A stretch of DNA of 64,000 bases from a virus. Made by a program: the position numbers and the translations under genes. Under the pieces are notes generated by a model. The model was not told where the DNA came from and did not search any database. It was given only the letters and a program-made list of their open reading frames with translations. Positions within the stretch are counted from its first letter, which is position 1. The number at the start of each line of letters is the position of its first letter. Positions 1 to 64,000 of this stretch are shown in pieces. The DNA lies in IMG/VR virus record IMGVR_UViG_3300021197_001481, positions 22,817-86,816 of that record; one strand, written 5' to 3'.

Positions 1-1
1 C

Positions 2-742
2 ATTGGTGATGGTGGTATCGATCCACAACCCGGACTATTATACACAGAATCATCCAGCGAATACGAATTCTCTGGTGGTGATGTAACTTATTCAATTCCA
101 TCATATGCAATTGGATCAACCGCAACAACAACATTAGAACAACTCGACGGCGGGACTTCGGATCTTTATTTTATACTAACTACAGGAAACTCATCAGATC
201 GGGCACAAATTGCTGAAGGTATTAGTATGGATACTGCGACCGGAAGAGTGGGGATCAAATTTGGTCTTGAACTAGGTCACGGAATTAGTTTCAGTGATGG
301 TAGTTTCCTCGGTAGCAAAAATGAACTTGTTACAAGTGTTAATGGATCGACTGGAGATGTTCTTACCATACCATCACAGGTTGCCCACTTCACAATCCAA
401 GCGTCATCTTCTATATCCACAGGTGCAAAGACATCAGCACTTCACAGAATACCATATAGTGCAAAAATTACTGAGGTTGGAATTCGTACAGGAAATACAG
501 GAGGAATCACTGCATCCTTTAGAAAAATACGAAATCAAGATATTTTTGACATGACTGAAGGAATAAGTTACTCGTCATTGATCGGAACCGTAAATGCCGC
601 AACAGCAGCATTTGGTGCAACCGCAACAATCAACTCAATTGATGGTCCCAACTATGTTTATATGAACATTGATGCCATCGCCTCTGGCATAACACTCGTC
701 CAAGGGTTTATGGAATACATTAGATTTGATGGGAGCGACTAA
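2..742 (+). CDS. Tail fibre-like structural protein, 5' truncated by window start
   Basis: The frame is open from base 2 with no start codon that must be used, so the gene begins outside the window; the first internal ATG is at 227. The visible part is rich in Gly, Ser and Thr and carries a short fibre module (GISFSDGS, then VTSVNGSTGDV) of the kind that recurs in the fibre genes at 15478 and 61956. The last 100 or so residues look like a beta-sandwich (IPYSAKITEVGIRTG near its start) typical of phage tail tips. It overlaps the next ATG by one base. Role as a fibre or baseplate appendage is inferred from composition and neighbours; the receptor is unknown. Confidence 0.7.
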   Translation: MGDGGIDPQPGLLYTESSSEYEFSGGDVTYSIPSYAIGSTATTTLEQLDGGTSDLYFILTTGNSSDRAQIAEGISMDTATGRVGIKFGLELGHGISFSDGSFLGSKNELVTSVNGSTGDVLTIPSQVAHFTIQASSSISTGAKTSALHRIPYSAKITEVGIRTGNTGGITASFRKIRNQDIFDMTEGISYSSLIGTVNAATAAFGATATINSIDGPNYVYMNIDAIASGITLVQGFMEYIRFDGSD

Positions 743-1884
743 TGGCATTAACTGATTTTTTCTTATCACCAGATGGAGATGGATCGAAAGACGGTTCGGA
801 TATCGATAACGCATTCCAAGCGATTACCAGTGGAGATTGGACATCTAGTCTTGATTCACAGACATTGCAAGATCGAAGGTGGATATGGTTAGAGGGAACG
901 TACAACTGCACAACTCAACTTGTTACTTCGGGAACTGTTCCTACTGCTGCCGCACCAATGCAATGGGTGGGTGCTGATTCGTCTGGTAATATTCTTCGTC
1001 CAAAGTTTGATGAAACTGGTATGAGTCTAGATCTTACCAACTACCCAAAATTTGTTTGTAGTGCAGACGTAGAAATGATTTTCACCCATGAACATACTGC
1101 GTATAAGTGTTTATCTTTTGAAAACACAAGTGCATCTTTTAGTAAAAGTGGTATCATAGAAAATACCGCTGGTGATCTTGATGTTCAAAACTGGACTGGT
1201 TGTTTTTTCAAGACAGCATCAAACAGCACTGGTGTTGAGGTCTTAACAATGAGTAACTCAAACTTAAACATGTGTGAACTTGTAATGACAGGTGGAGGTT
1301 TTTCCTCTGTGGTGCGTATGCTTAGTGGTGGTGTTATGAACAACTGCCGTATAAAAGGTCCGGGTATTCTTTCTGGCGGTGGAAACTCTTGTGGAGTTCG
1401 GATAAACAGTGGTAGCGTCACAATCCTTGATACATTGATTTACAATATTCCGGGGGATGCTATTTTCCACGAAAGTACAAACGATAGACAGTCAATTTCA
1501 GTATCAGGTTGCTCTATTATAGATGTTGCTGGTGCCGGTATTGACACCAGCAGTTTAGACGGCACAAACATTGCATCAAGAGGATCGGTAATGGAGTGTT
1601 GTGTTATGTTTAATTGTGGAACAGGAATTGAAGCAGCAGCAGAAGATGGTAGGCAACCCGGCGCACAATTCCTTGCAATGGGAGAAAACACTGCTAACTT
1701 TAGCAACATGGATTCATACGAAGACATGATTGATGTGATTGCAATCACAACTGCCGATTTTGTTGATTATGCGAACGATGATTTTAGAATCAGAAGAGAC
1801 TCCGCGATCTATAAAATTCTAGGAGACAAAAACATGGGTGCGTTACAAAATGAAGATTATGAATTTGCGAGTGTGTCCTCATGA
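742..1884 (+). CDS. Predicted parallel beta-helix virion protein
   Basis: A 380-residue protein. From about residue 140 to 320 it shows the short repeating pattern of right-handed parallel beta-helices (runs such as NNCRIKGPGI, VTILDTLIYNI, ISVSGCSIIDV at near-regular spacing), as in pectate-lyase-like tailspikes. The C-terminus (DDFRIRRDSAIYKILGD) resembles the closing segment of many secreted beta-helix proteins. No catalytic residues can be assigned. It lies between a fibre gene and the PAAR tip gene and overlaps the latter by four bases (ATGA), so a tail-tip or adsorption role is likely. Depolymerase activity is possible but not shown. Confidence 0.6.
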   Translation: MALTDFFLSPDGDGSKDGSDIDNAFQAITSGDWTSSLDSQTLQDRRWIWLEGTYNCTTQLVTSGTVPTAAAPMQWVGADSSGNILRPKFDETGMSLDLTNYPKFVCSADVEMIFTHEHTAYKCLSFENTSASFSKSGIIENTAGDLDVQNWTGCFFKTASNSTGVEVLTMSNSNLNMCELVMTGGGFSSVVRMLSGGVMNNCRIKGPGILSGGGNSCGVRINSGSVTILDTLIYNIPGDAIFHESTNDRQSISVSGCSIIDVAGAGIDTSSLDGTNIASRGSVMECCVMFNCGTGIEAAAEDGRQPGAQFLAMGENTANFSNMDSYEDMIDVIAITTADFVDYANDDFRIRRDSAIYKILGDKNMGALQNEDYEFASVSS

Positions 1885-2147
1885 AACCAGCAGCAAGAAT
1901 GGGCGATCAGTGTGCTGGTCAAATAGTCACCGGAGCAAATTCTGTTTTTATAGAGGGAATGCCCGCCGCCCACCTCGGTAGTGTGGTTTCGCCTCATCCA
2001 TACGGAGACCACATTCATAGCGTGACTATTGTTAGCGGTTCAAATAGCGTTTTTGTTGAGGGAAAACCACTCGCCAGACTTGGTGATCAGGCAGGGTGTG
2101 GAGTACATAGGATAACATCAGCAGCAAGTTCTGTTACAGGAGATTAA
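1881..2147 (+). CDS. 5.4: PAAR-domain tail-spike tip protein (gp5.4-like)
   Basis: The 88 residues make up one PAAR domain. It opens with PAARMGD, has the paired repeat arms (VFIEGMPAAHLG and VFVEGKPLARLGD), and has His and Cys residues placed to bind the metal at the cone tip. PAAR proteins sharpen the gp5 spike of contractile tails and of type VI secretion systems. T4 gp5.4 has the same role and size. The start ATG overlaps the previous stop, and the next gene follows after two bases, in a run of baseplate genes. Confidence 0.9.
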   Translation: MKPAARMGDQCAGQIVTGANSVFIEGMPAAHLGSVVSPHPYGDHIHSVTIVSGSNSVFVEGKPLARLGDQAGCGVHRITSAASSVTGD

Positions 2148-2149
2148 AT

Positions 2150-2992
2150 ATGCCAGTTTTTACAAGACCATTATTAGACGTTACAGGATGCGACATTCCG
2201 TCGTTAGATCTATCCTCCGCAGAAAAAGCAATTATGGAATTAGTTGGTTCTGACGCTGGTGGATTTCAAAATCCAATTGAAGATGCCATGAGCAGCGTTC
2301 AGGGTTCTATTGGGAATGCTATAGCAGGAATTAATACCAGTCTGGGTGTTACGTTTAATGACGCTGATGGTAATCCAGTGGTTGATCCAGAAACCCTAGA
2401 ACCTCTTACCACTTTTGGATTTTTATCACAAGAATTAGGAAAACTCGATTCAGGTATAGATGACTTTAGAATTCACAGCGACCGACTCAGTGGTGTAAGT
2501 ATCGCAGATGCCTTTGGTTCTGACAAATACGGTCCCGGTGGTATTCAGGGCGAGTATCCCGGTCTAGGTGGTCTTCACTCTGTTGCGTCACAATTCAACA
2601 CACTAAAAGAAACATTGAGGGATCCTGCTCAGGCAGCAGAGGATCATTACTCTCCAATTTTTAACAGTCTTTTCGGACCGGGAGACGACATGATGAGATC
2701 AATTCAGTCTTTGGTTGATGGAGATGTTGGAAACTTTATGACAAACTTCCCAACCGGTGGGAACGATTCCCTTGCAGAACTTTCATTACTAGGAGCGAAC
2801 ATCCAAGACCTCCAAGCAAGTATTCCCGCACTTATCAACGATGATAATCTACAATTCGAGTTCGCATTGGACTTCATTGCAAAACAAACAACCGGACTTA
2901 GCGTTCTATCCATGTTGGATGAACCATGTTTCGGAACTCGCCTATTAGGAAAAATAGGTAGTCCAGATTTTAAGAGTATTGCTGGTTTATAA
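2150..2992 (+). CDS. Baseplate-region protein of unknown function
   Basis: I do not recognise this 280-residue protein. It is soluble-looking, with Gly and Asp-rich stretches (for example YGPGGIQGEYPGLGG near residue 125), predicted helices in the N- and C-terminal thirds and no membrane segment. It lies between the PAAR tip gene and gene 25, a position occupied in marine T4-like phages by unassigned virion proteins. The ATG follows an SD-like AGGAGA at 2138-2143. A hub or baseplate structural role is inferred from position only. Confidence 0.5.
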   Translation: MPVFTRPLLDVTGCDIPSLDLSSAEKAIMELVGSDAGGFQNPIEDAMSSVQGSIGNAIAGINTSLGVTFNDADGNPVVDPETLEPLTTFGFLSQELGKLDSGIDDFRIHSDRLSGVSIADAFGSDKYGPGGIQGEYPGLGGLHSVASQFNTLKETLRDPAQAAEDHYSPIFNSLFGPGDDMMRSIQSLVDGDVGNFMTNFPTGGNDSLAELSLLGANIQDLQASIPALINDDNLQFEFALDFIAKQTTGLSVLSMLDEPCFGTRLLGKIGSPDFKSIAGL

Positions 2993-2996
2993 AGCA

Positions 2997-3002
2997 TAGA
3001 TA
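2997..3002 (+). promoter_or_regulatory. Candidate late promoter element (TAGATA) before gene 25
   Basis: CATAGATA lies in the 17-base gap before gene 25. It matches the TANATA pattern that recurs before several virion genes here and resembles the core of the T4 late promoter TATAAATA. With T4 spacing the transcript would start at about 3008, two bases before the ATG. Assignment is inferred from the shared pattern. Confidence 0.35.
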
Positions 3003-3009
3003 CTAAGAC

Positions 3010-3390
3010 ATGGCAAAATATACCGACATAGATTTAAACTTTTCGAGAAACCCGGTCACGAACGATGTGTCTATTCTTCAGGATGCTGCGTCCATCAAGG
3101 CGGCAGTGAAAAATCTAATCCTAACGGATGCAGGCGAAAGACCCTTTAATCCAACACTAGGTTCTTCGATTCGGGGACTTTTATTTGAACCAGCATCACC
3201 GATTATTGCAAGTGAGATTGAAGCAAGAATTAGAACTGTTCTAAGAAACTTTGAACCCAGAGTAAAGATACTTCGAGTTGATGTTGTGGCAATATTTGAT
3301 AGAAATGAATTTGAAGTGACTATTGGATTTAGAATGACTGGCGATACGAGAACTACAGTAGTTCCAATAACACTTAAGAGGTTAAGGTAA
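3010..3390 (+). CDS. 25: Baseplate wedge subunit gp25
   Basis: A 126-residue member of the gp25/gpW lysozyme-like baseplate family. It shows the family signatures: NPVTNDVSILQDAASIK near the N-terminus, LLTDAGERPF-type segment (here LILTDAGERPFNP, residues 37-49), and the conserved EPR triplet with its surroundings (FEPRVKILRVDV, about residues 83-94). T4 gp25 has 132 residues. In T4 it bridges the gp6-gp7-gp53 wedge and the sheath start. Gene 6 begins at the last base of its stop codon. Confidence 0.95.
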   Translation: MAKYTDIDLNFSRNPVTNDVSILQDAASIKAAVKNLILTDAGERPFNPTLGSSIRGLLFEPASPIIASEIEARIRTVLRNFEPRVKILRVDVVAIFDRNEFEVTIGFRMTGDTRTTVVPITLKRLR

Positions 3391-5291
3391 TGGCAACAAA
3401 CAGAAAAAACTTATCAGTTAACTCTATAGAATTTGAGGACATCAAAGCAAATTTAAAAACTTTCCTCAAGGGTCAAACTGAATTTAAAGACTACGACTTC
3501 GAGGGTTCTGGTATGGCAGTCCTCATTGATCTTCTTGCATATAACACATACTACCAAGGTTTTTACAACAATGTCGTCGCTAACGAAATGTTCTTGGACA
3601 GTGCTGTCAAAAGAGCATCAGTGGTATCACTTGCAAAGAGTCTTGGTTACACACCAAACTCAAAGACCGCACCAACAGCAGTTGTGGATGTGACTCTCGT
3701 AGAAGATCCACTATCAACTATTCTTCTTCCGGGCGCACAATTTACCACGGTCCTTAATGGCAAATCCTTTACTTTTGTAAACACCGAATCAGCAGAAATT
3801 AACTGGACAGGTGCAACTACTCCGGCGATCACAAGTCTAAACATCAAAGAGGGATCTCTTTCTAGTGTATCTTATATCGTCCCCGATACACAAGATAATA
3901 GAAAGTATAAAATTAATGATCCCAATGTTGACATATCTACAGTTAAAGTAAGAATCCAAACCTCCCAAACAGACACCAGCGGTCTCACCGACACATGGTC
4001 TCGGGCAGGAGATTTAACCGAAATAACAAAAACATCAAAATCGTATTGGATAGAAGAAAATACATCTGGAGAGTTTGAAATTTACTTTGGGGATGGTGTC
4101 ATCGGAGAAAAACCAGAGACAGGTAATCTAATAACAATCACATATTTAATTACAAATGGAATTTCTGCAAATGGAGCAGGAAACGGAGACAGTGCAACGA
4201 GTAGAGCATTTACTTACCTCAACGCAGGTAATGATGTCGAAGTTAAATCTATCGCTTCGGGTGGAACAAATCTTGAAACAGTGGACGCTATAAGATTTAA
4301 AGCACCAAGAGCATTTACTGCACAAAACAGAGCAGTATCAAAAGATGATTACTCATCTCTAGTCGAATCTAACTTTACGGGATTTGATTCGGTCTTCGTT
4401 TTTGGTGGAGAAGAAGCAGATCCCCCCGAGTTTGGCAGTGTTTTTGTTGCACTAAAACCAAGCACTGGCACTATAGTGAGTGATGTTGTAAAGAAAACTG
4501 TTGAGGACTTTTTAAAAACTAAAGCAGTCCTATCAATTACTCCAAAGGTAGTTGATCCAGATTACACATACCTAAATCTAGAGATAAACACATTATACGA
4601 CGAGACAAAAACAACAATATCAACTGATGCACTCGCATCATCAATCCGCAGTGCCGTAATATCTAATATTAAAAACAATTTAGGAAGATTCAATCAATCA
4701 TTCTCTATATCAAAACTACTAACAACCGTTGATGCTGTTTCTTCTTCCATTGATTCGAGTGATGTCGAGGTAATAATGGAGAAAAGACTTCTCCCAACAT
4801 CTGCTAGGAATGTTTCTTATCTTGTAAAGTGTGGTAATCCAATTTACCACCCACACGATGGACACATGAGTGTTGTATCTTCAAATGTTTTTAGATATTT
4901 GGATCCCACGGACACCACCACCAAAGATGTTTTCGTAAAAGACAACGGCAATGGAAAAATATCCTTTTATAGAACTGTTGGGTCGGCGGATGAGATTGTT
5001 TTACAAGATGCAGGAACAGTTGATTACGAAAATGGTATTATCCGTATAGATCAAGTTCAAATTTTATCACCAGTGGACACACCTGTAATTAAAATATTTG
5101 CTGTAGCAAAAAATCAAAGATATATTTCCAGTAGGGATCAAATTCTCTTCAATGATTATCTTGAAAACTCTTCTGCAATTAAAGTGTTAACCAATGGTGT
5201 GACGCAAACATCATCAGTTCCAAGTTCATCTGGAACCAGTTCGTCTGGGAGCAGTTCGACTGGGAGCAGTTCTTCAAGTTCTGGGTATTAA
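3390..5291 (+). CDS. 6: Baseplate wedge subunit gp6
   Basis: 633 residues against 660 in T4. The N-terminus carries the gp6/gpJ signature: a FLKGQTEFKDYDFEGSGM segment at about residues 26-43, followed by LIDLLAYNTYYQGFYNN and SAVKRASVVSLAKSLGYTP. The central part is the baseplate J-like core and includes YFGDGVIGEKPE. gp6 dimers form the inner ring of the baseplate and link the six wedges. The protein ends in a Ser/Gly-rich low-complexity tail of about 25 residues that T4 gp6 lacks as far as I recall. One-base overlap with gene 25 indicates one operon. Confidence 0.95.
   Translation: MATNRKNLSVNSIEFEDIKANLKTFLKGQTEFKDYDFEGSGMAVLIDLLAYNTYYQGFYNNVVANEMFLDSAVKRASVVSLAKSLGYTPNSKTAPTAVVDVTLVEDPLSTILLPGAQFTTVLNGKSFTFVNTESAEINWTGATTPAITSLNIKEGSLSSVSYIVPDTQDNRKYKINDPNVDISTVKVRIQTSQTDTSGLTDTWSRAGDLTEITKTSKSYWIEENTSGEFEIYFGDGVIGEKPETGNLITITYLITNGISANGAGNGDSATSRAFTYLNAGNDVEVKSIASGGTNLETVDAIRFKAPRAFTAQNRAVSKDDYSSLVESNFTGFDSVFVFGGEEADPPEFGSVFVALKPSTGTIVSDVVKKTVEDFLKTKAVLSITPKVVDPDYTYLNLEINTLYDETKTTISTDALASSIRSAVISNIKNNLGRFNQSFSISKLLTTVDAVSSSIDSSDVEVIMEKRLLPTSARNVSYLVKCGNPIYHPHDGHMSVVSSNVFRYLDPTDTTTKDVFVKDNGNGKISFYRTVGSADEIVLQDAGTVDYENGIIRIDQVQILSPVDTPVIKIFAVAKNQRYISSRDQILFNDYLENSSAIKVLTNGVTQTSSVPSSSGTSSSGSSSTGSSSSSSGY
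5230..5288 (+). repeat. Short Ser/Gly-coding tandem repeat at the 3' end of gene 6
   Basis: Imperfect repeats of a 15-base unit close to AGTTCGWCTGGGAGC encode the SSSG-type C-terminal tail of gp6. The unit is near-identical in two adjacent copies, so it probably arose by slippage and may vary in length between relatives. Confidence 0.6.
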
Positions 5292-5304
5292 TAGGAGATA
5301 AAAA

Positions 5305-7794
5305 GTGCCTTTAAAAATATTCGGTGGGTCACTTCTCCTACCACTAAAAATTGATGGATATACCTTCGATAAACTCCCATATGCTCCGGGAGTTGATGAA
5401 AGATTTTCCACACAATTAAAAGATCAACTGCCGGATTTCGTACTAGAAAATTACGAAACATTTGTTCAATTTGTAGAGGCATATTATGAATGGTCCGAAC
5501 AACACGGAAACCCAAGAGCAGAGGGTGTTCGATTAAACACATACAATGATATTGATGAAACTCTTGATTTATTTTTGGAGTATTTCAGAAATACTTACAT
5601 TAAAGATTTTCCATACAAACTAGCAGACGGAGCAAACGAAAAAACTCTAATCAAAAATGTTGGTGATATGTATCGGTCAAAGGGGTCTAAGGCATCCTTT
5701 GATTTGTTGTTCAGGGTTTTATTTGATACATCAATTGAAATTAATTATCCCAAAGACAGAATTCTTAAACTATCAACTGCCACATTTGATGACAAACAAT
5801 TCATAAGAGTTGCACCTCTCATTTCAATTGATGAAGCAAAGACATTAGAAAATAGTCTTCTTGTACAAAAATCTAAATTCAAGAAAGAGATAACTGCGAC
5901 AGCATTAATTGATCGTGTAGATTATGTTCATGAAGGTGGATTTGACTTTTTCTCTCTTGCCGTACAAGATATATCTGGTACGTTCAATAAAGATACTTTT
6001 GTTGATGTTGTTACATCTGGAACCACATCTGCTGCATATTCTTTACCTGTATTACCAACACTACATTCTCTGAAAATAAATTCTGGAGGAACTGGGTATC
6101 AACTAGGAGATGAAGTAGATGTTTATGACTCATATGGAAATAGATTATTAAACGCAGCAATAAACAACATAGGTCCAATTGGGGATATTCGTGGTTTTGA
6201 GTTCAAACAAAATTTTGGTGTTTATAGATCAGATCAATCTATTGGTTTTTCTTTCGATACCTTTAGCGGAACCGGAGCAAGTCTCTCAGCACTTGGCGAA
6301 CAAGTCCTAACTGATGGACCAGACACATACAAAGACGACACCGGAAAAATTAGTGGTCGTTCCTTTATTCAAGATAGTTTCTTTTATCAAAACTATTCTT
6401 ATATTATTCGAGTCAACAAAAGTCTAGAACAATTTGCAGATGCAGTTCGTCGCCTAGTTCATCCATCGGGAACATTGATGTTTGCAGAATACATCAATGA
6501 AGTTTCGATGTCTGGTGATGCTGGAATAACCACAGATAACCTAACAAGATTCGTTCCTGTCATCGGTCACTATCTTCCACACACATTTGGAACAACTATT
6601 GATCCCCGAGGGTTTACTCTAGATGCGGTTCACACTGATTTTTATCCACTTGGATACAACGGTCAAGACGGCAACACGTTGGGGGAATTTATCGGGATTA
6701 CATTAGCAGCAGGAATAACAGGAACTCCTCACCTTTTTCCACATCTTGGACTTACACACGACCCACTAACAGTTCATAGTAACACGACCAACACGCCTTA
6801 TACCCTCAAACCTTTTAATAATGTAGAAACCAGAAGGACTATTATAAATGGTGCGTTAGGATCTACTGGATATATTGGACTAACAAGTGACTCTATTGGA
6901 GAACACGCAGGACTCATGGGATTTTTCCCAACGGGTTCCAGTAGAATAAGCACCATCGGTCCGGTGGGGGTTTTTGGCAGTGGAATTACTCACTACGGTG
7001 GTTACACATCTCCACAAGAAACCAGTCTTTCTGGTGGATTCTCTGGTGGTCAAATTGTCCAAATCGTCGGGACCGACTCCGCAACAGCAGACTACTGGAT
7101 TGTGTATCGTCACCCTACTCACTTAGGACTAGAGGGATTGGGAACAACTGGTACAAGGGAAGTTGTTCGTATTCCAATGCAACCAGTACAAGCAGGCGGG
7201 CAGAACATAGCAACAATTGCACCAGATTCTAGCGGTTATAATTTTGAAGAAACAACTGGGATTACAATAAACGGAACACCATACAGTATTGGAGAAATAG
7301 TAACACAGACAAGACCAAGAGAACCAATTGCCATAGGAAGAGTGATTAAATTTGATCCATCTGCATTTGGTAATCAGGGATCTGTTGCAGACGGCATCGC
7401 ACCATCCGATCCACTGTATAATCTCGATATTGATATACTTGAAGTTGAGGTTTTAAATGGTAAGTTTACCACGGGACTCATATCAGGAGATCTCAATAAG
7501 GATGGCAAGGTCGATGGACTTGATCTTTCATTATTACTTTCTAATTTTGGTCTAACCGGTGAGGGAGATTTAAACGAAGATGGAATTGTTGATGGCGGAG
7601 ATCTCGCTGGTCTTCTCGCATCTTGGGATCAACTTCCGAAACCAATCATAGGTGAGACTTCTGGAGGATCTAGACTAGTTGATTCTTCGTTTAATAACAA
7701 CATATATACTAGTATAACTCACGATACAAGTTGGATGGATATACCAATCAGCGTTATGGTAAATGATATCCAGTATAGTAACTTAACAAACTGA
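5305..7794 (+). CDS. Baseplate wedge protein at the gp7 position, with C-terminal dockerin-like domain
   Basis: 829 residues from a GTG start with a good SD (AGGAG, 5293-5297). The N-terminal 200 residues (FVQFVEAYYEWSEQHGNP, then YRSKGSKASFDLLFRVLF) match the large wedge-associated proteins found between genes 6 and 8 in marine T4-like phages; T4 has gp7 here (1032 residues). Residues about 728-776 form two dockerin/EF-hand-like calcium motifs: DLNKDGKVDGLDLSLLL and DLNEDGIVDGGDLAGLL, 26 residues apart. A dockerin in a baseplate wedge protein is unexpected. gp7 identity rests on position and weak similarity; the dockerin call is read directly from the motif. Confidence 0.7.
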   Translation: MPLKIFGGSLLLPLKIDGYTFDKLPYAPGVDERFSTQLKDQLPDFVLENYETFVQFVEAYYEWSEQHGNPRAEGVRLNTYNDIDETLDLFLEYFRNTYIKDFPYKLADGANEKTLIKNVGDMYRSKGSKASFDLLFRVLFDTSIEINYPKDRILKLSTATFDDKQFIRVAPLISIDEAKTLENSLLVQKSKFKKEITATALIDRVDYVHEGGFDFFSLAVQDISGTFNKDTFVDVVTSGTTSAAYSLPVLPTLHSLKINSGGTGYQLGDEVDVYDSYGNRLLNAAINNIGPIGDIRGFEFKQNFGVYRSDQSIGFSFDTFSGTGASLSALGEQVLTDGPDTYKDDTGKISGRSFIQDSFFYQNYSYIIRVNKSLEQFADAVRRLVHPSGTLMFAEYINEVSMSGDAGITTDNLTRFVPVIGHYLPHTFGTTIDPRGFTLDAVHTDFYPLGYNGQDGNTLGEFIGITLAAGITGTPHLFPHLGLTHDPLTVHSNTTNTPYTLKPFNNVETRRTIINGALGSTGYIGLTSDSIGEHAGLMGFFPTGSSRISTIGPVGVFGSGITHYGGYTSPQETSLSGGFSGGQIVQIVGTDSATADYWIVYRHPTHLGLEGLGTTGTREVVRIPMQPVQAGGQNIATIAPDSSGYNFEETTGITINGTPYSIGEIVTQTRPREPIAIGRVIKFDPSAFGNQGSVADGIAPSDPLYNLDIDILEVEVLNGKFTTGLISGDLNKDGKVDGLDLSLLLSNFGLTGEGDLNEDGIVDGGDLAGLLASWDQLPKPIIGETSGGSRLVDSSFNNNIYTSITHDTSWMDIPISVMVNDIQYSNLTN

Positions 7795-7801
7795 GAAGCA
7801 A

Positions 7802-9742
7802 ATGGCAGAATTATCAACTAATCTTAAAGTTTTTCTTGCACGCGAATTACAGAGGCAATTCTCATCCCTCGATAATAGCGTTGCTTTGTTTATATCTGGA
7901 ACCAGTGTCACTACATCCAAAGGAGTCTCTTCCTCTGAACTACTGGATAATAGTATCGAAAAAGAGTTGAACACTCGAAGACAAGTACAAACTGCAAAAA
8001 TCCTAACAGATTCCACAGTTGCTCTAATGATACCAAGATATAATTGGACCAACAAAACAATATATCTACCATTCTCTTATTCAGCAGATAACGCAACAAG
8101 ACAATTCTATGTCTATACCACTGAAGGCAATATCTATGCCTGTATTTCAAATGGTGGCGGCAGACAGTCCATAGAAGAACCAACGGGAACAGGAACATCT
8201 CTAATATATTTGAGTAACGGGTATATTTGGAAATTTATGTATAAAGTTCCTGTAGATCTTATCGATTTTGTCGATGCAGATTATGTTCCAATTAAAGAAC
8301 TGCCCATATACGAAAATAAACCATTTGGTTATGGTTCTGATGATAAACAGTTACAATACGCTGTTCAGTATGCCGCTGGTGGTGGTAATATTTCTGCTAT
8401 TGATATTACTACAATAGGTAGTGAATATCCTTATACTATAAAAGCATCAGCATATCATAAACCAAGAGAAATTACTTCCAGTAGCATAAAACTAGATGCT
8501 AGAGCAAGCGGAATAACTGATGTTTATAACGAATACAGCATCCGGTTTATTACAGGAGAAGCAGCAGGTCAATTTAGTAAAATTACTGCCTATGATGGTT
8601 CCACAAAAACAGCAACCATAGAGACTCCATTTACACCCAACCCATCATCTGAAGATATTTATGAAATAACACCGACCATTACCATTACGGGAGATGGTTC
8701 TGGTGGAAATGCATATGCAAAAATGCATTCATACGCAGAAAACACAATTGAAACCATAGTAATAGCGAATGCAGGAACGAATTACACCACTGCCTCTGCA
8801 ACAGTTTCTCCTGCTGGACTGGGTACAGTTCTTTCTGTTTATCTTAATCCAACGGGTGAAATTGGACGAGATCCGATTTTTGATTTGATGGTGAAAAGAC
8901 TTTCCATTCTTATAAAAATAGAAGGAAGAGAAAAACAAAAAGCAGTTCTCGGAAACGATTACCGAGAATATGGACTCTGGTTATCTCCTAAAATTACGAC
9001 AGGTTATAGTGGCGGCGGAAAGATTGCAGGAACCGATGCATTCGTTCGTACTAAAGTAGATTTAGAAACATCTATTGGACAAACTTTCGATGATTTGTTT
9101 GTCTCAAGCGGAGAATATATTTTTGGTAGTGAATCATTCAATTCTGGTAAAGTTGCAAATGTAACAAATCCCTTCAGTAAATTTAGTCCCACCAGAGGAC
9201 AGTTGACTCTGGATGGTTTAAACTCCAAATTAAAAAATGGTGAAACAGTATACACGTTTACCGAAGATAGTGTTTCAGGTGGATATACGTTTAGTGGTAA
9301 AACAGCAAGAGTCACAAACACATTGCTCGAAGATTCTGTTCGGTCTTCTTTTAATGAAGTCTATCGATGTTCACATAAATTAGGTATTTCTAGAACAGAC
9401 GGATTATCATTTGACCCCGGAACTCCATATACATCAATCCCATTTGATGCAGCAGTAACAGGTGGTAGTGGTAGTAGTGCTGTTGTTCTAGACTTTACAA
9501 ATATTGCTGGGGGTAGTGGAGATCTTTTCTTGAGTAATGTTGTTTCTGGATCATCTTCAAACACAACTGGTTTCATCGCCGGAGAAACTTTAGCAGTAAA
9601 TAATTTAGAACTAAATATTACTAGTGTTTCACCTCCAGAACTGAATTTATTTTCTGGTAAAATGTTATACATAACTGGTATAGAACAAGTAACAAGGAAT
9701 GCAGAGCAACTTGATTTATTCAAAATCAATCTTGACTTTTAA
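7802..9742 (+). CDS. 8: Baseplate wedge subunit gp8-like
   Basis: 646 residues, nearly twice T4 gp8 (334). The first 130 residues or so carry gp8 features, notably an RYNWTNKTIYLPFS segment, FYVYTTEGNIYACISN, and GYIWKFMYKVPVDLIDFVDADYVPI, which parallel the T4 gp8 core. The extra length is made of beta-rich repeats (ITITGDGSGGNAYAK, VTGGSGSSAVVLDF) as in other marine relatives. gp8 sits on the outside of the wedge and holds gp10. The ATG is seven bases after the previous stop, with a weak GAGAAG SD. Confidence 0.8.
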   Translation: MAELSTNLKVFLARELQRQFSSLDNSVALFISGTSVTTSKGVSSSELLDNSIEKELNTRRQVQTAKILTDSTVALMIPRYNWTNKTIYLPFSYSADNATRQFYVYTTEGNIYACISNGGGRQSIEEPTGTGTSLIYLSNGYIWKFMYKVPVDLIDFVDADYVPIKELPIYENKPFGYGSDDKQLQYAVQYAAGGGNISAIDITTIGSEYPYTIKASAYHKPREITSSSIKLDARASGITDVYNEYSIRFITGEAAGQFSKITAYDGSTKTATIETPFTPNPSSEDIYEITPTITITGDGSGGNAYAKMHSYAENTIETIVIANAGTNYTTASATVSPAGLGTVLSVYLNPTGEIGRDPIFDLMVKRLSILIKIEGREKQKAVLGNDYREYGLWLSPKITTGYSGGGKIAGTDAFVRTKVDLETSIGQTFDDLFVSSGEYIFGSESFNSGKVANVTNPFSKFSPTRGQLTLDGLNSKLKNGETVYTFTEDSVSGGYTFSGKTARVTNTLLEDSVRSSFNEVYRCSHKLGISRTDGLSFDPGTPYTSIPFDAAVTGGSGSSAVVLDFTNIAGGSGDLFLSNVVSGSSSNTTGFIAGETLAVNNLELNITSVSPPELNLFSGKMLYITGIEQVTRNAEQLDLFKINLDF

Positions 9743-9750
9743 GGAATAAA

Positions 9751-12700
9751 ATGACGACCAAATCATACAGAAACGACTTCCACGGAAAAAACCCATATTA
9801 CGATGACTTTGACCCAGCGAAAAAGTTTGTTCGTATCATGTCTCGTCCCGGTTTACCTCTTCAAGCAAGAGAGATTACCCAGTTACAGACTATTCTACAA
9901 AATCAAATTGAAAGAATCGGAGATCACTTCTTCGAGGAAGGTGCTTCTGTTCGCGGTGGCGACATCACTGAGGCAAATGGTGTTGCTCTACGCCTTGCAA
10001 ACACATCGTATACAACAGACCAACTAAAATCCTTTATAAACAAAGTAATACAAAATGCTTCATCTGGTGTCCGAGCAAGGATTACTTCTTTCGCTGACAA
10101 GAGTGCAACACTTTCAAATGATGAATATCAGATTCTCTTTGCTACCTATATTACCTCTGGATCATTTGATTCCGGAGACACACTTGAAATTGCAGGAACT
10201 CTTCCTCTAGAAACAGTAGATCTTATTCCCGCAGCAAATTCCGGACCTCCTGCCGTCAGTATTGCTACCAATATTGTTGGTATAAACACAGGAATATATT
10301 ACGCGGATGGATTTTTTATTGAATCGGATGCTGAAAGTATTGCTGTTGCAGGAACAACCTACGATTCAGGCGCAGACGCATCTCATAGAGATTTTAGTAA
10401 CCCGTCTGCTTCTATTGGTTATGATATCAAGAGAGAACTTATCAGTTCTGATGAAGATGAATCACTAAAAGATCCTTCGTTTGGTTTCTATAACTTCAAC
10501 TCACCCGGTGCGGATCGTTATAAAGTAACTCTAGAACTTTCTCAGAAAGATATTTCAGGTGGTTTGACCTTTGATAGTGAAGACTACTTTGAAATTATGA
10601 GAATTATCAATGGTGAGACCACGAAACAAGTTCGCTATACTGATTATGCTATATTCGAGGATACTCTGGCAAGAAGAACATTTGATGAGTCTGGAAACTA
10701 CACAGTAAGACCTTTTCAAATAACAACAGCGTCTCACAGTGAAGCATTTGGTCAGACTGATGAAACAAAACATGCGATCAAAATTGATTCAGGGAAAGCA
10801 TATATTGGCGGTTATGAATTTGAGACAATTGCTCCAAGATATATCGCTGTCTCTAAAGGGCGAACAACAAACAGAATTCAACAGGCAACTCTTAGTACAA
10901 AACTAGAAAACTACGTCACTCTCATATCATCAAATGATGTACAAAAAGGAGATGAACGAACCACCTTTACAAAAAATCAAAAAGCATCAATACAACGCAA
11001 CACTACTGAAATTGGAACATGTAACGTAAGATCCATTGAAGATGTCGTAATTGATTCGACTACTACCGAAACAAGACTATATCTATTCAACATTAATATG
11101 ACCAATAGTGATGCTGACGATGGAATTAGTGCTTTTAAAGATTCGACACACATAGCAGTAAACAATGGTACTAGTAATGTGCAAAGATTTCAGATTGGTA
11201 CTGAAACTGGAGACACTCCTTTAGAAAATATTGGTCCGTCGAGGCAAATATTCAAAGCACCAATTGGATCTGGTCTCATTCGTGCCTCTGGTTCAGATGG
11301 TTTGGTTTCTTCTTTCCTAGTAAAGAAACCATATACATTTGATATTGCTAGTGGTGCAGCAACTATAACTTCAACAAAACCATTCCTCGATGGTACTGAG
11401 TCAAACTACGTCATTTATTATGATGATAGCAGCAGCGGTGACGGTGCAACAAAAATGAAAGTGGGTGATTCTACTAATGGTTTTGTTCTAACCACAAACA
11501 ACAACGATACTAGTCCAAAAGTAACTATCACTAAAGGTAGTTCTGTTGTTGATTCGGGTGAAGGAACCATCATTGCTTCGCAGAGATGGCAATCCGATGC
11601 CAGTTCTGATATAGAAAACAATATTAGGGTTAAAACATTAGTTGATAGCACTATGGGTGCTAAATTAGGTAATGCTACAACAGGTATTATCGAATTAGAT
11701 CACTGTGATGTTTTTAGTCTCACCACACTAAATGATGGAGTCAGAGAGGTTTCTAGTAGTTTTGAACTGGATGTAAACTCAGGCGTTGATGCGTACAGAA
11801 GAAGTAGACTTATCTTGAGAGCAGGAGCAACTTGTGCTACTGACGAAGATGGAAATCTAGTCATTAACTCTGCCTCATACAAGCGTTTTCAGCACTCCGG
11901 TGATGGACCATTTACGGTGGACTCATACCCACTAACACAAATAACATACGAAGAAATTCCAAACTTCACTGATCCAGAAACAGGAGAGATTTATAGTCTT
12001 GCTGATGCTTATGATTTTAGACCAGTAGCAACAGACGCAAACAATACATCTTTCGACAATGGTTCGGGGGGCGCACAGGTAGTTGCTTTCTCAAACCCAG
12101 TCAACACTAGTACGGTTTCATATGAACACTACTTATCAAGAATTGATAGTGTTGTTTTAGATAGGCAGACCAGAGAATTTAAAATTGTTGAAGGCAAACC
12201 CTCTGTTAGTCCAATTGCTCCAGAACTTGACTCACTGGATATGAATCTAGGCAATCTTATTGTACCACCATACACACGACTTTTCAGTGATATAAAATAT
12301 CGATACATCGATAATCAAAGAAGCACGATGATGGATATCAATGAGATAGAAGGATCCCAGCAATTTGACTCTTATTATGCGTTTAAAAATGATCTAGAAC
12401 AAGAAGCACTTAACCGGGCACAAAACTTTAGATCATCTAGAACTGCTTTTTCTGATGGTATATTCGTTGACACATTCATTGGTCACAATAATGCAGTTAC
12501 CGCAAAAAGAAGTCACAACTGCTCAATCGATCCAGAAAACGGAGAACTACGACCCGCATTTGAAAGTACCTTTATTAGAATGGGTATCACGGGAGCAAGT
12601 CTCGGTTCTGATATAGTCCACACGGATGACAATATTTTCTTACCAACCTCAACATCTGTGGTTTACGATTCAAACATGATCGCTACTGATATCATAAGTG

Positions 12701-15462
12701 CAAATCAATTTGCTGTAGCAGACTATCTTGGAACAATGAAAGTGTCTCCTAGTAGTGATAACTATTTTACAAGCAGAAAACCACTAGTAATGGTAAATGC
12801 CATAGGTGAGGTTGATAACTGGGAAACTACAATCAGTGCCTTCCAACGAGGACGAGCGTCTGGTTTTGGATCACAGTGGAGAGATTGGGAAACACTCTGG
12901 TTTGGTTCTAGAAAAAGAAATGACGTTAATGTTGAACACGATTCATCTAGTTCTGAATATACAAACCCAAGAAGATCTTCATACGTCTCTAGAGTTATCT
13001 CTGATAAACTCTTAAAAAGAATTGGAAATAAGATTGTTGATTTAAGTATTGTACCTTATATCAATGCTAGAACGATTACATACACTGCGGAAAATCTGAA
13101 ACCAAGCACCTTGCACAGAGTTTTCTTTGATGGTGTACAAATGACCCAGACAACACCGCTACCGAGAACAGATATTGCTGGTAAGATAAGTGGATCATTT
13201 ATCTGTCCGAATAATATTCTTACGGGCAAAAAACTAATCAGAATTGTAAATACAAATGATGGAACTCTAGATCTAGCAACTTCAAGTGCTGATGCAGTAT
13301 ATTATGCAGAAGGGTTGTTAGACACTAAAGAAGGTGACTCATACTCTGTGCGTCCCGTCATAACTAGACGGAAAGCAAGCAACGTCGATGATGTTTCAAG
13401 TGACTATTATGATGCAAACTCTGCAAACAATCTTTCTAGATCTTATAATTCATTAACCCCGTTTGCTCAGGAAATTTCAGTAGACCCTACAAATTTCCCA
13501 AATGGAATTATGCTGAAAGATATTGAATTATTCTTCTCTAAAGTTGCCACGGGAACCTCACTAGAACTGGACCCAATCAAAGTTCATATTCGACCAATGT
13601 ATAACGGCGCACCACATCCGTTTAAAGTTCTACCATTTTCTGAAATAACAAGAACAAACGTAAGAACGGCAAAATACGATTCTCCAATTGGTAGCGGAGA
13701 AAAGTTTGAATTTTCTACTCCAGTGTACCTAAAACCAAATACAAATTATGCAATCTGTATTAGTACAAATGGAAATTATGAACTCTTTTATGGTGAAGAG
13801 GGAGAAGTGGAGAAAAAGGGAGACGTAGTTAATGCAACACAAGGCACCATGACCACTACAAAACCATTATACTTCGGATCACTACACCTACCCCTCAACA
13901 ATGGTACTTCAACAGCATATGATAATCGATTCCTTAAGATGGCAGTGAACCAATGTTCCTTTGGGGTGTCAGAATCGGGCGACTCGATAAATACAAGTTC
14001 TGTTAAGTTTGAAACAGACATCTCATTGACAGTTCCTTATCATGTATGTTTTATCCATAGCAACACACAACCATCGGACGCAGTAAATCCAGTATATGAT
14101 TTGACTTCATCTAAACAGATAAGTGGTTCTATTGTTAGAAATAATATCGATGTCAATACAACAATTGATGATTGGGACGATAAACTTATCATTGCTCCTG
14201 ATCAACCCCTGTCTATAACCACTAAATTTATATCAGACAGTAAGGGTGCAGTTGCCAGTATGGTTGATGGTGACAGGTTAGGTTTCCTTGCAGTAAATTA
14301 CATGGCAAATAACGATGACGGAGCAGCAACAACAGAAGAACTGCAACCCACATCAAGATTAGCATCAAACAGATCACGTTACATAGGAAGAAAAGTAAAT
14401 CTAGACAGAGCAGCAGATGATATTGTTGTGATGGTTGACGGTTCATATGTCAACCAATCAAAAATTAGGGTCTATGTAAAACTACAGGGACCAGATCAAC
14501 CAAACGGTGTTTTTGATGATAATGATTATGAAGAGTTATTCCCCGAAGGCAACCCAACGCCCGGAGAATTTGAAGCACTTAAACCAACAGGTGAAGTTGG
14601 TGGTGTGATGAGATTTACAACCAACAACCTACTGCCCGGAACAAGTACAGAATTTACTGCCTATCAAGTTAAAATTCTATTGATGGGTCAAAACATTGCC
14701 AATAATGGTAGTGCTAGAGAAGTTCCTGTTATCAATACAGTCTCTGCTGTTCCTCTTCGTAGAGTTTCACAAGATGAAATTCGTAGATATACTCCAGCAG
14801 GAACAGTATTGTCGTGGGCAGGTGGAGCAGCACCATTTGGATTTGTGTTATGTGATGGTTCTTCTTACAATATTGCCACACAACCAGAATTTAAAATTCT
14901 CAAGGAAGCAATTGGAAGCACATTCAATCTAAACACTGATCCGGGTGGTAACCAATTTAGAGTTCCTGATCTTCGAGGAAGAACTATTGTAGGAACTTCC
15001 GTATCCTCACCTACTTCCTCTACATATTCCTTATCCGAAAGAACAATTTCTGATTCTAGTGGTAGCGAATCTATTACTCTTACAAAACAACAACTTCCTC
15101 CACACTCTCACGCACTAGGCGAAGGTAGAGACACCGAGGGTGCTGGTCAGCAGGGTGAAGATAATTATAACCCCAACGATCTGAGGGTCTCGGACAGGTT
15201 GCCTGATGGTGCGTTTATTCCAACCTCAACAAATATGGGCGGAAATGATGATGGTAAGCAAAATGCGATTTGGACTTTCGACGGTAAGTGGAATAGTGGT
15301 AGACATGGTACGCTTCGTCCAGTTGCCGGAAAGAACCCGCCAATTAGCAATACAACAGACCCAGAAGATGATGAAGGTTACCGAAGCATGGCAGGAAGAC
15401 CAATTACAGAATCACAGAAGATGGACCCCTTCCTCGTTCTTAACTATATAATTAAGATCTAA
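9751..15462 (+). CDS. Giant DUF4815 baseplate/short-fibre protein with C-terminal tail-collar domain
   Basis: 1903 residues. The N-terminus (YYDDFDPAKKFVRIMSRPG, then LQAREITQLQTILQNQIE) is typical of DUF4815, a phage tail domain. The C-terminal 220 residues form a phage tail-collar domain as in T4 gp12: AGTVLSWAGGAAPFGFVLCDG at about 1683, VPDLRGRTIVG at about 1738, KQQLPPHSH at about 1780 (metal-binding His pair), ending FLVLNYIIKI. The long middle is beta-rich. It occupies the place of T4 genes 9-12 and probably combines their wedge-attachment and receptor-contact roles. SD AAGGA precedes the ATG. Confidence 0.85.
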   Translation: MTTKSYRNDFHGKNPYYDDFDPAKKFVRIMSRPGLPLQAREITQLQTILQNQIERIGDHFFEEGASVRGGDITEANGVALRLANTSYTTDQLKSFINKVIQNASSGVRARITSFADKSATLSNDEYQILFATYITSGSFDSGDTLEIAGTLPLETVDLIPAANSGPPAVSIATNIVGINTGIYYADGFFIESDAESIAVAGTTYDSGADASHRDFSNPSASIGYDIKRELISSDEDESLKDPSFGFYNFNSPGADRYKVTLELSQKDISGGLTFDSEDYFEIMRIINGETTKQVRYTDYAIFEDTLARRTFDESGNYTVRPFQITTASHSEAFGQTDETKHAIKIDSGKAYIGGYEFETIAPRYIAVSKGRTTNRIQQATLSTKLENYVTLISSNDVQKGDERTTFTKNQKASIQRNTTEIGTCNVRSIEDVVIDSTTTETRLYLFNINMTNSDADDGISAFKDSTHIAVNNGTSNVQRFQIGTETGDTPLENIGPSRQIFKAPIGSGLIRASGSDGLVSSFLVKKPYTFDIASGAATITSTKPFLDGTESNYVIYYDDSSSGDGATKMKVGDSTNGFVLTTNNNDTSPKVTITKGSSVVDSGEGTIIASQRWQSDASSDIENNIRVKTLVDSTMGAKLGNATTGIIELDHCDVFSLTTLNDGVREVSSSFELDVNSGVDAYRRSRLILRAGATCATDEDGNLVINSASYKRFQHSGDGPFTVDSYPLTQITYEEIPNFTDPETGEIYSLADAYDFRPVATDANNTSFDNGSGGAQVVAFSNPVNTSTVSYEHYLSRIDSVVLDRQTREFKIVEGKPSVSPIAPELDSLDMNLGNLIVPPYTRLFSDIKYRYIDNQRSTMMDINEIEGSQQFDSYYAFKNDLEQEALNRAQNFRSSRTAFSDGIFVDTFIGHNNAVTAKRSHNCSIDPENGELRPAFESTFIRMGITGASLGSDIVHTDDNIFLPTSTSVVYDSNMIATDIISANQFAVADYLGTMKVSPSSDNYFTSRKPLVMVNAIGEVDNWETTISAFQRGRASGFGSQWRDWETLWFGSRKRNDVNVEHDSSSSEYTNPRRSSYVSRVISDKLLKRIGNKIVDLSIVPYINARTITYTAENLKPSTLHRVFFDGVQMTQTTPLPRTDIAGKISGSFICPNNILTGKKLIRIVNTNDGTLDLATSSADAVYYAEGLLDTKEGDSYSVRPVITRRKASNVDDVSSDYYDANSANNLSRSYNSLTPFAQEISVDPTNFPNGIMLKDIELFFSKVATGTSLELDPIKVHIRPMYNGAPHPFKVLPFSEITRTNVRTAKYDSPIGSGEKFEFSTPVYLKPNTNYAICISTNGNYELFYGEEGEVEKKGDVVNATQGTMTTTKPLYFGSLHLPLNNGTSTAYDNRFLKMAVNQCSFGVSESGDSINTSSVKFETDISLTVPYHVCFIHSNTQPSDAVNPVYDLTSSKQISGSIVRNNIDVNTTIDDWDDKLIIAPDQPLSITTKFISDSKGAVASMVDGDRLGFLAVNYMANNDDGAATTEELQPTSRLASNRSRYIGRKVNLDRAADDIVVMVDGSYVNQSKIRVYVKLQGPDQPNGVFDDNDYEELFPEGNPTPGEFEALKPTGEVGGVMRFTTNNLLPGTSTEFTAYQVKILLMGQNIANNGSAREVPVINTVSAVPLRRVSQDEIRRYTPAGTVLSWAGGAAPFGFVLCDGSSYNIATQPEFKILKEAIGSTFNLNTDPGGNQFRVPDLRGRTIVGTSVSSPTSSTYSLSERTISDSSGSESITLTKQQLPPHSHALGEGRDTEGAGQQGEDNYNPNDLRVSDRLPDGAFIPTSTNMGGNDDGKQNAIWTFDGKWNSGRHGTLRPVAGKNPPISNTTDPEDDEGYRSMAGRPITESQKMDPFLVLNYIIKI

Positions 15463-15477
15463 TACAGAAAGACACTA

Positions 15478-17271
15478 ATGGCAGGAAAAGCGTTTAATAA
15501 TCTGAATAAGATTTTCCTCTCGGACACCTTCCGAGCGTGGTTTGATAAAACAAACCAAATTGTCAACACATTAAATCCTCTTGAGGTTTATGGTGTTACC
15601 GCAGGCGAAGGCGAAGTAGCAGGAATAACAATGGACTTCGGATCTGATGGTATTGTTACCGTTGGTCTTAAACTTCCTGATGCACTAACCGGCGACTTTA
15701 CATTCAATAGTGGTGTGACTTTTGCTAATTTTGTAAGTGTTTCTGGTCTTACTGTAGACTTTGCTCCCAACGGAGGAAATGGTGCGACACTGACTGGACG
15801 AGTTGTCCGTAGCGTCAATGGAGCGTTTGGGGATGTTGCACTCGACTTTGTTGCAATTCCCGGAAACTCTGCTGATGGCGACATCTTGTATTATGAAAAT
15901 ACTGGTGCAGGTGCAACTTTCAGATCATATAATCTTTTCTCAGACGGAACTGCCGACAATGGAATGATGCATATTGGTGGGAGCGGCGGCGTATTCTTTG
16001 GTATTACCGCAGGTGGTGCATCTTCTGCAAATGAATTTGTAAAACTAGGAAACATCCAACTAGTAGGTGCAACCGCATCTGGTATCTACATGGTGGACAA
16101 CTCACAGACAGCATTAAGCACCGCAAAGATTGCGGGTGCAGATATTCGTTACGGAACCGAAGGAAGTTCACAACTTCTAACAATCGGTGGCAGGAATATT
16201 TCCGGTGTTGCACACGGAACCAAGAATCTAATTCTTGATTTCAACAGACAGTCGATTATTGTCGGTGGTGGTGCTGTTTCTAGTGTAGGAACCACAAACG
16301 GTATTGTAGATATTCGAGACGAGGGTAACATTGGTATCCCCATACAATACACAGACACAAGTGGATCCACTTTTGCCATTAAGTATCTTTCCGCAGGTGA
16401 AACACTAGGAGGACTTTCTGGTGGCGGCGAAGCGGGTCTTGCCCACTTCCAAGGACACCCAGCAACAAAGGGTCTTCTAGGAGATAAGAGAATCCGTTTG
16501 GCAAATGTCGCTGGATCTGTTGAAGTGGAACTAGTAGGATCTGGTAAAACTTCTGGGTTTGCTGTCTACGGACAAAAACCAGAGTATGGAAATGCTCTTC
16601 TACCTGCAATGGTCGTGAGACGAGACGGTGATGTGGTAATAGGTGGTATTCGTGCAGAAGATGGCGGTATCACAGGAACCACATACGGTGCATTGAACAT
16701 TGCAAGTGGAAAACTCCGTGTCGGTGGTTCTGCGGGTGCAGTAGTAACAAACGGTTATCAGGTTCTTTCTTCAGATGGTGATGTTGCAAGTTGGAAAACT
16801 CTGTCATCGACCGCTTTTAATTATAGTGGAGATGTAGGATCAGTTCTAAATGGTTACCAATCTCAAACAGACATTGTTTTAGATCAAGCACTTGGTGGAA
16901 TTAGGTGTCAGGATAGAGATGGAAATGACATGACAGGACCATTCTCCGCAACTATCAATATGCCGCTTGCATTACTTACAGGAAGCGTTGATATTTCTGA
17001 TGTATCCCAGCAAGCAGTGTATGGGGTTAGAATGGTATTAGATGGTATTAATATAGACAAGTTCATTAGTGCAAGAGATTTTGTTTCCATAGGAAGTTAT
17101 GGATCAACCACTTCCAAATTAATGAGTCAATCATTCACTTTCAGCGGAAATGCAAGCAGCAGTGTGAAGTTTTTCCCCTTCATGACAACACTAAGCACAT
17201 ACGGGATTAATCAAAAATTCTTATATCAAGCAAAAGGGTCATACTTAGTAACTTTCAATAAGTTAGGATAA
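15478..17271 (+). CDS. Tail fibre-like structural protein
   Basis: 597 residues, Gly/Val/Thr-rich and beta-structured. The N-terminal 40 residues (FLSDTFRAWFDKTNQIVNTLNP) are an attachment-type segment shared with fibre proteins of marine myoviruses. A VRSVNGAFGDVAL module at about residues 108-120 matches the SVNGxTGDV units of the fibre genes at both ends of the window. The C-terminal 110 residues form a separate domain. No chaperone or peptidase motif is visible. It lies between the collar protein and the wac-position protein, in the tail appendage block. Confidence 0.65.
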   Translation: MAGKAFNNLNKIFLSDTFRAWFDKTNQIVNTLNPLEVYGVTAGEGEVAGITMDFGSDGIVTVGLKLPDALTGDFTFNSGVTFANFVSVSGLTVDFAPNGGNGATLTGRVVRSVNGAFGDVALDFVAIPGNSADGDILYYENTGAGATFRSYNLFSDGTADNGMMHIGGSGGVFFGITAGGASSANEFVKLGNIQLVGATASGIYMVDNSQTALSTAKIAGADIRYGTEGSSQLLTIGGRNISGVAHGTKNLILDFNRQSIIVGGGAVSSVGTTNGIVDIRDEGNIGIPIQYTDTSGSTFAIKYLSAGETLGGLSGGGEAGLAHFQGHPATKGLLGDKRIRLANVAGSVEVELVGSGKTSGFAVYGQKPEYGNALLPAMVVRRDGDVVIGGIRAEDGGITGTTYGALNIASGKLRVGGSAGAVVTNGYQVLSSDGDVASWKTLSSTAFNYSGDVGSVLNGYQSQTDIVLDQALGGIRCQDRDGNDMTGPFSATINMPLALLTGSVDISDVSQQAVYGVRMVLDGINIDKFISARDFVSIGSYGSTTSKLMSQSFTFSGNASSSVKFFPFMTTLSTYGINQKFLYQAKGSYLVTFNKLG

Positions 17272-17278
17272 TATACAC

Positions 17279-18343
17279 ATGGCAGATTACGACGGAATTA
17301 TAAGAGGACCAAACAGGGTTTATTATGTCTTTGATAGACTGAGCGGAGATGGTACGGGTGGTACATCTGCCAATTTTTTAACCACCATTGATATATCGGG
17401 ATCAACTACAGCATATGTTAGTGCTGGGGGTCATACGGTCGGCACCACTGCTGAACTAGACATGTATGTTGGTAATAGAGCATATACTAACTTCACAAGA
17501 AAAAACGAAGTATTATTTTCTGATTTTGTGAACGGAGGAATCACTTCAACCACAACTTCATTTACACCAGATCCTAGAATTCAGTTTGGTATTATCATAA
17601 ACGGAACTGCTGGTTCGTTTACTGGACATCATATGGATGAAATTCATGTGACCGCTAATGCAGGAGAAACTTTCCAAGGATTTTTAGGGCACATAGAATA
17701 CAGTGCAAACAACACATCACTAGCAACAGACACAGCGTTATTGGGATTGGTTGCTTTTGGATTATCCGGATCTGATGCAACATCCACTGAAGATCTATAC
17801 GTTATGGGAGCAGGAAAAACTCTTGAAAATAAAGATAATTCAACAACTACCACAGTAGCGAGTGCATCTAAAATTAATTATGTTGATGTGGATGTTTATA
17901 ATAGTATTATTTCTGGACAAATTCGTTCTCAATTTAATACATTTGGTCTAATTGGAATAACCATTGGTGATGCTGATCAGAAACAAAATGTATTCTTTAA
18001 TCCATGTGACGAAGAACTTGTTTCCTACGTTTCCACTTTGCTACCTGCGTTTGATCACGGGGCATCTGGTGCTTCTGGACAAGATTATACTCAGACAAAT
18101 GTATTTACTATGTTGGCGGGTGTGACTGGCGATCTTTCGGATGTAAATACTAATGGTACAAATGTTATTTATGGAGTTACCTTTAATGCTTCCACTGGTG
18201 GAACAGTAGGAAACTCCGCCTTTGAAGAATTTTCTCATGCAGTCATTCATAAGTACACAGAGAAACAAAACAACATGGGCGGAAAACTATATGAACTGGG
18301 ATTAAAGAAATCAACAAGAGCAATGGATGAAATAGATTTCTGA
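17279..18343 (+). CDS. Virion protein of unknown function at the fibritin position
   Basis: 354 residues, not recognised. It is beta-rich with conserved-looking segments such as RVYYVFDRLSGDGTGGTSANF at the N-terminus and KLYELGLKKSTRAMDEIDF at the C-terminus. It sits where T4 has wac (fibritin) before gene 13, but there is no coiled coil, so it is not a fibritin. The start is seven bases after the previous stop. It could be a whisker substitute, collar or fibre protein; this is positional inference only. Confidence 0.5.
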   Translation: MADYDGIIRGPNRVYYVFDRLSGDGTGGTSANFLTTIDISGSTTAYVSAGGHTVGTTAELDMYVGNRAYTNFTRKNEVLFSDFVNGGITSTTTSFTPDPRIQFGIIINGTAGSFTGHHMDEIHVTANAGETFQGFLGHIEYSANNTSLATDTALLGLVAFGLSGSDATSTEDLYVMGAGKTLENKDNSTTTTVASASKINYVDVDVYNSIISGQIRSQFNTFGLIGITIGDADQKQNVFFNPCDEELVSYVSTLLPAFDHGASGASGQDYTQTNVFTMLAGVTGDLSDVNTNGTNVIYGVTFNASTGGTVGNSAFEEFSHAVIHKYTEKQNNMGGKLYELGLKKSTRAMDEIDF

Positions 18344-18349
18344 TTATCC

Positions 18350-18379
18350 TGCTCCCTACATATATTATGGCAAGGAGCA
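18350..18379 (+). promoter_or_regulatory. Hairpin that would sequester the gene 13 ribosome binding site
   Basis: TGCTCC (18350-18355) pairs perfectly with GGAGCA (18374-18379), with an 18-base loop. The right arm contains most of the AAGGAG Shine-Dalgarno sequence (18372-18377) of gene 13. The loop contains the candidate late element CTACATA, so only transcripts from upstream would include both arms. Confidence 0.45.
18356..18362 (+). promoter_or_regulatory. Candidate late promoter element (CCTACATA) before gene 13
   Basis: CCTACATA ends at 18362; the same octamer precedes gene 19 and the gene after 23. With T4 late-promoter spacing transcription would start near 18368, leaving a 16-base leader that keeps AAGGAG but loses the left arm of the hairpin at 18350. 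Confidence 0.45.
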
Positions 18380-18384
18380 TATAA

Positions 18385-19176
18385 ATGGCAAAACCCACAT
18401 CTAGACAGGAACTCAAGGATTATGCACTTCGCAGACTTGGATCACCTGTTGTTGAAATTAACGTAGATGACGCACAAGTAGAGGACCGTGTAGATGATGC
18501 TCTACAAATGTTTGCTGAGTATCACTTTGATGGTGTTCAGAAAGCATTCTATAAGTATGCAGTAACAAGCGAGGACATCAGCAACGGTTATATTGATACC
18601 GACTCATTAGTAAAAAATGATGGGGCAATTGGTCCCGAACTAGAGGCAGGGAACCAAATTATTTCTGTCCTCCGTATTTTTGAATTTTCTGAGGGTGGAA
18701 CTAGCAATATATTCAGTGTGCCATATCAGATGGCACTGAATGATGTGATGGGAATTAGAAACCCCGGTTCTATTATTGACTATACCATGACACAATCACA
18801 TATCCAGATGATTCAAGATTATTTGGACCCAGAAAAGGCGATACGATTCAGTCGTGTAACAAACAGAATTTACGTTGACACAAACTGGACTGAAGATATT
18901 TCAGCAGGACAATTTTTAACAATCGAATGCTACGTTGCACTGAGTCCGACAACCTATCCAGAAATTTTTAACGATATTCTTCTTAAAAAGTATGTCACTG
19001 CTTCCATCAAACAGCAGTGGGGAGCAAACTTATCAAAGTATACAAATGTCACTCTTCCGGGTGGTCTTTCATATAATGGTTCAGAAATTTATCAACAAGC
19101 AACCGATGAAATGAACCAAATTGAAGAGTCGCTTTCTGATAAGTATGAACTTCCACCAGATATGAGCGTAGGGTAA
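18385..19176 (+). CDS. 13: Neck protein gp13
   Basis: 263 residues (T4 gp13: 309). The N-terminus (TSRQELKDYALRRLGSPVVEINVDDAQVEDRVDDAL) is the classic gp13 signature, split here by residues 5-22 and 23-40, and the C-terminus has the AxxxQQWGANLSKYTNVTLPGG segment. gp13 with gp14 seals the filled head and joins it to the tail. A strong SD (AAGGAG, seven bases before the ATG) and a candidate late promoter precede it after a 41-base gap, so this is probably a transcription unit start. Confidence 0.95.
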   Translation: MAKPTSRQELKDYALRRLGSPVVEINVDDAQVEDRVDDALQMFAEYHFDGVQKAFYKYAVTSEDISNGYIDTDSLVKNDGAIGPELEAGNQIISVLRIFEFSEGGTSNIFSVPYQMALNDVMGIRNPGSIIDYTMTQSHIQMIQDYLDPEKAIRFSRVTNRIYVDTNWTEDISAGQFLTIECYVALSPTTYPEIFNDILLKKYVTASIKQQWGANLSKYTNVTLPGGLSYNGSEIYQQATDEMNQIEESLSDKYELPPDMSVG

Positions 19177-19180
19177 ATCA

Positions 19181-19639
19181 ATGTCATTTAACAAAAATAT
19201 AGACACATCAAGTTTCGACGATTTTGACTTTGGATTTGAATTGGTAGACAGTCCTACTCCAACCGATACTCCACAAGAACAACAGTCAGTTTCTGTTGAC
19301 ACAAGCGAAATTGATGATCGACTCGAATCATTAGAAAAGAAAATTAGCAATGTTCTTAACATTGTATCCCTTAATGATTCTGGTGATGATATCAAACAGG
19401 CAATTGAAGAACAAGGATCATGTATTAATAATGCATTGGACTCAATAGAAGAAGTGAAAGACAGTTTAGAAAAAGACTACGAAAAAAAACTAGAGGAAAT
19501 TGAGAATCTCGTTCTCCCGCTTCTAGTAAATCTTACAAAAAATCCAGAGAGAGAATTCATAAAGTGGCCAAGTCGAGCAGAATCTGTTCAGGGTCACATC
19601 AATAAAATCTTAGAGGTAACCAGAGGCGATGGCGACTAA
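19181..19639 (+). CDS. Small acidic coiled-coil protein between neck genes
   Basis: 152 residues, not assigned. An acidic N-terminus (SFDDFDFGFELVDSPTPTD) is followed by a predicted coiled coil at residues 45-125 (DRLESLEKKISNVLN, LEKDYEKKLEEIENL). The C-terminal motif EFIKWPSRAESVQGHINKILEVTRG is typical of a small family found near neck genes in marine T4-like phages; I quote it in parts: IKWPSR then INKILEVTRG. It is four bases after gene 13 and overlaps gene 14 by 11 bases, so translation is probably coupled. A neck or scaffold role is inferred. Confidence 0.6.
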   Translation: MSFNKNIDTSSFDDFDFGFELVDSPTPTDTPQEQQSVSVDTSEIDDRLESLEKKISNVLNIVSLNDSGDDIKQAIEEQGSCINNALDSIEEVKDSLEKDYEKKLEEIENLVLPLLVNLTKNPEREFIKWPSRAESVQGHINKILEVTRGDGD

Positions 19640-20483
19640 TCCATATTTCCGCAAAGCAGTTCCAGCAGAACAAGACCTGATTGATGATCTCTCTATAGAA
19701 GTTATCAAAATAAATGGTTTTGATATGATATACCTGCCAAGAACTCTTGTGCGGGAAGATGAACTTTTTGGTGAAGACAGATCTCCTTCTAGATTTACAA
19801 CTGGACGAGAAATAGAAATGCTTGTCGAATCAGTTGATGGGTTTGAGGGCGACGGAGAAGTGTTCTCTCGATTTGGTCTTGAGATCAAAGACAATGTTTC
19901 GCTGCTGGTAGCGAGAAAAAGATTTGAGACAGAATTTGGAGATCTTGGATTTTTATCACCCAGAGAAGGTGATCTATTGTACTTTCCAATCTCCGGAGGA
20001 TTGTTTGAAATTGATTATGTTGAGAGAGAAAATCCATTCTATCAACTTAACAAAATTAGCACATACAAAATTACATGCTCGCTCTTCCGATATAGTGGAG
20101 AGGATTTCAACACCGGGTGGACTGTTATTGATGGGGTTACCTCAGACCACACACAACAATATACGACTCTCGTTCTTGGTGCTGGATCAGGAAATTATAA
20201 AGAAGGCGAAACAGTCATACAAGGTGCTGGTTCTACCATTGCAGGACAGGTACAAGAATGGTTGTCTGCAAGCACTACTCTTTACGTTACAGGACTGACA
20301 GGAGAATTCCAAGCAGGAATCACCGTCCAAGGACAGTCTTCTGGTACTGAATATCTCCTTGGAAGTTCTGGAGTCACCAGTCACTTTGCTGTTAATGATG
20401 TCGATGAAGATAACTTAGAATTTGAAACAGAGAACCTCTTTGACTTTACTGATACAGATCCGTTCTCGGAAGGTGATCTATAA
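19629..20483 (+). CDS. 14: Neck protein gp14
   Basis: 284 residues (T4: 256). Signature segments are NPYFRKAV at the N-terminus, INGFDMIYLPRTLVREDELFGED (residues about 33-55, read in two parts) and VDGFEGDGEVFSRFGLEI. gp14 forms the lower collar ring with gp13. The extra middle part (residues 180-240) holds a VTGLTGEFQAGITVQGQSSG-like beta insertion, a module common in marine phage gp14. It overlaps the previous gene by 11 bases and gene 15 by one. Confidence 0.9.
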   Translation: MATNPYFRKAVPAEQDLIDDLSIEVIKINGFDMIYLPRTLVREDELFGEDRSPSRFTTGREIEMLVESVDGFEGDGEVFSRFGLEIKDNVSLLVARKRFETEFGDLGFLSPREGDLLYFPISGGLFEIDYVERENPFYQLNKISTYKITCSLFRYSGEDFNTGWTVIDGVTSDHTQQYTTLVLGAGSGNYKEGETVIQGAGSTIAGQVQEWLSASTTLYVTGLTGEFQAGITVQGQSSGTEYLLGSSGVTSHFAVNDVDEDNLEFETENLFDFTDTDPFSEGDL

Positions 20484-21334
20484 TGTTTGAAACTTTTTAT
20501 AACGAAACTATAAGAAACACAGTAATTGGATTTGGTTCTCTTTTTAATGAGATTTATGTTGTCCGTAAAGATAACAGCGGAAACGAAACAAGTCGATTCA
20601 AAGTCCCTATCACATATGCACCAAAAGAAAAATTCATTCGGATGCTCAACGAGTATTCTGGATTAAAGGGATCTGCAAACGAACGAGACATATCCACAAT
20701 TCTTCCACGAATCGGTTTCAATATCGAGGCGATCATCTATGATGCTGAAAGAAAAAGAAACACTTTATCAAAACGATACAGTGCTAGTTCTACATCAAAT
20801 CAAATAAAAACAGAGTATGCAGAAGTTCCATATGCGGTTGACTTCTTTCTTACCGTGGCAGCAAGAAGTATGGAAGACGGTCTTCAGATTATCGAGCAGA
20901 TCCTAGCATACTTCACACCAGAATTTACAGTCACGATGAACTTCACAGATTCTAGAAATAGAATTGATGTGCCAATTGTTCTTTCCTCTGTCGCATCAGA
21001 AATCGATTTTGAGGGTGACTCCTCAACACAACGATCTATTATTTTTAACCTTGCCTTTACCGCTCGAACATATGTGTATGGTCCCACCAAGGAAAGCAAG
21101 ATTATTACAAAAGTCGATACTACATTCTTCAATACTGACTTCGATACCCAAGGAAACCTCACAGGAGCAACCGGCGCACTTGCAAGGGTTATTGCAGGTA
21201 TCACTGGTCCTAATGGTGCAACCTCTGATATAAATGAATATACTGGAACGAATGTGTTTGGATCTACCACTGACAGAGCAAATTCGATCTTTGAATACCC
21301 AGACACACTTGATTCGCTAGGAGCAACAATATGA
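20483..21334 (+). CDS. 15: Proximal tail sheath stabiliser gp15 (tail terminator)
   Basis: 283 residues (T4 gp15: 272). It begins MFETFYNETIRNTVIGFGSLF, equivalent to the T4 start MFGYFYNSS, and has the conserved VPITYAPKEKF and FLTVAARSMEDGLQIIEQIL segments. gp15 is a hexameric ring that caps the sheath and tube and binds the neck. It begins at the last base of the gene 14 stop and overlaps gene 16 by four bases (ATGA). Confidence 0.93.
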   Translation: MFETFYNETIRNTVIGFGSLFNEIYVVRKDNSGNETSRFKVPITYAPKEKFIRMLNEYSGLKGSANERDISTILPRIGFNIEAIIYDAERKRNTLSKRYSASSTSNQIKTEYAEVPYAVDFFLTVAARSMEDGLQIIEQILAYFTPEFTVTMNFTDSRNRIDVPIVLSSVASEIDFEGDSSTQRSIIFNLAFTARTYVYGPTKESKIITKVDTTFFNTDFDTQGNLTGATGALARVIAGITGPNGATSDINEYTGTNVFGSTTDRANSIFEYPDTLDSLGATI

Positions 21335-21789
21335 GTGATAATTTAGAAAATTCTTTGAATATAGAAAAGACAGAAACAAAAAACGAAGTCGTCAGAAAAC
21401 CACCAGTCGAGATCGTAGTTTCTGATGAGGTGAGAGCGAACAAAAAACAAAACGATGCAAATAAAGACTATGCAGAAGTTCGTGATAATCTAAAGAATAT
21501 AATTGGCACAGGGTTAAATGCCATCGACGGGATTCTTTCCGTTGCAAGTGAGGGAGAGTCTCCACGGGCATATGAGGTCGTCTCACAGTTAATTAAGAGT
21601 GTCACAGATGCCAACAAAGATCTCATCGGTCTACATGAGCAGATGAAGAAACTCGACGAAGATACCGGGGGAAGATCCTCGGGTCCAGTCACCAATAATT
21701 CGATTTTCGTTGGTTCCACAAAAGAACTACAAAAACTAGTGAAGAATAACTTTAAACAATTGGAAGATGAAGCGAATGGCGAATCATGA
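21331..21789 (+). CDS. 16: Small terminase subunit gp16
   Basis: 152 residues (T4 gp16: 164). The central part (YAEVRDNLKNIIGTGLNAIDGIL, residues about 46-68 read in parts) and VSQLIKSVTDANKDLIGLHEQ form the helical core that oligomerises in T4 gp16; the C-terminus (SIFVGSTKELQKLVKN) is also typical. It regulates the gp17 motor and concatemer cutting. The N-terminal 40 residues are charged and probably disordered. It ends inside the start of gene 17. Confidence 0.9.
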   Translation: MSDNLENSLNIEKTETKNEVVRKPPVEIVVSDEVRANKKQNDANKDYAEVRDNLKNIIGTGLNAIDGILSVASEGESPRAYEVVSQLIKSVTDANKDLIGLHEQMKKLDEDTGGRSSGPVTNNSIFVGSTKELQKLVKNNFKQLEDEANGES

Positions 21790-23419
21790 GTCAACATACC
21801 TTGGTAACATAAACCTAAAACCTGCTGGCGTGAACATCGAGTTCACCGAAGAACAAGTTCAAGAGTATCTTAAGTGCCAAGCAGATCCCCTATATTTTAT
21901 TAAAAATTATATCAAGATTATTTCTCTTGATCATGGTCTTGTTCCATTTAAAACTTGGGCGTACCAAGACAATATGATCAACACAATCCACAATAATAGA
22001 TTCACAATTGCTAAACTTCCCCGACAGTCCGGGAAGTCTACTACCGTTATTGCATATCTCTTGCATTATGTTCTTTTCAATTCAGAAGTCAACGTGGCAA
22101 TTCTTGCTAACAAGCAGGCGACCGCACGCGAACTACTCTACCGTCTGAAGTTGGCATATGAAAACTTACCCAAGTGGTTACAACAAGGAATTGTAGAATG
22201 GAACAAAGGTAATATTTCTTTAGAAAATAACTCTAAGGTTCTTGCCTCATCCACCTCGTCCAGTGCAGTTCGTGGTGGTTCGTTCAACATGATCTTTCTA
22301 GATGAATTTGCGTATGTCCCTGAAAATGTGGCAGATGAATTCTTCTCGTCTGTCTATCCGACAATCTCATCCGGTAAAGAAACCAAAGTCCTAATTATTA
22401 GCACCCCCAAAGGTTTGAATATGTACTACAAACTGTGGCGGGATGCAGAGGAAGGAAATAACTCTTATGTTCCTGTTGAAGTACATTGGTCGGAAGTTCC
22501 GGGTCGTGATGACAAGTGGAAGAAAGAAACGATTGCCAATACGTCAGCGTCACAATTTCGTGCTGAGTTTGAGTGCGAGTTTATTGGGTCACAGAACACT
22601 CTGATTGATCCGTCTAAATTAAAATGTTTAGCGTATCGAAAACCATGTGCAGAACGCGATGATGGTTTTGTACAATACTATCCACCCGAGGAAGGTCGCA
22701 CATATTTCATGGCAGTTGATGTGTCGCGTGGTCGAGAACTTGATTATCATGCAGTCACAGTTCTAGATATCACAGAGATGCCATACAAAATTTGTGCAAT
22801 TTATAGAAATAATCAACTTGCTCCGATGCTCTTGCCGAACGTGGTGAACGCTATGGGTCACATTTACAACAAAGCATGGTGTCTGGTAGAGATTAATGAT
22901 ATCGGGGGTCAGGTCGCGGATGTTCTATACAACGAACTTGAATATGAAAATCTTATGATCACCAGTGTTCGTGGTCGAAAGGGTCAGACGATGGATGGTG
23001 GTTTTGGTAGTTTTCAATCACAACTTGGTGTGCGAACCAGTCCCGCTGTGAAAAAACTTGGATGTGCCTTACTCAAAGACATGATCGAGGGCGACAAAAT
23101 GCTCATCGAAGATTATAATATGATCCAAGAACTTACTGCTTTTGTTGCAAAAAAGAATTCTTACGAAGCAGAAACTGGTCACCACGATGACCTAGTAATG
23201 ACTCTGGTTTTGTTTGCATGGACCACTTCACAGAATTATTTCAAAGAACTAACAGACCTAGATATAAGGACGAAACTTTATCAAGATAAGATTCGTCAAA
23301 TAGAAGAAGATCTTGCTCCATTTGGTTTTATTGACGACGGGTCGTCGGACGATACCTTCGTTGACAATCAAGGAACGCGATGGAGTGTGGATAACGACAA
23401 CAATAATATGGATTGGTGA
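21767..23419 (+). CDS. 17: Large terminase subunit gp17 (packaging ATPase and nuclease)
   Basis: 550 residues (T4: 610). ATPase domain: Walker A LPRQSGKST at 84-92, Walker B MIFLDEF at 175-181, coupling motif ISTP at 211-214. RNase H-fold nuclease: MAVDVSRG with D318, E375 in LVEIND, and the HHDD pair at 472-475, the expected acidic triad. It translocates DNA into the prohead and cuts concatemers at headful. A second ATG at 21776 has a better-spaced GGAAG and may be the true start, three residues later. It overlaps gene 16 by 14 to 23 bases. Confidence 0.95.
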   Translation: MKRMANHESTYLGNINLKPAGVNIEFTEEQVQEYLKCQADPLYFIKNYIKIISLDHGLVPFKTWAYQDNMINTIHNNRFTIAKLPRQSGKSTTVIAYLLHYVLFNSEVNVAILANKQATARELLYRLKLAYENLPKWLQQGIVEWNKGNISLENNSKVLASSTSSSAVRGGSFNMIFLDEFAYVPENVADEFFSSVYPTISSGKETKVLIISTPKGLNMYYKLWRDAEEGNNSYVPVEVHWSEVPGRDDKWKKETIANTSASQFRAEFECEFIGSQNTLIDPSKLKCLAYRKPCAERDDGFVQYYPPEEGRTYFMAVDVSRGRELDYHAVTVLDITEMPYKICAIYRNNQLAPMLLPNVVNAMGHIYNKAWCLVEINDIGGQVADVLYNELEYENLMITSVRGRKGQTMDGGFGSFQSQLGVRTSPAVKKLGCALLKDMIEGDKMLIEDYNMIQELTAFVAKKNSYEAETGHHDDLVMTLVLFAWTTSQNYFKELTDLDIRTKLYQDKIRQIEEDLAPFGFIDDGSSDDTFVDNQGTRWSVDNDNNNMDW

Positions 23420-23434
23420 AAATGATTAATTTGA

Positions 23435-23440
23435 TAGATA
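23435..23440 (+). promoter_or_regulatory. Candidate late promoter element (TAGATA) before gene 18
   Basis: The 12-mer TGATAGATAATA (23432-23443) occurs again, base for base, directly before gene 20 (26431-26442). It lies 25 bases before the gene 18 ATG; a T4-like start at about 23446 would give a 20-base leader carrying the AAGGAG at 23454-23459. Confidence 0.5.
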
Positions 23441-23465
23441 ATACAGCGTTGATAAGGAGATAACA

Positions 23466-25838
23466 ATGGCATTTCAACTCAGTCCCGGTGTTGATGTAAA
23501 AGAAATTGATCTAACAGCAATCATCCCTGCGGTGTCCACAACCAAAGCAGGATTTGCAGGACTTTTTAATTGGGGTCCACTAGAGCAAAGAATTACAGTC
23601 ACCAGCGAAAACGAACTCGTAGAGAGATTTTCTACCCCTGATAATACAAACTACCCACACTGGTTTACCGCAGCAAACTACCTTGGTTATTCTAATAACC
23701 TTCAAGTTGTTCGTGTTGTAGATCAAGATGCAGCACTAAATGCAACCACCAATCGCGTTCAGGTAGGTGGCGTTCTTGTGAAAAACAGCGAACACTTCGA
23801 GGAAGTAGATTCTACAATTTCAGCAGCACAGCATGAATTTGTTGCAAAATATCCCGGAACACTTGGAAACTCACTTTCTGTTTCTGTTTCTGATAATACT
23901 GATATTGCATTAAATCCAATTATTGCTTATCCTACCTCTGATGTAGGTGGGGTATTAGACTCCGATAATGCACCAACCACAAGCACAACTTCCTTTGGTT
24001 TTATTAAAACTTGTGATATCTTTGTTCCGGACTCCGGGTCTTCGACGAGGGAAGATAGTGGCGGTCTGGATAAACTTAGATTTAAGAGAGGTAACCCACA
24101 GAACATCACTGGTGTGACCAATGCATTCTCTCTTGGATTTATCCAAGAGGGAGATGGAACTGCTCCAGTTGGTGCCGGGAGTGGTCTGACTCTCGGATCG
24201 AACGGCGCAGCAGGCGGAATTACTCTTCCTGTATCTGATATGAGTGGAACTGTTGCCACAGGCGATTATGTTGCTCTCACTAAGAACAATAATATCAACA
24301 TTTCCAAAATTACATCATATGTCGATCACGGAACCACTGGTGAAATTACACTCGGTACGGATGGTTTTGGTGTAGGACTTACATTGTCACTCGCAGAAGC
24401 AACCGACGAACTAACTGTTCTCGGGCAGGTCACTACTGGTGCAACCTTTGCAAATGCCACAGGAATGACTGCTGCAAGCGTTCTCTGGAAGTATCACAAC
24501 GAGTTTAATACCAAACTACCCGCTACTAGTTCATCTGTCGAAGCACACGGTGCTTCTTTCGATCTACTCCATGCCATTGTGGTCGATGCGAAAGGTGACT
24601 GGACTGGAACCAAGGGTACTGTTCTCGAACGATTTGAAGGACTTTCCAAGGCAAAAAATGCCAAACGAGAAAATGGTACTTCAATCTATTACAAGGACTT
24701 TATTAACGCAAACTCCAAGTATGTTTGGTCTTCCGATGCACCGACAAACGGAGGTGTTGGACTGCCAGATGTTTCTTCTGGAGCATACGCTTTTGGCGAT
24801 AACTCAACATCTGTTGGTGGTACATTCTCAGAACTCACCGGAAACTACTATGAAGATTTGAACTTCGGTGCTGATGGAGCGACATCTGCAAACGATTTCT
24901 ACAGCAATGGATATGATCTTTTTGCCGACAGTGAAACTGTTGACATTTCTCTTATCCTTGGTGGACCACAAGAAGGAATTCAGGCGAAGCAACTTGTTGA
25001 TCTTGTCACCGACAGGAAAGATGCAGTTGCATTCTTGTCTCCTGCTAAGACTGCTGTTGTAAACTCCTCTGGAAATGCTTCTAAGAGTGCGGCAATTGCT
25101 ACGGCAAACGTCTCAGCATATCGTCAAGGACTTAACGGTTCGGATGCCGGTGGTGATGTGGACTTCAGTGATGATAACCTAAACGTATCATCATCCTACG
25201 CAGTTCTCGACAGTGGTTACAAGTACATGTATGACCGATACAATGATGTCTTCCGATTCGTTCCACTTAATGGTGACATCGCAGGTATCGCGGTACGATC
25301 AGACAATGAGACCGAAACTTGGTTCTCACCTGCTGGTTTCAACCGTGGTCAGGTTCGCGGAGTCGTGAAACTTGCATATAACCCACTTAAGGCACAGCGT
25401 GATGAACTTTACATTAACGGAATCAACCCCGTAGTCTCCTTCCCCGGAGAAGGTACTGTTCTCTTCGGAGACAAGACCATGCAGAGTAAACCAAGTGCAT
25501 TCGACAGAATCAATGTTAGACGACTCTTCATTGTTCTTGAGAAGGCAATCGCAACTGCCGCGAAGTTCCAACTCTTTGAGCAGAACGATGCATTTACCCG
25601 TGCTTCCTTCAGACAACTCATCGAACCGTTCCTCAGAGAAGTTCAATCTCGTAGAGGTGTAATCGACTTCAAGGTTGTATGTGATGAATCAAACAACACT
25701 GGCGAGGTAATTGATAGAAACGAGTTTGTTGCAGATATCTTTATCAAACCAACCCGTTCGATTAACTTTATTACTCTTAACTTTATTGCCACACGAACTG
25801 GCATCAACTTTGACGAAATTGGCGGGTCTTCCTCGTAA
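23466..25838 (+). CDS. 18: Tail sheath protein gp18
   Basis: 790 residues (T4: 659). The N-terminus FQLSPGVDVKEIDLTAIIPAV and GFAGLFNWGPLEQ are hallmarks of contractile sheath proteins. The C-terminal segment (INVRRLFIVLEKAI at about 680, FKVVCDESNNTGEVIDRNEFVADIF read in parts) forms the conserved sheath core that binds the tube. The Gly/Thr-rich middle (residues about 150-450) is the variable outer domain and explains the extra length. A strong SD (AAGGAG) and a candidate late promoter precede it. Confidence 0.97.
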   Translation: MAFQLSPGVDVKEIDLTAIIPAVSTTKAGFAGLFNWGPLEQRITVTSENELVERFSTPDNTNYPHWFTAANYLGYSNNLQVVRVVDQDAALNATTNRVQVGGVLVKNSEHFEEVDSTISAAQHEFVAKYPGTLGNSLSVSVSDNTDIALNPIIAYPTSDVGGVLDSDNAPTTSTTSFGFIKTCDIFVPDSGSSTREDSGGLDKLRFKRGNPQNITGVTNAFSLGFIQEGDGTAPVGAGSGLTLGSNGAAGGITLPVSDMSGTVATGDYVALTKNNNINISKITSYVDHGTTGEITLGTDGFGVGLTLSLAEATDELTVLGQVTTGATFANATGMTAASVLWKYHNEFNTKLPATSSSVEAHGASFDLLHAIVVDAKGDWTGTKGTVLERFEGLSKAKNAKRENGTSIYYKDFINANSKYVWSSDAPTNGGVGLPDVSSGAYAFGDNSTSVGGTFSELTGNYYEDLNFGADGATSANDFYSNGYDLFADSETVDISLILGGPQEGIQAKQLVDLVTDRKDAVAFLSPAKTAVVNSSGNASKSAAIATANVSAYRQGLNGSDAGGDVDFSDDNLNVSSSYAVLDSGYKYMYDRYNDVFRFVPLNGDIAGIAVRSDNETETWFSPAGFNRGQVRGVVKLAYNPLKAQRDELYINGINPVVSFPGEGTVLFGDKTMQSKPSAFDRINVRRLFIVLEKAIATAAKFQLFEQNDAFTRASFRQLIEPFLREVQSRRGVIDFKVVCDESNNTGEVIDRNEFVADIFIKPTRSINFITLNFIATRTGINFDEIGGSSS

Positions 25839-25844
25839 AACGCC

Positions 25845-25851
25845 CTACATA
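25845..25851 (+). promoter_or_regulatory. Candidate late promoter element (CCTACATA) before gene 19
   Basis: CCTACATA ends at 25851 in the 31-base gap between genes 18 and 19 and matches the octamer before gene 13. A T4-like start near 25857 falls inside the AAAAGGAG Shine-Dalgarno stretch and would leave GGAG ten bases before the ATG. Confidence 0.45.
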
Positions 25852-25869
25852 GAAAAGGAGATATAACAC

Positions 25870-26433
25870 ATGAATATCGAAAGATTTAAATCAGCACTTT
25901 CTACCGGTGGCGTTCGTCCTGCATTCTTCCGAGTGCAAGGCAACATCGGAAAGACATCGTTACCAGATAAGGTTGGGTTCCTTGTCAAAGCAGCATCTTT
26001 ACCAGCATCAGAAATTGGTGAGATTCCTGTAGACTACCGTGGTAGAAACCTTAAATTACCCGGTAAAAGAACCTATGCAGATTGGGATATTACTCTTCTA
26101 GTCGATGGAGAATTCTCAACGAGAAATGCATTTGAGCGTTGGATGAACGACCTCAATGATGCAGTCGAAAATGTTGCGGATCAAGAGCATAACTTAAACA
26201 ATGTTCTGTTCCCCAACTGGAGTATCGACCAACTAGATCGCACTGGTAACCCAATTAAGACTTATACCATGTTCCACTGCTGGCCAAAATCAGTTTCTTC
26301 AATAGAAACATCATATGATAATGAAGCACTAGCAGAATTTTCCGTGACGCTCGCCTATTCTTACTTCCTCACTAACGACGGAACTGGTAGTAATCGAGTA
26401 CCTCTCGGTGATGCCGCGTTCCCCGGTGAGTGA
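25870..26433 (+). CDS. 19: Tail tube protein gp19
   Basis: 187 residues (T4: 163). Features of the T4 tube family are the N-terminal NIERFKSALSTGGVRPAFFRV, VKAASLPASEIGEIPVDYRGR, KRTYADWDITLLVDGEFSTRNAFERW (read in parts), and the C-terminal YDNEALAEFSVTLAYSYF. It forms the inner tube of stacked hexamers. A good SD lies eight bases upstream. Confidence 0.95.
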   Translation: MNIERFKSALSTGGVRPAFFRVQGNIGKTSLPDKVGFLVKAASLPASEIGEIPVDYRGRNLKLPGKRTYADWDITLLVDGEFSTRNAFERWMNDLNDAVENVADQEHNLNNVLFPNWSIDQLDRTGNPIKTYTMFHCWPKSVSSIETSYDNEALAEFSVTLAYSYFLTNDGTGSNRVPLGDAAFPGE

Positions 26434-26439
26434 TAGATA
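26434..26439 (+). promoter_or_regulatory. Candidate late promoter element (TAGATA) before gene 20
   Basis: TGATAGATAATA at 26431-26442 is identical to the 12-mer before gene 18. Its first three bases are the stop codon of gene 19. The GAGG used for gene 20 translation follows immediately. Confidence 0.45.
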
Positions 26440-26453
26440 ATAAGAGGTGAATT

Positions 26454-27962
26454 ATGCCAATAGATTTCTTTGGTTTTAGTATAGGAAGAAAGCAACAATC
26501 GCCTTCGCCGAATTTAGACCCTTCTTTGGGTGTGAAAGAAGCGAAGTCGTTTGTTCCTCCCCTATTAGATGATGCAGGACTAGTCGATGCAGGCGGATAC
26601 TTCGGAGCGTATCTTGATCTTGATGGTTCTCTTAAAACAGAATCCGAATTTATTGCAAAGTATCGAGAGATGTCTCTCCACCCAGAAGTGGAAAGTGCTA
26701 TCGAAGATGTTTGCAATGAAGCGATTGTTCTTGATGATGAACGCAAACCAGTCGAGTTGATTCTTGATCAGGTTAATGTGTCAGATCAAATTAAGAAAAG
26801 GATGTATGAAGAATACGACCAGATTCTAAGACTTCTTGATTTTAGTAATCGTGGATATGAAATTTTCCGAAGATGGTTTATTGATGGTAAAGGATACTAC
26901 CATATTATCATTGATAAAACCAATCCCAAAAAGGGAATAGTTGAACTTCGACCTATTGATGCACTTAAAATCAAGAAGATGGCAGAAGTACAAAAGGCAA
27001 CAGACGAAAAAACAGGGACAAAGTATGTCAAAGGTGTTAGAGAATTTTACACCTTTAGAGACAACCCAACAGATCAAGAAGGTCTTAAACTTTCCCCTGA
27101 GTCCATTTGCTATTACCACTCAGGTCTTTTCGATCCACTCTCCAACCGGGCAATTAGTTATCTCCATAAAGCAATTAAACCACTCAATCAACTTCGCATG
27201 ATCGAAGATGCCGTGGTGATCTACAGAATCTCCCGTGCGCCGGAACGTAGAATCTTTTATATCGATGTGGGTTCTCTTCCCAAGAATAAGGCAGAGGCAT
27301 ATGTTCGTGATCTTATGAACAGATACCGAACAAAACTAACATATGATGCGTCTACTGGTGAAGTTCGTGATGAGAAAAAGCACATGTCTATGCTCGAAGA
27401 TTATTGGTTACCTCGTCGTGAAGGCGGCAAAGGAACCCAGATCGAAACTCTCGACGGTGGACAGAACCTCGGTGAGATGGAAGATGTTGAATACTTCTTA
27501 AAGAAACTTTATAAAGCACTCAGTATTCCTCAGTCTCGAATGGAAGCAGAAAACGGTTTCAATATGGGTAGGTCTTCTGAGATCACCCGAGATGAATTGA
27601 AATTCCACAAATATGTCGAACGACTTCGCACCAAATTCAATGGTGTCTTTACTCAACTACTCAAAACACAATGTATTCTCAAAGGTTTGATGAAAGAAGA
27701 AGATTGGTGGAAGGTCGAACAAGATCTTAAGTTTGAATATATCACTGATTCGTATTTTACCGAACTCAAGGACTATGAGATACTTTCAGAAAGACTAGAT
27801 ATATTACAGAGTGTTGGTGAACACATTGGTGATTATTACTCTAGAGAATGGGTCAGGCGAAATATTCTTCAACAAACCGAAAAGGATATGAAGCGAATGG
27901 ATAAACAAATTCAGAAAGAGCGAGAACTTGGACTGATTAAGGATGACTCCGGAGGATTCTAA
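26454..27962 (+). CDS. 20: Portal protein gp20
   Basis: 502 residues (T4: 524). Conserved portal segments include MSLHPEVESAIEDVCNEAIV, the RAPERRIFYIDVGSLPKNKAE stem region (read in parts), and SIPQSRMEAENGFNMGRSSEITRDELKF-type residues around 375-400. These are the segments used as cyanophage g20 markers. The dodecameric portal starts prohead assembly and is the channel for packaging. Its stop overlaps the next ATG (TAATG). Confidence 0.96.
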   Translation: MPIDFFGFSIGRKQQSPSPNLDPSLGVKEAKSFVPPLLDDAGLVDAGGYFGAYLDLDGSLKTESEFIAKYREMSLHPEVESAIEDVCNEAIVLDDERKPVELILDQVNVSDQIKKRMYEEYDQILRLLDFSNRGYEIFRRWFIDGKGYYHIIIDKTNPKKGIVELRPIDALKIKKMAEVQKATDEKTGTKYVKGVREFYTFRDNPTDQEGLKLSPESICYYHSGLFDPLSNRAISYLHKAIKPLNQLRMIEDAVVIYRISRAPERRIFYIDVGSLPKNKAEAYVRDLMNRYRTKLTYDASTGEVRDEKKHMSMLEDYWLPRREGGKGTQIETLDGGQNLGEMEDVEYFLKKLYKALSIPQSRMEAENGFNMGRSSEITRDELKFHKYVERLRTKFNGVFTQLLKTQCILKGLMKEEDWWKVEQDLKFEYITDSYFTELKDYEILSERLDILQSVGEHIGDYYSREWVRRNILQQTEKDMKRMDKQIQKERELGLIKDDSGGF

Positions 27963-28678
27963 TGCGATTTCTTATAGATCTAATTGAAAATAACGACAAG
28001 AAAGAGAGCAAGGTTCTAATCGAATCAATGATCTCTGATGTTGTTACTTCTAAATTTACAAAACGACGTTCTTCTATCTTGAATATTTTTGAAGAAGAGG
28101 GCGAAGCGACCCCCGAAGACATCGAAGGAACTCTCGACGATCCCATGCTGGATCCTAACTTCTCAAGAGAGTATTTCTTCAAGAGATTTAAGTATGAAGG
28201 CAAGGAGATTGTCCTCAAGAGATTAGGTCTTGGGCAAAACGCACCAACAATCACATACATCGACAAAGAGCGTTACGAGATTTTTTCTACACCCAAGCAA
28301 GCAGAAAAAGAAACAATTCGATACATCAAAGATGGTTCATTCGACGAGGCGATGAAAGAAAAAGAAGATAAAATCGCTGCTGTTGATGCCGGTAAAAAAG
28401 AAGAAGAAGACAAAAAGAAAAAAGAAGAAGAGAATCAGGAGAAAATCACAGATTCATTCGAGTATGTGGTTTCTTCCGAACGCCCCAGTATACTAACCTT
28501 CAGCAGCGGAGAAGAGAGAGTTATCACAGTTTCCGAGGCGACAGACGCATTGGAAATATTAAAACTACTAAATAATGAGAACGGAATAGAATTTTTAAAT
28601 CGCTTATCTCATAGCAAAACATCTTATCTAGAAACATTAGACTTCTTTCTTGATAAGGTCCGAAAAGGAGTAATCTAA
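27962..28678 (+). CDS. Predicted prohead core-associated protein (position of T4 gp67/68)
   Basis: 238 residues, highly charged. An ordered N-terminus (residues 1-120, with YEIFSTPKQAEKETIRYI) is followed by a Lys/Glu-rich coiled stretch (about 128-150, KKEEEDKKKKEEEN) and a C-terminal domain with ERPSILTFSSGEERVITVSEA. It lies between portal and protease genes, where T4 encodes the internal core proteins gp67 and gp68. The charge pattern fits a scaffold component that is later cleaved. No sequence-level homology to gp67 or gp68 is claimed. Confidence 0.55.
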   Translation: MRFLIDLIENNDKKESKVLIESMISDVVTSKFTKRRSSILNIFEEEGEATPEDIEGTLDDPMLDPNFSREYFFKRFKYEGKEIVLKRLGLGQNAPTITYIDKERYEIFSTPKQAEKETIRYIKDGSFDEAMKEKEDKIAAVDAGKKEEEDKKKKEEENQEKITDSFEYVVSSERPSILTFSSGEERVITVSEATDALEILKLLNNENGIEFLNRLSHSKTSYLETLDFFLDKVRKGVI

Positions 28679-28986
28679 TGGAAGTTGAAAATATTGTAAG
28701 AGCATTGGAACAAGGAAAACTCAATGATGCCAAAAACGGCATTGGTGAGGTTCTTCTTGGTAAAATTGCCAATTCACTAGAAGAAAAAAGAGAAACCCTC
28801 GGTGATACGTTAGTTACCCCAACAGATGTGCAAGAAGGTGACAAGGCAGAATATGAGGCATTCTTTAAGAAAGCAATGAAGAAGTTTGGTATCTCGTCTC
28901 CTGCTGATCTCAAATCAGAAGAAGAGAAGAAGAAGTTCTTCGATTACGTTGACAAGAATTATAAAGGCGAAAAGGAAGAAAACTGA
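28678..28986 (+). CDS. Small charged prohead-region protein (gp67/68 position)
   Basis: 102 residues. A helical N-terminus (VENIVRALEQGKLNDAKNGIGEVL) is followed by EYEAFFKKAMKKFGISSPADL and the C-terminal FFDYVDKNYKGEKEEN, a combination that I associate with small conserved proteins of marine T4-like phages in this place. Probably a prohead core component. It overlaps both neighbours by one base, so it is co-translated with portal and protease. Confidence 0.55.
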   Translation: MEVENIVRALEQGKLNDAKNGIGEVLLGKIANSLEEKRETLGDTLVTPTDVQEGDKAEYEAFFKKAMKKFGISSPADLKSEEEKKKFFDYVDKNYKGEKEEN

Positions 28987-29633
28987 TGCTACTTATTACC
29001 GAAGTAAATGATAACGTCAACTTGATCACAGAAGGAACCGAAGGTTCCAAAGAATATCATATTGAAGGTATCTTTATGGAGGCAGGTAAGAAGAACCGCA
29101 ACGGTCGTGTATACCCCCAAAAAGTTCTTTTCAATGAAGTTAAACGATACAACGAGGACTTTGTTTCAAAGAACCGAGGCATGGGTGAACTAGGTCATCC
29201 AGATGGTCCTACCGTTAACTTAGAAAGAGTTTCCCATATCATCAAGGAACTCAAGACTGACGGTGACAATATTATGGGTAAGGCAAAGATCCTTGATACA
29301 CCATATGGTAAAATTGTAAAGAACCTAATCGACGAGGGCGTTAAAATTGGCGTTTCCTCCCGTGGGATGGGTTCTCTTAAAAACGTAGAAGGCGTAAATG
29401 AAGTCCAAGATGACTTCATGCTCGCCGCAGTAGATATTGTTGCTGACCCATCTGCTCCCAACGCATTTGTTGAAGGAGTCATGGAAGGCAAGGAATGGGT
29501 TTGGAACAACGGAGTTCTCAAACCTAGACACATTGAATCGTATCGTGACAGGATTCAAAAAGCATCGACTCGAAGTGAGATTCAAGAAGCGAAGTTGTAT
29601 GCCTTCGCTGATTTCCTGTCAAAATTAATTTAA
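28986..29633 (+). CDS. 21: Prohead core protease gp21
   Basis: 215 residues (T4: 212). The protease motifs are present: KNRNGRVYP at 36-44, MGELGHPDG with catalytic His71, and KIGVSSRGMGS with catalytic Ser at 124 or 125, followed by AAVDIVADPSAPNAF. It is a serine protease of the herpesvirus-assemblin-like fold that removes scaffold and trims gp23. The gene begins at the last base of the preceding stop. Confidence 0.95.
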   Translation: MLLITEVNDNVNLITEGTEGSKEYHIEGIFMEAGKKNRNGRVYPQKVLFNEVKRYNEDFVSKNRGMGELGHPDGPTVNLERVSHIIKELKTDGDNIMGKAKILDTPYGKIVKNLIDEGVKIGVSSRGMGSLKNVEGVNEVQDDFMLAAVDIVADPSAPNAFVEGVMEGKEWVWNNGVLKPRHIESYRDRIQKASTRSEIQEAKLYAFADFLSKLI

Positions 29634-29636
29634 TTA

Positions 29637-29642
29637 TAGATA
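29637..29642 (+). promoter_or_regulatory. Candidate late promoter element (TATAGATA) before gene 22
   Basis: TATAGATA (29635-29642) spans the end of gene 21 and the 35-base gap before gene 22. A T4-like start near 29648 would leave a 21-base leader with AAGGAG before the ATG at 29669. Confidence 0.45.
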
Positions 29643-29668
29643 TCAAAGAGTTAAACAAGGAGCAGACC

Positions 29669-30901
29669 ATGACTCGTAAAGACCCACTTGAAACAGCGAA
29701 GGCAATCTTAGAAGGTAATACTTCGCTTACCGAAATGGACGATAAAGAAATGAAGAATGAAATGGCAGCAATGAAGGAAGCAATGATGAAGGATTTATCC
29801 GACAAAGATGCTTCTGAAGACGAAGTTGCCGAAATGATGGACAAGATGGAAGCAATGTCCTACAAAGAGATGAAGGAAATGATGGCAAAAGAAGGCATCA
29901 AATACGAAACCTACGTCTCTGAGGACGAAGTTGAAGAGGAAGTCGAAGTTGATGACGACCTTGAGGACATCGAAGAGGAAGAGGAAAAGGAAGTCGCTAA
30001 GACCAAGAGTGACGAACCCGATTCAACCCGTGCTGACACCGAAGGCGATCTTGAAACTCTCAAGAAAGCAAAGAGTGCTAAGAAGGTTGATGCTGGTAAG
30101 ATTAAACCTTCCGCTGCTTCTGGTAAGATTGAGAAACCTTCTATGAAGGAAGATCTTGACGCTCTCTTTACTGGCGAAGAACTCACCGAAGACTTCAAAG
30201 AGAAGGCATCGGTCATCTTCGAGTCTGCTATCAACATGCGAGTCGAAGCACTCGTAGAAGAAATCGAAGCAGAACATACTGCTCAACTAGAGGAAGATAA
30301 GGAAGAGTTCCGCAACGAACTATCCGCTAAAATGGATGATTATCTTTCTTACGTTGTCGAAGAGTGGATGAAGGACAATGAACTCGCTATTGAGCGTGGT
30401 CTTCGTGGCGACATTGCCGAGTCCTTTATGACTGGTCTCAAGGGTCTTTTCGAGGATCACTATATTACTGTTCCTGATGACAAGTATGATCTCCTCGAAG
30501 GTCTTTATACTAAGGTCAGTGGTCTTGAAACCAAACTCGACGAACAGATTCAAAAGAACACAGAACTCAATAAGGATGCTATGGTTTCTCGCTGCATCAA
30601 CGTCTTCGCTGAAGTCAGTGAAGGTCTTACCGATGCAGAAAACGAAAAACTACAGTCCCTTGCTGAAGGACTAGAATACGATTCGGAAGATCAGTTTAGA
30701 GATAAACTAACTGTCCTCCGCGAAAACTACTTTAATGATGTTTCAGAAACAAACGAACTCGCTAATGAAATTGTGGGTGACACAATCAATGAGTCGGCAG
30801 AAGAGGTACACGCCCCCTCCCTCGACGGTTCTATGAAGTTCTACTCTGATATGTTAACACGGTCTGCCATCGTAGAAAAGCAGACGAACTTTAAGGGTTG
30901 A
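29669..30901 (+). CDS. 22: Prohead core scaffolding protein gp22
   Basis: 410 residues, longer than T4 gp22 (269). It is very acidic and helical. The N-terminal half is a Met/Glu/Asp/Lys-rich segment (KEMKEMMAKEG, EEVEVDDDLEDIEEEEEKE), and the C-terminal half is a coiled core with ALFTGEELTEDFKEKASVIFESAI (about 165-188, read in parts) and the KFYSDMLTRSAI end seen in other marine gp22 proteins. It forms the scaffold inside the prohead and is degraded by gp21. Strong SD (AAGGAG). Confidence 0.9.
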   Translation: MTRKDPLETAKAILEGNTSLTEMDDKEMKNEMAAMKEAMMKDLSDKDASEDEVAEMMDKMEAMSYKEMKEMMAKEGIKYETYVSEDEVEEEVEVDDDLEDIEEEEEKEVAKTKSDEPDSTRADTEGDLETLKKAKSAKKVDAGKIKPSAASGKIEKPSMKEDLDALFTGEELTEDFKEKASVIFESAINMRVEALVEEIEAEHTAQLEEDKEEFRNELSAKMDDYLSYVVEEWMKDNELAIERGLRGDIAESFMTGLKGLFEDHYITVPDDKYDLLEGLYTKVSGLETKLDEQIQKNTELNKDAMVSRCINVFAEVSEGLTDAENEKLQSLAEGLEYDSEDQFRDKLTVLRENYFNDVSETNELANEIVGDTINESAEEVHAPSLDGSMKFYSDMLTRSAIVEKQTNFKG

Positions 30902-30954
30902 TACCCGGTAAATTATCTAAAGTATTCCAAAATAATTCAAAGGAGAATTCAAAA

Positions 30955-32415
30955 ATGGAAAAGCAATTTGTTACCGAACAACTCAGAACTAAGTGGGCAC
31001 CTGTCCTCGAACATGCCGACATGCCCGCAATTTCTGATGATTATAGAAAAAACGTCACTGCCATTCTCTTAGAGAACCAAGAGCAGTATCTCAAGGAAGC
31101 AGCACCCGCCAACTTTGGTTCGGGTCTTGCCGGTGGAGCAAACACCAACGGTGCTTTCAGTTCCGTCGCTGGTTTTGATCCAGTGCTTATCTCGCTCGTT
31201 CGTCGTGCGATGCCAAACCTAATGGCATATGATGTCTGTGGTGTTCAACCCATGAACGCTCCCACAGGACTCATCTTTGCCATGAAGGCAAACTACAAGC
31301 AGCAAGGTGGCGGTGAAGCACTCTTTAGCGAGGCAGCAACCGCTTTCTCTGCTACTGGCACTTCCTCGACGGCATCTGGGTCCACCGCTCCCGGTGGTGT
31401 TGGCGACGATCCTCTACTCGTCTTCGAGGTCGGTCAGTCAAACCAAGAGACCAAGTATAACGGATTCGATGGTATGTCCACCGATCAAGGTGAACGACTC
31501 GGTGGTGGCGGTGGTGATGATAACTTCAGTGAAATGGCATTCGTCATTGATCGTCAGTCCGTTACTGCTAAGACTCGTGCCCTCAAGGCAGAGTACACCA
31601 CTGAACTCGCTCAGGATCTCAAGGCAGTTCACGGTCTTGATGCCGAAACTGAACTCGCAAACATTCTCAGCACTGAAATTCTTGCTGAAATCAACCGCGA
31701 AGTCATTCGTACCATCTACACCGGTGCTAAACTCGGCGCACAGCAACCAGACCTTCTCCACAAGGGTGCAGGTAATACTGCTCAGGCGATTGCTGCTGGT
31801 GCTTCTGCTGGTCTTAGTGGTCCGTATTCTAATGATGGTCTTCAAACACACGGTGGTATCTACGACCTTGAACTCGATTCAGACGGTCGTTGGTCTGCGG
31901 AACGCTTCCGTGGTCTGGTCTACCAGATTGAACGCGAAGCAAACGCAATTGCTAAGGAAACTCGTCGCGGTAAGGGTAACATGCTTATCACTACCTCAGA
32001 CATTGCTTCCGCACTAGCAATGAGTGGTTTCCTTAACTTGACTCCAACTCCAAATGTTCCCAATATGCCCGATGATACTGCGAACACCTATGTTGGTACT
32101 CTCAACGGTAACATTAAGGTCTATGTTGACCCCTATGCTACCTCTGGTAAGGATTACTGCTGCGTAGGTTACAGAGGTACTTCACCTTACGATGCTGGTA
32201 TGTTCTACTGCCCATACGTTCCACTCCAGATGGTTCGTGCGGTTGGTGAGCAGTCCTTCCAACCCAAGATCGGATTCAAGACTCGTTACGGTCTTGTAAA
32301 CAACCCGTTCGTTGGTGCATCTGATCCACATGCTTCTGGTGCGGTTCGTAGCAACCAATACTACAGAATCTTCCGTGTTGATCGACTACACGGCGTATTC
32401 GGCACCAACGCCTGA
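30955..32415 (+). CDS. 23: Major capsid protein gp23
   Basis: 486 residues from the ATG at 30955, which has an ideal SD (AGGAG, 30941-30945). A longer reading from a TTG at 30898 lacks an SD and overlaps gene 22, so I reject it. Core gp23 segments are present: PNLMAYDVCGVQPMNAPTGLIFA (residues 83-105, read in parts), TAKTRALKAEYTTELAQDLKAVHG, and the C-terminal RYGLVNNPF. T4 gp23 has 521 residues and is cleaved by gp21 near residue 65. The start of the folded part after about residue 55 suggests the same here. Confidence 0.97.
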   Translation: MEKQFVTEQLRTKWAPVLEHADMPAISDDYRKNVTAILLENQEQYLKEAAPANFGSGLAGGANTNGAFSSVAGFDPVLISLVRRAMPNLMAYDVCGVQPMNAPTGLIFAMKANYKQQGGGEALFSEAATAFSATGTSSTASGSTAPGGVGDDPLLVFEVGQSNQETKYNGFDGMSTDQGERLGGGGGDDNFSEMAFVIDRQSVTAKTRALKAEYTTELAQDLKAVHGLDAETELANILSTEILAEINREVIRTIYTGAKLGAQQPDLLHKGAGNTAQAIAAGASAGLSGPYSNDGLQTHGGIYDLELDSDGRWSAERFRGLVYQIEREANAIAKETRRGKGNMLITTSDIASALAMSGFLNLTPTPNVPNMPDDTANTYVGTLNGNIKVYVDPYATSGKDYCCVGYRGTSPYDAGMFYCPYVPLQMVRAVGEQSFQPKIGFKTRYGLVNNPFVGASDPHASGAVRSNQYYRIFRVDRLHGVFGTNA

Positions 32416-32441
32416 TACTGATTCTTAGGTAAACTGAACGG

Positions 32442-32476
32442 AACAGGGAGAGGGTAAAACCTCTCCCTGTTTCTTT
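32442..32476 (+). terminator. Rho-independent terminator after gene 23
   Basis: A perfect stem of 11 bases (ACAGGGAGAGG at 32443-32453 with CCTCTCCCTGT at 32460-32470) closes a six-base GTAAAA loop and is followed by TTTCTTT. It lies 27 bases after the gene 23 stop. It is the clearest intrinsic terminator in the window and would separate the capsid operon from the recombination genes. Confidence 0.9.
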
Positions 32477-32478
32477 GC

Positions 32479-32485
32479 CTACATA
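32479..32485 (+). promoter_or_regulatory. Candidate late promoter element (CCTACATA) just after the gene 23 terminator
   Basis: Third copy of the octamer CCTACATA, placed between the terminator and the ATG at 32491. With T4 spacing the start point would be base 32491 itself, giving a leaderless message; there is no SD in front of this ATG. Confidence 0.4.
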
Positions 32486-32490
32486 CTTGT

Positions 32491-33081
32491 ATGGCAACAC
32501 CTCCAAAAAGACAAAATCCATTTGAAGGCAGTAACTTTGTCGCTGGGATGACATCTGGTAGAGAAAGTGCAGCGAAAGAATCTGTGCTTGATCGTCAACC
32601 GTCGTCGCAGAACTATATCTACCCACCTTACTTTCAATTTATTATTTCTGCTCTACCGCAGATGACATATTTTACAACGAAAGCAGCACTTCCTGATTTT
32701 GGATATGATTCTGCTTTAGTTCAAGATAACCGATTTGCTCAGATTAAACATCCTGCCAGTAAAGTGGGATTTGCTAATCTTGATATATCTTTCTTGGTAG
32801 ATGAGGATATGGGTAACTGGAGAGAAATCTCCGACTGGATCAAAAGGACCACTGTAGTTGACAATCACTTTGATATTGATCCAAACAGTAAAGATCATTT
32901 CTGCGATGGTACTCTTATAATCACAAATAGTTCAATGCAACCAAATGTTGAAGTTACCTTTAGGAATATGTTTCCAATCTCGATCACAGGTTTTCAATTC
33001 GATAGTAGCGTCACAGAACTGACTCCTTTTGAATCTACAGCGACTTTCGCCTACGACTACTACGAAGTCAAGAAAATCTGA
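32491..33081 (+). CDS. Tail-tube-fold protein after gene 23 (tail completion gp3 or gp19/gp54-like)
   Basis: 196 residues. After a disordered 45-residue N-terminus it has a tube-like fold: YFQFIISALPQM, ANLDISFLVDEDMGNWREISDWI at about 110-132 (parallel to the LVDGEF...ERW strand-helix of gp19), and a last strand TPFESTATFAYDYYEV. In T4, gp19, gp54 and gp3 are the proteins with tube or tube-end roles. In marine phages the gene after 23 is often called gene 3. Which of these it equals cannot be settled by eye. No SD precedes the ATG. Confidence 0.6.
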   Translation: MATPPKRQNPFEGSNFVAGMTSGRESAAKESVLDRQPSSQNYIYPPYFQFIISALPQMTYFTTKAALPDFGYDSALVQDNRFAQIKHPASKVGFANLDISFLVDEDMGNWREISDWIKRTTVVDNHFDIDPNSKDHFCDGTLIITNSSMQPNVEVTFRNMFPISITGFQFDSSVTELTPFESTATFAYDYYEVKKI

Positions 33082-33091
33082 TCTTTTCTCC

Positions 33092-33119
33092 TTGACTTGA
33101 CCCAAATCCCTTGTACACT
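33092..33119 (+). promoter_or_regulatory. Sigma70-type promoter before uvsY
   Basis: TTGACT (33092-33097) and TACACT (33114-33119) are 16 bases apart in the 86-base gap before uvsY. The expected start near 33126 gives a leader of about 40 bases containing AGGAAAAGGG. An imperfect palindrome overlaps the -10 element (see the entry at 33111). Likely read by host polymerase early in infection. Confidence 0.6.
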
Positions 33120-33130
33120 CTGAGTGTCAA
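33111..33130. promoter_or_regulatory. Palindrome overlapping the uvsY promoter (possible operator)
   Basis: TTG-T-ACACTC-T-GAGTGT-CAA is a near-perfect inverted repeat centred on one T, with one unpaired T in the left arm. It covers the -10 element and the start point, the usual place for a repressor site. As RNA it could also form a small hairpin at the 5' end. Binding is not shown. Confidence 0.35.
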
Positions 33131-33167
33131 CGAAGGAAAAGGGAAGAAGTATTAGGACTTTAATATT

Positions 33168-33602
33168 ATGAACTTTGATAAAATAAAGCAAATGGTTTTG
33201 CAGGATTGCGAAATCGACGAGACTCAACTGGACGCAGAATCGCTGCGACTCCCCCAGTTACATAACAAATATCTGAATATCTACTTGGACACGAAACTCA
33301 TTCTAGAGAGAAAACAGAATGAATTCAATAAGTTACGTCGTTTAAAGTGGGAATATTATACAGGAAAAATGGATGCTGAGGTTCTCGAACATATGGGTTG
33401 GGAACCATTTGATCTAAAAATCCTCAAACAAGATATTGCAATTTATATGGATGGTGACGATGACCTGATTACCCTACAGGAACAGGTTCGTTATTATAAA
33501 GAGATATGTGCGTACCTAGATGCTACCGTCAAGGAAGTCACATATAGACATAATAAGATTCGTAATGCCATCGACTGGAAAAAATTCTTAGGAGGACAGT
33601 AA
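33168..33602 (+). CDS. uvsY: Recombination mediator UvsY
   Basis: 144 residues (T4: 137). It has the UvsY layout: N-terminal helix, the basic LRRLKWEYYTGKMD segment at about 56-69 (T4 ARLDYYSGRGD), and a C-terminal amphipathic helix used for hexamer formation (VRYYKEICAYLDATVKEV). UvsY loads UvsX recombinase on gp32-coated DNA. It has its own sigma70-type promoter and overlaps the next gene by one base. Confidence 0.9.
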   Translation: MNFDKIKQMVLQDCEIDETQLDAESLRLPQLHNKYLNIYLDTKLILERKQNEFNKLRRLKWEYYTGKMDAEVLEHMGWEPFDLKILKQDIAIYMDGDDDLITLQEQVRYYKEICAYLDATVKEVTYRHNKIRNAIDWKKFLGGQ

Positions 33603-34105
33603 TGTCATTTTATGATAATGATGAATTTGATTTTATCCAAATACTTGAGGATAATTTTTCTACTATAAAAGAAGAATTTCAAAACATCCCCAGTGATGAA
33701 TTTAAAGAGTGGCACGAACATTCTCTCTACTCCGGTAATCAATGGAGTGTTTTTGGATTTTTATTTGAAGAACAATGGATGAATAGGGCATGGTGTCCAA
33801 ATACATTCGATATTCTTAAAGGAATAAAAAACATAACAATCGCTGGGTTTTCAAACCTAGACCCCGGAACACATATTCGCCCACACACAGGTTACACCAC
33901 TGAAGTTTTACGTTGTCATATGGGAATTATTGTTCCGGAGGGGGATTGCTGTCTACAAGTTAAAAATGAAACAAAAAAATGGGAAGAAGGAAAGTGTTTT
34001 GTTTTTGATGATACAGTAGAACACTCTGCTTGGAATAATACCGAGAGTAATAGAGTGGTTTTACTCATAGATTTCTTGAGACCAGAAAAGTTTCCAAAAT
34101 GGTAA
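33602..34105 (+). CDS. Aspartyl/asparaginyl beta-hydroxylase-like 2-oxoglutarate dioxygenase
   Basis: 167 residues, close to the catalytic core of the Asp/Asn beta-hydroxylase family (double-stranded beta-helix). The motif region reads PGTHIRPHTG (88-97) then EVLRCHMGI (101-109) with the second-site His106, followed by WEEGKCFVFDDTVEHSAWN with the iron ligand His141. Arg103 would bind the co-substrate. Such enzymes are frequent in marine phage genomes; substrates are unknown. It is inserted between uvsY and uvsW with one-base overlap upstream and seven-base overlap downstream. Confidence 0.85.
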   Translation: MSFYDNDEFDFIQILEDNFSTIKEEFQNIPSDEFKEWHEHSLYSGNQWSVFGFLFEEQWMNRAWCPNTFDILKGIKNITIAGFSNLDPGTHIRPHTGYTTEVLRCHMGIIVPEGDCCLQVKNETKKWEEGKCFVFDDTVEHSAWNNTESNRVVLLIDFLRPEKFPKW

Positions 34106-34419
34106 TTAAAGGAAAAGTTGTTAAGGGTAAGGGGTTAGCGAGAACTCTCGGATTCCCCACTGTCAACATAACAAATGATTTAAACGTCCAGTCAAATGTA
34201 TATTTTATAAACCACAAAGTTCATGGCATAGGATCTGCAATTGTTATGAAAGATTATTGTGAAATTCATTTCATAGAATCACCCTCGAATATTGAATCAT
34301 ACATTGAATGTGATGTTGATAGAGTATTGTTTGATGAGGATGACCCTCCAAGGGAAGGATTACTTTCTAGAGTATTATTTGATGGGATTATGAATGAGCG
34401 AAAACGCCAAACACTATAA
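34099..34419 (+). CDS. Riboflavin kinase-like protein, short
   Basis: 106 residues. The N-terminus GKVVKGKGLARTLGFPTVNI (residues 5-24) closely follows the flavokinase ATP/Mg motif (GxGRxLGFPTAN) of the RibF C-terminal domain. A later CEIHFIE matches the family strand that precedes the substrate loop, and DVDRVLFDE may replace its last strand. Flavokinases have about 125 residues, so this is a minimal or remodelled version; the catalytic Glu cannot be assigned with certainty. It would make FMN from riboflavin, or bind a related nucleotide. Overlaps both neighbours, so it is not an isolated remnant. Confidence 0.55.
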   Translation: MVIKGKVVKGKGLARTLGFPTVNITNDLNVQSNVYFINHKVHGIGSAIVMKDYCEIHFIESPSNIESYIECDVDRVLFDEDDPPREGLLSRVLFDGIMNERKRQTL

Positions 34420-34822
34420 GTGGACAGAATCAGTTAAGAACGATAGAGTTTATCACGAAGCAGATATGGGTGAGGGTAAAACTTTATTGATTACATACTC
34501 CAAAAAAGAAGGAGGTAACAGTCATATGTCCTTTGATATCAATGGGGATAAAAATTTCATGTCTGGTCTTAATAATTTCTATATGCTGTACGAAACACTA
34601 TTCCAGTCATATTTTTCTTATCTTAAAAAATATCAACCAACAAAAACGGAGATGTATTTAGATCTCCGTAGTGAATTTGGTAGAAAAGCAGCACCAATCT
34701 ACGAACGTCTTCTGAAAAGAAAATGGAACCAAAAGGCAGAGGAGATAGGATACACATTTGTTGGTGTTGAAATAGATGACGTAGATGATATGACTTTTAC
34801 ATGGATAAAAGATAATCCCTAA
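34394..34822 (+). CDS. Conserved phage protein of unknown function
   Basis: 142 residues, not assigned. A mixed alpha/beta protein with the central sequence MYLDLRSEFGRKAAPIYERLLKRKW, read as a strand followed by an amphipathic helix; a similar LYxRLxxR helix recurs in many small phage proteins. No membrane segment or metal site. It begins inside the riboflavin-kinase-like gene (26-base overlap) and ends nine bases before uvsW. Confidence 0.5.
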   Translation: MSENAKHYKWTESVKNDRVYHEADMGEGKTLLITYSKKEGGNSHMSFDINGDKNFMSGLNNFYMLYETLFQSYFSYLKKYQPTKTEMYLDLRSEFGRKAAPIYERLLKRKWNQKAEEIGYTFVGVEIDDVDDMTFTWIKDNP

Positions 34823-34825
34823 ATA
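34820..34825 (+). promoter_or_regulatory. Candidate late promoter element (CCTAAATA) before uvsW
   Basis: CCTAAATA (34818-34825) contains the exact TAAATA core of the T4 late promoter. With T4 spacing transcription starts at 34831, the A of the uvsW ATG. T4 uvsW is itself a late gene, which supports the assignment. Confidence 0.45.
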
Positions 34826-34830
34826 AAGGG

Positions 34831-36339
34831 ATGAGTGACCTTTTAATAGAGAATGTTGATACGGTAAATGTTAGGGTTCGCTGTGAACGTAGTATCGCAA
34901 AAGAACTCTCTGATTACTTTACATTCAAAGTCCCCGGTCACGCCTATATGCCTGCGTACAGAAAACGCATATGGGATGGACAAATCAAACTCTACAACAT
35001 GTTCTCTCAACAGATCTACGCAGGTCTTGAGAAGTATGTCCATCGCTTTGCAACTGAGCGTGGATACAAAGTAGAAGCAGAACCAAGAAAATCGCATTCA
35101 TTCACCACAGACAGTGTTCGATCCTATATGGAAGATCATTTAACACTGTCTATTGGTGACAAACCTATCCAACCCCATGAACATCAGGTGAACGCCGTCA
35201 CGCACGCTCTGAGGGACGACAGGGCGTTGCTAGTGTCTCCCACTGGTTCGGGTAAGAGTCTAATCATTTACGCTCTTATGCGTTACCATTTGGATAAAAT
35301 AGAAAATAACAGAAAGATCTTGATCATCGTTCCGACCACAAGTCTGGTTTCGCAGTTGTACTCCGACTTCTCGGACTACTCCAAGATCTCATCGTGGCAT
35401 GTGGATCAGAATTGTCACAAAGTTATGGCGGGTGTTCCTAAAGATGATATCAAACGAAGGGTAATTATCTCAACATGGCAGAGTATCCATAAACAACCAA
35501 AGGAATACTTCGATAAGTTTGCAGCAGTATTTGGTGATGAGTGTCACCTCTTCAAAGCAAAGTCTTTGACTGGTATAATGACTAAACTAGAGGACTGTCC
35601 AGTCCGTATAGGAACTACTGGTACGTTGGATGGTTCTCTCACACATAAACTGGTAATTGAAGGGTTATTTGGTCCTGTACATCAGGTCACAAAAACAAAA
35701 ACGCTGATGGAAAGAAAACTCTTGTCAGAGTTGAAGATAGATGGTATACTGTTAAGACATAGCGAAAGAGTTCGCAATGAGATGAAGCGAAGCACATATC
35801 AAGATGAAATTGACTTCATCGTGCAGAACCAAGAACGGAACAAGTTTATCTGTGATCTTTCCTCGAACCTAAAGGGTAATACTCTCGTATTATTTCAGTT
35901 TGTTGAGAAGCATGGTAAACAACTGTACGAAATGATGGAAGCAAAGAATCCAGATAAGAGAGTCTTCTTTATACACGGCAAAGTAGAAGCAGATCTACGA
36001 GAAGAAGTCAGACGTATTGCCGAAAAAGTAGAGGATGCTATCATTATAGCATCATATGGTACATTTAGTACCGGTGTGTCCATCAAAAGACTACATAATA
36101 TTGTGTTCGCTTCACCATCGAAGAGTAGAATTCGTGTGTTGCAGAGCATCGGTCGTCAGTTAAGAAAGTCGGAGCATAAAGATGTCGCAAAACTCTATGA
36201 CCTTGCAGATGACCTATCTTGGAAAAAACACAAGAATCACACCCTTCGCCACTTTGAAGATCGACTTAAGATCTACGAAGGCGAGGGTTTTGAACACAAA
36301 ATAATCAGAATCAATCTGAAGGAGGATTCACATGTCTAA
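34831..36339 (+). CDS. uvsW: DNA/RNA helicase UvsW
   Basis: 502 residues, the T4 length. The N-terminal DNA-binding part (RKRIWDGQIKLYN, 44-56) is typical of UvsW. Superfamily 2 motifs follow: SPTGSGKS (136-143), TTSLVSQ (169-175), DECH (236-239), TGTLDG (263-268) and the arginine-finger motif QSIGRQLR (438-445). UvsW unwinds R-loops and branched DNA and so switches replication from origin to recombination mode. Overlaps the next gene by eight bases. Confidence 0.96.
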   Translation: MSDLLIENVDTVNVRVRCERSIAKELSDYFTFKVPGHAYMPAYRKRIWDGQIKLYNMFSQQIYAGLEKYVHRFATERGYKVEAEPRKSHSFTTDSVRSYMEDHLTLSIGDKPIQPHEHQVNAVTHALRDDRALLVSPTGSGKSLIIYALMRYHLDKIENNRKILIIVPTTSLVSQLYSDFSDYSKISSWHVDQNCHKVMAGVPKDDIKRRVIISTWQSIHKQPKEYFDKFAAVFGDECHLFKAKSLTGIMTKLEDCPVRIGTTGTLDGSLTHKLVIEGLFGPVHQVTKTKTLMERKLLSELKIDGILLRHSERVRNEMKRSTYQDEIDFIVQNQERNKFICDLSSNLKGNTLVLFQFVEKHGKQLYEMMEAKNPDKRVFFIHGKVEADLREEVRRIAEKVEDAIIIASYGTFSTGVSIKRLHNIVFASPSKSRIRVLQSIGRQLRKSEHKDVAKLYDLADDLSWKKHKNHTLRHFEDRLKIYEGEGFEHKIIRINLKEDSHV

Positions 36340-36901
36340 TAATTACAAAGTCCTTAAGTTACGAAGTGGCGATAGTATTGTCGCAGAAATTATTGAGAAC
36401 TCAAAATCTCATATTCGTGTTAGTAGACCAATGGAAATTAAGTATATGCATTTTATTGATGCAATTGGTCGTAAACATGAAACCCTGATCCTTGTAGATT
36501 GGTTAAAATCAACAACAGTAAATACAGTTAAATTAGAAAAAAACTTCACTCTCGGAATATTTACTCCGAGTCCTGATGTTATTGAATCATATAATCAACA
36601 AAAAGAATTAGAGGATCATGGTGGGAAGATTCCATCAAGAAAATCTTTTGGTTTATTTAATAAACAAAACCAAGAAGGATTAGAAAGTTTAATAAACAAA
36701 ATGGAAGAAGAGTTTAAAAACATAGACATGGATCGATTAGAAGAAATGATTCAGGATCAAGTTGATGAGGGTGCAGAGGAGTTAATAGAAGAGATTATGA
36801 ATAATAATCAACAAGAGAGAATGATTGATGAGACATCTGATCCTAACTTCGGTACTAGTTATTGTGACTGGTCACCAAACATAGAAGATTATCTTTCTTA
36901 A
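36332..36901 (+). CDS. Protein with N-terminal Sm-like barrel and acidic helical tail
   Basis: 189 residues. The first 75 residues (VLKLRSGDSIVAEIIENSKSHIRVSRPMEI, read as three strands) resemble the small beta-barrel of Sm-like proteins that recur as unassigned genes in marine phages. The rest is charged helix (FKNIDMDRLEEMIQDQVDEGAEELIEEIM) with a tryptophan-containing C-terminus (YCDWSPNIEDYLS). RNA binding would fit the fold but is inference. It starts within the uvsW end and is followed by the promoter for gene 55. Confidence 0.5.
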   Translation: MSNNYKVLKLRSGDSIVAEIIENSKSHIRVSRPMEIKYMHFIDAIGRKHETLILVDWLKSTTVNTVKLEKNFTLGIFTPSPDVIESYNQQKELEDHGGKIPSRKSFGLFNKQNQEGLESLINKMEEEFKNIDMDRLEEMIQDQVDEGAEELIEEIMNNNQQERMIDETSDPNFGTSYCDWSPNIEDYLS

Positions 36902-36905
36902 TTAC

Positions 36906-36934
36906 TTTACAAACACTAATGTGTATGGTATACT
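36906..36934 (+). promoter_or_regulatory. Sigma70-type promoter before gene 55
   Basis: TTTACA (36906-36911) and TATACT (36929-36934) are exactly 17 bases apart, and TGG before the -10 gives an extended -10. The start point near 36941 leaves a leader of about 17 bases that still holds AAGGTG before the ATG at 36958. A TAAATA at 36940-36945 lies in the leader; as a late element it would start inside the coding approach and is less convincing. Confidence 0.7.
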
Positions 36935-36957
36935 TACAGTAAATAAGGTGTAACCCG

Positions 36958-37512
36958 ATGAGCGATAAAGATAGTCACTATGTTGATAACCAAAAATTCC
37001 TAGAAGCAATGACCGAGTGGAAAGAGCAGATTAAAGTTGCTGAAGAAACCGGTGAAGGTAAACCACCTGTGTCTGAATACATTGGTGAGTGTTTTCTTTT
37101 GATTGCTGAAAGATTATCAATGCGAGCAAATTTTATTAACTACCCATTCCGTGAGGAAATGGTAGGAGATGCAATTGAAAACTGTCTTATGTATGCAAGC
37201 AATTTTGATCCTGCAAAATCAAAGAATCCGTTTTCGTATTTTACTCAAATCATCTATTATGCCTTTCTTCGACGGATCCAAAAAGAGAAAAAGCAAAGTT
37301 ATATTAAATATAGAATTATTGAGTCTGCCGATCATATGGGAGACATTGCTAGAATTCTTGATCCAGAAAAAACTACAGGTAATCCATACGCAGAATTTTT
37401 CAAACTGACAACAAAGGACATAGACAACTTTACTCCTAAAAAGAAGAAGAAGAAGTCCTCTACCAAAAAGAAAAAGACTGATGGAGATGATAAATGCGAA
37501 TCGCTATTTTAA
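36958..37512 (+). CDS. 55: Late-transcription sigma factor gp55
   Basis: 184 residues (T4: 185). The conserved region reads FREEMVGDAIENCLMYASNFDP (about 62-83, in parts) then NPFSYFTQIIYYAFLRRIQKEKKQ, the sigma region 2-like core. The C-terminus has two lysine runs (KKKKKK, KKKK) and ends CESLF; a hydrophobic C-terminal tail binds the sliding clamp in T4 gp55. gp55 directs host polymerase to late promoters. Its end overlaps gene 47 by 19 bases. Confidence 0.93.
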   Translation: MSDKDSHYVDNQKFLEAMTEWKEQIKVAEETGEGKPPVSEYIGECFLLIAERLSMRANFINYPFREEMVGDAIENCLMYASNFDPAKSKNPFSYFTQIIYYAFLRRIQKEKKQSYIKYRIIESADHMGDIARILDPEKTTGNPYAEFFKLTTKDIDNFTPKKKKKKSSTKKKKTDGDDKCESLF

Positions 37513-38543
37513 CTGATACCCACTTTGGTGCGAGAAATGACTCGCAGCAATTCTTAGATTATTTTCTTGGTTTCATTGAGAACCAGTTTCTACCAGAGTG
37601 TGAGAAACAAAACATAGACACCGTGTTGCACTTGGGAGATCTTATGGATCGCCGCAAGTTTGTCAATTTCAATACACTTAATCAAGTTCGTGAGAGGTTC
37701 ATCGAGAAACTCGAAGAACGAAATATTAAGATGTATTGTCTTATCGGTAACCACGACACCTATTATAAAAATACAAACGAGGTCAATTCATTAACAGAAT
37801 TGTTTGGTAAGAGATACGAATGTTTTATTCCTATTGATCAACCCACAGACATCTGCCTCGGCGGAAAAATGTTTGGTATGGTTCCGTGGATAAACAAAGA
37901 GAATAAAGAACAGTGTGACCATTTCTTAAAAAATAGTAAAGCAGATATCGTGTGTGGTCACTTTGAACTATCTGGTTATGAAGTTCTTCGGGGTGTTAAG
38001 TTTGATGGTGGTATGAGTGATAATCTTCTTCGTCGGTTTGACGAAGTGTGGTCTGGTCACTTTCACATGAGGCACAGTAAAAATAATGTTCGATATCTAG
38101 GAACACCCTATCAGATCACATTCTCGGATCTCCACGAACAAAAAGGATTTTATGTCTATGACACAGAGTCTGGAGACTTAGACCACATTGAGAACGATGA
38201 GAGAATGTTCCTACATATTGATTACACAGATGAAACTAATATTGATGACTTGTCTGAATATGAAAACAAGTATTTGAAATTGTTTGTGCGTGAAAGAAAA
38301 AGTCAAAGTAAATTTGATACCTTTGTTGATAACCTTTATGATGCAAAAGTAGGTAGTCTGACTATCATCGAGAATGATGATTCCTCTGTTATAGAAGATA
38401 CAGAAGTAGCAGACATGTCACTGGACACGTTGTCCTTGATTTACAAAGAAGCAGAAGATTTCTATGAAACTATAGAAGGAATTAATGTTTCTAGATTAAA
38501 GAGACTCATAGAAGAAATTTACATGGAGGCATTATCCCAATGA
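37494..38543 (+). CDS. 47: Recombination nuclease subunit gp47 (Mre11/SbcD-like)
   Basis: 349 residues (T4: 339). All phosphoesterase motifs are present: DTHFG (8-12), GDLMDRR (48-54), GNHD (85-88), GHFELSG and GHFHMRH for the last metal ligands. Together with gp46 it resects DNA ends for recombination and helps degrade host DNA. Starts inside gene 55 and ends with an ATGA overlap. Confidence 0.97.
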   Translation: MRIAILTDTHFGARNDSQQFLDYFLGFIENQFLPECEKQNIDTVLHLGDLMDRRKFVNFNTLNQVRERFIEKLEERNIKMYCLIGNHDTYYKNTNEVNSLTELFGKRYECFIPIDQPTDICLGGKMFGMVPWINKENKEQCDHFLKNSKADIVCGHFELSGYEVLRGVKFDGGMSDNLLRRFDEVWSGHFHMRHSKNNVRYLGTPYQITFSDLHEQKGFYVYDTESGDLDHIENDERMFLHIDYTDETNIDDLSEYENKYLKLFVRERKSQSKFDTFVDNLYDAKVGSLTIIENDDSSVIEDTEVADMSLDTLSLIYKEAEDFYETIEGINVSRLKRLIEEIYMEALSQ

Positions 38544-38791
38544 GCGAATCAGAAGGTTTAGGAGACACAGTAGAAAAAATTATCACCACTGTTGGTAATG
38601 TTACCAAGATAGAATGGATCAGGAAAAAGAAGGGGTGTGATGGTTGCCGTAAACGAAAAGAGGCACTTAATAATGCATTCCCATATAAGAAATCAGAAAC
38701 TACGTCAAAATCAGAAGAAGAACCCTGTACCGATTGTGAAAAAAAGAAAAAGAAAAAGGGTGGATGTAGTTCCTGTGGAAAGAATAAATGA
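38540..38791 (+). CDS. Small protein with three CxxC pairs
   Basis: 83 residues with CDGC, CTDC and CSSC pairs and a KKKKKK run. The FPYKK segment after the first pair (KRKEALNNAFPYKK) is shared with a family of short phage proteins that carry one Cys pair. Zinc or iron-sulfur binding is likely from the spacing. It overlaps gene 47 by four bases and gene 46 by four, so it is made together with the Mre11/Rad50-like pair; a link to that complex is inference. Confidence 0.6.
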   Translation: MSESEGLGDTVEKIITTVGNVTKIEWIRKKKGCDGCRKRKEALNNAFPYKKSETTSKSEEEPCTDCEKKKKKKGGCSSCGKNK

Positions 38792-40512
38792 TTAGATTTC
38801 ATAATGTGCAGTTCAAAAATTTTGGTTCGTTCGGAAACACTCCTACCGAAATTAATTTAAATAGACACAGATCAACTCTAGTGTCTGGTATGAATGGTCA
38901 CGGAAAGTCTTTCGCTCTCCTTGATTCTATTACGTTTGCCCTGTTCGGGAAACCATTCCGTAAGATTAATATTCCTCAACTGGTAAACTCTATTAATGAA
39001 AAAGACTGTTGTGTTGAAGTTACATTTTCTGTTGGGGAAGATGAGTATCAAGTTATTCGACAACTTAAACCAAAGAAGTTTGAGATTATTAAGAACGGAA
39101 ACTTGATTGATCAAAACGCAAAGGCAAAAGATTATCAACGAATGCTTGAGGAGAATATTCTCAAGATGAACTACAAGTCTTTTACTCAGGTGGTTATTCT
39201 CGGCAGTTCGTCGTTCGTTCCGTTTATGCAATTGACTGCTGCCGACCGACGAGAAGTTATCGAGGATGTTTTGGACATCCAAGTTTTCTCCGACATGAAT
39301 ACTGTATTAAAGACCAGAGTCTCTCTTAAGAAAGAGGAGATTAAGGATCTAGACAATAAAGCAGAACTCTTAAAGTCTAAGATCGAGATTGTTGAAAATC
39401 ATATTGCTTCTGTTAAAGAAGCAGATGACTCTAAAATTTCTCTTTTAGAAGAAGAACTAGAAGTAACCGATGCACTGGTAGATTCAAATGAATCAGTGGT
39501 CAGTGGTCTTCTGGATGAACAAAAAGAATTGATTGACAAGACAGGTGATATTGATTCTGTTAAGTCGTCGTTGTCTAAGTTTGAGAATATGAAAACTATT
39601 ATTAAGAAGACACATGACAATAACATCAAGAAGATAACTGATATGCAAGACATGGAACAGTGTCCGACCTGTACACAGGGTGTTCCTGATTCTGTTAAAT
39701 CTAAACTTATTGGAAAGTTTGAGGCAAAGCGTGATGAATTTGTTGCTGGTCTAGAAGACATCACTGAAAAAATTAAAAACAAGAACGAAATGTTGGATGA
39801 CTTAAAAAATCTTTCGACCCGAGCGAAGGAAGTTCATGAGCAAATTGTTCAACGACGAAGCGACATTGACTCAAGCAAAAAGTATTCAAAGAAACTTACA
39901 AAAGAAATACAGGATATCCAAAGTAAGTCTGCACAATCGGACAACACCGAAAATGCCACGGTATTGAAGAAGTATAAAAAGGATATGGACAGCGTTGGTG
40001 AGGAAAAGAACAAATTTAAAGAGGATGCTTTGCTCCTTGGTTGTCTTGGTAATCTACTGAAGGATACTGGAATCAAGTCTAAGATCATCCGTCACTACCT
40101 CCCAATCATGAACAAACTTATTAATAAGTTTCTAACTGACATGGGATTTTTCGCCCAGTTCTCTCTTGATGAAAACTTTAATGAAACAATCAAGAGTAGA
40201 CACCGAGATCAATTTAGTTACATGTCTTTCTCTGAAGGAGAAAAGATGAGAATCGATCTTGCTCTACTCCTAGCATGGAGAGAGATCGCTCGACTTAAGA
40301 ATAGTGCAAATACTAATCTATTAATTCTAGACGAAGTGTTTGATTCTTCCTTGGACTCAGTGGGGACAGAGGAGTTCATGAAGTTGATGAGCGTTCTCAG
40401 TGCGAATACGCATGTGTTTGTGATCAGTCATAAGTCTGATCAACTCGTAGATAAATTTGATAATCAGATTACCTTCGTGAAGACTGGTAACTTTAGTAAA
40501 CTAACTGGATAA
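38788..40512 (+). CDS. 46: Recombination nuclease ATPase subunit gp46 (Rad50/SbcC-like)
   Basis: 574 residues (T4: 560). Walker A GMNGHGKS at 34-41, long coiled coil with the zinc hook CPTC at 292-295, ABC signature SFSEGEKMRIDL at about 479-490, and Walker B LLILDEVFDSSLD at about 511-523. It drives gp47 in end resection. The one-base overlap with the methylase gene continues the operon. Confidence 0.97.
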   Translation: MIRFHNVQFKNFGSFGNTPTEINLNRHRSTLVSGMNGHGKSFALLDSITFALFGKPFRKINIPQLVNSINEKDCCVEVTFSVGEDEYQVIRQLKPKKFEIIKNGNLIDQNAKAKDYQRMLEENILKMNYKSFTQVVILGSSSFVPFMQLTAADRREVIEDVLDIQVFSDMNTVLKTRVSLKKEEIKDLDNKAELLKSKIEIVENHIASVKEADDSKISLLEEELEVTDALVDSNESVVSGLLDEQKELIDKTGDIDSVKSSLSKFENMKTIIKKTHDNNIKKITDMQDMEQCPTCTQGVPDSVKSKLIGKFEAKRDEFVAGLEDITEKIKNKNEMLDDLKNLSTRAKEVHEQIVQRRSDIDSSKKYSKKLTKEIQDIQSKSAQSDNTENATVLKKYKKDMDSVGEEKNKFKEDALLLGCLGNLLKDTGIKSKIIRHYLPIMNKLINKFLTDMGFFAQFSLDENFNETIKSRHRDQFSYMSFSEGEKMRIDLALLLAWREIARLKNSANTNLLILDEVFDSSLDSVGTEEFMKLMSVLSANTHVFVISHKSDQLVDKFDNQITFVKTGNFSKLTG

Positions 40513-41312
40513 TGCAAGAAGGTCAAAGATCAAAATCGTTGCTCCGCTACCCCGGCGGAAAGTCATACGCCATTAGTGCGTTGATGCCATACTTCCCGAC
40601 AGACATCACCGAAATGGTTTCTCCGTTCTTCGGGGGAGGTTCTCTTGAATGGGAGTGTGCATCCAGAGGTATCACCGTTCATGGTTATGATATCTTTGAA
40701 CCACTAGTTAACTTCTGGCAACACGTTCTTAATCACAAAGAAAAACTATATGCTCGTATATTAGAGTTTCCTATTCCTCTTCCCAAGGAGGAATTTTATC
40801 GTATCCAAAAAGAATATGATAATCTAGAGAACCGATTAGAGAAGGCAGCACATTTTTATCTTTTAAACAGAACTAGTTTTTCTGGAACAACTTTCTCTGG
40901 AGGAATGTCTCCTTCACAGAAGAACTGGAATCCTAGATGTATAGAAAAGTTAAAGAAATTTTCACTAGGTGGACTTTTTGGATCATCTGGTGACGTGACA
41001 GTCGGTTGCGAAGACTTTAGTGTTTCTATGGAAAAGCATAAAGATATCTTTGCCTACATGGATCCCCCGTATCTTTTAGATAATTCTACTTTATATGGTG
41101 ACCGAGGAAGCACTCATAAAGATTTTGATCATATGCAATTCTATAATAGTGTAAAAGATATGAATGCCAAGTGGGCGGTATCATATAACGACCACCCAGA
41201 ACTACTGGAACTCTACAAAGACTACAATATACACACCCCAACATGGAGATATTCTATGAAATCAAAAGGCGGGTGTAAGGAATCATATGAAATATTGATT
41301 ACCAATTACTGA
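40512..41312 (+). CDS. dam: DNA adenine-N6 methyltransferase (Dam-like, D12 class)
   Basis: 266 residues (T4 Dam: 259). SAM motif PFFGGGSLEWE at 38-48, an N-terminal LLRYPGGKSYA typical of D12 enzymes, and the catalytic DPPY at about 184-187. D12 enzymes of T4-like phages usually methylate GATC; GATC sites are common along this window. Protection against host restriction is the usual role. It overlaps gene 46 by one base and is the last gene before a promoter. Confidence 0.92.
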   Translation: MQEGQRSKSLLRYPGGKSYAISALMPYFPTDITEMVSPFFGGGSLEWECASRGITVHGYDIFEPLVNFWQHVLNHKEKLYARILEFPIPLPKEEFYRIQKEYDNLENRLEKAAHFYLLNRTSFSGTTFSGGMSPSQKNWNPRCIEKLKKFSLGGLFGSSGDVTVGCEDFSVSMEKHKDIFAYMDPPYLLDNSTLYGDRGSTHKDFDHMQFYNSVKDMNAKWAVSYNDHPELLELYKDYNIHTPTWRYSMKSKGGCKESYEILITNY

Positions 41313-41325
41313 TTGAATTAAGGAC

Positions 41326-41354
41326 TTGACAAGAGTCCTCCTTTGAGGTATACT
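41326..41354 (+). promoter_or_regulatory. Consensus sigma70 promoter with near-zero leader
   Basis: TTGACA (41326-41331) and TATACT (41349-41354) are 17 bases apart. The ATG at 41361 is only six bases after the -10, so the transcript would start at about the ATG. A 6-bp inverted repeat (AGGACT 41321-41326, AGTCCT 41334-41339) flanks the -35 and could be an operator or weak hairpin. Confidence 0.75.
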
Positions 41355-41360
41355 ACACCT

Positions 41361-41828
41361 ATGAACATCTTCGTACTTGATAAAAATCCAATTAGAGCAG
41401 CAAAGATGGCGTGTGATAAACATGTCGTAAAAATGATTTTAGAGTCAGCACAGATGCTGTGTTCGGTTCAACCAGAAGGAACCGCTCCCTACAAAAGATC
41501 TTTTTATAACCACCCGTGTACAAAGTGGGTTCGTGAATCTGATGCAAATTATGATTGGTTAATTGAGCATGGACTTGCTTTGTGTCGAGAATATACTTGT
41601 CGATATTTTAAGCACCATAAAAGTGAAAAGGTAATCGAATGGTGTGATGAAAACAGACCTCAACTTCCTTATATTGGACTCACACCACATCCAACGTGTA
41701 TGCCAGATAAGTACAAGGTAGATTGTGCGATTGAGTCGTACAGAAATTATTACAATGGTGAGAAAGCATATTTTGCTAAGTGGAAGAATGTTGATACACC
41801 CACTTGGTTTACAGGAGTATTTCAATGA
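41361..41828 (+). CDS. Conserved marine-phage protein of unknown function
   Basis: 155 residues from ATG 41361; a TTG at 41343 would add six residues but overlaps the -10 element. The family is recognisable: MNIFVLDKNPIRAAKMACDKH at the start, KMILESAQMLC, a Tyr/Asn-His-Pro-Cys-Lys-Trp stretch (NHPCTKWVRES) and a C-terminal FAKWKNVDTPTWF. It is widespread in marine T4-like phages, sometimes annotated as pyrimidine-dimer glycosylase, but I see no DenV catalytic N-terminus. Function unknown. It has its own strong promoter. Confidence 0.65.
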   Translation: MNIFVLDKNPIRAAKMACDKHVVKMILESAQMLCSVQPEGTAPYKRSFYNHPCTKWVRESDANYDWLIEHGLALCREYTCRYFKHHKSEKVIEWCDENRPQLPYIGLTPHPTCMPDKYKVDCAIESYRNYYNGEKAYFAKWKNVDTPTWFTGVFQ

Positions 41829-42811
41829 AACATGAAACAGTGTTAGTCACAGGTGGTGCAGGGTATATCGGATCACATGCAGTCCATGCCCTACTGGCAT
41901 CGGGCAGAAAAGTTGTTGTTATTGATAAAGATACTAAGGCATGTGAGAATCTAAGAAAAACATTCTCTAGACGAAAGAATAAACCACAAATACACAACTG
42001 TGACATTGATAACGATGTGTGGGTTAATGGTATTCTTGAAAACGAAAAACCATCGGCAGTGATGCACTTCGCCGCAGATATATGTGTTCCTGAATCTGTT
42101 CAGAATCCTTTGAAGTATTATAATAATAATACTGCTAAGACTATTAGTTTTGTAGAAAAACTTATTAGGAATGGAGTTCATCGATTTATTTTCTCTAGCA
42201 CCGCAGCGGTGTATGGGATGCCTCAGAACGCAGACAATATTGTAGAAAAAACCGTGTGTCAACCAATTAATCCGTATGGACAATCCAAACTAATGGTTGA
42301 GCATATTCTGAAGAAAGTTTCAGATTCTATTCCAGCATTTGAATACACTTCTTTTAGATATTTTAATGTCGCAGGATCTCATATTGATGGAAAAGTCACT
42401 GATGTTCGGTGGACGGAAAAACTCAACGTAGTTCCTACCTTTATCTCCCGGATTCTTAGTGGGAGTCAAATTTATGTTTATGGTACAGATTATAATACTC
42501 CAGATGGGACTGCTATTCGAGATTATATTCATCCAGAAGATATTATTTCCGCACACATGATTGCACTTGACGCGGAAGTTACCGGTGTGTATAATCTCGG
42601 ATCTGGTCAGGGATTTTCTGTGTGGAATATGATTGAAAATTTTGTTTCCGTTACAGGAGAAGAGTTAGATGTAATACATAAACCACGGAGAACAGGAGAC
42701 CCCGAAGTCCTAATTGCAAACTCTGACAAGTTTAGAAATATTACAGGTTGGGAACCAAAATATACCCTAAAGGAAATGGTTGCCACTGCATGGAAGGCGT
42801 ATGGTAGATGA
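41825..42811 (+). CDS. galE: UDP-glucose 4-epimerase-like (GalE) short-chain dehydrogenase
   Basis: 328 residues from ATG 41825 with SD AGGAG seven bases upstream; a longer TTG reading at 41804 is not supported. NAD-binding GGAGYIG (10-16), catalytic SSTAAVYG (124-131) and NPYGQSK with Tyr151 and Lys155. The C-terminal half contains RYFNVAG and GTAIRDYIH, typical of GalE. It would interconvert UDP-glucose and UDP-galactose (or the HexNAc forms) and could supply the GT6 or other transferases 5-18 kb downstream. ATGA overlaps on both sides. Confidence 0.9.
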   Translation: MKHETVLVTGGAGYIGSHAVHALLASGRKVVVIDKDTKACENLRKTFSRRKNKPQIHNCDIDNDVWVNGILENEKPSAVMHFAADICVPESVQNPLKYYNNNTAKTISFVEKLIRNGVHRFIFSSTAAVYGMPQNADNIVEKTVCQPINPYGQSKLMVEHILKKVSDSIPAFEYTSFRYFNVAGSHIDGKVTDVRWTEKLNVVPTFISRILSGSQIYVYGTDYNTPDGTAIRDYIHPEDIISAHMIALDAEVTGVYNLGSGQGFSVWNMIENFVSVTGEELDVIHKPRRTGDPEVLIANSDKFRNITGWEPKYTLKEMVATAWKAYGR

Positions 42812-43911
42812 AAATGAAACGTGATTATATTAAAAAGGCGTATGGTTCAGAACCAGAATGGGATAAAGATATTCCACTAGAAGAGGTTGATGCAGGAGAT
42901 GTTCTATCTTCAATCAACTGGTATGTCACTACATCAGATAAGAGAAACTATAAAAAGTGGACTCTTGAGTGGATGAAGGACAAGAGAAGTTCTTGGACAG
43001 ATGAAGATATTGATTTTGCAAAAAGATCTTCTCTAAAAGAATTTAGATCATACGGTCACTACTGTAGGATGCTTTCCCGTGGATTTCCGCATATCAACCA
43101 ACTCACGGATGTGGTTGAAACTTATATTACTAAACTGATTGGTCTTGGTAAGTCTAAGAAGGCATCTCGTTCTGAAAAGGTTGTAATCTCTCCACAAGAG
43201 AGAATGAAAAATCAAGTCACTGAACTTGCAGGAGAGATGATGGGTCTATGTGATTCGGTCAATGAATCTCTCATGAACAAGACGGATGACCACAAGAAAA
43301 TTAACATCTACAAGTGGTTAAGTCAAAATAATGTTGGTTATCGCCAAGCAGAAATGCTTTCTTTGGTGTTCGCTCCTGCACTAGCAGAACTGGATGAACT
43401 TCTGAAAGGCAAAGACGAGCAACTGATGGAGGGTTATTCTTACCTTGGAAAAAGACAACAGAAACAACTTTATAAGTTCATGGATGGTCTTGTTTCTGAC
43501 TGTATGAGATATCATGCAGATAACAAGACAACCCGGAAGAAGAGAAAAATCGATCCAACGAAGGTTGTTTCTAAAGTACAATATGAAAAGTCGTCAAAAG
43601 AGTTTGGAATCAAAAGTATCGATCCTGTCGATATATTAGATTCTTCAAAAGTCGCAGTTTATAGTACCAAGTACAACACTTTGAGTGTATACTATGCATG
43701 TGTAGGACAGACCCTCTCAATCAAGGGAACTACCATTCAAAACTTTGATTCAGAAAAGTCTGTATCTCGAACGATTAAGAAACCAAAGGATCTTATTAAA
43801 ACAATTAAGAACCAGAGTACACTTGATAAGGTTTGGAACTCTCAGCATAGTATGATCAAGAGTCCAAACGGAAGACTAAACGCAAACACAGTAATTTTGA
43901 AAGTTTTTTAA
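42808..43911 (+). CDS. Conserved T4-like marine phage protein of unknown function
   Basis: 367 residues. The C-terminal 110 residues are strongly conserved in marine T4-like phages: RKKRKIDPTKVVSKVQYEK, SIDPVDILDSSKVAVY, LSIKGTTIQNFD, KSVSRTIKKPKD and an end NTVILKVF. The N-terminal part is basic and helical. It regularly lies near rnh and the recombination genes, so a DNA transaction role is likely, but none is known to me. Start overlaps galE by four bases; gene rnh follows directly. Confidence 0.6.
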   Translation: MKMKRDYIKKAYGSEPEWDKDIPLEEVDAGDVLSSINWYVTTSDKRNYKKWTLEWMKDKRSSWTDEDIDFAKRSSLKEFRSYGHYCRMLSRGFPHINQLTDVVETYITKLIGLGKSKKASRSEKVVISPQERMKNQVTELAGEMMGLCDSVNESLMNKTDDHKKINIYKWLSQNNVGYRQAEMLSLVFAPALAELDELLKGKDEQLMEGYSYLGKRQQKQLYKFMDGLVSDCMRYHADNKTTRKKRKIDPTKVVSKVQYEKSSKEFGIKSIDPVDILDSSKVAVYSTKYNTLSVYYACVGQTLSIKGTTIQNFDSEKSVSRTIKKPKDLIKTIKNQSTLDKVWNSQHSMIKSPNGRLNANTVILKVF

Positions 43912-44790
43912 ATGATTCTCCTCGATACGAACCAGTTGTTTCTCGCCTCCTATTTTGTACACCGAAAACTCCACGAAGAACTAGATGAACATATGCTCAG
44001 GCATTTGTTTATGAACACTATTCGTATGTACCGAAAACAATTCAAAGATGAGTACGGAGAAGTAGTTCTCTGTCTTGAGTCTTCTGATTGTTGGAGGAAA
44101 GAAGTTTTTCCAAACTACAAAGCAAATAGAAAGAAGAAAGTCAAGGATGATTCTCATGACTGGAATCAAGTCTTCGGGTTGTTTGAACAATATCTTTCTG
44201 AGATCAGTGAAGTGTTTCCTTACATGCAACTTCGCGTACCACACACAGAAGCAGATGATATTATTGCCGTAGTGTGTCAGCAGTTCCATTGTGATGAAAA
44301 GATTATGATCTTGTCTAATGATAAGGACTTTATGCAACTGCAAAGATATCCTTCAATTAAACAATATAGTCCTATCAAGAAGGAATTGCTTGAGTGTAGG
44401 AATCCTAAAGATTTTCTACTAGAACATATTCTAAAGGGAGATACCTCGGATGGTATTCCTAATATTCTATCTGATGGAGATACGTTTATTGTCGATGGCA
44501 AAAGACAGAAACCAGTTGGAAAGAAGCGAATGATGCAAATGATTTCTGATGGTAAACTCTCACAAATGGAAAATTGGAAACGTAACCAAACACTGGTTGA
44601 CTTTACTTGTATTCCTGATACAATACGAGATGAAATCATTAGGACATATAAGAATGAAAAAAGTATTCGAGAAAATCAAAGACAAGAAATCAAGATCCGT
44701 CCGGGACAGGGACTGTTTAGTAATGCATCAAATTTCCTCTTGGAGAAGAAGTTGAATAATTTACTAGATCTGGCAGGCGATTTTGTATGA
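43912..44790 (+). CDS. rnh: RNase H / 5'-3' exonuclease (T4 Rnh, FEN-1-like)
   Basis: 292 residues (T4: 305). PIN-like/FEN acidic residues are in place: LLDTN (D5), CLESSDCWRKEVFPNYKANRK (read in parts; the basic arch), the TEADD cluster at about 110-114 and SNDKDFMQL at about 130-138, then GDTSDGIPNI. It removes lagging-strand RNA primers. The ATG follows the preceding TAA directly. Confidence 0.92.
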   Translation: MILLDTNQLFLASYFVHRKLHEELDEHMLRHLFMNTIRMYRKQFKDEYGEVVLCLESSDCWRKEVFPNYKANRKKKVKDDSHDWNQVFGLFEQYLSEISEVFPYMQLRVPHTEADDIIAVVCQQFHCDEKIMILSNDKDFMQLQRYPSIKQYSPIKKELLECRNPKDFLLEHILKGDTSDGIPNILSDGDTFIVDGKRQKPVGKKRMMQMISDGKLSQMENWKRNQTLVDFTCIPDTIRDEIIRTYKNEKSIRENQRQEIKIRPGQGLFSNASNFLLEKKLNNLLDLAGDFV

Positions 44791-44987
44791 AAAAGAAGAA
44801 GAAGGATCGTCCCCGTGAAGGTGAAGGTCGTTTCGATGACCACGACTATCATGGATATTACAAGTCCGCAAGAAAAAGTGAAAAGCGGAATCGAAGGCAT
44901 AACGCAAAGAACAATGTCCGAGACATTGCCAAAGGGGGAATGACCCCCGAGGAATATGAGGATTACTACAATCATGACAACAACTGA
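44787..44987 (+). CDS. Small very basic protein
   Basis: 66 residues, about one third Lys, Arg or His, beginning MKKKKKDRPREGEGRFDDHD and with the motif YYKSARKSEKRNRRHNAKN. A short EEYEDYYNH end follows. It lies between rnh and gene 45, where T4 carries dsbA and 33, but resembles neither. Nucleic acid binding is likely from charge. It overlaps rnh by four bases and the clamp gene by 14. Confidence 0.5.
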   Translation: MKKKKKDRPREGEGRFDDHDYHGYYKSARKSEKRNRRHNAKNNVRDIAKGGMTPEEYEDYYNHDNN

Positions 44988-45675
44988 AACGACAACTAAA
45001 ATGAAACTATCAAAACAATCAATCGACATTCTAAAAAACTTCAATGGAGTAAATGCAAATCTCCATATCGTTCCCGGTAGGGATCAGGTTACTGTTTCTC
45101 CCATGAAGAACATCATGGTCGAAGCAACATTCGAGGAAGATTTTCCCTCCGAGTTTGCTATCTGGGATCTGAGTAAGTTCCTCGGAACAATTTCTTTGTT
45201 CGAGGATCCTGAACTAGAATTCCACGACAAGCATGTAACCATCTCTAGTGGTTCTACTGACGTTGTGTATCACTATGCAGAACCGAAACTCGTTAAGGGT
45301 TGTAGACCCGACCGAGAATTTAATATGCCAGAAACCGTTGTTCACTTCGATCTCTCAAACAGAGAATTTATTGAACTTCAACGTGCGTCTGCTGTTCTCC
45401 GTCTTCCCGATCTTTGTATTACGGATAATGATGGATCTATTGATCTCATCTCGATGGACAAGAATGATGTAACTAGTAACCGTTACTCTATCACCGTTTC
45501 AGAAGAAGCACCTGATGCTTCTTTCAAGATGTATCTTAAGAGTGAATATCTTAAGTTGCTCCCCGGTGATTACTCGGTCGCTATTTCGGATAAGGTTGTG
45601 AGTCGTTTCACAAATAACGATATCAATCTTACTTATTACATTGCTCTTGACTCGGACTCCGTATACAATGGTTGA
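44974..45675 (+). CDS. 45: Sliding clamp gp45
   Basis: About 233 residues (T4: 228). The sequence MKLSKQSIDILKNFNGVNANL, which starts ten residues in, aligns with the T4 start MKLSKDTTALLKNF; the later FAIWDLSKFLGTISLFEDPEL and C-terminal TYYIALDSDS also match. The ATG at 44974 is chosen for the preceding GAGG; ATGs at 44956 and 45001 (exact T4 equivalent) are alternatives. Trimer ring for polymerase processivity and late transcription with gp55. Confidence 0.93.
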   Translation: MTTTETTTKMKLSKQSIDILKNFNGVNANLHIVPGRDQVTVSPMKNIMVEATFEEDFPSEFAIWDLSKFLGTISLFEDPELEFHDKHVTISSGSTDVVYHYAEPKLVKGCRPDREFNMPETVVHFDLSNREFIELQRASAVLRLPDLCITDNDGSIDLISMDKNDVTSNRYSITVSEEAPDASFKMYLKSEYLKLLPGDYSVAISDKVVSRFTNNDINLTYYIALDSDSVYNG

Positions 45676-45679
45676 AACT

Positions 45680-46618
45680 ATGACAGAAGAATTTTTGTGG
45701 GTTGAAAAGTATCGCCCCCAGACAATTGAAGATTGCGTTCTACCTGAAGAACTAAAAAAGTCCTTCATGGAAATCGTCGAGAGTGGGGAGATGCAGAATC
45801 TCCTCCTCTCTGGCGGTCCCGGTTGTGGCAAGACTACCGTTGCACGGGCATTGTGTGATGAACTAGATTGTGATCATATCGTAATCAACTGTTCAGAAGA
45901 TGGGAACATTGATACACTTCGCACGAAGATCCGAAACTTTGCTAGTACGATTTCTCTATCTGAACGGAAGAAGGTTGTGATCCTAGATGAGTTCGATTAT
46001 TCAAACGCTCAGTCTACACAACCAGCACTTCGTGGTTTTATCGAAGAGTTCTCAAAGAACTGTCGGTTTGTTCTGACATGTAATTACAAGAACAGGATTA
46101 TCGAACCACTTCATTCACGATGCACATGTATCGACTTCCGTTTTGGTGCAAACGAAAAGAAGCAGTTGATGCCTTCTTTCTTAAATCGCATTGAGTTTAT
46201 TCTAAATGCAGAAGGCGTTGGTTATGACCAGCGAGTTATTGCCAAGTTGATCACTCGCTATGCTCCAGACTGGAGACGTATTATCAATGAGTGTCAACGC
46301 TATGCAGTCGGGGGCGATATTGATGTGGGTGTTCTCTCCGAGTCGGGCGATGTTAAGGTCGTAGAATTGATGAAGTATCTTAAAGACAAGGATTTCACCA
46401 GCGTCCGTAAGTGGGTCTCTACCAATATCCACAATGACCAGAGTCTAATCTTCCGGAAGATCTATGACTGTCTTTATGAAAAGATGCAACCGCAGTCTAT
46501 TCCGAGTGCAGTTCTGATTCTTGCAGATTACCAATACAAGGCAGCGTTTGTTGCTGATGCCGAGATTAATCTCACCGCATGTCTTACTAATATCATGATG
46601 GAATGTGATCTGAAATGA
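45680..46618 (+). CDS. 44: Clamp loader large subunit gp44
   Basis: 312 residues from ATG 45680 (T4: 319); an in-frame ATG at 45668 would add four residues and overlap gene 45. FLWVEKYRP at 5-13, Walker A GGPGCGKT at 45-52, Walker B ILDEFD at 101-106, sensor LTCNYKNRI and the arginine-finger motif SRC at 146-148. With gp62 it opens and loads gp45. Confidence 0.95.
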   Translation: MTEEFLWVEKYRPQTIEDCVLPEELKKSFMEIVESGEMQNLLLSGGPGCGKTTVARALCDELDCDHIVINCSEDGNIDTLRTKIRNFASTISLSERKKVVILDEFDYSNAQSTQPALRGFIEEFSKNCRFVLTCNYKNRIIEPLHSRCTCIDFRFGANEKKQLMPSFLNRIEFILNAEGVGYDQRVIAKLITRYAPDWRRIINECQRYAVGGDIDVGVLSESGDVKVVELMKYLKDKDFTSVRKWVSTNIHNDQSLIFRKIYDCLYEKMQPQSIPSAVLILADYQYKAAFVADAEINLTACLTNIMMECDLK

Positions 46619-47244
46619 CCTATTCGCAATTTGGACAAGATGATAAGATTTTAGAAATATTTGATGGTATTACAGATGGATATTTTTTGGATGTGGGCGC
46701 ACATTCAAGTGGAGAGGATACTCTTTTATTGGAAGAACTGGGGTGGTCTGGAATTTGTATTGAACCATTGGATAAGGAATTTTCTACACTAGTAAGTAAA
46801 CGAAAATGTATTTGTAAGAATATATGTATTGGTGATAAGAACGGAGAAGTTGATTTTCTCATGAATGAAGGATATACTTCTGCACTAAGCGGTGTACTAG
46901 AGTATTATTGTGATGCCCATAAACAAAGAATACAAACCGAGAAGAATAGTATGGGAGGACAAAGTTTTCTTATTAAAAGAGAGATGAAAACACTAACAAC
47001 TCTTTTAGATGAAGAAAACGCCCCGTCACATATTGAAGTGTTGAAGATAGATGCTGAAGGTGGAGAATTTTCAATTCTCTCTGGTATTGACTTCTCAAAG
47101 TATACATTCGACTTAATTACTATCGAAGGAAATTATCAAGAAGAAGTTGATCGGTGTGTTTCTCTTCTCTCCGAGAATGGGTATTCGTTTTTAAAGTTTG
47201 TTGGAATAGATATATTTTTCGGGAGAACCAATGAATCTGAGTGA
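46615..47244 (+). CDS. FkbM-family methyltransferase inserted between clamp-loader genes
   Basis: 209 residues, the usual FkbM domain size. SAM motif FLDVGAH at 24-30 followed by SSGEDTLLLE, acidic E50 in GICIEP, and the later VLKIDAEGGEFSIL at about 141-154 that is diagnostic for the family. FkbM enzymes O-methylate sugars or small molecules. It overlaps gene 44 by four bases and gene 62 by 14, so it is fully built into the replication operon. It may modify glycans made by the downstream cassette; that link is inference. Confidence 0.85.
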   Translation: MTYSQFGQDDKILEIFDGITDGYFLDVGAHSSGEDTLLLEELGWSGICIEPLDKEFSTLVSKRKCICKNICIGDKNGEVDFLMNEGYTSALSGVLEYYCDAHKQRIQTEKNSMGGQSFLIKREMKTLTTLLDEENAPSHIEVLKIDAEGGEFSILSGIDFSKYTFDLITIEGNYQEEVDRCVSLLSENGYSFLKFVGIDIFFGRTNESE

Positions 47245-47608
47245 AGTTCTTAATTCAGTCAACTACAACAAAGAGGATATATTCCAAGATCTGCCCGATG
47301 TGACAGAGAAGGAATATGTTCCCTTTGTTGTTAACAAGTGTTTGTCGTATTTTCCTGACACGATTATACAGGCAAACAACATGAATATGCATCATGGAAT
47401 TGATCCTAAGATGCAGTATCATTATCTGAAAAATTCAATCAGGAAGAGGAAAAGATTCTCTAAGTGGAATAAAGCGACTACTCCAGAGAGTCTGGAACTT
47501 GTCAAGAAGCACTATGGATATTCTAACCAGAAAGCAGAGGAGGCACTTAGAATCCTCACTCACAAGCAGTTAGAACACCTTGAAAACCTACATAAAGGAG
47601 AATCGTAA
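47231..47608 (+). CDS. 62: Clamp loader small subunit gp62
   Basis: 125 residues, shorter than T4 gp62 (187), as is common in marine relatives. Recognised by PFVVNKCLSYFPDTIIQANNMN (residues about 31-52, in parts), QYHYLKNSIRKRKRFSKW and the position before regA. It bridges the gp44 tetramer to the clamp. Starts within the FkbM gene. Confidence 0.88.
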   Translation: MNLSEVLNSVNYNKEDIFQDLPDVTEKEYVPFVVNKCLSYFPDTIIQANNMNMHHGIDPKMQYHYLKNSIRKRKRFSKWNKATTPESLELVKKHYGYSNQKAEEALRILTHKQLEHLENLHKGES

Positions 47609-47635
47609 TGATTTAATTTCAATAAGGTGAAAAAC

Positions 47636-48040
47636 ATGGATGAGAAAATAGAAGTTGAAGATCTCATCGAAGTGACTTTGAACTCCGATGAAGACTTCTT
47701 AAAGGTGAAAGAGACACTAACAAGAATTGGTGTTGCTTCACGAAAAGACAAAAAGTTGTATCAGTCTTGTCATATTCTCCACAAACGAGGAAAGTATTAT
47801 ATTGTACATTTCAAAGAATTGTTTTCTCTTGATGGTCTGAGATCAGATTTTTCCGAAGAAGACGAAGGAAGAAGAAATGCAATTGTTGGGTTACTTGGTG
47901 AATGGGGACTGGTCAATATAGTTGATGTGAATAAATGTTCCGAACCGATGACCCCAATAAGTAAAATTAAGATTATCAAATATTCCGAAAGGAATGATTG
48001 GGAATTGTGTCCTAAATATCATATAGGAAAGTCGAGATAA
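47636..48040 (+). CDS. regA: Translational repressor RegA
   Basis: 134 residues from ATG 47636 with AAGGTG upstream; a GTG at 47627 is an alternative. It matches T4 RegA closely over most of its length: DFLKVKETLTRIGVASRKDK, LYQSCHILHKRGKYYIVHFKE (in parts) and the end CPKYHIG. RegA binds the translation start regions of many early phage messages. In T4 gene 43 follows; here sugar genes follow directly. Confidence 0.95.
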   Translation: MDEKIEVEDLIEVTLNSDEDFLKVKETLTRIGVASRKDKKLYQSCHILHKRGKYYIVHFKELFSLDGLRSDFSEEDEGRRNAIVGLLGEWGLVNIVDVNKCSEPMTPISKIKIIKYSERNDWELCPKYHIGKSR

Positions 48041-48047
48041 GTTCGCT

Positions 48048-48710
48048 ATGAAAATTGATCTTTGTAATGTTCCAGTGAGGTGGATTAATGTTGATACCGC
48101 CACCGAAAATGCTAAATTAATGGAAGAGTTGTTCGAGCGACTAAGTATGAAAAATACTAGTCGCTTTTCTGCAATCACGAATGTCGATCCCCATGAGGGA
48201 GTTCGTCCCGGAGAAGAACACTATAGGAATTGTGCGGAGTCACATTTTGCTATTCTCCAAGAAGCAATCGATAATAAATCTTTTCCTGTTTTGATTCTCG
48301 AAGATGACGTAGATATTGAAGAGTCTGTCTTTACTACGAACCTAGACAATATTCCAGATGATGCTGATGCTATTTACATGGGAACTTCTCATGGAGACAA
48401 TAGGTATTCTGCTAAGGATGTCGGTGGTGGGTGGATGAAAATTGAAAGAGTATTTGCCACACATTCTATCATGTGGTTGAATGAAAAGATGGCAAAGGAA
48501 GTAATTGAAACAGGGAAGAGGTGGATCTATGAGAGGAACCATCCATTTGATGTGGGTATTGCATATGAACTACAACCAAAGTTCAACGTATACGCACCAC
48601 ATGTTCCTTTCTTTTTTCAAGCAGACGCGAAGAATAACAAAAACAAATGGGAGTCACTTACAAGAACTCCTCTTAGGAGAGAGAAGAAATTCTCGGTATT
48701 TTCAATATGA
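48048..48710 (+). CDS. Glycosyltransferase family 25-like protein
   Basis: 220 residues. A GT-A fold enzyme with VRWINVDTATENA near the N-terminus, ESHFAILQEAIDNKSFPVLILEDDVDI (about 64-90, in parts) containing the metal-binding LEDDV at 84-88, and a C-terminal PHVPFFFQ. This is the layout of LPS-type GT25 galactosyltransferases. Seven bases after regA, first gene of the sugar cassette. A second member lies at 53059. Donor and acceptor are unknown. Confidence 0.75.
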   Translation: MKIDLCNVPVRWINVDTATENAKLMEELFERLSMKNTSRFSAITNVDPHEGVRPGEEHYRNCAESHFAILQEAIDNKSFPVLILEDDVDIEESVFTTNLDNIPDDADAIYMGTSHGDNRYSAKDVGGGWMKIERVFATHSIMWLNEKMAKEVIETGKRWIYERNHPFDVGIAYELQPKFNVYAPHVPFFFQADAKNNKNKWESLTRTPLRREKKFSVFSI

Positions 48711-49504
48711 AAACAATAAGTTTTAATTTACTGGGTGACTATGGTCGCTTGGGAAACTCAATGTTTCAATGTGCTGCTGTGATAGGATCTGCGAAACATT
48801 CGGGACATGAACCAGTTTGTAATATTTCTAATATACCTCTTATTAAAGAGTGTTTTGAACTTGAATATATACGAGATGGAATAACTGATCCTGATTTTTT
48901 TGTATATGAAGATGATGATGGTACATACGTCAATGAGGCAGAAGACTTTCCACCACAATACAGCATTGATCTCCGGGGTTATTTCCAAACAGAAAAATAT
49001 TTCAGAAATGCTAAGAATGAGGTTCGAGAAAATTTTAGTTTTAAACAACACATTAGGGATATTGCTATCAATAAAATTCCAGAAGATGTTTGTGTTTCTG
49101 TACATGTACGCCGTGGTGACTATGTTGTATTGGGCAGTTATCATCCTACACAACCTGTCGAATATTATCGAGAAGCACTATCTTTATTTCCAAATCATCG
49201 TCCTGTATTTTTCTCTGACGATATTGCTTGGTGTAAAGAAAACTTTTCGGATATACCCGGAGCAATCTTTACAGAAAATGAAAATACATTAAATCTCAGT
49301 GCTGCGTTGAATTCTGATATCTCTGGTTATGTTGATATGTGTGCAATGTCTTTTTGTAATGATCATATTATTGCCAACAGTAGTTTTAGTTGGTGGGGTG
49401 CTTGGTTGGGACAGGGTAATGTTGTCGCACCAAAAAACTGGTTTGGTCCTGCAATTAGTAAAAATCCTAATGATATTTGCCCTGACCACTGGACTTTGAT
49501 ATAA
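48707..49504 (+). CDS. GT11 alpha-1,2-fucosyltransferase-like enzyme (copy 1)
   Basis: 265 residues. GT11 motifs are clear: GRLGNSMFQ (13-21), the GDP-binding HVRRGDY (133-139), FFSDDIAWCKENF (168-180) and SSFSWWGAWLG (226-236). Family members add L-fucose, or in E. coli O55-type strains L-colitose, in alpha-1,2 linkage to galactose. ATGA overlap with the GT25 gene. The adjacent copy at 49547 is a diverged paralogue, so two linkages or acceptors are likely. Confidence 0.9.
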   Translation: MKTISFNLLGDYGRLGNSMFQCAAVIGSAKHSGHEPVCNISNIPLIKECFELEYIRDGITDPDFFVYEDDDGTYVNEAEDFPPQYSIDLRGYFQTEKYFRNAKNEVRENFSFKQHIRDIAINKIPEDVCVSVHVRRGDYVVLGSYHPTQPVEYYREALSLFPNHRPVFFSDDIAWCKENFSDIPGAIFTENENTLNLSAALNSDISGYVDMCAMSFCNDHIIANSSFSWWGAWLGQGNVVAPKNWFGPAISKNPNDICPDHWTLI

Positions 49505-49509
49505 AGAAG

Positions 49510-49538
49510 TTGACAGGTAATACATTATGTGGTATACT
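49510..49538 (+). promoter_or_regulatory. Consensus sigma70 promoter with near-zero leader
   Basis: TTGACA (49510-49515) and TATACT (49533-49538) with a 17-base spacer. The ATG at 49547 is eight bases after the -10, so the transcript would begin at about the start codon. It is the only gap in the 12 kb of overlapping sugar genes and would drive the second half of the cassette. Confidence 0.75.
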
Positions 49539-49546
49539 TATAAACT

Positions 49547-50332
49547 ATGACGATACTCAGTTTTAACAATACAGGACAAAACAGTCTTGGGTGGAGACTT
49601 GGAAATCAGATGTTCCAGTATGCAAGTCTTCTCGGTATTGCAACAAAGAATGAATTGACTCCCTACTTTAATATTACAGACACATATTTGGGTGACTGTT
49701 TTAAACTTGGTGGTGTGGTTAACAAAGTTCAAGAAGAAGAACATTATAATATTTTTGATGGTAATCCCTACTTCAACCCCGGACTATTTAATTTAGACAA
49801 CAATTTAAACTTTGATTTAAATGGATATCTTCAAACAGAAAAGTATTTCTCACACTGCGAAACACAGGTTAAAAAAGAGTTTCAGTTTAAAGATGACATA
49901 GAGGATCGAGCAAAAAAGTTTCTACCAGAAGGTCAACTCGTATCCTTACATGTGAGACGAGGGGACTACCTAAACAAACCAGACTATCATACAAACTTAC
50001 AAATTGCATATTATGAAAGTGCAATGGAAAAGTTTAAAGACCATAGTCCTATTATATTTTCTGATGATATTGATTGGTGTAGAGAAAATTTATCTCACAT
50101 ATCAAAAGAAGTGCATTTTTCGGACAACCCACCTGAAGATGGAAACACTGGTGTATATGATGATCTTTGTATGATGACCATGTGTGATGGACATATTATT
50201 GCTAATAGCAGTTTTAGTTGGTGGGGTGCTTATCTTGGAGGTGGGACTACTGTTGCTCCTGTACATTGGAATGGTCCTGATGCTCCTCAGAATTTTCAAG
50301 ATATCTATCTTAAGGAGTGGATTCTTTTATGA
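49547..50332 (+). CDS. GT11 alpha-1,2-fucosyltransferase-like enzyme (copy 2)
   Basis: 261 residues with the same motif set as copy 1: WRLGNQMFQYASL (17-29), HVRRGDY (135-141), IFSDDIDWCREN and SSFSWWGAYLGGG. The N-terminal RLGNQMFQY is the more canonical version. It has its own promoter and no SD. It overlaps the next gene by four bases when that gene starts at ATG 50329. Confidence 0.9.
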   Translation: MTILSFNNTGQNSLGWRLGNQMFQYASLLGIATKNELTPYFNITDTYLGDCFKLGGVVNKVQEEEHYNIFDGNPYFNPGLFNLDNNLNFDLNGYLQTEKYFSHCETQVKKEFQFKDDIEDRAKKFLPEGQLVSLHVRRGDYLNKPDYHTNLQIAYYESAMEKFKDHSPIIFSDDIDWCRENLSHISKEVHFSDNPPEDGNTGVYDDLCMMTMCDGHIIANSSFSWWGAYLGGGTTVAPVHWNGPDAPQNFQDIYLKEWILL

Positions 50333-51237
50333 TTGATTCAGATAAAATTTTAGTAACAGGCGGTGGTGGTCTGGTTGGTTCTTGTGTGACAGGAACCCAC
50401 AAACCTCGATCAAGTGAAGTTGATCTCATGAATTTCAATGAGATCGATTCATACATTCGTGACAATAATATTGATTATGTTGTTCACTGTGCAGCAAGAG
50501 TCGGTGGTGTCAAAGAAAACTCTGAGAAACTAGGAGAGTTCTTTTATCAAAATATACAGATGAACCTCAATCTACTTGAGGCATGTAGGGTGAATAATGT
50601 TAAGAAGGTAGTCTCAACACTAACCACTTGCATTTTCCCTGCCGAAGCAACATACCCTCTCACATATGATCAACTCCACAACGGAGAACCACATGAATCA
50701 AACTACGGTTATGCATATGCCAAGAGGATGTTGGAGATCAACTCTAGAGCATACCGAGATCAGTATGGGATGAACATTGTTAATATTATTCCATGTAACG
50801 TATACGGTCCAAGAGATAATTTCAATGTTCAGGAAGGACACGTTGTTCCGGGTTTGATTAACAAAGCATATCATGCAAAATGGAGTGGATCACCTCTCCA
50901 AGTATGGGGTGATGGTTCTCCGCTCAGAGAATTTTTGTACTCTGAGGATCTGGGGAAGATCATGGACTGGGTTCTACATAATTACAATGATCCAGAACCG
51001 TTGGTTGCCTCGCCAGACGAGGAAATCTCAATTGGACACGTTGCCGAAAAACTTAAGGAAATTTATGGGTTGGACGAACTTGTGTTCCAAGACGACATGC
51101 CTATGGGTCAACTAAGAAAACCATCAGACAATAGTAAACTAAAGAGTCTACTAGACTTCGAGTTTACATCGTTTGATGATGGACTAGAAAAAACCGTATC
51201 TTGGTTTGACAATAATTATGAAAGTGCTAGAAAATGA
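50329..51237 (+). CDS. fcl: GDP-L-fucose synthase-like epimerase/reductase (possible GDP-colitose synthase)
   Basis: 302 residues from ATG 50329 (a GTG at 50317 is also in frame). NADP-binding VTGGGGLVGS (9-18), TTCIFP with Cys101, YAYAK with Tyr128 and Lys132, and GHVVP with His171, the catalytic set of the GDP-fucose synthases; Ser of the bacterial SSCIYP is Thr here. The wording HNGEPHESNYGYAYAKRM and NYESARK is much closer to the animal enzyme (TSTA3/GFUS, from memory) than to E. coli Fcl. Next to a ColD-like gene it may act as ColC. No Gmd is in the window. Confidence 0.85.
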   Translation: MIDSDKILVTGGGGLVGSCVTGTHKPRSSEVDLMNFNEIDSYIRDNNIDYVVHCAARVGGVKENSEKLGEFFYQNIQMNLNLLEACRVNNVKKVVSTLTTCIFPAEATYPLTYDQLHNGEPHESNYGYAYAKRMLEINSRAYRDQYGMNIVNIIPCNVYGPRDNFNVQEGHVVPGLINKAYHAKWSGSPLQVWGDGSPLREFLYSEDLGKIMDWVLHNYNDPEPLVASPDEEISIGHVAEKLKEIYGLDELVFQDDMPMGQLRKPSDNSKLKSLLDFEFTSFDDGLEKTVSWFDNNYESARK

Positions 51238-52373
51238 AAACTTGGAAACTAATGGACAAAGCAATCACTGCCGACCAGCGGGAAAGATTGTCAGATTTCA
51301 TACTAAATGAAGACAAGTTTTCTCAGGGAAAATATGTCCGAGAGTTTGAAGAAAAGTGGTCTGCATGGCAGGGTTGTAAGTATTCTGTCTTTGTTAACTC
51401 GGGATCATCTGCAAATTTTCTAGCAGTCCATGCTATGGAACGTCGAGGAGATGGACGAGATATGTGGGTCTCTCAAGCGTGTACATGGGCAACTACTGTC
51501 AGTCCAATCATGTTGTCTGGAAATAACCTACAGTTGTGTGACGTAAACATTCCCACACTGTCACCCAACATAGATTGTTTGAATCTTGTAATTGATAGAA
51601 TGAAACCAAACTATCTTTTTCTCGCAAACCTTCTAGGGTTTTCTGCACTAAGTGATGATCTACTACAGATCTGCGATGAAAATAAAATTACCCTCCTTGA
51701 AGATTGTTGTGAGTCTCATGGAGCAACATTTAAAGGAGAGAAGGTAGGTAATTTTGGAAAGGTTTCTACGTTCTCTTTCTTTTATGGTCATCATATGACA
51801 ACCATTGAAGGTGGTATGTGTTGCACAAACGACGAAGAAGTTTATGAAAAACTCCTCCTACTAAGATCACATGGACTACACCGAGAACTTCCAGAAACAT
51901 CAAGAGAGAGGTATGAAGATAAACTTGTAGATGAAAATTTTACTTTTCTTACTCCGGGTTTTAACGTAAGATCTACAGAACTAAATGCTTTGCTTGGAAT
52001 TATGCAATTGGAAAATCTAGATGAAAATATTCAAATCCGAAAAAACAACTTTGAGATTTTTGCCAGAGGACTAGATCCAAATCGCTTCTATGGTGATTTT
52101 GATATTGAAGAAAATTCTAGTTTCTGTTTTCCAGTTATTATGCGAAAAGAGACACCTGAAAATTTAAGAGAAGAACTCAGTAGGATGGGAGTGGAGACTC
52201 GACCAATCATTGCCGGGAATCTATTTCGTCATCCTTTCATGGATCGTGTCTCACAGTTTAGATTTGATGACAACGCAGAGATTGTTCACAATCATGGTTT
52301 CTATGTTGGTAACAACCACAACGTGAAACCAGAGGACGTTAGTTGGTTGGTTGATTTTTTGAATGAGGTTTGA
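51234..52373 (+). CDS. colD: PLP-fold GDP-4-keto-6-deoxymannose 3-dehydratase-like (ColD-like)
   Basis: 379 residues (ColD: about 388). DegT/DnrJ/EryC1/StrS fold with NSGSSANFLA (55-64) and the cofactor Asp in LLEDCCESHGA (D157). Where aminotransferases of this fold have the Schiff-base lysine, this protein has GHHMTTIEGG (185-194), with His186-His187. A His in place of Lys is the mark of the sugar 3-dehydratases ColD and E1, which remove the 3-hydroxyl. With the neighbouring reductase it would lead to GDP-L-colitose. ATGA overlap upstream. Confidence 0.8.
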   Translation: MKTWKLMDKAITADQRERLSDFILNEDKFSQGKYVREFEEKWSAWQGCKYSVFVNSGSSANFLAVHAMERRGDGRDMWVSQACTWATTVSPIMLSGNNLQLCDVNIPTLSPNIDCLNLVIDRMKPNYLFLANLLGFSALSDDLLQICDENKITLLEDCCESHGATFKGEKVGNFGKVSTFSFFYGHHMTTIEGGMCCTNDEEVYEKLLLLRSHGLHRELPETSRERYEDKLVDENFTFLTPGFNVRSTELNALLGIMQLENLDENIQIRKNNFEIFARGLDPNRFYGDFDIEENSSFCFPVIMRKETPENLREELSRMGVETRPIIAGNLFRHPFMDRVSQFRFDDNAEIVHNHGFYVGNNHNVKPEDVSWLVDFLNEV

Positions 52374-52375
52374 TC

Positions 52376-53062
52376 ATGAAAGTTTTAGTAATGAACATAG
52401 CGACAAACAAATACACACAGTTTGTCGATGATTTTTATAAGTCGTGTGAGCAGTTTTTCCTTCCCAATGTCGATGTGAGTTATCTTTTGTTTACGGATAA
52501 CATGGACTTTGATACTACAGTTAATGTGCCTTTTAGAAAGAGTTATGTTGAGCATAAACCATTTCCAGAACCAACACTAAAAAGATTTCATTACTTCCTA
52601 CAGGAACGAGAGTATATCGAGACGTTTGATTATGTCTTCTACTCTGATGTTGACATGAAATTTGTTCGACCGGTTGATCCCTCTGAAATTTGTTCAGATC
52701 TAACTCTCACAATACATCCTCTGATAAGAAAAAAAGAACAATTTACATACGAAACAAATCCTGAAAGCACTGCCTTTATCGACCCAACCAGAGAAGGTGA
52801 CCATTATTTTTGTGGTGGTTTCAACGGCGGATCTTCCAAAACATTTATGCAGATGTCAGATAATCTTTCTAATAACATTGACAAAGATGAAGAAAGAGAT
52901 ATACTTGCGGTGTGGCATGATGAAAGTCATATAAATCGCTATGCGATAAACAATCCCCCAACGAATATAGTTGATTGGTGTGTTACTGATTGGTATTGGG
53001 GTAGAACAGGACAAGGTAAACTAATTTGTTTATCTAAAGACCACGCGGAGATTAGATCATGA
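52376..53062 (+). CDS. GT6 glycosyltransferase (ABO/alpha-1,3-galactosyltransferase family)
   Basis: 228 residues from ATG 52376 (GAGG seven bases upstream). GT6 core: YSDVDMKF with DXD at 91-93, FTYETNPESTAFI (123-135), YFCGGFNGG (144-152) and AVWHDESHINRY (178-189) with the catalytic Glu183. The animal A/B blood group enzymes share the GGFFGG and WHDESHLN motifs. They add Gal or GalNAc alpha-1,3 to a galactose that carries alpha-1,2-fucose. Most bacterial members have NXN instead of DXD. No membrane anchor. Confidence 0.9.
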   Translation: MKVLVMNIATNKYTQFVDDFYKSCEQFFLPNVDVSYLLFTDNMDFDTTVNVPFRKSYVEHKPFPEPTLKRFHYFLQEREYIETFDYVFYSDVDMKFVRPVDPSEICSDLTLTIHPLIRKKEQFTYETNPESTAFIDPTREGDHYFCGGFNGGSSKTFMQMSDNLSNNIDKDEERDILAVWHDESHINRYAINNPPTNIVDWCVTDWYWGRTGQGKLICLSKDHAEIRS

Positions 53063-53676
53063 AATTAAATTTAACAGAATTGCCAGTTGTTTATATTAAC
53101 CTCGACAGAGACTCTGAAAAAAGACAGAGTATGGAAAAGATTTTTGATGAACACGGATTCAAAAACGTCCATAGATCTCCGGGGGTAATTGTTCCAAATG
53201 AACATGTATGCGTCGGCATATCTCACGCCTTTAGAGATGCGTTTGAGTTGGCGTTCTCCGTCAGTGATGGAGGTCCATTCTTGATGTTTGAGGATGATTT
53301 GGTTACAAGACCTTCTTTCAGAACAGAAATTGATATCCCGGATGATTATGACGCATGTTATCTTGGGATTTCTACATGGGCAAGAGTTAATGGAATAAGC
53401 GGTCCTTATTTACGGGGTGCCGATCTTCCCGACCGGTCTGACTTGATTCGTATCTATAATATGCTATCAGGACACGCTATACTTTATAGTGGAAATGAAT
53501 ATTCAAAAGTTATTCATGCTAAGATGACGAAAGCAATACAAGATAAAACATATCAAGACATTGAGTTTGCCGAAACTATGGGCAACTATAATGTTTATGC
53601 GTTCACTGATCCCTTTTTCTATCAATCGAGCAGCGAGAACGTGACTAATCTCACACTAAGTAAAAGCACAGTATGA
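53059..53676 (+). CDS. Glycosyltransferase family 25-like protein (copy 2)
   Basis: 205 residues. VVYINLDRDSEKRQSME (10-26) is the canonical GT25 N-terminus, followed by GISHAFRDAFELA and the metal site MFEDDL (76-81). It differs strongly from the member at 48048. Donor and acceptor unknown; the family includes LPS galactosyl- and glucosyltransferases. ATGA overlaps with both neighbours. Confidence 0.8.
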   Translation: MKLNLTELPVVYINLDRDSEKRQSMEKIFDEHGFKNVHRSPGVIVPNEHVCVGISHAFRDAFELAFSVSDGGPFLMFEDDLVTRPSFRTEIDIPDDYDACYLGISTWARVNGISGPYLRGADLPDRSDLIRIYNMLSGHAILYSGNEYSKVIHAKMTKAIQDKTYQDIEFAETMGNYNVYAFTDPFFYQSSSENVTNLTLSKSTV

Positions 53677-54503
53677 TAGGTATATTTCACGCAGGACAAT
53701 TAAATAATAATGGTCCCGGCAAAGTAGCAACTAATCTAATCAAGGGTCTAAAAAGACTTGGACACACGGTAGTAGAAAACCAAGAGGGCGATTATACCGG
53801 TTGTCTTGCATCATGGTCCCCCCGATTCAAGGATCTACCGAAAAAAACTTTGGTTGGACCAAATTTAGTTGTGCTTCCTACAGATGACCCTGAAATTTGG
53901 AGTTTGTTTAATAACTTAATTGTTCCATGTGATTGGGTTAAGAACTATTTTAACCACTTTCCGCTGACAAGAAATACAAACCTTCATATCTGGCCAGTTG
54001 GAATTGACACTGATCATTTTTGTCCTCATGGAGAAAAAGATGTAGACTGTTGCATTTATTTTAAAAATGGATCTGTAGACACAAGAAATGAACTTATTCA
54101 GATACTACAAGAAAAGGGTATGAGTTACATAGAAGTAAACTATGGAAATTATACCGAAGAAGATTTTATACAGGCAACGAGACGATGTAGATTTTGTGTT
54201 ACAATAACATCTACGGAAAGTCAAGGAATCGCTTACCAAGAAATATTATCTATGGGTGTCCCTTGTTATGTTGTGGAACAACCTATTTGGGATCACCGTC
54301 CGGGGTTCTCTTTCCCTGCCACATCTGCCCCATACTTTGATGTACGGTGTGGGATTAAATGTTTGGACTTATCTTTCTTTGATAAGTTCATCACTGAACT
54401 TCCAACCTTTAAACCAAGAAACTATATACTAGAGAATCTTACACTAGAAAAGTGTGCGAGTGAATACGTTTCGTTATTGGAAATTAGTAATGCCGATTTT
54501 TAA
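53673..54503 (+). CDS. GT-B fold glycosyltransferase (GT4-like)
   Basis: 276 residues, short for the fold. N-terminal GIFHAGQLNNNGPGKVATNLIKGL is the acceptor-domain start of GT4 enzymes with its glycine-rich loop; the C-terminal domain has TSTESQGIAYQEILSMGVPCYV, in which ESQG..YQE..SMG replaces the usual ExxGxxxxEAxAxG donor motif. Start overlaps the GT25 gene by four bases; its end overlaps the next gene by 14. Substrates unknown. Confidence 0.7.
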   Translation: MIGIFHAGQLNNNGPGKVATNLIKGLKRLGHTVVENQEGDYTGCLASWSPRFKDLPKKTLVGPNLVVLPTDDPEIWSLFNNLIVPCDWVKNYFNHFPLTRNTNLHIWPVGIDTDHFCPHGEKDVDCCIYFKNGSVDTRNELIQILQEKGMSYIEVNYGNYTEEDFIQATRRCRFCVTITSTESQGIAYQEILSMGVPCYVVEQPIWDHRPGFSFPATSAPYFDVRCGIKCLDLSFFDKFITELPTFKPRNYILENLTLEKCASEYVSLLEISNADF

Positions 54504-55326
54504 ATGTCATGGTATAGATTGGGTTTCTCCTCCTGATTGGTTTTCGACCGACAGAGACATTGCTCTAGTGCAAAGAATTTCTGATTGGACTCCCGAGGAA
54601 AACTTCTTTAATGTTTTTCTGGATTCACATGAACCTAATTTTTTTCTAGAAACAAAGTCATCTGAAGTTTTAGAACGACATGAAGATTTTGATTTAATTG
54701 TAACTAGAAGACCAGAATTGTTGCATCTTCCAAATGCAATTAGGTTTTGCTATGGTACAACTTGGATCCGCGAAGAGGTCAGAGAAAAACTATCAAAGAA
54801 CAAATCACCAAAGGTTTCGTATACGATGACTACCAAGTATTGGGAGAGTGAATCGGGTGAAACGGCAGATGGATATCAATTACGATTTCAAATTCTAGAT
54901 ATGTGGTCAAACGTAGAATCATTATCTGCACTACCTATTGATTTTTACGAGAGCGAAAAGTTCCCGATGGGAATATTTCCTCTAAGTTTAGAGGGGGAAC
55001 ATGGAAGAGATGTATTAATGGAGTATATGTTTCACATCGCCGTGGAAAACTGTCGAACACCAAATTACTTTAGCGAAAAATTGATGGATTGTTTTATGTC
55101 AAAAACACTACCAATTTATTTTGGATGTCCAAACATATCTGAATATTTCGATACATCTGGCATGATCATCATCGACAATCTTAGTAATTTAAATGTGGTT
55201 CTGTCAAATCTAACAGTGGATGATTATGAAACAAGAAAAGAAGCGATTGACAGGAACTTTGAGTTAGCAAAACAATATGAAAAATTCCCTGACAGATTAT
55301 TCACCGAGATAGAGAAAAGAATTTAA
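54490..55326 (+). CDS. GT10-like alpha-1,3/4-fucosyltransferase-type enzyme
   Basis: 278 residues from ATG 54490; a GTG reading at 54454 would overlap the previous gene by 50 bases. The C-terminal GDP-fucose site is recognisable: FHIAVENCRTPNYFSEKLMDC (about 181-201, in parts FHIAVEN and YFSEKLMDC), then LPIYFGCPNISEYF. This is the Glyco_transf_10 pattern shared with bacterial Lewis-type fucosyltransferases. The N-terminal half is diverged. It could use GDP-fucose or GDP-colitose. Confidence 0.7.
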   Translation: MPIFKCHGIDWVSPPDWFSTDRDIALVQRISDWTPEENFFNVFLDSHEPNFFLETKSSEVLERHEDFDLIVTRRPELLHLPNAIRFCYGTTWIREEVREKLSKNKSPKVSYTMTTKYWESESGETADGYQLRFQILDMWSNVESLSALPIDFYESEKFPMGIFPLSLEGEHGRDVLMEYMFHIAVENCRTPNYFSEKLMDCFMSKTLPIYFGCPNISEYFDTSGMIIIDNLSNLNVVLSNLTVDDYETRKEAIDRNFELAKQYEKFPDRLFTEIEKRI

Positions 55327-55328
55327 TT

Positions 55329-56021
55329 ATGACTAAACATTTGTTATTATGTTTTAGTTCGTTTCATGTAGATACTGATCCGAACAATAAACGAGAAGAA
55401 GAGTATGCCATTTGTTATGAACAACTTCTTAGAGTTTTACCAAGTGATTTTAATTGTAGGTTTATTGATAATACCACAAACAATATATCTGATATAAAAA
55501 ACGAAAGACTAAAAAATGTTCTTGCAGGAACTCCATCAATCTTGTATGATAACAACGTAGGAAAAACAAACAAAGGATTGGGTGAATTGGACATGTTGGT
55601 CCGAGCAAAGAAACTTCTAGACTTTTTGGATTATAAAACAATTAGTTACCACTCTGGACGTAAGATTGTAACCTGTCCATATGTCTTTGACAAAACCAGA
55701 GAAACTAAAAAAGATGCTATGTTGTCTAACCCCCCGATATATTCTCTAATGACAGGAACACCATATCCGATGGGAAAAAATCTTTACAATGATATGTTCT
55801 TTTCAATGGGAAGTGAAGTGATGTTACAGTATTGCGTATACTGTGAGACTATTCTTAAGAATGGATCTTCTGGGTTAGGTTCTGAGCAAATTTTATACAA
55901 TTTTATTAATGAAAACCAAATTGACTTTGAGTGGATTGAACATCTAGGATTTATTAGAAATGACTGGGAACTCTCGGGCAATGGATACACAAGACAAGAA
56001 GGAAATGCCCAGTGGATATAA
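55329..56021 (+). CDS. Unassigned protein in the glycan cassette, probable glycosyltransferase
   Basis: 230 residues, no family recognised. HLLLCFSSFHVD at the N-terminus and a mid part with SILYDNNVGKTNKGLGELDML (in parts) are reminiscent of GT-A-like enzymes that lack a classic DXD. The C-terminus contains ILYNFINENQIDFEWIEHLGFIRNDW, ending with the polypeptide NAQWI. It is flanked on both sides by sugar genes with almost no spacing, so a role in glycan transfer or modification is likely. Confidence 0.45.
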   Translation: MTKHLLLCFSSFHVDTDPNNKREEEYAICYEQLLRVLPSDFNCRFIDNTTNNISDIKNERLKNVLAGTPSILYDNNVGKTNKGLGELDMLVRAKKLLDFLDYKTISYHSGRKIVTCPYVFDKTRETKKDAMLSNPPIYSLMTGTPYPMGKNLYNDMFFSMGSEVMLQYCVYCETILKNGSSGLGSEQILYNFINENQIDFEWIEHLGFIRNDWELSGNGYTRQEGNAQWI

Positions 56022-57112
56022 GAAATGAAGTTTTACCTGTCTTGCGACCTGTTGGTGGTGTCGAAGAAATAAATGCCTTATCCGATGTAATAAACAGTGG
56101 GTGGTGGGGTAAAGGTCCAAAGGTAACCGAGTTTGAAAAGAAGTTTGCAGAGATGGTTGGTGCAAAGTATGCAGTTGCTGTTAGTAGCAACACTCATGGA
56201 TTGGATTTGGTTTTAAAGGCCAAAGGTATTGAACATGATGACGTTATCAGTCCAACAATGTCTTTTGCTACAACCGCTATTGCTCCCTTGTGGAACAACT
56301 GTACGTCTACTATTGTGGATGTTGAAAGAGATACACTTTGTATTGATCCAAAATCAGTCAAAGAAAACCTGTCTCCAAATACAAAAGCAATCATTGCAGT
56401 AAACATGGCGGGAGTTCCTGCCAAGATTGATGAGATTAGAAATTTTTATGATGGATTTATCATTGAAGATTGTGCCCATAGTTGTTATACTTATGGTGCA
56501 GGTTCTAAAGGAGATGTTGCAATTTGGTCTTTTCAAGCAGTAAAAACTATGCCCTGTGGTGATGGGGGAATGATAACAACTAATGATAAAGAACTATATG
56601 AAAAACTAGTTCCTATGTCTTGGATGGGAATTTCCAGTACACACGAAAGAACAAAGGGTGTAGATGGTAAACCCGGATACTCTTGGGATTATGATATTAA
56701 ACTACTTGGAACCAAATCATATATGATTGATATATCGGCGGCAATTTGTTTGGAACAAATGAAGAAACTTCCAGATGCTTTGGAAAGAAGACGATACATA
56801 CAAAAAACATATAACGAACAACTAAATGAAATATTAGAAATTCCCGTTTGGTCTGAAACAGTTCAACACTATGGAGCAAGAGTACATCTAAAAGAACACA
56901 GAAATAAACTTATGGATTACTTAGCAGATAAAAAGATACACACATCGGTACACTACAAACCCCTTCATCTACACACTTTATTAAAGGATGGTAAGAAATT
57001 ACCGGTAGCAGAAGAAGAGTGGCAAAAACTTATATCTTTGCCTTGTCATTCTGCGATGACACAAGAAGACATTGATTATGTAATTTACTGGGTAAAGGAA
57101 TATTTTAAATGA
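56012..57112 (+). CDS. DegT/DnrJ/EryC1/StrS sugar aminotransferase
   Basis: 366 residues from a GTG that overlaps the previous gene by ten bases. PLP enzyme with the intact lysine: SFQAVKTMPCGDGG (173-186), Lys178, and Asp153 in IIEDCAHS. GWWGKGPKVTEFEKKFA and SSNTHGLDLVLKA are usual for nucleotide-sugar aminotransferases. It would convert a keto-sugar nucleotide to an amino-sugar, most simply the product of the RmlB encoded downstream. Contrast with the ColD-like relative at 51234, which lost the lysine. Confidence 0.88.
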   Translation: MDIRNEVLPVLRPVGGVEEINALSDVINSGWWGKGPKVTEFEKKFAEMVGAKYAVAVSSNTHGLDLVLKAKGIEHDDVISPTMSFATTAIAPLWNNCTSTIVDVERDTLCIDPKSVKENLSPNTKAIIAVNMAGVPAKIDEIRNFYDGFIIEDCAHSCYTYGAGSKGDVAIWSFQAVKTMPCGDGGMITTNDKELYEKLVPMSWMGISSTHERTKGVDGKPGYSWDYDIKLLGTKSYMIDISAAICLEQMKKLPDALERRRYIQKTYNEQLNEILEIPVWSETVQHYGARVHLKEHRNKLMDYLADKKIHTSVHYKPLHLHTLLKDGKKLPVAEEEWQKLISLPCHSAMTQEDIDYVIYWVKEYFK

Positions 57113-57159
57113 AAGAAAAAGTAAAAATTGATGATCGATACGTATGGAGTCCTAAGTGA
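57109..57159 (+). CDS. 16-codon mini-ORF linking two sugar genes
   Basis: ATG overlaps the preceding stop (ATGA) and its own TGA overlaps the next start (GTGA), so ribosomes could pass through: MKEKVKIDDRYVWSPK. It contains the SD (GGAG, 57146-57149) for the next gene. It may be only a coupling leader or the remnant of a lost gene. I see no homology. Confidence 0.3.
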   Translation: MKEKVKIDDRYVWSPK

Positions 57160-58010
57160 ACACACTTTATACAATTGAAGGGACTAAAAACAATGACCAG
57201 AATCCAATCTATAACTCATTGGACCATCCAGACTTTCAAGATAAACTGTCACAGTTCAAAGAAACCTTAGTTTCTTGTTTTTCTAATAAACAATCTAAAA
57301 CTTTTTATAAGTTTGGGGACGGTGACTATTATTTTCTTCGGGGTGAGGGAATTGGTAGTGCAACACCCGGAAGAAGAGCATTATCAAAAAAATATTCTGA
57401 TATTAAACACGAAGAGTTTGTGTCAGGCGTTCCCCTGAATGACTATATCGGAGTTGAAACTTACAACATACCACTATTTTCAAGTCTTTATCCAGATAGA
57501 CCGGCAGACTATTATGCCGAATATGGATATGGGTTGACTGCAAATAAATGGTTGACTGCCACATTTGGAGAATCTATTGGTGTCATTGGAGCAGGTCCAA
57601 AGATTCGACTCATTGAGGAACTCATACAAAATAAAGAGTATCAAGAGTATCTTGGTCTAGAGAAGTTTACCGACTACATTGAGATACCACAAAAATTTGC
57701 ATGTGATGATATCGATGAAACGGAAAGAATGGTAGGGGAGCAGTTGAGTAACTCATCATCTAAAATTTTTCTACTAGGGATTGGGCATGTAAAATCCGCT
57801 TTGCTGCATCGGTTGAAGAAATATACAAATGCTATTTTCTTGGATGTCGGCAGTGGCATCGATGCTTTGGCAGGAATAATAGATCACAATCGTCCTTACA
57901 TGGCAAACTGGACAAACTACAGAACTACTAATTTTGACTACAGTTCCTTAGATATTTTACAGTATGATATATGGAACACCCCACACAAGATGTTAAAGGA
58001 AAAGGATTGA
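57156..58010 (+). CDS. GT-D fold glycosyltransferase-like protein (DUF1792 type)
   Basis: 284 residues from a GTG with a well placed GGAG. FYKFGDGDYYFLRG (about 50-63) matches the N-terminal acidic motif of the GT-D fold (xFGDGE), and the C-terminal IFLLGIGHVKSALLHRL then AIFLDVGSGIDALAG matches its nucleotide-binding and Asp-containing end. GT-D enzymes were described from streptococcal adhesin glycosylation and transfer glucose to protein-linked glycans. That precedent suggests protein glycosylation, but specificity cannot be read here. Confidence 0.65.
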   Translation: MNTLYTIEGTKNNDQNPIYNSLDHPDFQDKLSQFKETLVSCFSNKQSKTFYKFGDGDYYFLRGEGIGSATPGRRALSKKYSDIKHEEFVSGVPLNDYIGVETYNIPLFSSLYPDRPADYYAEYGYGLTANKWLTATFGESIGVIGAGPKIRLIEELIQNKEYQEYLGLEKFTDYIEIPQKFACDDIDETERMVGEQLSNSSSKIFLLGIGHVKSALLHRLKKYTNAIFLDVGSGIDALAGIIDHNRPYMANWTNYRTTNFDYSSLDILQYDIWNTPHKMLKEKD

Positions 58011-58012
58011 AT

Positions 58013-58759
58013 ATGAAAAAGATGAAGGGTATTATTTTAGCGGGTGGATCGGGCAGTAGATTACATCCACTCACCGTCGCAGTAAACAAACACCTTTTAC
58101 CCGTTGGAGATAAACCAATGGTCATGCGTTGTTTGGAAAAGTTAACAGAAGCAGGAATTACAGAAATTGCGATCGTTACAAATCCAGAGTATGTTAGTAA
58201 CTTTTCTGCACTCTTAAAAAGTGGTAGTGACTATGGATGTGATATAACATACAAAGTTCAAGATAAAGCAGGAGGCATCGCAGAAGCACTGGAGTTGTGT
58301 GAGAACTTCGTAGGGGGTGACAATTGTACCGTCTTGTTGGGCGACAACATTTTTGAAGAATCACTTGTCGAGCATGTAGAAACCTTTAACAAAGATTGCA
58401 AATTGTTTTTTAAACATGTTCCTGATGGTCATCGTTATGGTGTTGCCTGTTTCGAGGAGGGCGTTGGACTATATGAAATCCTAGAAAAACCCTCCGACGC
58501 TACCTCTGCTTTTGCCGCAGTCGGCATTTATATTTACAGCAGTGAAGTTTTTGATCTGATTAAAAAAGTTAAACCATCATATAGAGGTGAACGTGAAATT
58601 ACTAGCGTTAATAACATGTTCCTCCACAGTAAGTATAAATACACATATGACTTCCTTGATGGGTGGTGGACCGATGCAGGTACAATGGAAACATACATCA
58701 GAGCAAACGAACTGGTTCGTGCGGGACAATATGAAAGATCCAAAGAAATTTCATCTTAA
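58013..58759 (+). CDS. rmlA: Sugar-1-phosphate nucleotidylyltransferase (RmlA-like)
   Basis: 248 residues from ATG 58013, shorter than RmlA (about 290). The signature GIILAGGSGSRLHPLT (6-21) with Lys26 and LLPVGDKPM is clear, LLGDNIF gives the metal Asp, and GWWTDAGTMETY closes the sugar site. Glucose-1-phosphate thymidylyltransferase is the likeliest activity given RmlB and RmlC next to it. It overlaps rmlC by 29 bases. Confidence 0.88.
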   Translation: MKKMKGIILAGGSGSRLHPLTVAVNKHLLPVGDKPMVMRCLEKLTEAGITEIAIVTNPEYVSNFSALLKSGSDYGCDITYKVQDKAGGIAEALELCENFVGGDNCTVLLGDNIFEESLVEHVETFNKDCKLFFKHVPDGHRYGVACFEEGVGLYEILEKPSDATSAFAAVGIYIYSSEVFDLIKKVKPSYRGEREITSVNNMFLHSKYKYTYDFLDGWWTDAGTMETYIRANELVRAGQYERSKEISS

Positions 58760-59210
58760 CATATACGAGGATGAACGCGGGGCATTTTCAGAAATTTTTC
58801 GTGCTACATCTCATGACGTAAATTTTGTGCAAGATAACCTTTCCGTTTCAAAGTCAGGTGTCTTGCGTGGTCTTCACCACCAAACAATAAAACCTCAAGG
58901 GAAACTTGTTGTTGTTTTGGATGGAAACATACAGGACGTAATAGTTTCATTAAAAACTAAAAGTGTTTTTTCGTATGACCTGAAAAGAGGAGATTGCCTT
59001 TGGGTTCCGCCAAACTATCTTCATGGGTTCTTGTGTTTGACAGATAGTATGGTCATGTACAAATGCACCAATTATTATGACTCAGGATCAGAGATCTCTG
59101 TTGACGCTTTCGATTCTCACCTAGATATAGAGTGGAAGATTGATCGGAAAAATATTATTCGTTCAGAAAAAGATTCTTCTGCTCTTTTATATGATGAGGT
59201 TATATCGTGA
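58731..59210 (+). CDS. rmlC: dTDP-4-dehydrorhamnose 3,5-epimerase-like cupin (RmlC-like)
   Basis: 159 residues from ATG 58731 (GGGA upstream); longer readings run through rmlA. DERGAFSEIFR (14-24), QDNLSVS (34-40) and VLRGLHHQ (44-51) with the catalytic His, plus the NYYDSGSE turn. RmlC has about 180 residues, FdtA-type ketoisomerases about 140; the RGLHHQ motif favours RmlC. No RmlD reductase is present, so the pathway may end differently from rhamnose. Confidence 0.8.
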   Translation: MKDPKKFHLNIYEDERGAFSEIFRATSHDVNFVQDNLSVSKSGVLRGLHHQTIKPQGKLVVVLDGNIQDVIVSLKTKSVFSYDLKRGDCLWVPPNYLHGFLCLTDSMVMYKCTNYYDSGSEISVDAFDSHLDIEWKIDRKNIIRSEKDSSALLYDEVIS

Positions 59211-60139
59211 AAACAATAATGGTTACTGGATGTGCAGGATTTATCGGAGGACATGTGACAGAACGTCTACTGTCTGATGGGTATGATATACTCGGTGTTG
59301 ATTGTCTAACATATGCAGGAAACATGGACTTGATGGATAGACTACAAAACAATCACAAATTACATTTTACCTTCAACCAAAAAAGAATTGGTGAACTAAG
59401 TTCGTCTGATTTAGAACATGTAGACCTTGTGGTAAACCTTGCAGCAGAAACACATGTGGACAACTCAATAAAAAGTAGTGATCCTTTTGTGCAAACAAAT
59501 ATAGTGGAAACACACCATCTATTAGAAAAGTGTAGAGAAAGTAATACTCCACTATTACATTTTTCTACCGACGAGGTATATGGTGTAGTTTTAGATGGTT
59601 CATTCTGTGAAACAGATCCACTGAAACCCAAGAATCCATATTCAGCAACGAAAGCAGCGATTGATCATCTTATTACATCATATCAAAACACATATGGATT
59701 ACAATCAACTATCATAAGACCGTCAAATAACTTTGGTCCAAGGCAGAACGATGAAAAGTTCATACCAACAATTACAAGATCAATCAGGAATCAAAATAAA
59801 ATACCTGTGTATGGAGAAGGACAGCAAGTTAGAGAGTGGACATACGTCAAACATACTGCCGCCGCCGTATCATTTCTCTGTAATAAGTTATTACAGGGAG
59901 AATGCTTTGGAGAAATTTTTAACTTTGGTACATCAGTTGAAATGAAAAATGTTGACTTGGTTAAAAAGTTGTGTAAAATAATAGGAGTTAGTTTTGAAGA
60001 CTCCGTTGAGTTTGTGACCGACCGCCCCGGTCATGATTTCAGATACAGTGTGAACTGTAAAAAGATCTCGAATCTAGGGTTTATTGTCGAACCCAACATA
60101 AATAAAGAATTAGAAGAAACATTAGAGGAATTGAAATGA
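59207..60139 (+). CDS. rmlB: dTDP-glucose 4,6-dehydratase-like (RmlB)
   Basis: 310 residues from a GTG (GAGG eight bases upstream), slightly short for RmlB (about 340-360). VTGCAGFIGGH (6-16), VDCLTYAGN (31-39), LAAETHVDNSI (78-88), the hallmark STDEVYG (120-126) with the dehydratase Asp-Glu pair, and NPYSATK with Tyr145 and Lys149. It makes the 4-keto-6-deoxy sugar that the aminotransferase at 56012 or RmlC would use. Confidence 0.92.
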   Translation: MKTIMVTGCAGFIGGHVTERLLSDGYDILGVDCLTYAGNMDLMDRLQNNHKLHFTFNQKRIGELSSSDLEHVDLVVNLAAETHVDNSIKSSDPFVQTNIVETHHLLEKCRESNTPLLHFSTDEVYGVVLDGSFCETDPLKPKNPYSATKAAIDHLITSYQNTYGLQSTIIRPSNNFGPRQNDEKFIPTITRSIRNQNKIPVYGEGQQVREWTYVKHTAAAVSFLCNKLLQGECFGEIFNFGTSVEMKNVDLVKKLCKIIGVSFEDSVEFVTDRPGHDFRYSVNCKKISNLGFIVEPNINKELEETLEELK

Positions 60140-61518
60140 GCAGACCCACCGTTACACTATGCATGATCGTTAAAGATGAAGAACATATTATTCATGAGTG
60201 TTTGGATTCGATGAAACCATACGTTGATCGATATGATATCACCGACACGGGTTCGACCGATAGAACCAAAGAAATTATTAAAGAGTGGGGAGAAAAGAAT
60301 AACATTCCCGGAACTGTCTACGACGCTCCTTGGCGTGGGTTTGGTAAGTCTCGTACAGAATCTCTGAGAAACGCAGACAAGGGTGGTGCAGACTACTCTT
60401 GGGTAATTGATGCTGATGATAAAGTCGGAGGAAACTTTGTTTACCCTCCCCAGTTTGGGCAACACTGTGGGTATACTCTTAAGATTAATAGAGGAGACTT
60501 TGAGTGGTGGAGAAATCAAATCTTCAAGAACAATATGGGGTGGGAGTATGTTGGTGTAATTCACGAATATGCAAACTGCCCTAAACTTGAAGAAGAAGCA
60601 GCAGCAGGTCGAGGAACCGCCAGACTTGCAGGAGATTACTTCATCGATGCCCGAACAATGGGTAATAGAACAAAAGAATTTGATGTTCAATTAAAAGAGG
60701 GCGAGCAAGAAACTCCGGGACAAGAGCAGTGGAGAAAGAAGTATCTTGCAGATGCAGAAACTATTCTTGATTGTTTGACAAATCCCGAGAATGAAAACTA
60801 CGAACCAGATAATCTTAGATATTACTTCTACCTTGCACAATCATACTTTGACGGTGGTGACTTCAAGAGTGCGAAAGAGTGGTACGAGAAGCGAGCAGAG
60901 AAGGGTGGATGGGAAGAGGAGCAGTGGTACTCTGTTCTTCGTGTCGCAATGTGTATGACCAATATGGGTGAGAAGTGGCAAGACTCACAAGATGTATTCT
61001 TACAGGCATACAATCTTAGACATACCCGAGTAGAACCTTTATTCAATCTTGCCAGAATTCATCGATTAAATGGAAATCCTAAACTGGGATATCTTTTTGC
61101 TAAGATGGGATGTCAGATAACGCTTCCACCACAAGATGTTCTTTTTGTGGCAAAAGATGTATATGAATGGCAAATCTTCGATGAACTTGCATCCACTGCA
61201 TGGTATACCGGAGATATGCAAGCAGGTCTCCTAGCATCTAATAAACTTCTTAGCGAAAAGAAGTATCCAGAAGAACACCATGAACGTATTCTAAACAACT
61301 GGAAGCAGTATGTTGCTTGGCAAGAAGAGCAAGAAAAGCAACAAAAGGCAGCAGAAGCAGAACATACCAAGCAAAGAATCTTACATGAAGAAGCACAGCG
61401 TCAAGAAACAGAGAAAAGAAAACTCGAAACTAAGAATCGGGAACAACAAAAGAAGATAAATAAGAGGAGACAGAAGCAAAAAAATGCGAGCAAGTCTCGT
61501 AAAGCATCGAGGAGATGA
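60136..61518 (+). CDS. GT2 glycosyltransferase fused to helical repeats and a Lys-rich coiled tail
   Basis: 460 residues. GT-A domain in the first 180 residues: LCMIVKDEEHIIHECLDSM, DTGSTDRTKEI (37-47) and the metal site IDADDK (91-96). Residues about 215-390 are TPR-like helices (YYFYLAQSYFDGGDFKSAKEWYEKRAE read in parts). The last 70 residues are a basic, Gln-rich coiled coil. Related tumour-necrosis-like GT2-TPR fusions occur in marine phages; acceptor unknown. It is the last sugar gene and the next structural gene starts four bases later. Confidence 0.8.
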   Translation: MSRPTVTLCMIVKDEEHIIHECLDSMKPYVDRYDITDTGSTDRTKEIIKEWGEKNNIPGTVYDAPWRGFGKSRTESLRNADKGGADYSWVIDADDKVGGNFVYPPQFGQHCGYTLKINRGDFEWWRNQIFKNNMGWEYVGVIHEYANCPKLEEEAAAGRGTARLAGDYFIDARTMGNRTKEFDVQLKEGEQETPGQEQWRKKYLADAETILDCLTNPENENYEPDNLRYYFYLAQSYFDGGDFKSAKEWYEKRAEKGGWEEEQWYSVLRVAMCMTNMGEKWQDSQDVFLQAYNLRHTRVEPLFNLARIHRLNGNPKLGYLFAKMGCQITLPPQDVLFVAKDVYEWQIFDELASTAWYTGDMQAGLLASNKLLSEKKYPEEHHERILNNWKQYVAWQEEQEKQQKAAEAEHTKQRILHEEAQRQETEKRKLETKNREQQKKINKRRQKQKNASKSRKASRR

Positions 61519-61521
61519 TAC

Positions 61522-61959
61522 ATGGCATCCGGTAGATATGACATAACCGCAGAACAAGGAGTTACTTTCAAACTCCACCTTCGTTATAGTGATTCTAATG
61601 ACACTTTTATCGATTTAGATCCTGACTTGGGGTGGACAGGAAGACTTCAGGTTCGTCGTTCCCCTGACGATCCGGATATTTTATTGCATGTTACAACCAA
61701 TGGTGTAACTGGTGGTGGAGTAACAGGGGAATTTGTTTCTGGTGCAGGAGTTGTCGGTTCTGGTGGTATCACCATGAACGCATCTGCCACGGGCGGCACT
61801 GGTTTAAGTGGAGGCGTTTTGATTGGTATTGATGCATCTAGCATGTCTAACGTCCCCAAAGGGAATCACTTCTATGATCTAGAAATTGTCAAAGATGGCA
61901 CTATTGTGACAAGACTTCTCAATGGTAGATTCAGTGTCGATAGGGAAATCACTAGATGA
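61522..61959 (+). CDS. Fibre-associated structural protein of unknown function
   Basis: 145 residues. Opening GRYDITAEQGVTFKLHLRYSD and the strand WTGRLQVRRS match a family of short phage proteins placed just before fibre genes, with an immunoglobulin-like or BppU-like beta fold. The middle is Gly-rich (TGGTGLSGG). It overlaps the fibre gene by four bases, so equal expression is likely; a fibre base or adaptor role is inferred. Confidence 0.55.
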   Translation: MASGRYDITAEQGVTFKLHLRYSDSNDTFIDLDPDLGWTGRLQVRRSPDDPDILLHVTTNGVTGGGVTGEFVSGAGVVGSGGITMNASATGGTGLSGGVLIGIDASSMSNVPKGNHFYDLEIVKDGTIVTRLLNGRFSVDREITR

Positions 61960-64000
61960 GTAACAAAATTACTATTACGGCGTTACCCGGTAACGTAACA
62001 CTTACCGATTCTGGCGTAAAGACCAACGTGATTCAAGTCGCACAGGGTGTCGTCGCCGGTGGTGGTGTTGGTCAGGATGGTTCACAAGGAGATCACGGTA
62101 CAACCGGAAACACAGGTGCAACTGGTGCAACTGGTGCTACTGGAAACACAGGTGCAACTGGTAACACTGGTAATGATGGTGGCAATACATTTGGTATTCC
62201 GGGTGGTTTTGGTTTCTTTACACGCTTCGATGGAACAACTGGAACAACTTTACCAGTCCCAGAGGGTAGTAATAATTATCCGGGAGCGTTTAAGTTTGCT
62301 TTTGGTCATGGATCAGGAACAGCAGGAACAGGAGATGTTCCGAATTGGCCGGACTCAGGTGCTTTTTACCCGCAAGAACTTTACATAAGTGAATATAGTT
62401 ATAATGGTGTGAAGGGTTCTCATATTCCCAACCTCATTACACTCTTGATGGGTGCATCCGGAGGGACTATCCAGTGGGGCAGTGCCGGTCAACAAGCAAC
62501 TGCTGTTGCAATTTGCAAACTGACACAAATGCTGCCATATGCTCGCGGAGAGGATTCGCCCTCAGCAAATAGAACTCCTGTTGAAGCATGGTTCATGGTG
62601 AAACCCGGATTAGATTATGCCAGTCAAGGTGCGGATGGAAGTGGGAATCATACAATTCCTATTCAGAGAATTGATGAAGCAGGTACTAGACCAGTATTCC
62701 CATATAATGATTCTGGTAGATCCGGTGGAACAGGACCAGTCCAAGATGGAGATGTATTCTATCTTAGTTTCCAACCAATCTTCGGTGTAGGGGGAGGCGG
62801 CAGCGAGAGTTCGGGTGGAGGCACTGCATATCAAGCAGGAGATGGACTCACGCTAGATGTTGCTGGTGGAACCTTTGGTATTGATCCAACTGCAATCATT
62901 AATGTCGCTGGTGTAACTGGTAATGATTCTGCGATGGAATTCAGAAAGATCTCTGCATTCCCGTCCGACCTCACCGAACTTGCGTTAGTAGTCGATGGTG
63001 ATGACAAGTTGCGGATTCGTGATAATAAGTACCAGATAGATACCAAAGTCATCATCGACAACGGACTTCTCGAAGTCAAGGGCGGTGCGAGTATAACCGG
63101 TGGATTACTTCTTCAGGGATCATCCCCCGGATTAACTGTACAATCTTCTAATATCTTTGAAACAGTTCTTCATGCCAACGCAGGAATTTCTACTGATAAG
63201 GGAATTACTTTCTCTGATGGAACTCATCAGTTGACTGCTCCCGCTACAGTATCGCCTGCATTCCTTTCTGGCGGCGAAGGCGTAACTGGTATAACTCAAT
63301 ATAGAGCAACCGGTGGTGTTGTTCTAGACAACGCTGGCGGAACATTCTCACTCGATGGTGAGTATGATGCTAACTTTACATCATTAACAACTACTTTAAC
63401 AGTGAAATCCAACTCAGTCCTTGCTGCTGCCGGTGGTATCTCTGCGGACAAGGGAATTACCTTCCCCGATGGTACTCATCAGACGACTGCTCCAAACGTG
63501 GTTAGTCCAGCAGGAGCAGGAAACTTTTCTGCTACCGTCCCGTACACATATACTGCTCCTACGACCACTCAAATTGCTAATGCAGATGGTGCATTTATAT
63601 ACAATAGTAATAATGTTCTATCGATATTCAAGCAAGGCAGTAATGGTAGTAGTGAAGATCTTTCTGCGACGTTTCAGGATATTGTAGATACAGGTTCAAG
63701 TGGAAAAATTGGTATACGATTTGGTGCCTCAAACGAAGAACGGTTTTTCTTTTTCTCTGGTGGGAATCCGACCTTCGCCTCGAATAGATTTAATTTCACT
63801 GCCACGGATCAGGTTCCGGGTTCTACTCTTGGGGATGGTAAGGCAGTTGAGTTGCGAGTTTATGTTGATAACCCAACAACAGCAGCAACCACTCACTTCC
63901 GCTTCCCAGACGGAACAAATGCTACCAGTATTGTTACAAGTTTCAATGGTACTACTGGTGCCGTCGAAGGTGTGGCAAGTGTAAACGGTGCGACTGGTGC
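61956..64000 (+). CDS. Tail fibre protein with collagen-like stalk, 3' truncated by window end
   Basis: The frame is open from ATG 61956 to the window end (681 codons seen). It starts MSNKITITALPGNV, followed by a collagen-like stalk at residues 39-76. Next comes a compact domain (residues about 78-270) and then fibre modules that repeat GISTDKGITFSDGTHQLTAP and GISADKGITFPDGTHQTTAP, each about 100 residues apart. Near the cut it shows VTSFNGTTGAV and ASVNGATG, the same units as in the fibres at 2 and 15478. It directly follows the sugar cassette. Likely trimeric adsorption fibre. Confidence 0.8.
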   Translation, partial: MSNKITITALPGNVTLTDSGVKTNVIQVAQGVVAGGGVGQDGSQGDHGTTGNTGATGATGATGNTGATGNTGNDGGNTFGIPGGFGFFTRFDGTTGTTLPVPEGSNNYPGAFKFAFGHGSGTAGTGDVPNWPDSGAFYPQELYISEYSYNGVKGSHIPNLITLLMGASGGTIQWGSAGQQATAVAICKLTQMLPYARGEDSPSANRTPVEAWFMVKPGLDYASQGADGSGNHTIPIQRIDEAGTRPVFPYNDSGRSGGTGPVQDGDVFYLSFQPIFGVGGGGSESSGGGTAYQAGDGLTLDVAGGTFGIDPTAIINVAGVTGNDSAMEFRKISAFPSDLTELALVVDGDDKLRIRDNKYQIDTKVIIDNGLLEVKGGASITGGLLLQGSSPGLTVQSSNIFETVLHANAGISTDKGITFSDGTHQLTAPATVSPAFLSGGEGVTGITQYRATGGVVLDNAGGTFSLDGEYDANFTSLTTTLTVKSNSVLAAAGGISADKGITFPDGTHQTTAPNVVSPAGAGNFSATVPYTYTAPTTTQIANADGAFIYNSNNVLSIFKQGSNGSSEDLSATFQDIVDTGSSGKIGIRFGASNEERFFFFSGGNPTFASNRFNFTATDQVPGSTLGDGKAVELRVYVDNPTTAATTHFRFPDGTNATSIVTSFNGTTGAVEGVASVNGATG
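62070..62183 (+). repeat. Collagen-like Gly-X-Y coding repeat
   Basis: Thirty-eight codons with Gly at every third position (units such as GAT, GNT), built from the nine-base unit GGTGCAACT and variants. It encodes a triple-helix stalk near the fibre N-terminus. The high DNA similarity among units suggests length variation by slippage. Confidence 0.85.

Follow-up and report, generated by a model that had tools for sequence, protein, structure and literature searches.

T4-like marine phages carry sugar-transfer clusters that resemble, in part, the one described here. Those of the Kyanoviridae cyanophages P-SSM2 and ACG-2014f are modules of the type GMD-Fcl-(ColD)-GT11-GT6-GT25, in which no GT10 was found and no neighbouring pair of a GT2-TPR gene and a collagen-like gene was seen; two cyanophages with GT6 were already on record by 2014 (PMC3961637). 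The clusters of the T4-like cyanophages S-SM2, S-SSM7 and S-SRM01 combine GT10 with several GT11 genes and GT25, but are without GT6. A bacterial parallel is E. coli O86, in which WbwK (GT11) makes an alpha-1,2-Fuc end to which WbnI (GT6) then adds alpha-1,3-Gal (PMC4202792); this is, however, an O-antigen with its own export, and bacterial GT6 enzymes usually have NXN where the phage enzymes have DXD. WbgN of E. coli O55, also of family GT11, takes either GDP-colitose or GDP-fucose as donor (PMC11987014), its acceptor being a bacterial glycolipid. In mycobacteriophages (Freeman 2023, cited in PMC12619734), virion proteins carry glycans that are taken to be phage-encoded and that were shown experimentally on the capsid and tail tube, whereas the glycans proposed here would be on another protein, a fibre.

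The window, i.e. the whole 64,000-nucleotide stretch that we analysed, belongs to an 86.8 kb contig of a T4-like marine phage and holds a block of sugar genes between regA and a collagen-like fibre gene. All genes of the block lie on the + strand, with start/stop overlaps that are mostly 4 bases long. Its constant 5' flank, in relatives as well, is regA (47627..48040, +; Pfam PF01818, 144.8 bits), which in T4 stands in the order 45-44-62-regA. Compared with the P-SSM2/ACG-2014f clusters, this one lies between regA and gp43 and is without GMD. The order regA, GT25, GT11, variable sugar genes, GT2-TPR and collagen-like Gly-X-Thr fibre recurs in 12 related phages (gp43 was seen downstream in 7 of the 12), and the gene content of the cluster varies among phages. 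From this gene order we infer a variable cassette for glycan assembly, its most likely target being the phage's own collagen-like fibre, a reading that we hold with slightly better than even confidence. An earlier note on this DNA, confined to positions 48048-55326, had left the target between the phage's fibres and the host surface; our main new result, the GT2-TPR and fibre end of the block, falls beyond those positions and points to the fibre.

GT2-TPR (60136..61518, +) encodes a putative protein O-glycosyltransferase with TPR repeats and a GT2 domain (PF00535, 38.2 bits), and is 84% and 63% identical to the copies in two relatives. The nearest solved relative of the domain is GmaR, a flagellin O-GlcNAc transferase (profile match E 9.5e-15, 57.5 bits); the phage protein shares the GT2 catalytic domain and also has TPR repeats, but the similarity is limited to about 97 residues of the catalytic N-terminus and the substrate proposed here is a collagen-like fibre. 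Downstream lie ORF145 (61522..61959, +; phrog_1084, of unknown function), a small companion of the fibre gene that is found near GT2-TPR in most relatives, and the (Gly-X-Thr)n fibre gene itself (61956..64000, +), which was recognised from its translation and continues past the contig end. The fibre has 12 G-X-Y triplets with 66% Thr at Y, and scores 16.4 bits against Pfam Collagen, below the cut-off of 27.2. A collagen-like ORF was present within 4 kb downstream of GT2-TPR at 49 of 67 loci and upstream at none of the 67, against a background of 6 in 1427 ORFs, and Thr occupied 53-94% of Y positions at all 14 scorable GT2-TPR loci closest to the window. Thr content also differed with the presence of the cassette (Mann-Whitney p 0.002), a comparison confounded by relatedness and by the use of 6 kb flanks. 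Synteny is in itself no proof of a target.

The block could also serve two targets, the GT2-TPR pair acting on the fibre and the GT25, GT11, GT6 and GT10 enzymes on the host surface, with only the regA-gp43 insertion site in common. This would fit those phages that have GT2-TPR and a collagen-like ORF and in which no GT6, GT11 or GT10 was detected in the 6 kb upstream, as well as the cyanophage GT6 clusters that exist without a neighbouring collagen-like ORF. However, 6 kb flanks miss longer cassettes, and the overlapping, co-directional genes keep their order in all 12 genomes, so that we consider a division of targets improbable. Cyanophage-type GT6 clusters are rarely near a collagen-like ORF (the background of the neighbour count), and in them the fibre target could differ.

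The families of the transferases were largely as the earlier note had called them, by Pfam profile or by fold. Directly after regA, in relatives too, comes GT25a (48048..48710, +; PF01755 25.3 bits, cut-off 24; phrog_24091). A second GT25-fold transferase, GT25b (53059..53676, +), has no Pfam match but is homologous to GT25a; the top matches of its fold model (pLDDT 88) are mimivirus R655, which is also matched by profile (E 4e-7), and then human COLGALT1, with a bacterial beta-1,4-GalT also among them. The resemblance to collagen-type GT25 enzymes, like that of GT2-TPR to GmaR, supports the fibre as target. The two GT11 copies, GT11a (48707..49504, +; 88.6 bits) and GT11b (49547..50332, +; 122.2 bits), both exceed the PF01531 cut-off of 23.9 and share the HxRRxDY-type motif HVRRGDY and NSSFSWW, with SDDIAWC in the former and SDDIDWC in the latter. 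GT11a is the copy common to relatives, occurring in L007 and L008, two near relatives in which the block is intact, while GT11b adjoins Fcl and ColD. That GT11 makes alpha-1,2-fucosylated H-type ends, as had been proposed, follows only in part: the family contains the alpha-1,3 enzyme HhFT2 (PMC4202792), so that family alone leaves the linkage unfixed, and its members take Fuc or Col as donor sugar (PMC11987014). The one weak family call concerns 53673..54503 (+), a probable GT-B/GT4-like transferase with homologues in L007, L008 and P-SSM2, for which GT-B is a plausible assignment on a sub-threshold GT4 match (PF13439 20.1 bits, cut-off 28.5).

GT6, the ABO-type retaining transferase (about 52376..53062, +), matches PF03414 with 108.5 bits (cut-off 25), as well as BoGT6a (E 2e-34) and human GTA/GTB (about 1e-25). 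Counting residues from the TTG at 52370, it has DVD at 93-95, CGG at 148, WHDES at 182 (E185) and K223..R229, i.e. the DXD, catalytic Glu and C-terminal Lys/Arg whose roles are described in PMC3961637, and is therefore probably metal-dependent. DXD is present in 81 of 81 phage GT6 proteins and K..R in 80 of 81. The CGG motif suggests GalNAc as the sugar transferred, and the Gly-268-like residue favours it over Gal.

The GT10-like gene (54490..55326, +) encodes a candidate alpha-1,3/4-fucosyl(colitosyl)transferase that barely exceeds the PF00852 cut-off (25.9 against 23.9 bits); the assignments of GT6 and GT10, whose failure would have counted against the earlier note, were both upheld. It matches H. 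pylori FucT by phmmer (E 1.6e-7), its EN..YFSEK nucleotide-site motif aligns with HpFucT, and in Foldseek its model retrieves GT10 fucosyltransferases in all of the first eight places, with E of roughly 1e-6 to 2e-5 but a TM of only 0.37-0.44 and a model pLDDT of 72.

The deoxysugar pathway that had been said to match these transferases is present but incomplete on the contig, and may lead to colitose in place of fucose. Next to GT11b are Fcl/ColC (50317..51237, +), a GDP-L-fucose or GDP-L-colitose synthase by NCBIfam GDPFucSynFcl (192 bits, under the curated cut-off of 500), which scores up to 267 bits against solved GDP-L-fucose synthases and 131-132 against the E. coli enzyme, and a ColD-type 3-dehydratase (51234..52373, +), which scores 210 bits against ColD 2gms and 122 against the CDP-sugar E1 3bcx. 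The latter has FYGHH at 183, in which His replaces the PLP lysine as in the GDP-colitose pathway, and the same HH occurs in 9 of 9 phage ColD proteins checked. A GDP-mannose 4,6-dehydratase (GMD) gave no match over cut-off on the contig, which is a fragment, and the host could supply it. With ColD and Fcl present and GMD off the contig, colitose appears as likely as fucose, and because ColD is present the GT11 donor may be GDP-colitose. Further along are a DegT aminotransferase (56012..57112, +; PF01041 288 bits; PLP lysine kept, SFQAVK) and RmlA (57971-58759, +; PF00483), an RmlC-like gene (start probably about 58731, to 59210, +; PF00908) and RmlB (59207-60139, +; PF16363/PF01370), the last three a putative dTDP-deoxysugar supply (57971..60139). 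Nearby, a probable GalE (41804..42811, +; PF01370 181 bits, identified as GalE by eye), with a homologue in L007 (75%), may supply UDP-Gal/UDP-GalNAc. The predicted ORF 55329..56021 (+) had no match in Pfam, NCBIfam or PHROG; 57156..58010 (+) had none in Pfam or PHROG, and its FGDGD motif suggests, by eye only, a GT-D fold.

The co-occurrence of GT11, GT6 and GT10 in one phage is thus real, and one part of it is common. GT11 accompanies GT6 repeatedly in marine T4-like phages, P-SSM2 and ACG-2014f among them: of 44 distinct GT6 loci, counted over the full 10 kb, 39 are preceded by GT11 and 42 neighbour a GT25 gene. With or without GMD/Fcl/ColD, this is a common module of marine T4-like phages, already annotated in isolates and not new. 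GT6 with GT10 is rarer, and only that pairing is unusual: of 50,697 phage records, 71 had GT6 and 20 had GT10, with no overlap between the two sets among the records listed, but both occur on six further metagenomic contigs, of which two are nearly identical. An alignment-based GT6 search found recurrence in 374 viral contigs; a single-protein GT6 search and a GT10-alignment search matched only L007 and L008. In genome contigs the GT6 alignment matched only three bacterial loci, not enough to trace where phage GT6 came from.

A cyanobacterial host is no more than a candidate: psbA was not found on the three contigs, although these are fragments, and TerL lies about as close to Methylophilales phage Melnitz as to cyanophages.

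The genes would have no present role if they were bacterial cargo, and differing cluster content between phages would agree with this. However, pN is far below pS for the cassette genes against the nearest relative (a dN/dS that is only indicative, synonymous sites being near saturation), motifs are intact in about 80 phage GT6 genes and there is the recurrence in 374 viral contigs, which makes cargo very improbable. The cassette genes look intact and conserved; the inactivating losses in related phages that would have counted against the earlier note were not seen in L007 and L008, and active-site motifs are apparently intact. Modification of phage DNA was ruled out as the target on enzyme types, and we rate it as extremely improbable: phage glycosyltransferases are capable of it, according to work cited in PMC12619734, but the recognised families are glycan-extending, and the solved structures nearest to GT2-TPR and GT25b belong to enzymes with protein or glycan substrates.

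The cassette is located in the replication region, whose genes are often expressed before virion genes. Such a position would suit early or middle expression and would fit a different target, the outer polysaccharide of the host (O-chain or capsule), which the enzymes would remodel during infection via host carriers and export, so that receptors would be hidden from co-infecting phages. In the literature such phage genes are mostly seen as altering the host O-chain, the standard reading for cyanophages and pelagimyophages (PMC9602691, PMC7029224), and GT11 and GT6 with gmd/fcl match the logic of the E. coli O86 O-antigen (WbwK and WbnI, PMC4202792). Against this, no membrane-spanning segment was predicted for any cassette product and no multi-span protein anywhere on the 86.8 kb contig, so that the phage encodes there neither the flippase nor the polymerase of a self-contained O-antigen cluster; and the block is constantly linked to GT2-TPR and the collagen-like fibre. 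Host remodelling therefore seems to us unlikely, if well short of negligible.

If the fibre is the target, GT2-TPR would prime synthesis by placing the first sugar on Thr of the Gly-X-Thr repeats, and the GT25 enzymes would then add a beta-linked Gal-type sugar. Taking linkages from family, and with sugars and the order of steps likewise inferred, GT11 would add L-fucose or, given ColD, L-colitose to form an H-type end, onto which GT6 would add alpha-1,3 GalNAc or Gal. GT10, probably acting later than GT6, would attach one more fucose or colitose; this order is proposed because inner fucose blocks BgtA and WbnI, both of them GT6 enzymes (PMC12723683). With fixed ends (GT25-GT11 after regA; GT2-TPR-fibre) and exchanged middle genes, different fibre sugar types would result. 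Tentatively, at rather less than even confidence, we propose a 'glycotype' locus in this marine T4-like lineage, in which genes swapped between fixed ends would build blood-group-like branched glycans, some colitose-based, on the Gly-X-Thr repeats of the virion fibre.

The many sugar genes of marine phages are usually explained by a change of host LPS. The fixed pair of a GmaR-like enzyme and a collagen-like fibre rich in Thr, preceded by an exchangeable ABO/Lewis-type set, offers a testable alternative, in which fibres would be sugar-coated and phages would have 'serotypes'. These phages also offer a collection of DXD-type GT6 and GT11 enzymes.

The blood-group-type transferase set that the earlier note had placed at 48048-55326 was confirmed when family calls were made against the Pfam cut-offs. 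Both GT11 copies (48707-49504 and 49547-50332; 88.6 and 122.2 bits), GT6 (about 52376-53062; 108.5 bits) and the first GT25 gene (48048-48710; 25.3 bits) scored over cut-off, and GT10 (54490-55326) passed narrowly, at 25.9 against a cut-off of 23.9. The GT10-like call was backed by a phmmer match to H. pylori FucT (E 1.6e-7) and by a fold model (pLDDT 72) whose best eight PDB matches were all GT10 enzymes, with TM values of only 0.37-0.44. The fold model of the second GT25-like gene (53059-53676; pLDDT 88) likewise agreed with its assignment, matching first mimivirus R655 and human COLGALT1, a collagen galactosyltransferase, and then beta-1,4-galactosyltransferases. The proposed GT-B gene (53673-54503) was weakly supported.

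The reading frames of the cassette are intact, with overlaps of four bases at most junctions, and in all six transferases common to the window and its nearest relative pN was far below pS, with synonymous sites near saturation. Both GT11 copies contain HVRRGDY and NSSFSWW. In the GT6, DVD and WHDES are retained, as is the Lys/Arg pair near the C-terminus; the [C/A]GG motif of phage GT6, at the position of Gly-268 of the human A enzyme, suggests that the donor sugar may be GalNAc. DXD was present in 81/81 phage GT6 proteins examined and the K..R pair in 80/81. DXD has been linked to metal dependence in GT6, a family known from two cyanophages, and nearly all bacterial GT6 enzymes have NXN (PMC3961637). 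In contrast to this bacterial norm, a betaproteobacterial MAG (L105:7851-9772) carries a DXD-type GT6 adjoining a convergent GT11.

GT11 with GT6 is a recurrent module of marine phages, present in P-SSM2, Bellamy and ACG-2014f, the last of which adds GMD, Fcl and ColD. The GT6 alignment search matched 374 viral contigs. Of the 44 distinct loci, the window among them, for which 10 kb of upstream sequence was available, 39 had GT11 upstream of GT6 and 42 had GT25 adjoining it; the counts for Fcl, GMD and ColD were 27, 23 and 6. The triple of GT6, GT10 and GT11, which the earlier note had rightly ascribed to one phage, is rare, yet not unique to it. In the phage collection GT6 occurred in 71 records and the GT10 type in 20, with no overlap among the records listed, a few low-ranking GT6 records lying outside that set. 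Among 18 records examined by profile search, GT6 and GT10 occurred together only in the two nearest metagenomic relatives, L007 and L008, and the full triple was also found on contigs G004, G005, G006 and G022 (G004 and G005 apparently near-identical).

The record holding the window, which spans its positions 22817-86816, is a linear IMG/VR virus of 86.8 kb, and the phage is T4-like, its TerL being 60% identical to that of Methylophilales phage Melnitz and 59% to those of cyanophages. No psbA was found on this contig or the two relatives, all three being fragments. All three phages carry a methyltransferase-like gene between gp44 and gp62 (46615-47244, L007:7192-7752 and L008:387-1007), apparently not of one kind: it is of FkbM type in the window and, judging by eye, of other types in the relatives.

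The matching deoxysugar pathway that had been claimed was found in part: ColD-type and GDP-fucose/colitose synthase genes are present, and no GMD match exceeded the cut-off on the contig. The product of 51234-52373 is probably a 3-dehydratase and not an aminotransferase, because it matches ColD more closely (210 bits versus 122 for the CDP-sugar E1 enzyme) and has His at the position of the PLP lysine. That of 50317-51237 is, by sequence, of the GDP-fucose/colitose synthase type. Its top score among solved GDP-L-fucose synthases was 267 bits (4bkp, which we take to be the human enzyme), twice the 131-132 bits obtained with the E. coli enzyme; its closest phage relatives, at 45% identity, are huge uncultured phages. 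The GT11 enzymes WbgN and FUT2 each accept both GDP-Fuc and GDP-Col (PMC11987014). With a ColD-type gene in the cassette, a fucose and a colitose version of the H-type end are therefore equally likely. Separate from the GDP-sugar genes is a dTDP-sugar set (RmlA, RmlC-like, RmlB and an aminotransferase; 56012-60139). Directly before GT2-TPR, the last transferase, the related loci L108:6938-8263 and L109:8200-9540 (minus strand) have an RfbH-like dehydratase with an HH motif in the place taken by RmlB in the window; the type of deoxysugar thus differs between relatives.

The right end of the cluster lies beyond the interval originally described. GT2-TPR (60136-61518), a GT2 domain with TPR repeats, matched GmaR, the Listeria flagellin O-GlcNAc transferase, in a profile search (E 9.5e-15), and is followed, after a small ORF, by a Gly-X-Thr collagen-like repeat gene that extends past the contig end. 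The two nearest relatives pair these genes likewise, followed by DNA polymerase gp43. A scan for GT2-TPR yielded 278 contigs; in 67 fetched loci, each with at least 1.5 kb downstream, a collagen-like ORF lay within 4 kb downstream in 49 and within 6 kb upstream in none, against a background of 6 in 1427 ORFs. In the 14 scoreable loci nearest the window, Thr occupied 53-94% of Y positions. Twelve genomes (G000-G004, G006, G007, G009, G011-G014; kinship ignored) share the order regA, GT25, GT11, variable genes, GT2-TPR and collagen-like ORF, with gp43 next in seven, the remaining sequences stopping or being cut earlier. The majority of the contigs are fragments. GT6 occurs in 6 of the 12 and GT10 in 11, and the middle genes are therefore the variable part of the cassette. 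Between the window and L007 the best-conserved transferases were the second GT25 (88%) and GT2-TPR (84%), with GT10 at 44%. On another contig, L003, two adjoining proteins (302-1372 and 1423-2451) have dockerin-like DxNxDG repeats (DLNGDECINARDLGLLLGEWG), and a third (7550-9817, minus strand), of 755 residues, has a very high content of Cys and Gly, with CGVCNCGVCNG and CGGGC repeats.

The reading of the set as the builder of a defined branched glycan is supported in part. A self-contained O-antigen pathway is made less likely by the membrane predictions, which gave no spans in the cassette and no multi-span proteins on the contig. In the assembly model, whose gene families and order are observed and whose linkages, sugars and target we infer, GT2-TPR would prime Thr, GT25 would add a Gal-type sugar, GT11 would attach Fuc or Col, GT6 would contribute GalNAc or Gal, and GT10 would add a further Fuc or Col. 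GT6 is proposed to act, probably, before GT10 because the GT6 enzymes BgtA and WbnI do not accept Lewis b (PMC12723683). A collagen neighbour is absent from most cyanophage-type GT6 clusters, and for these clusters the target may instead be the host surface, as is the view in the literature (PMC9602691, PMC7029224).
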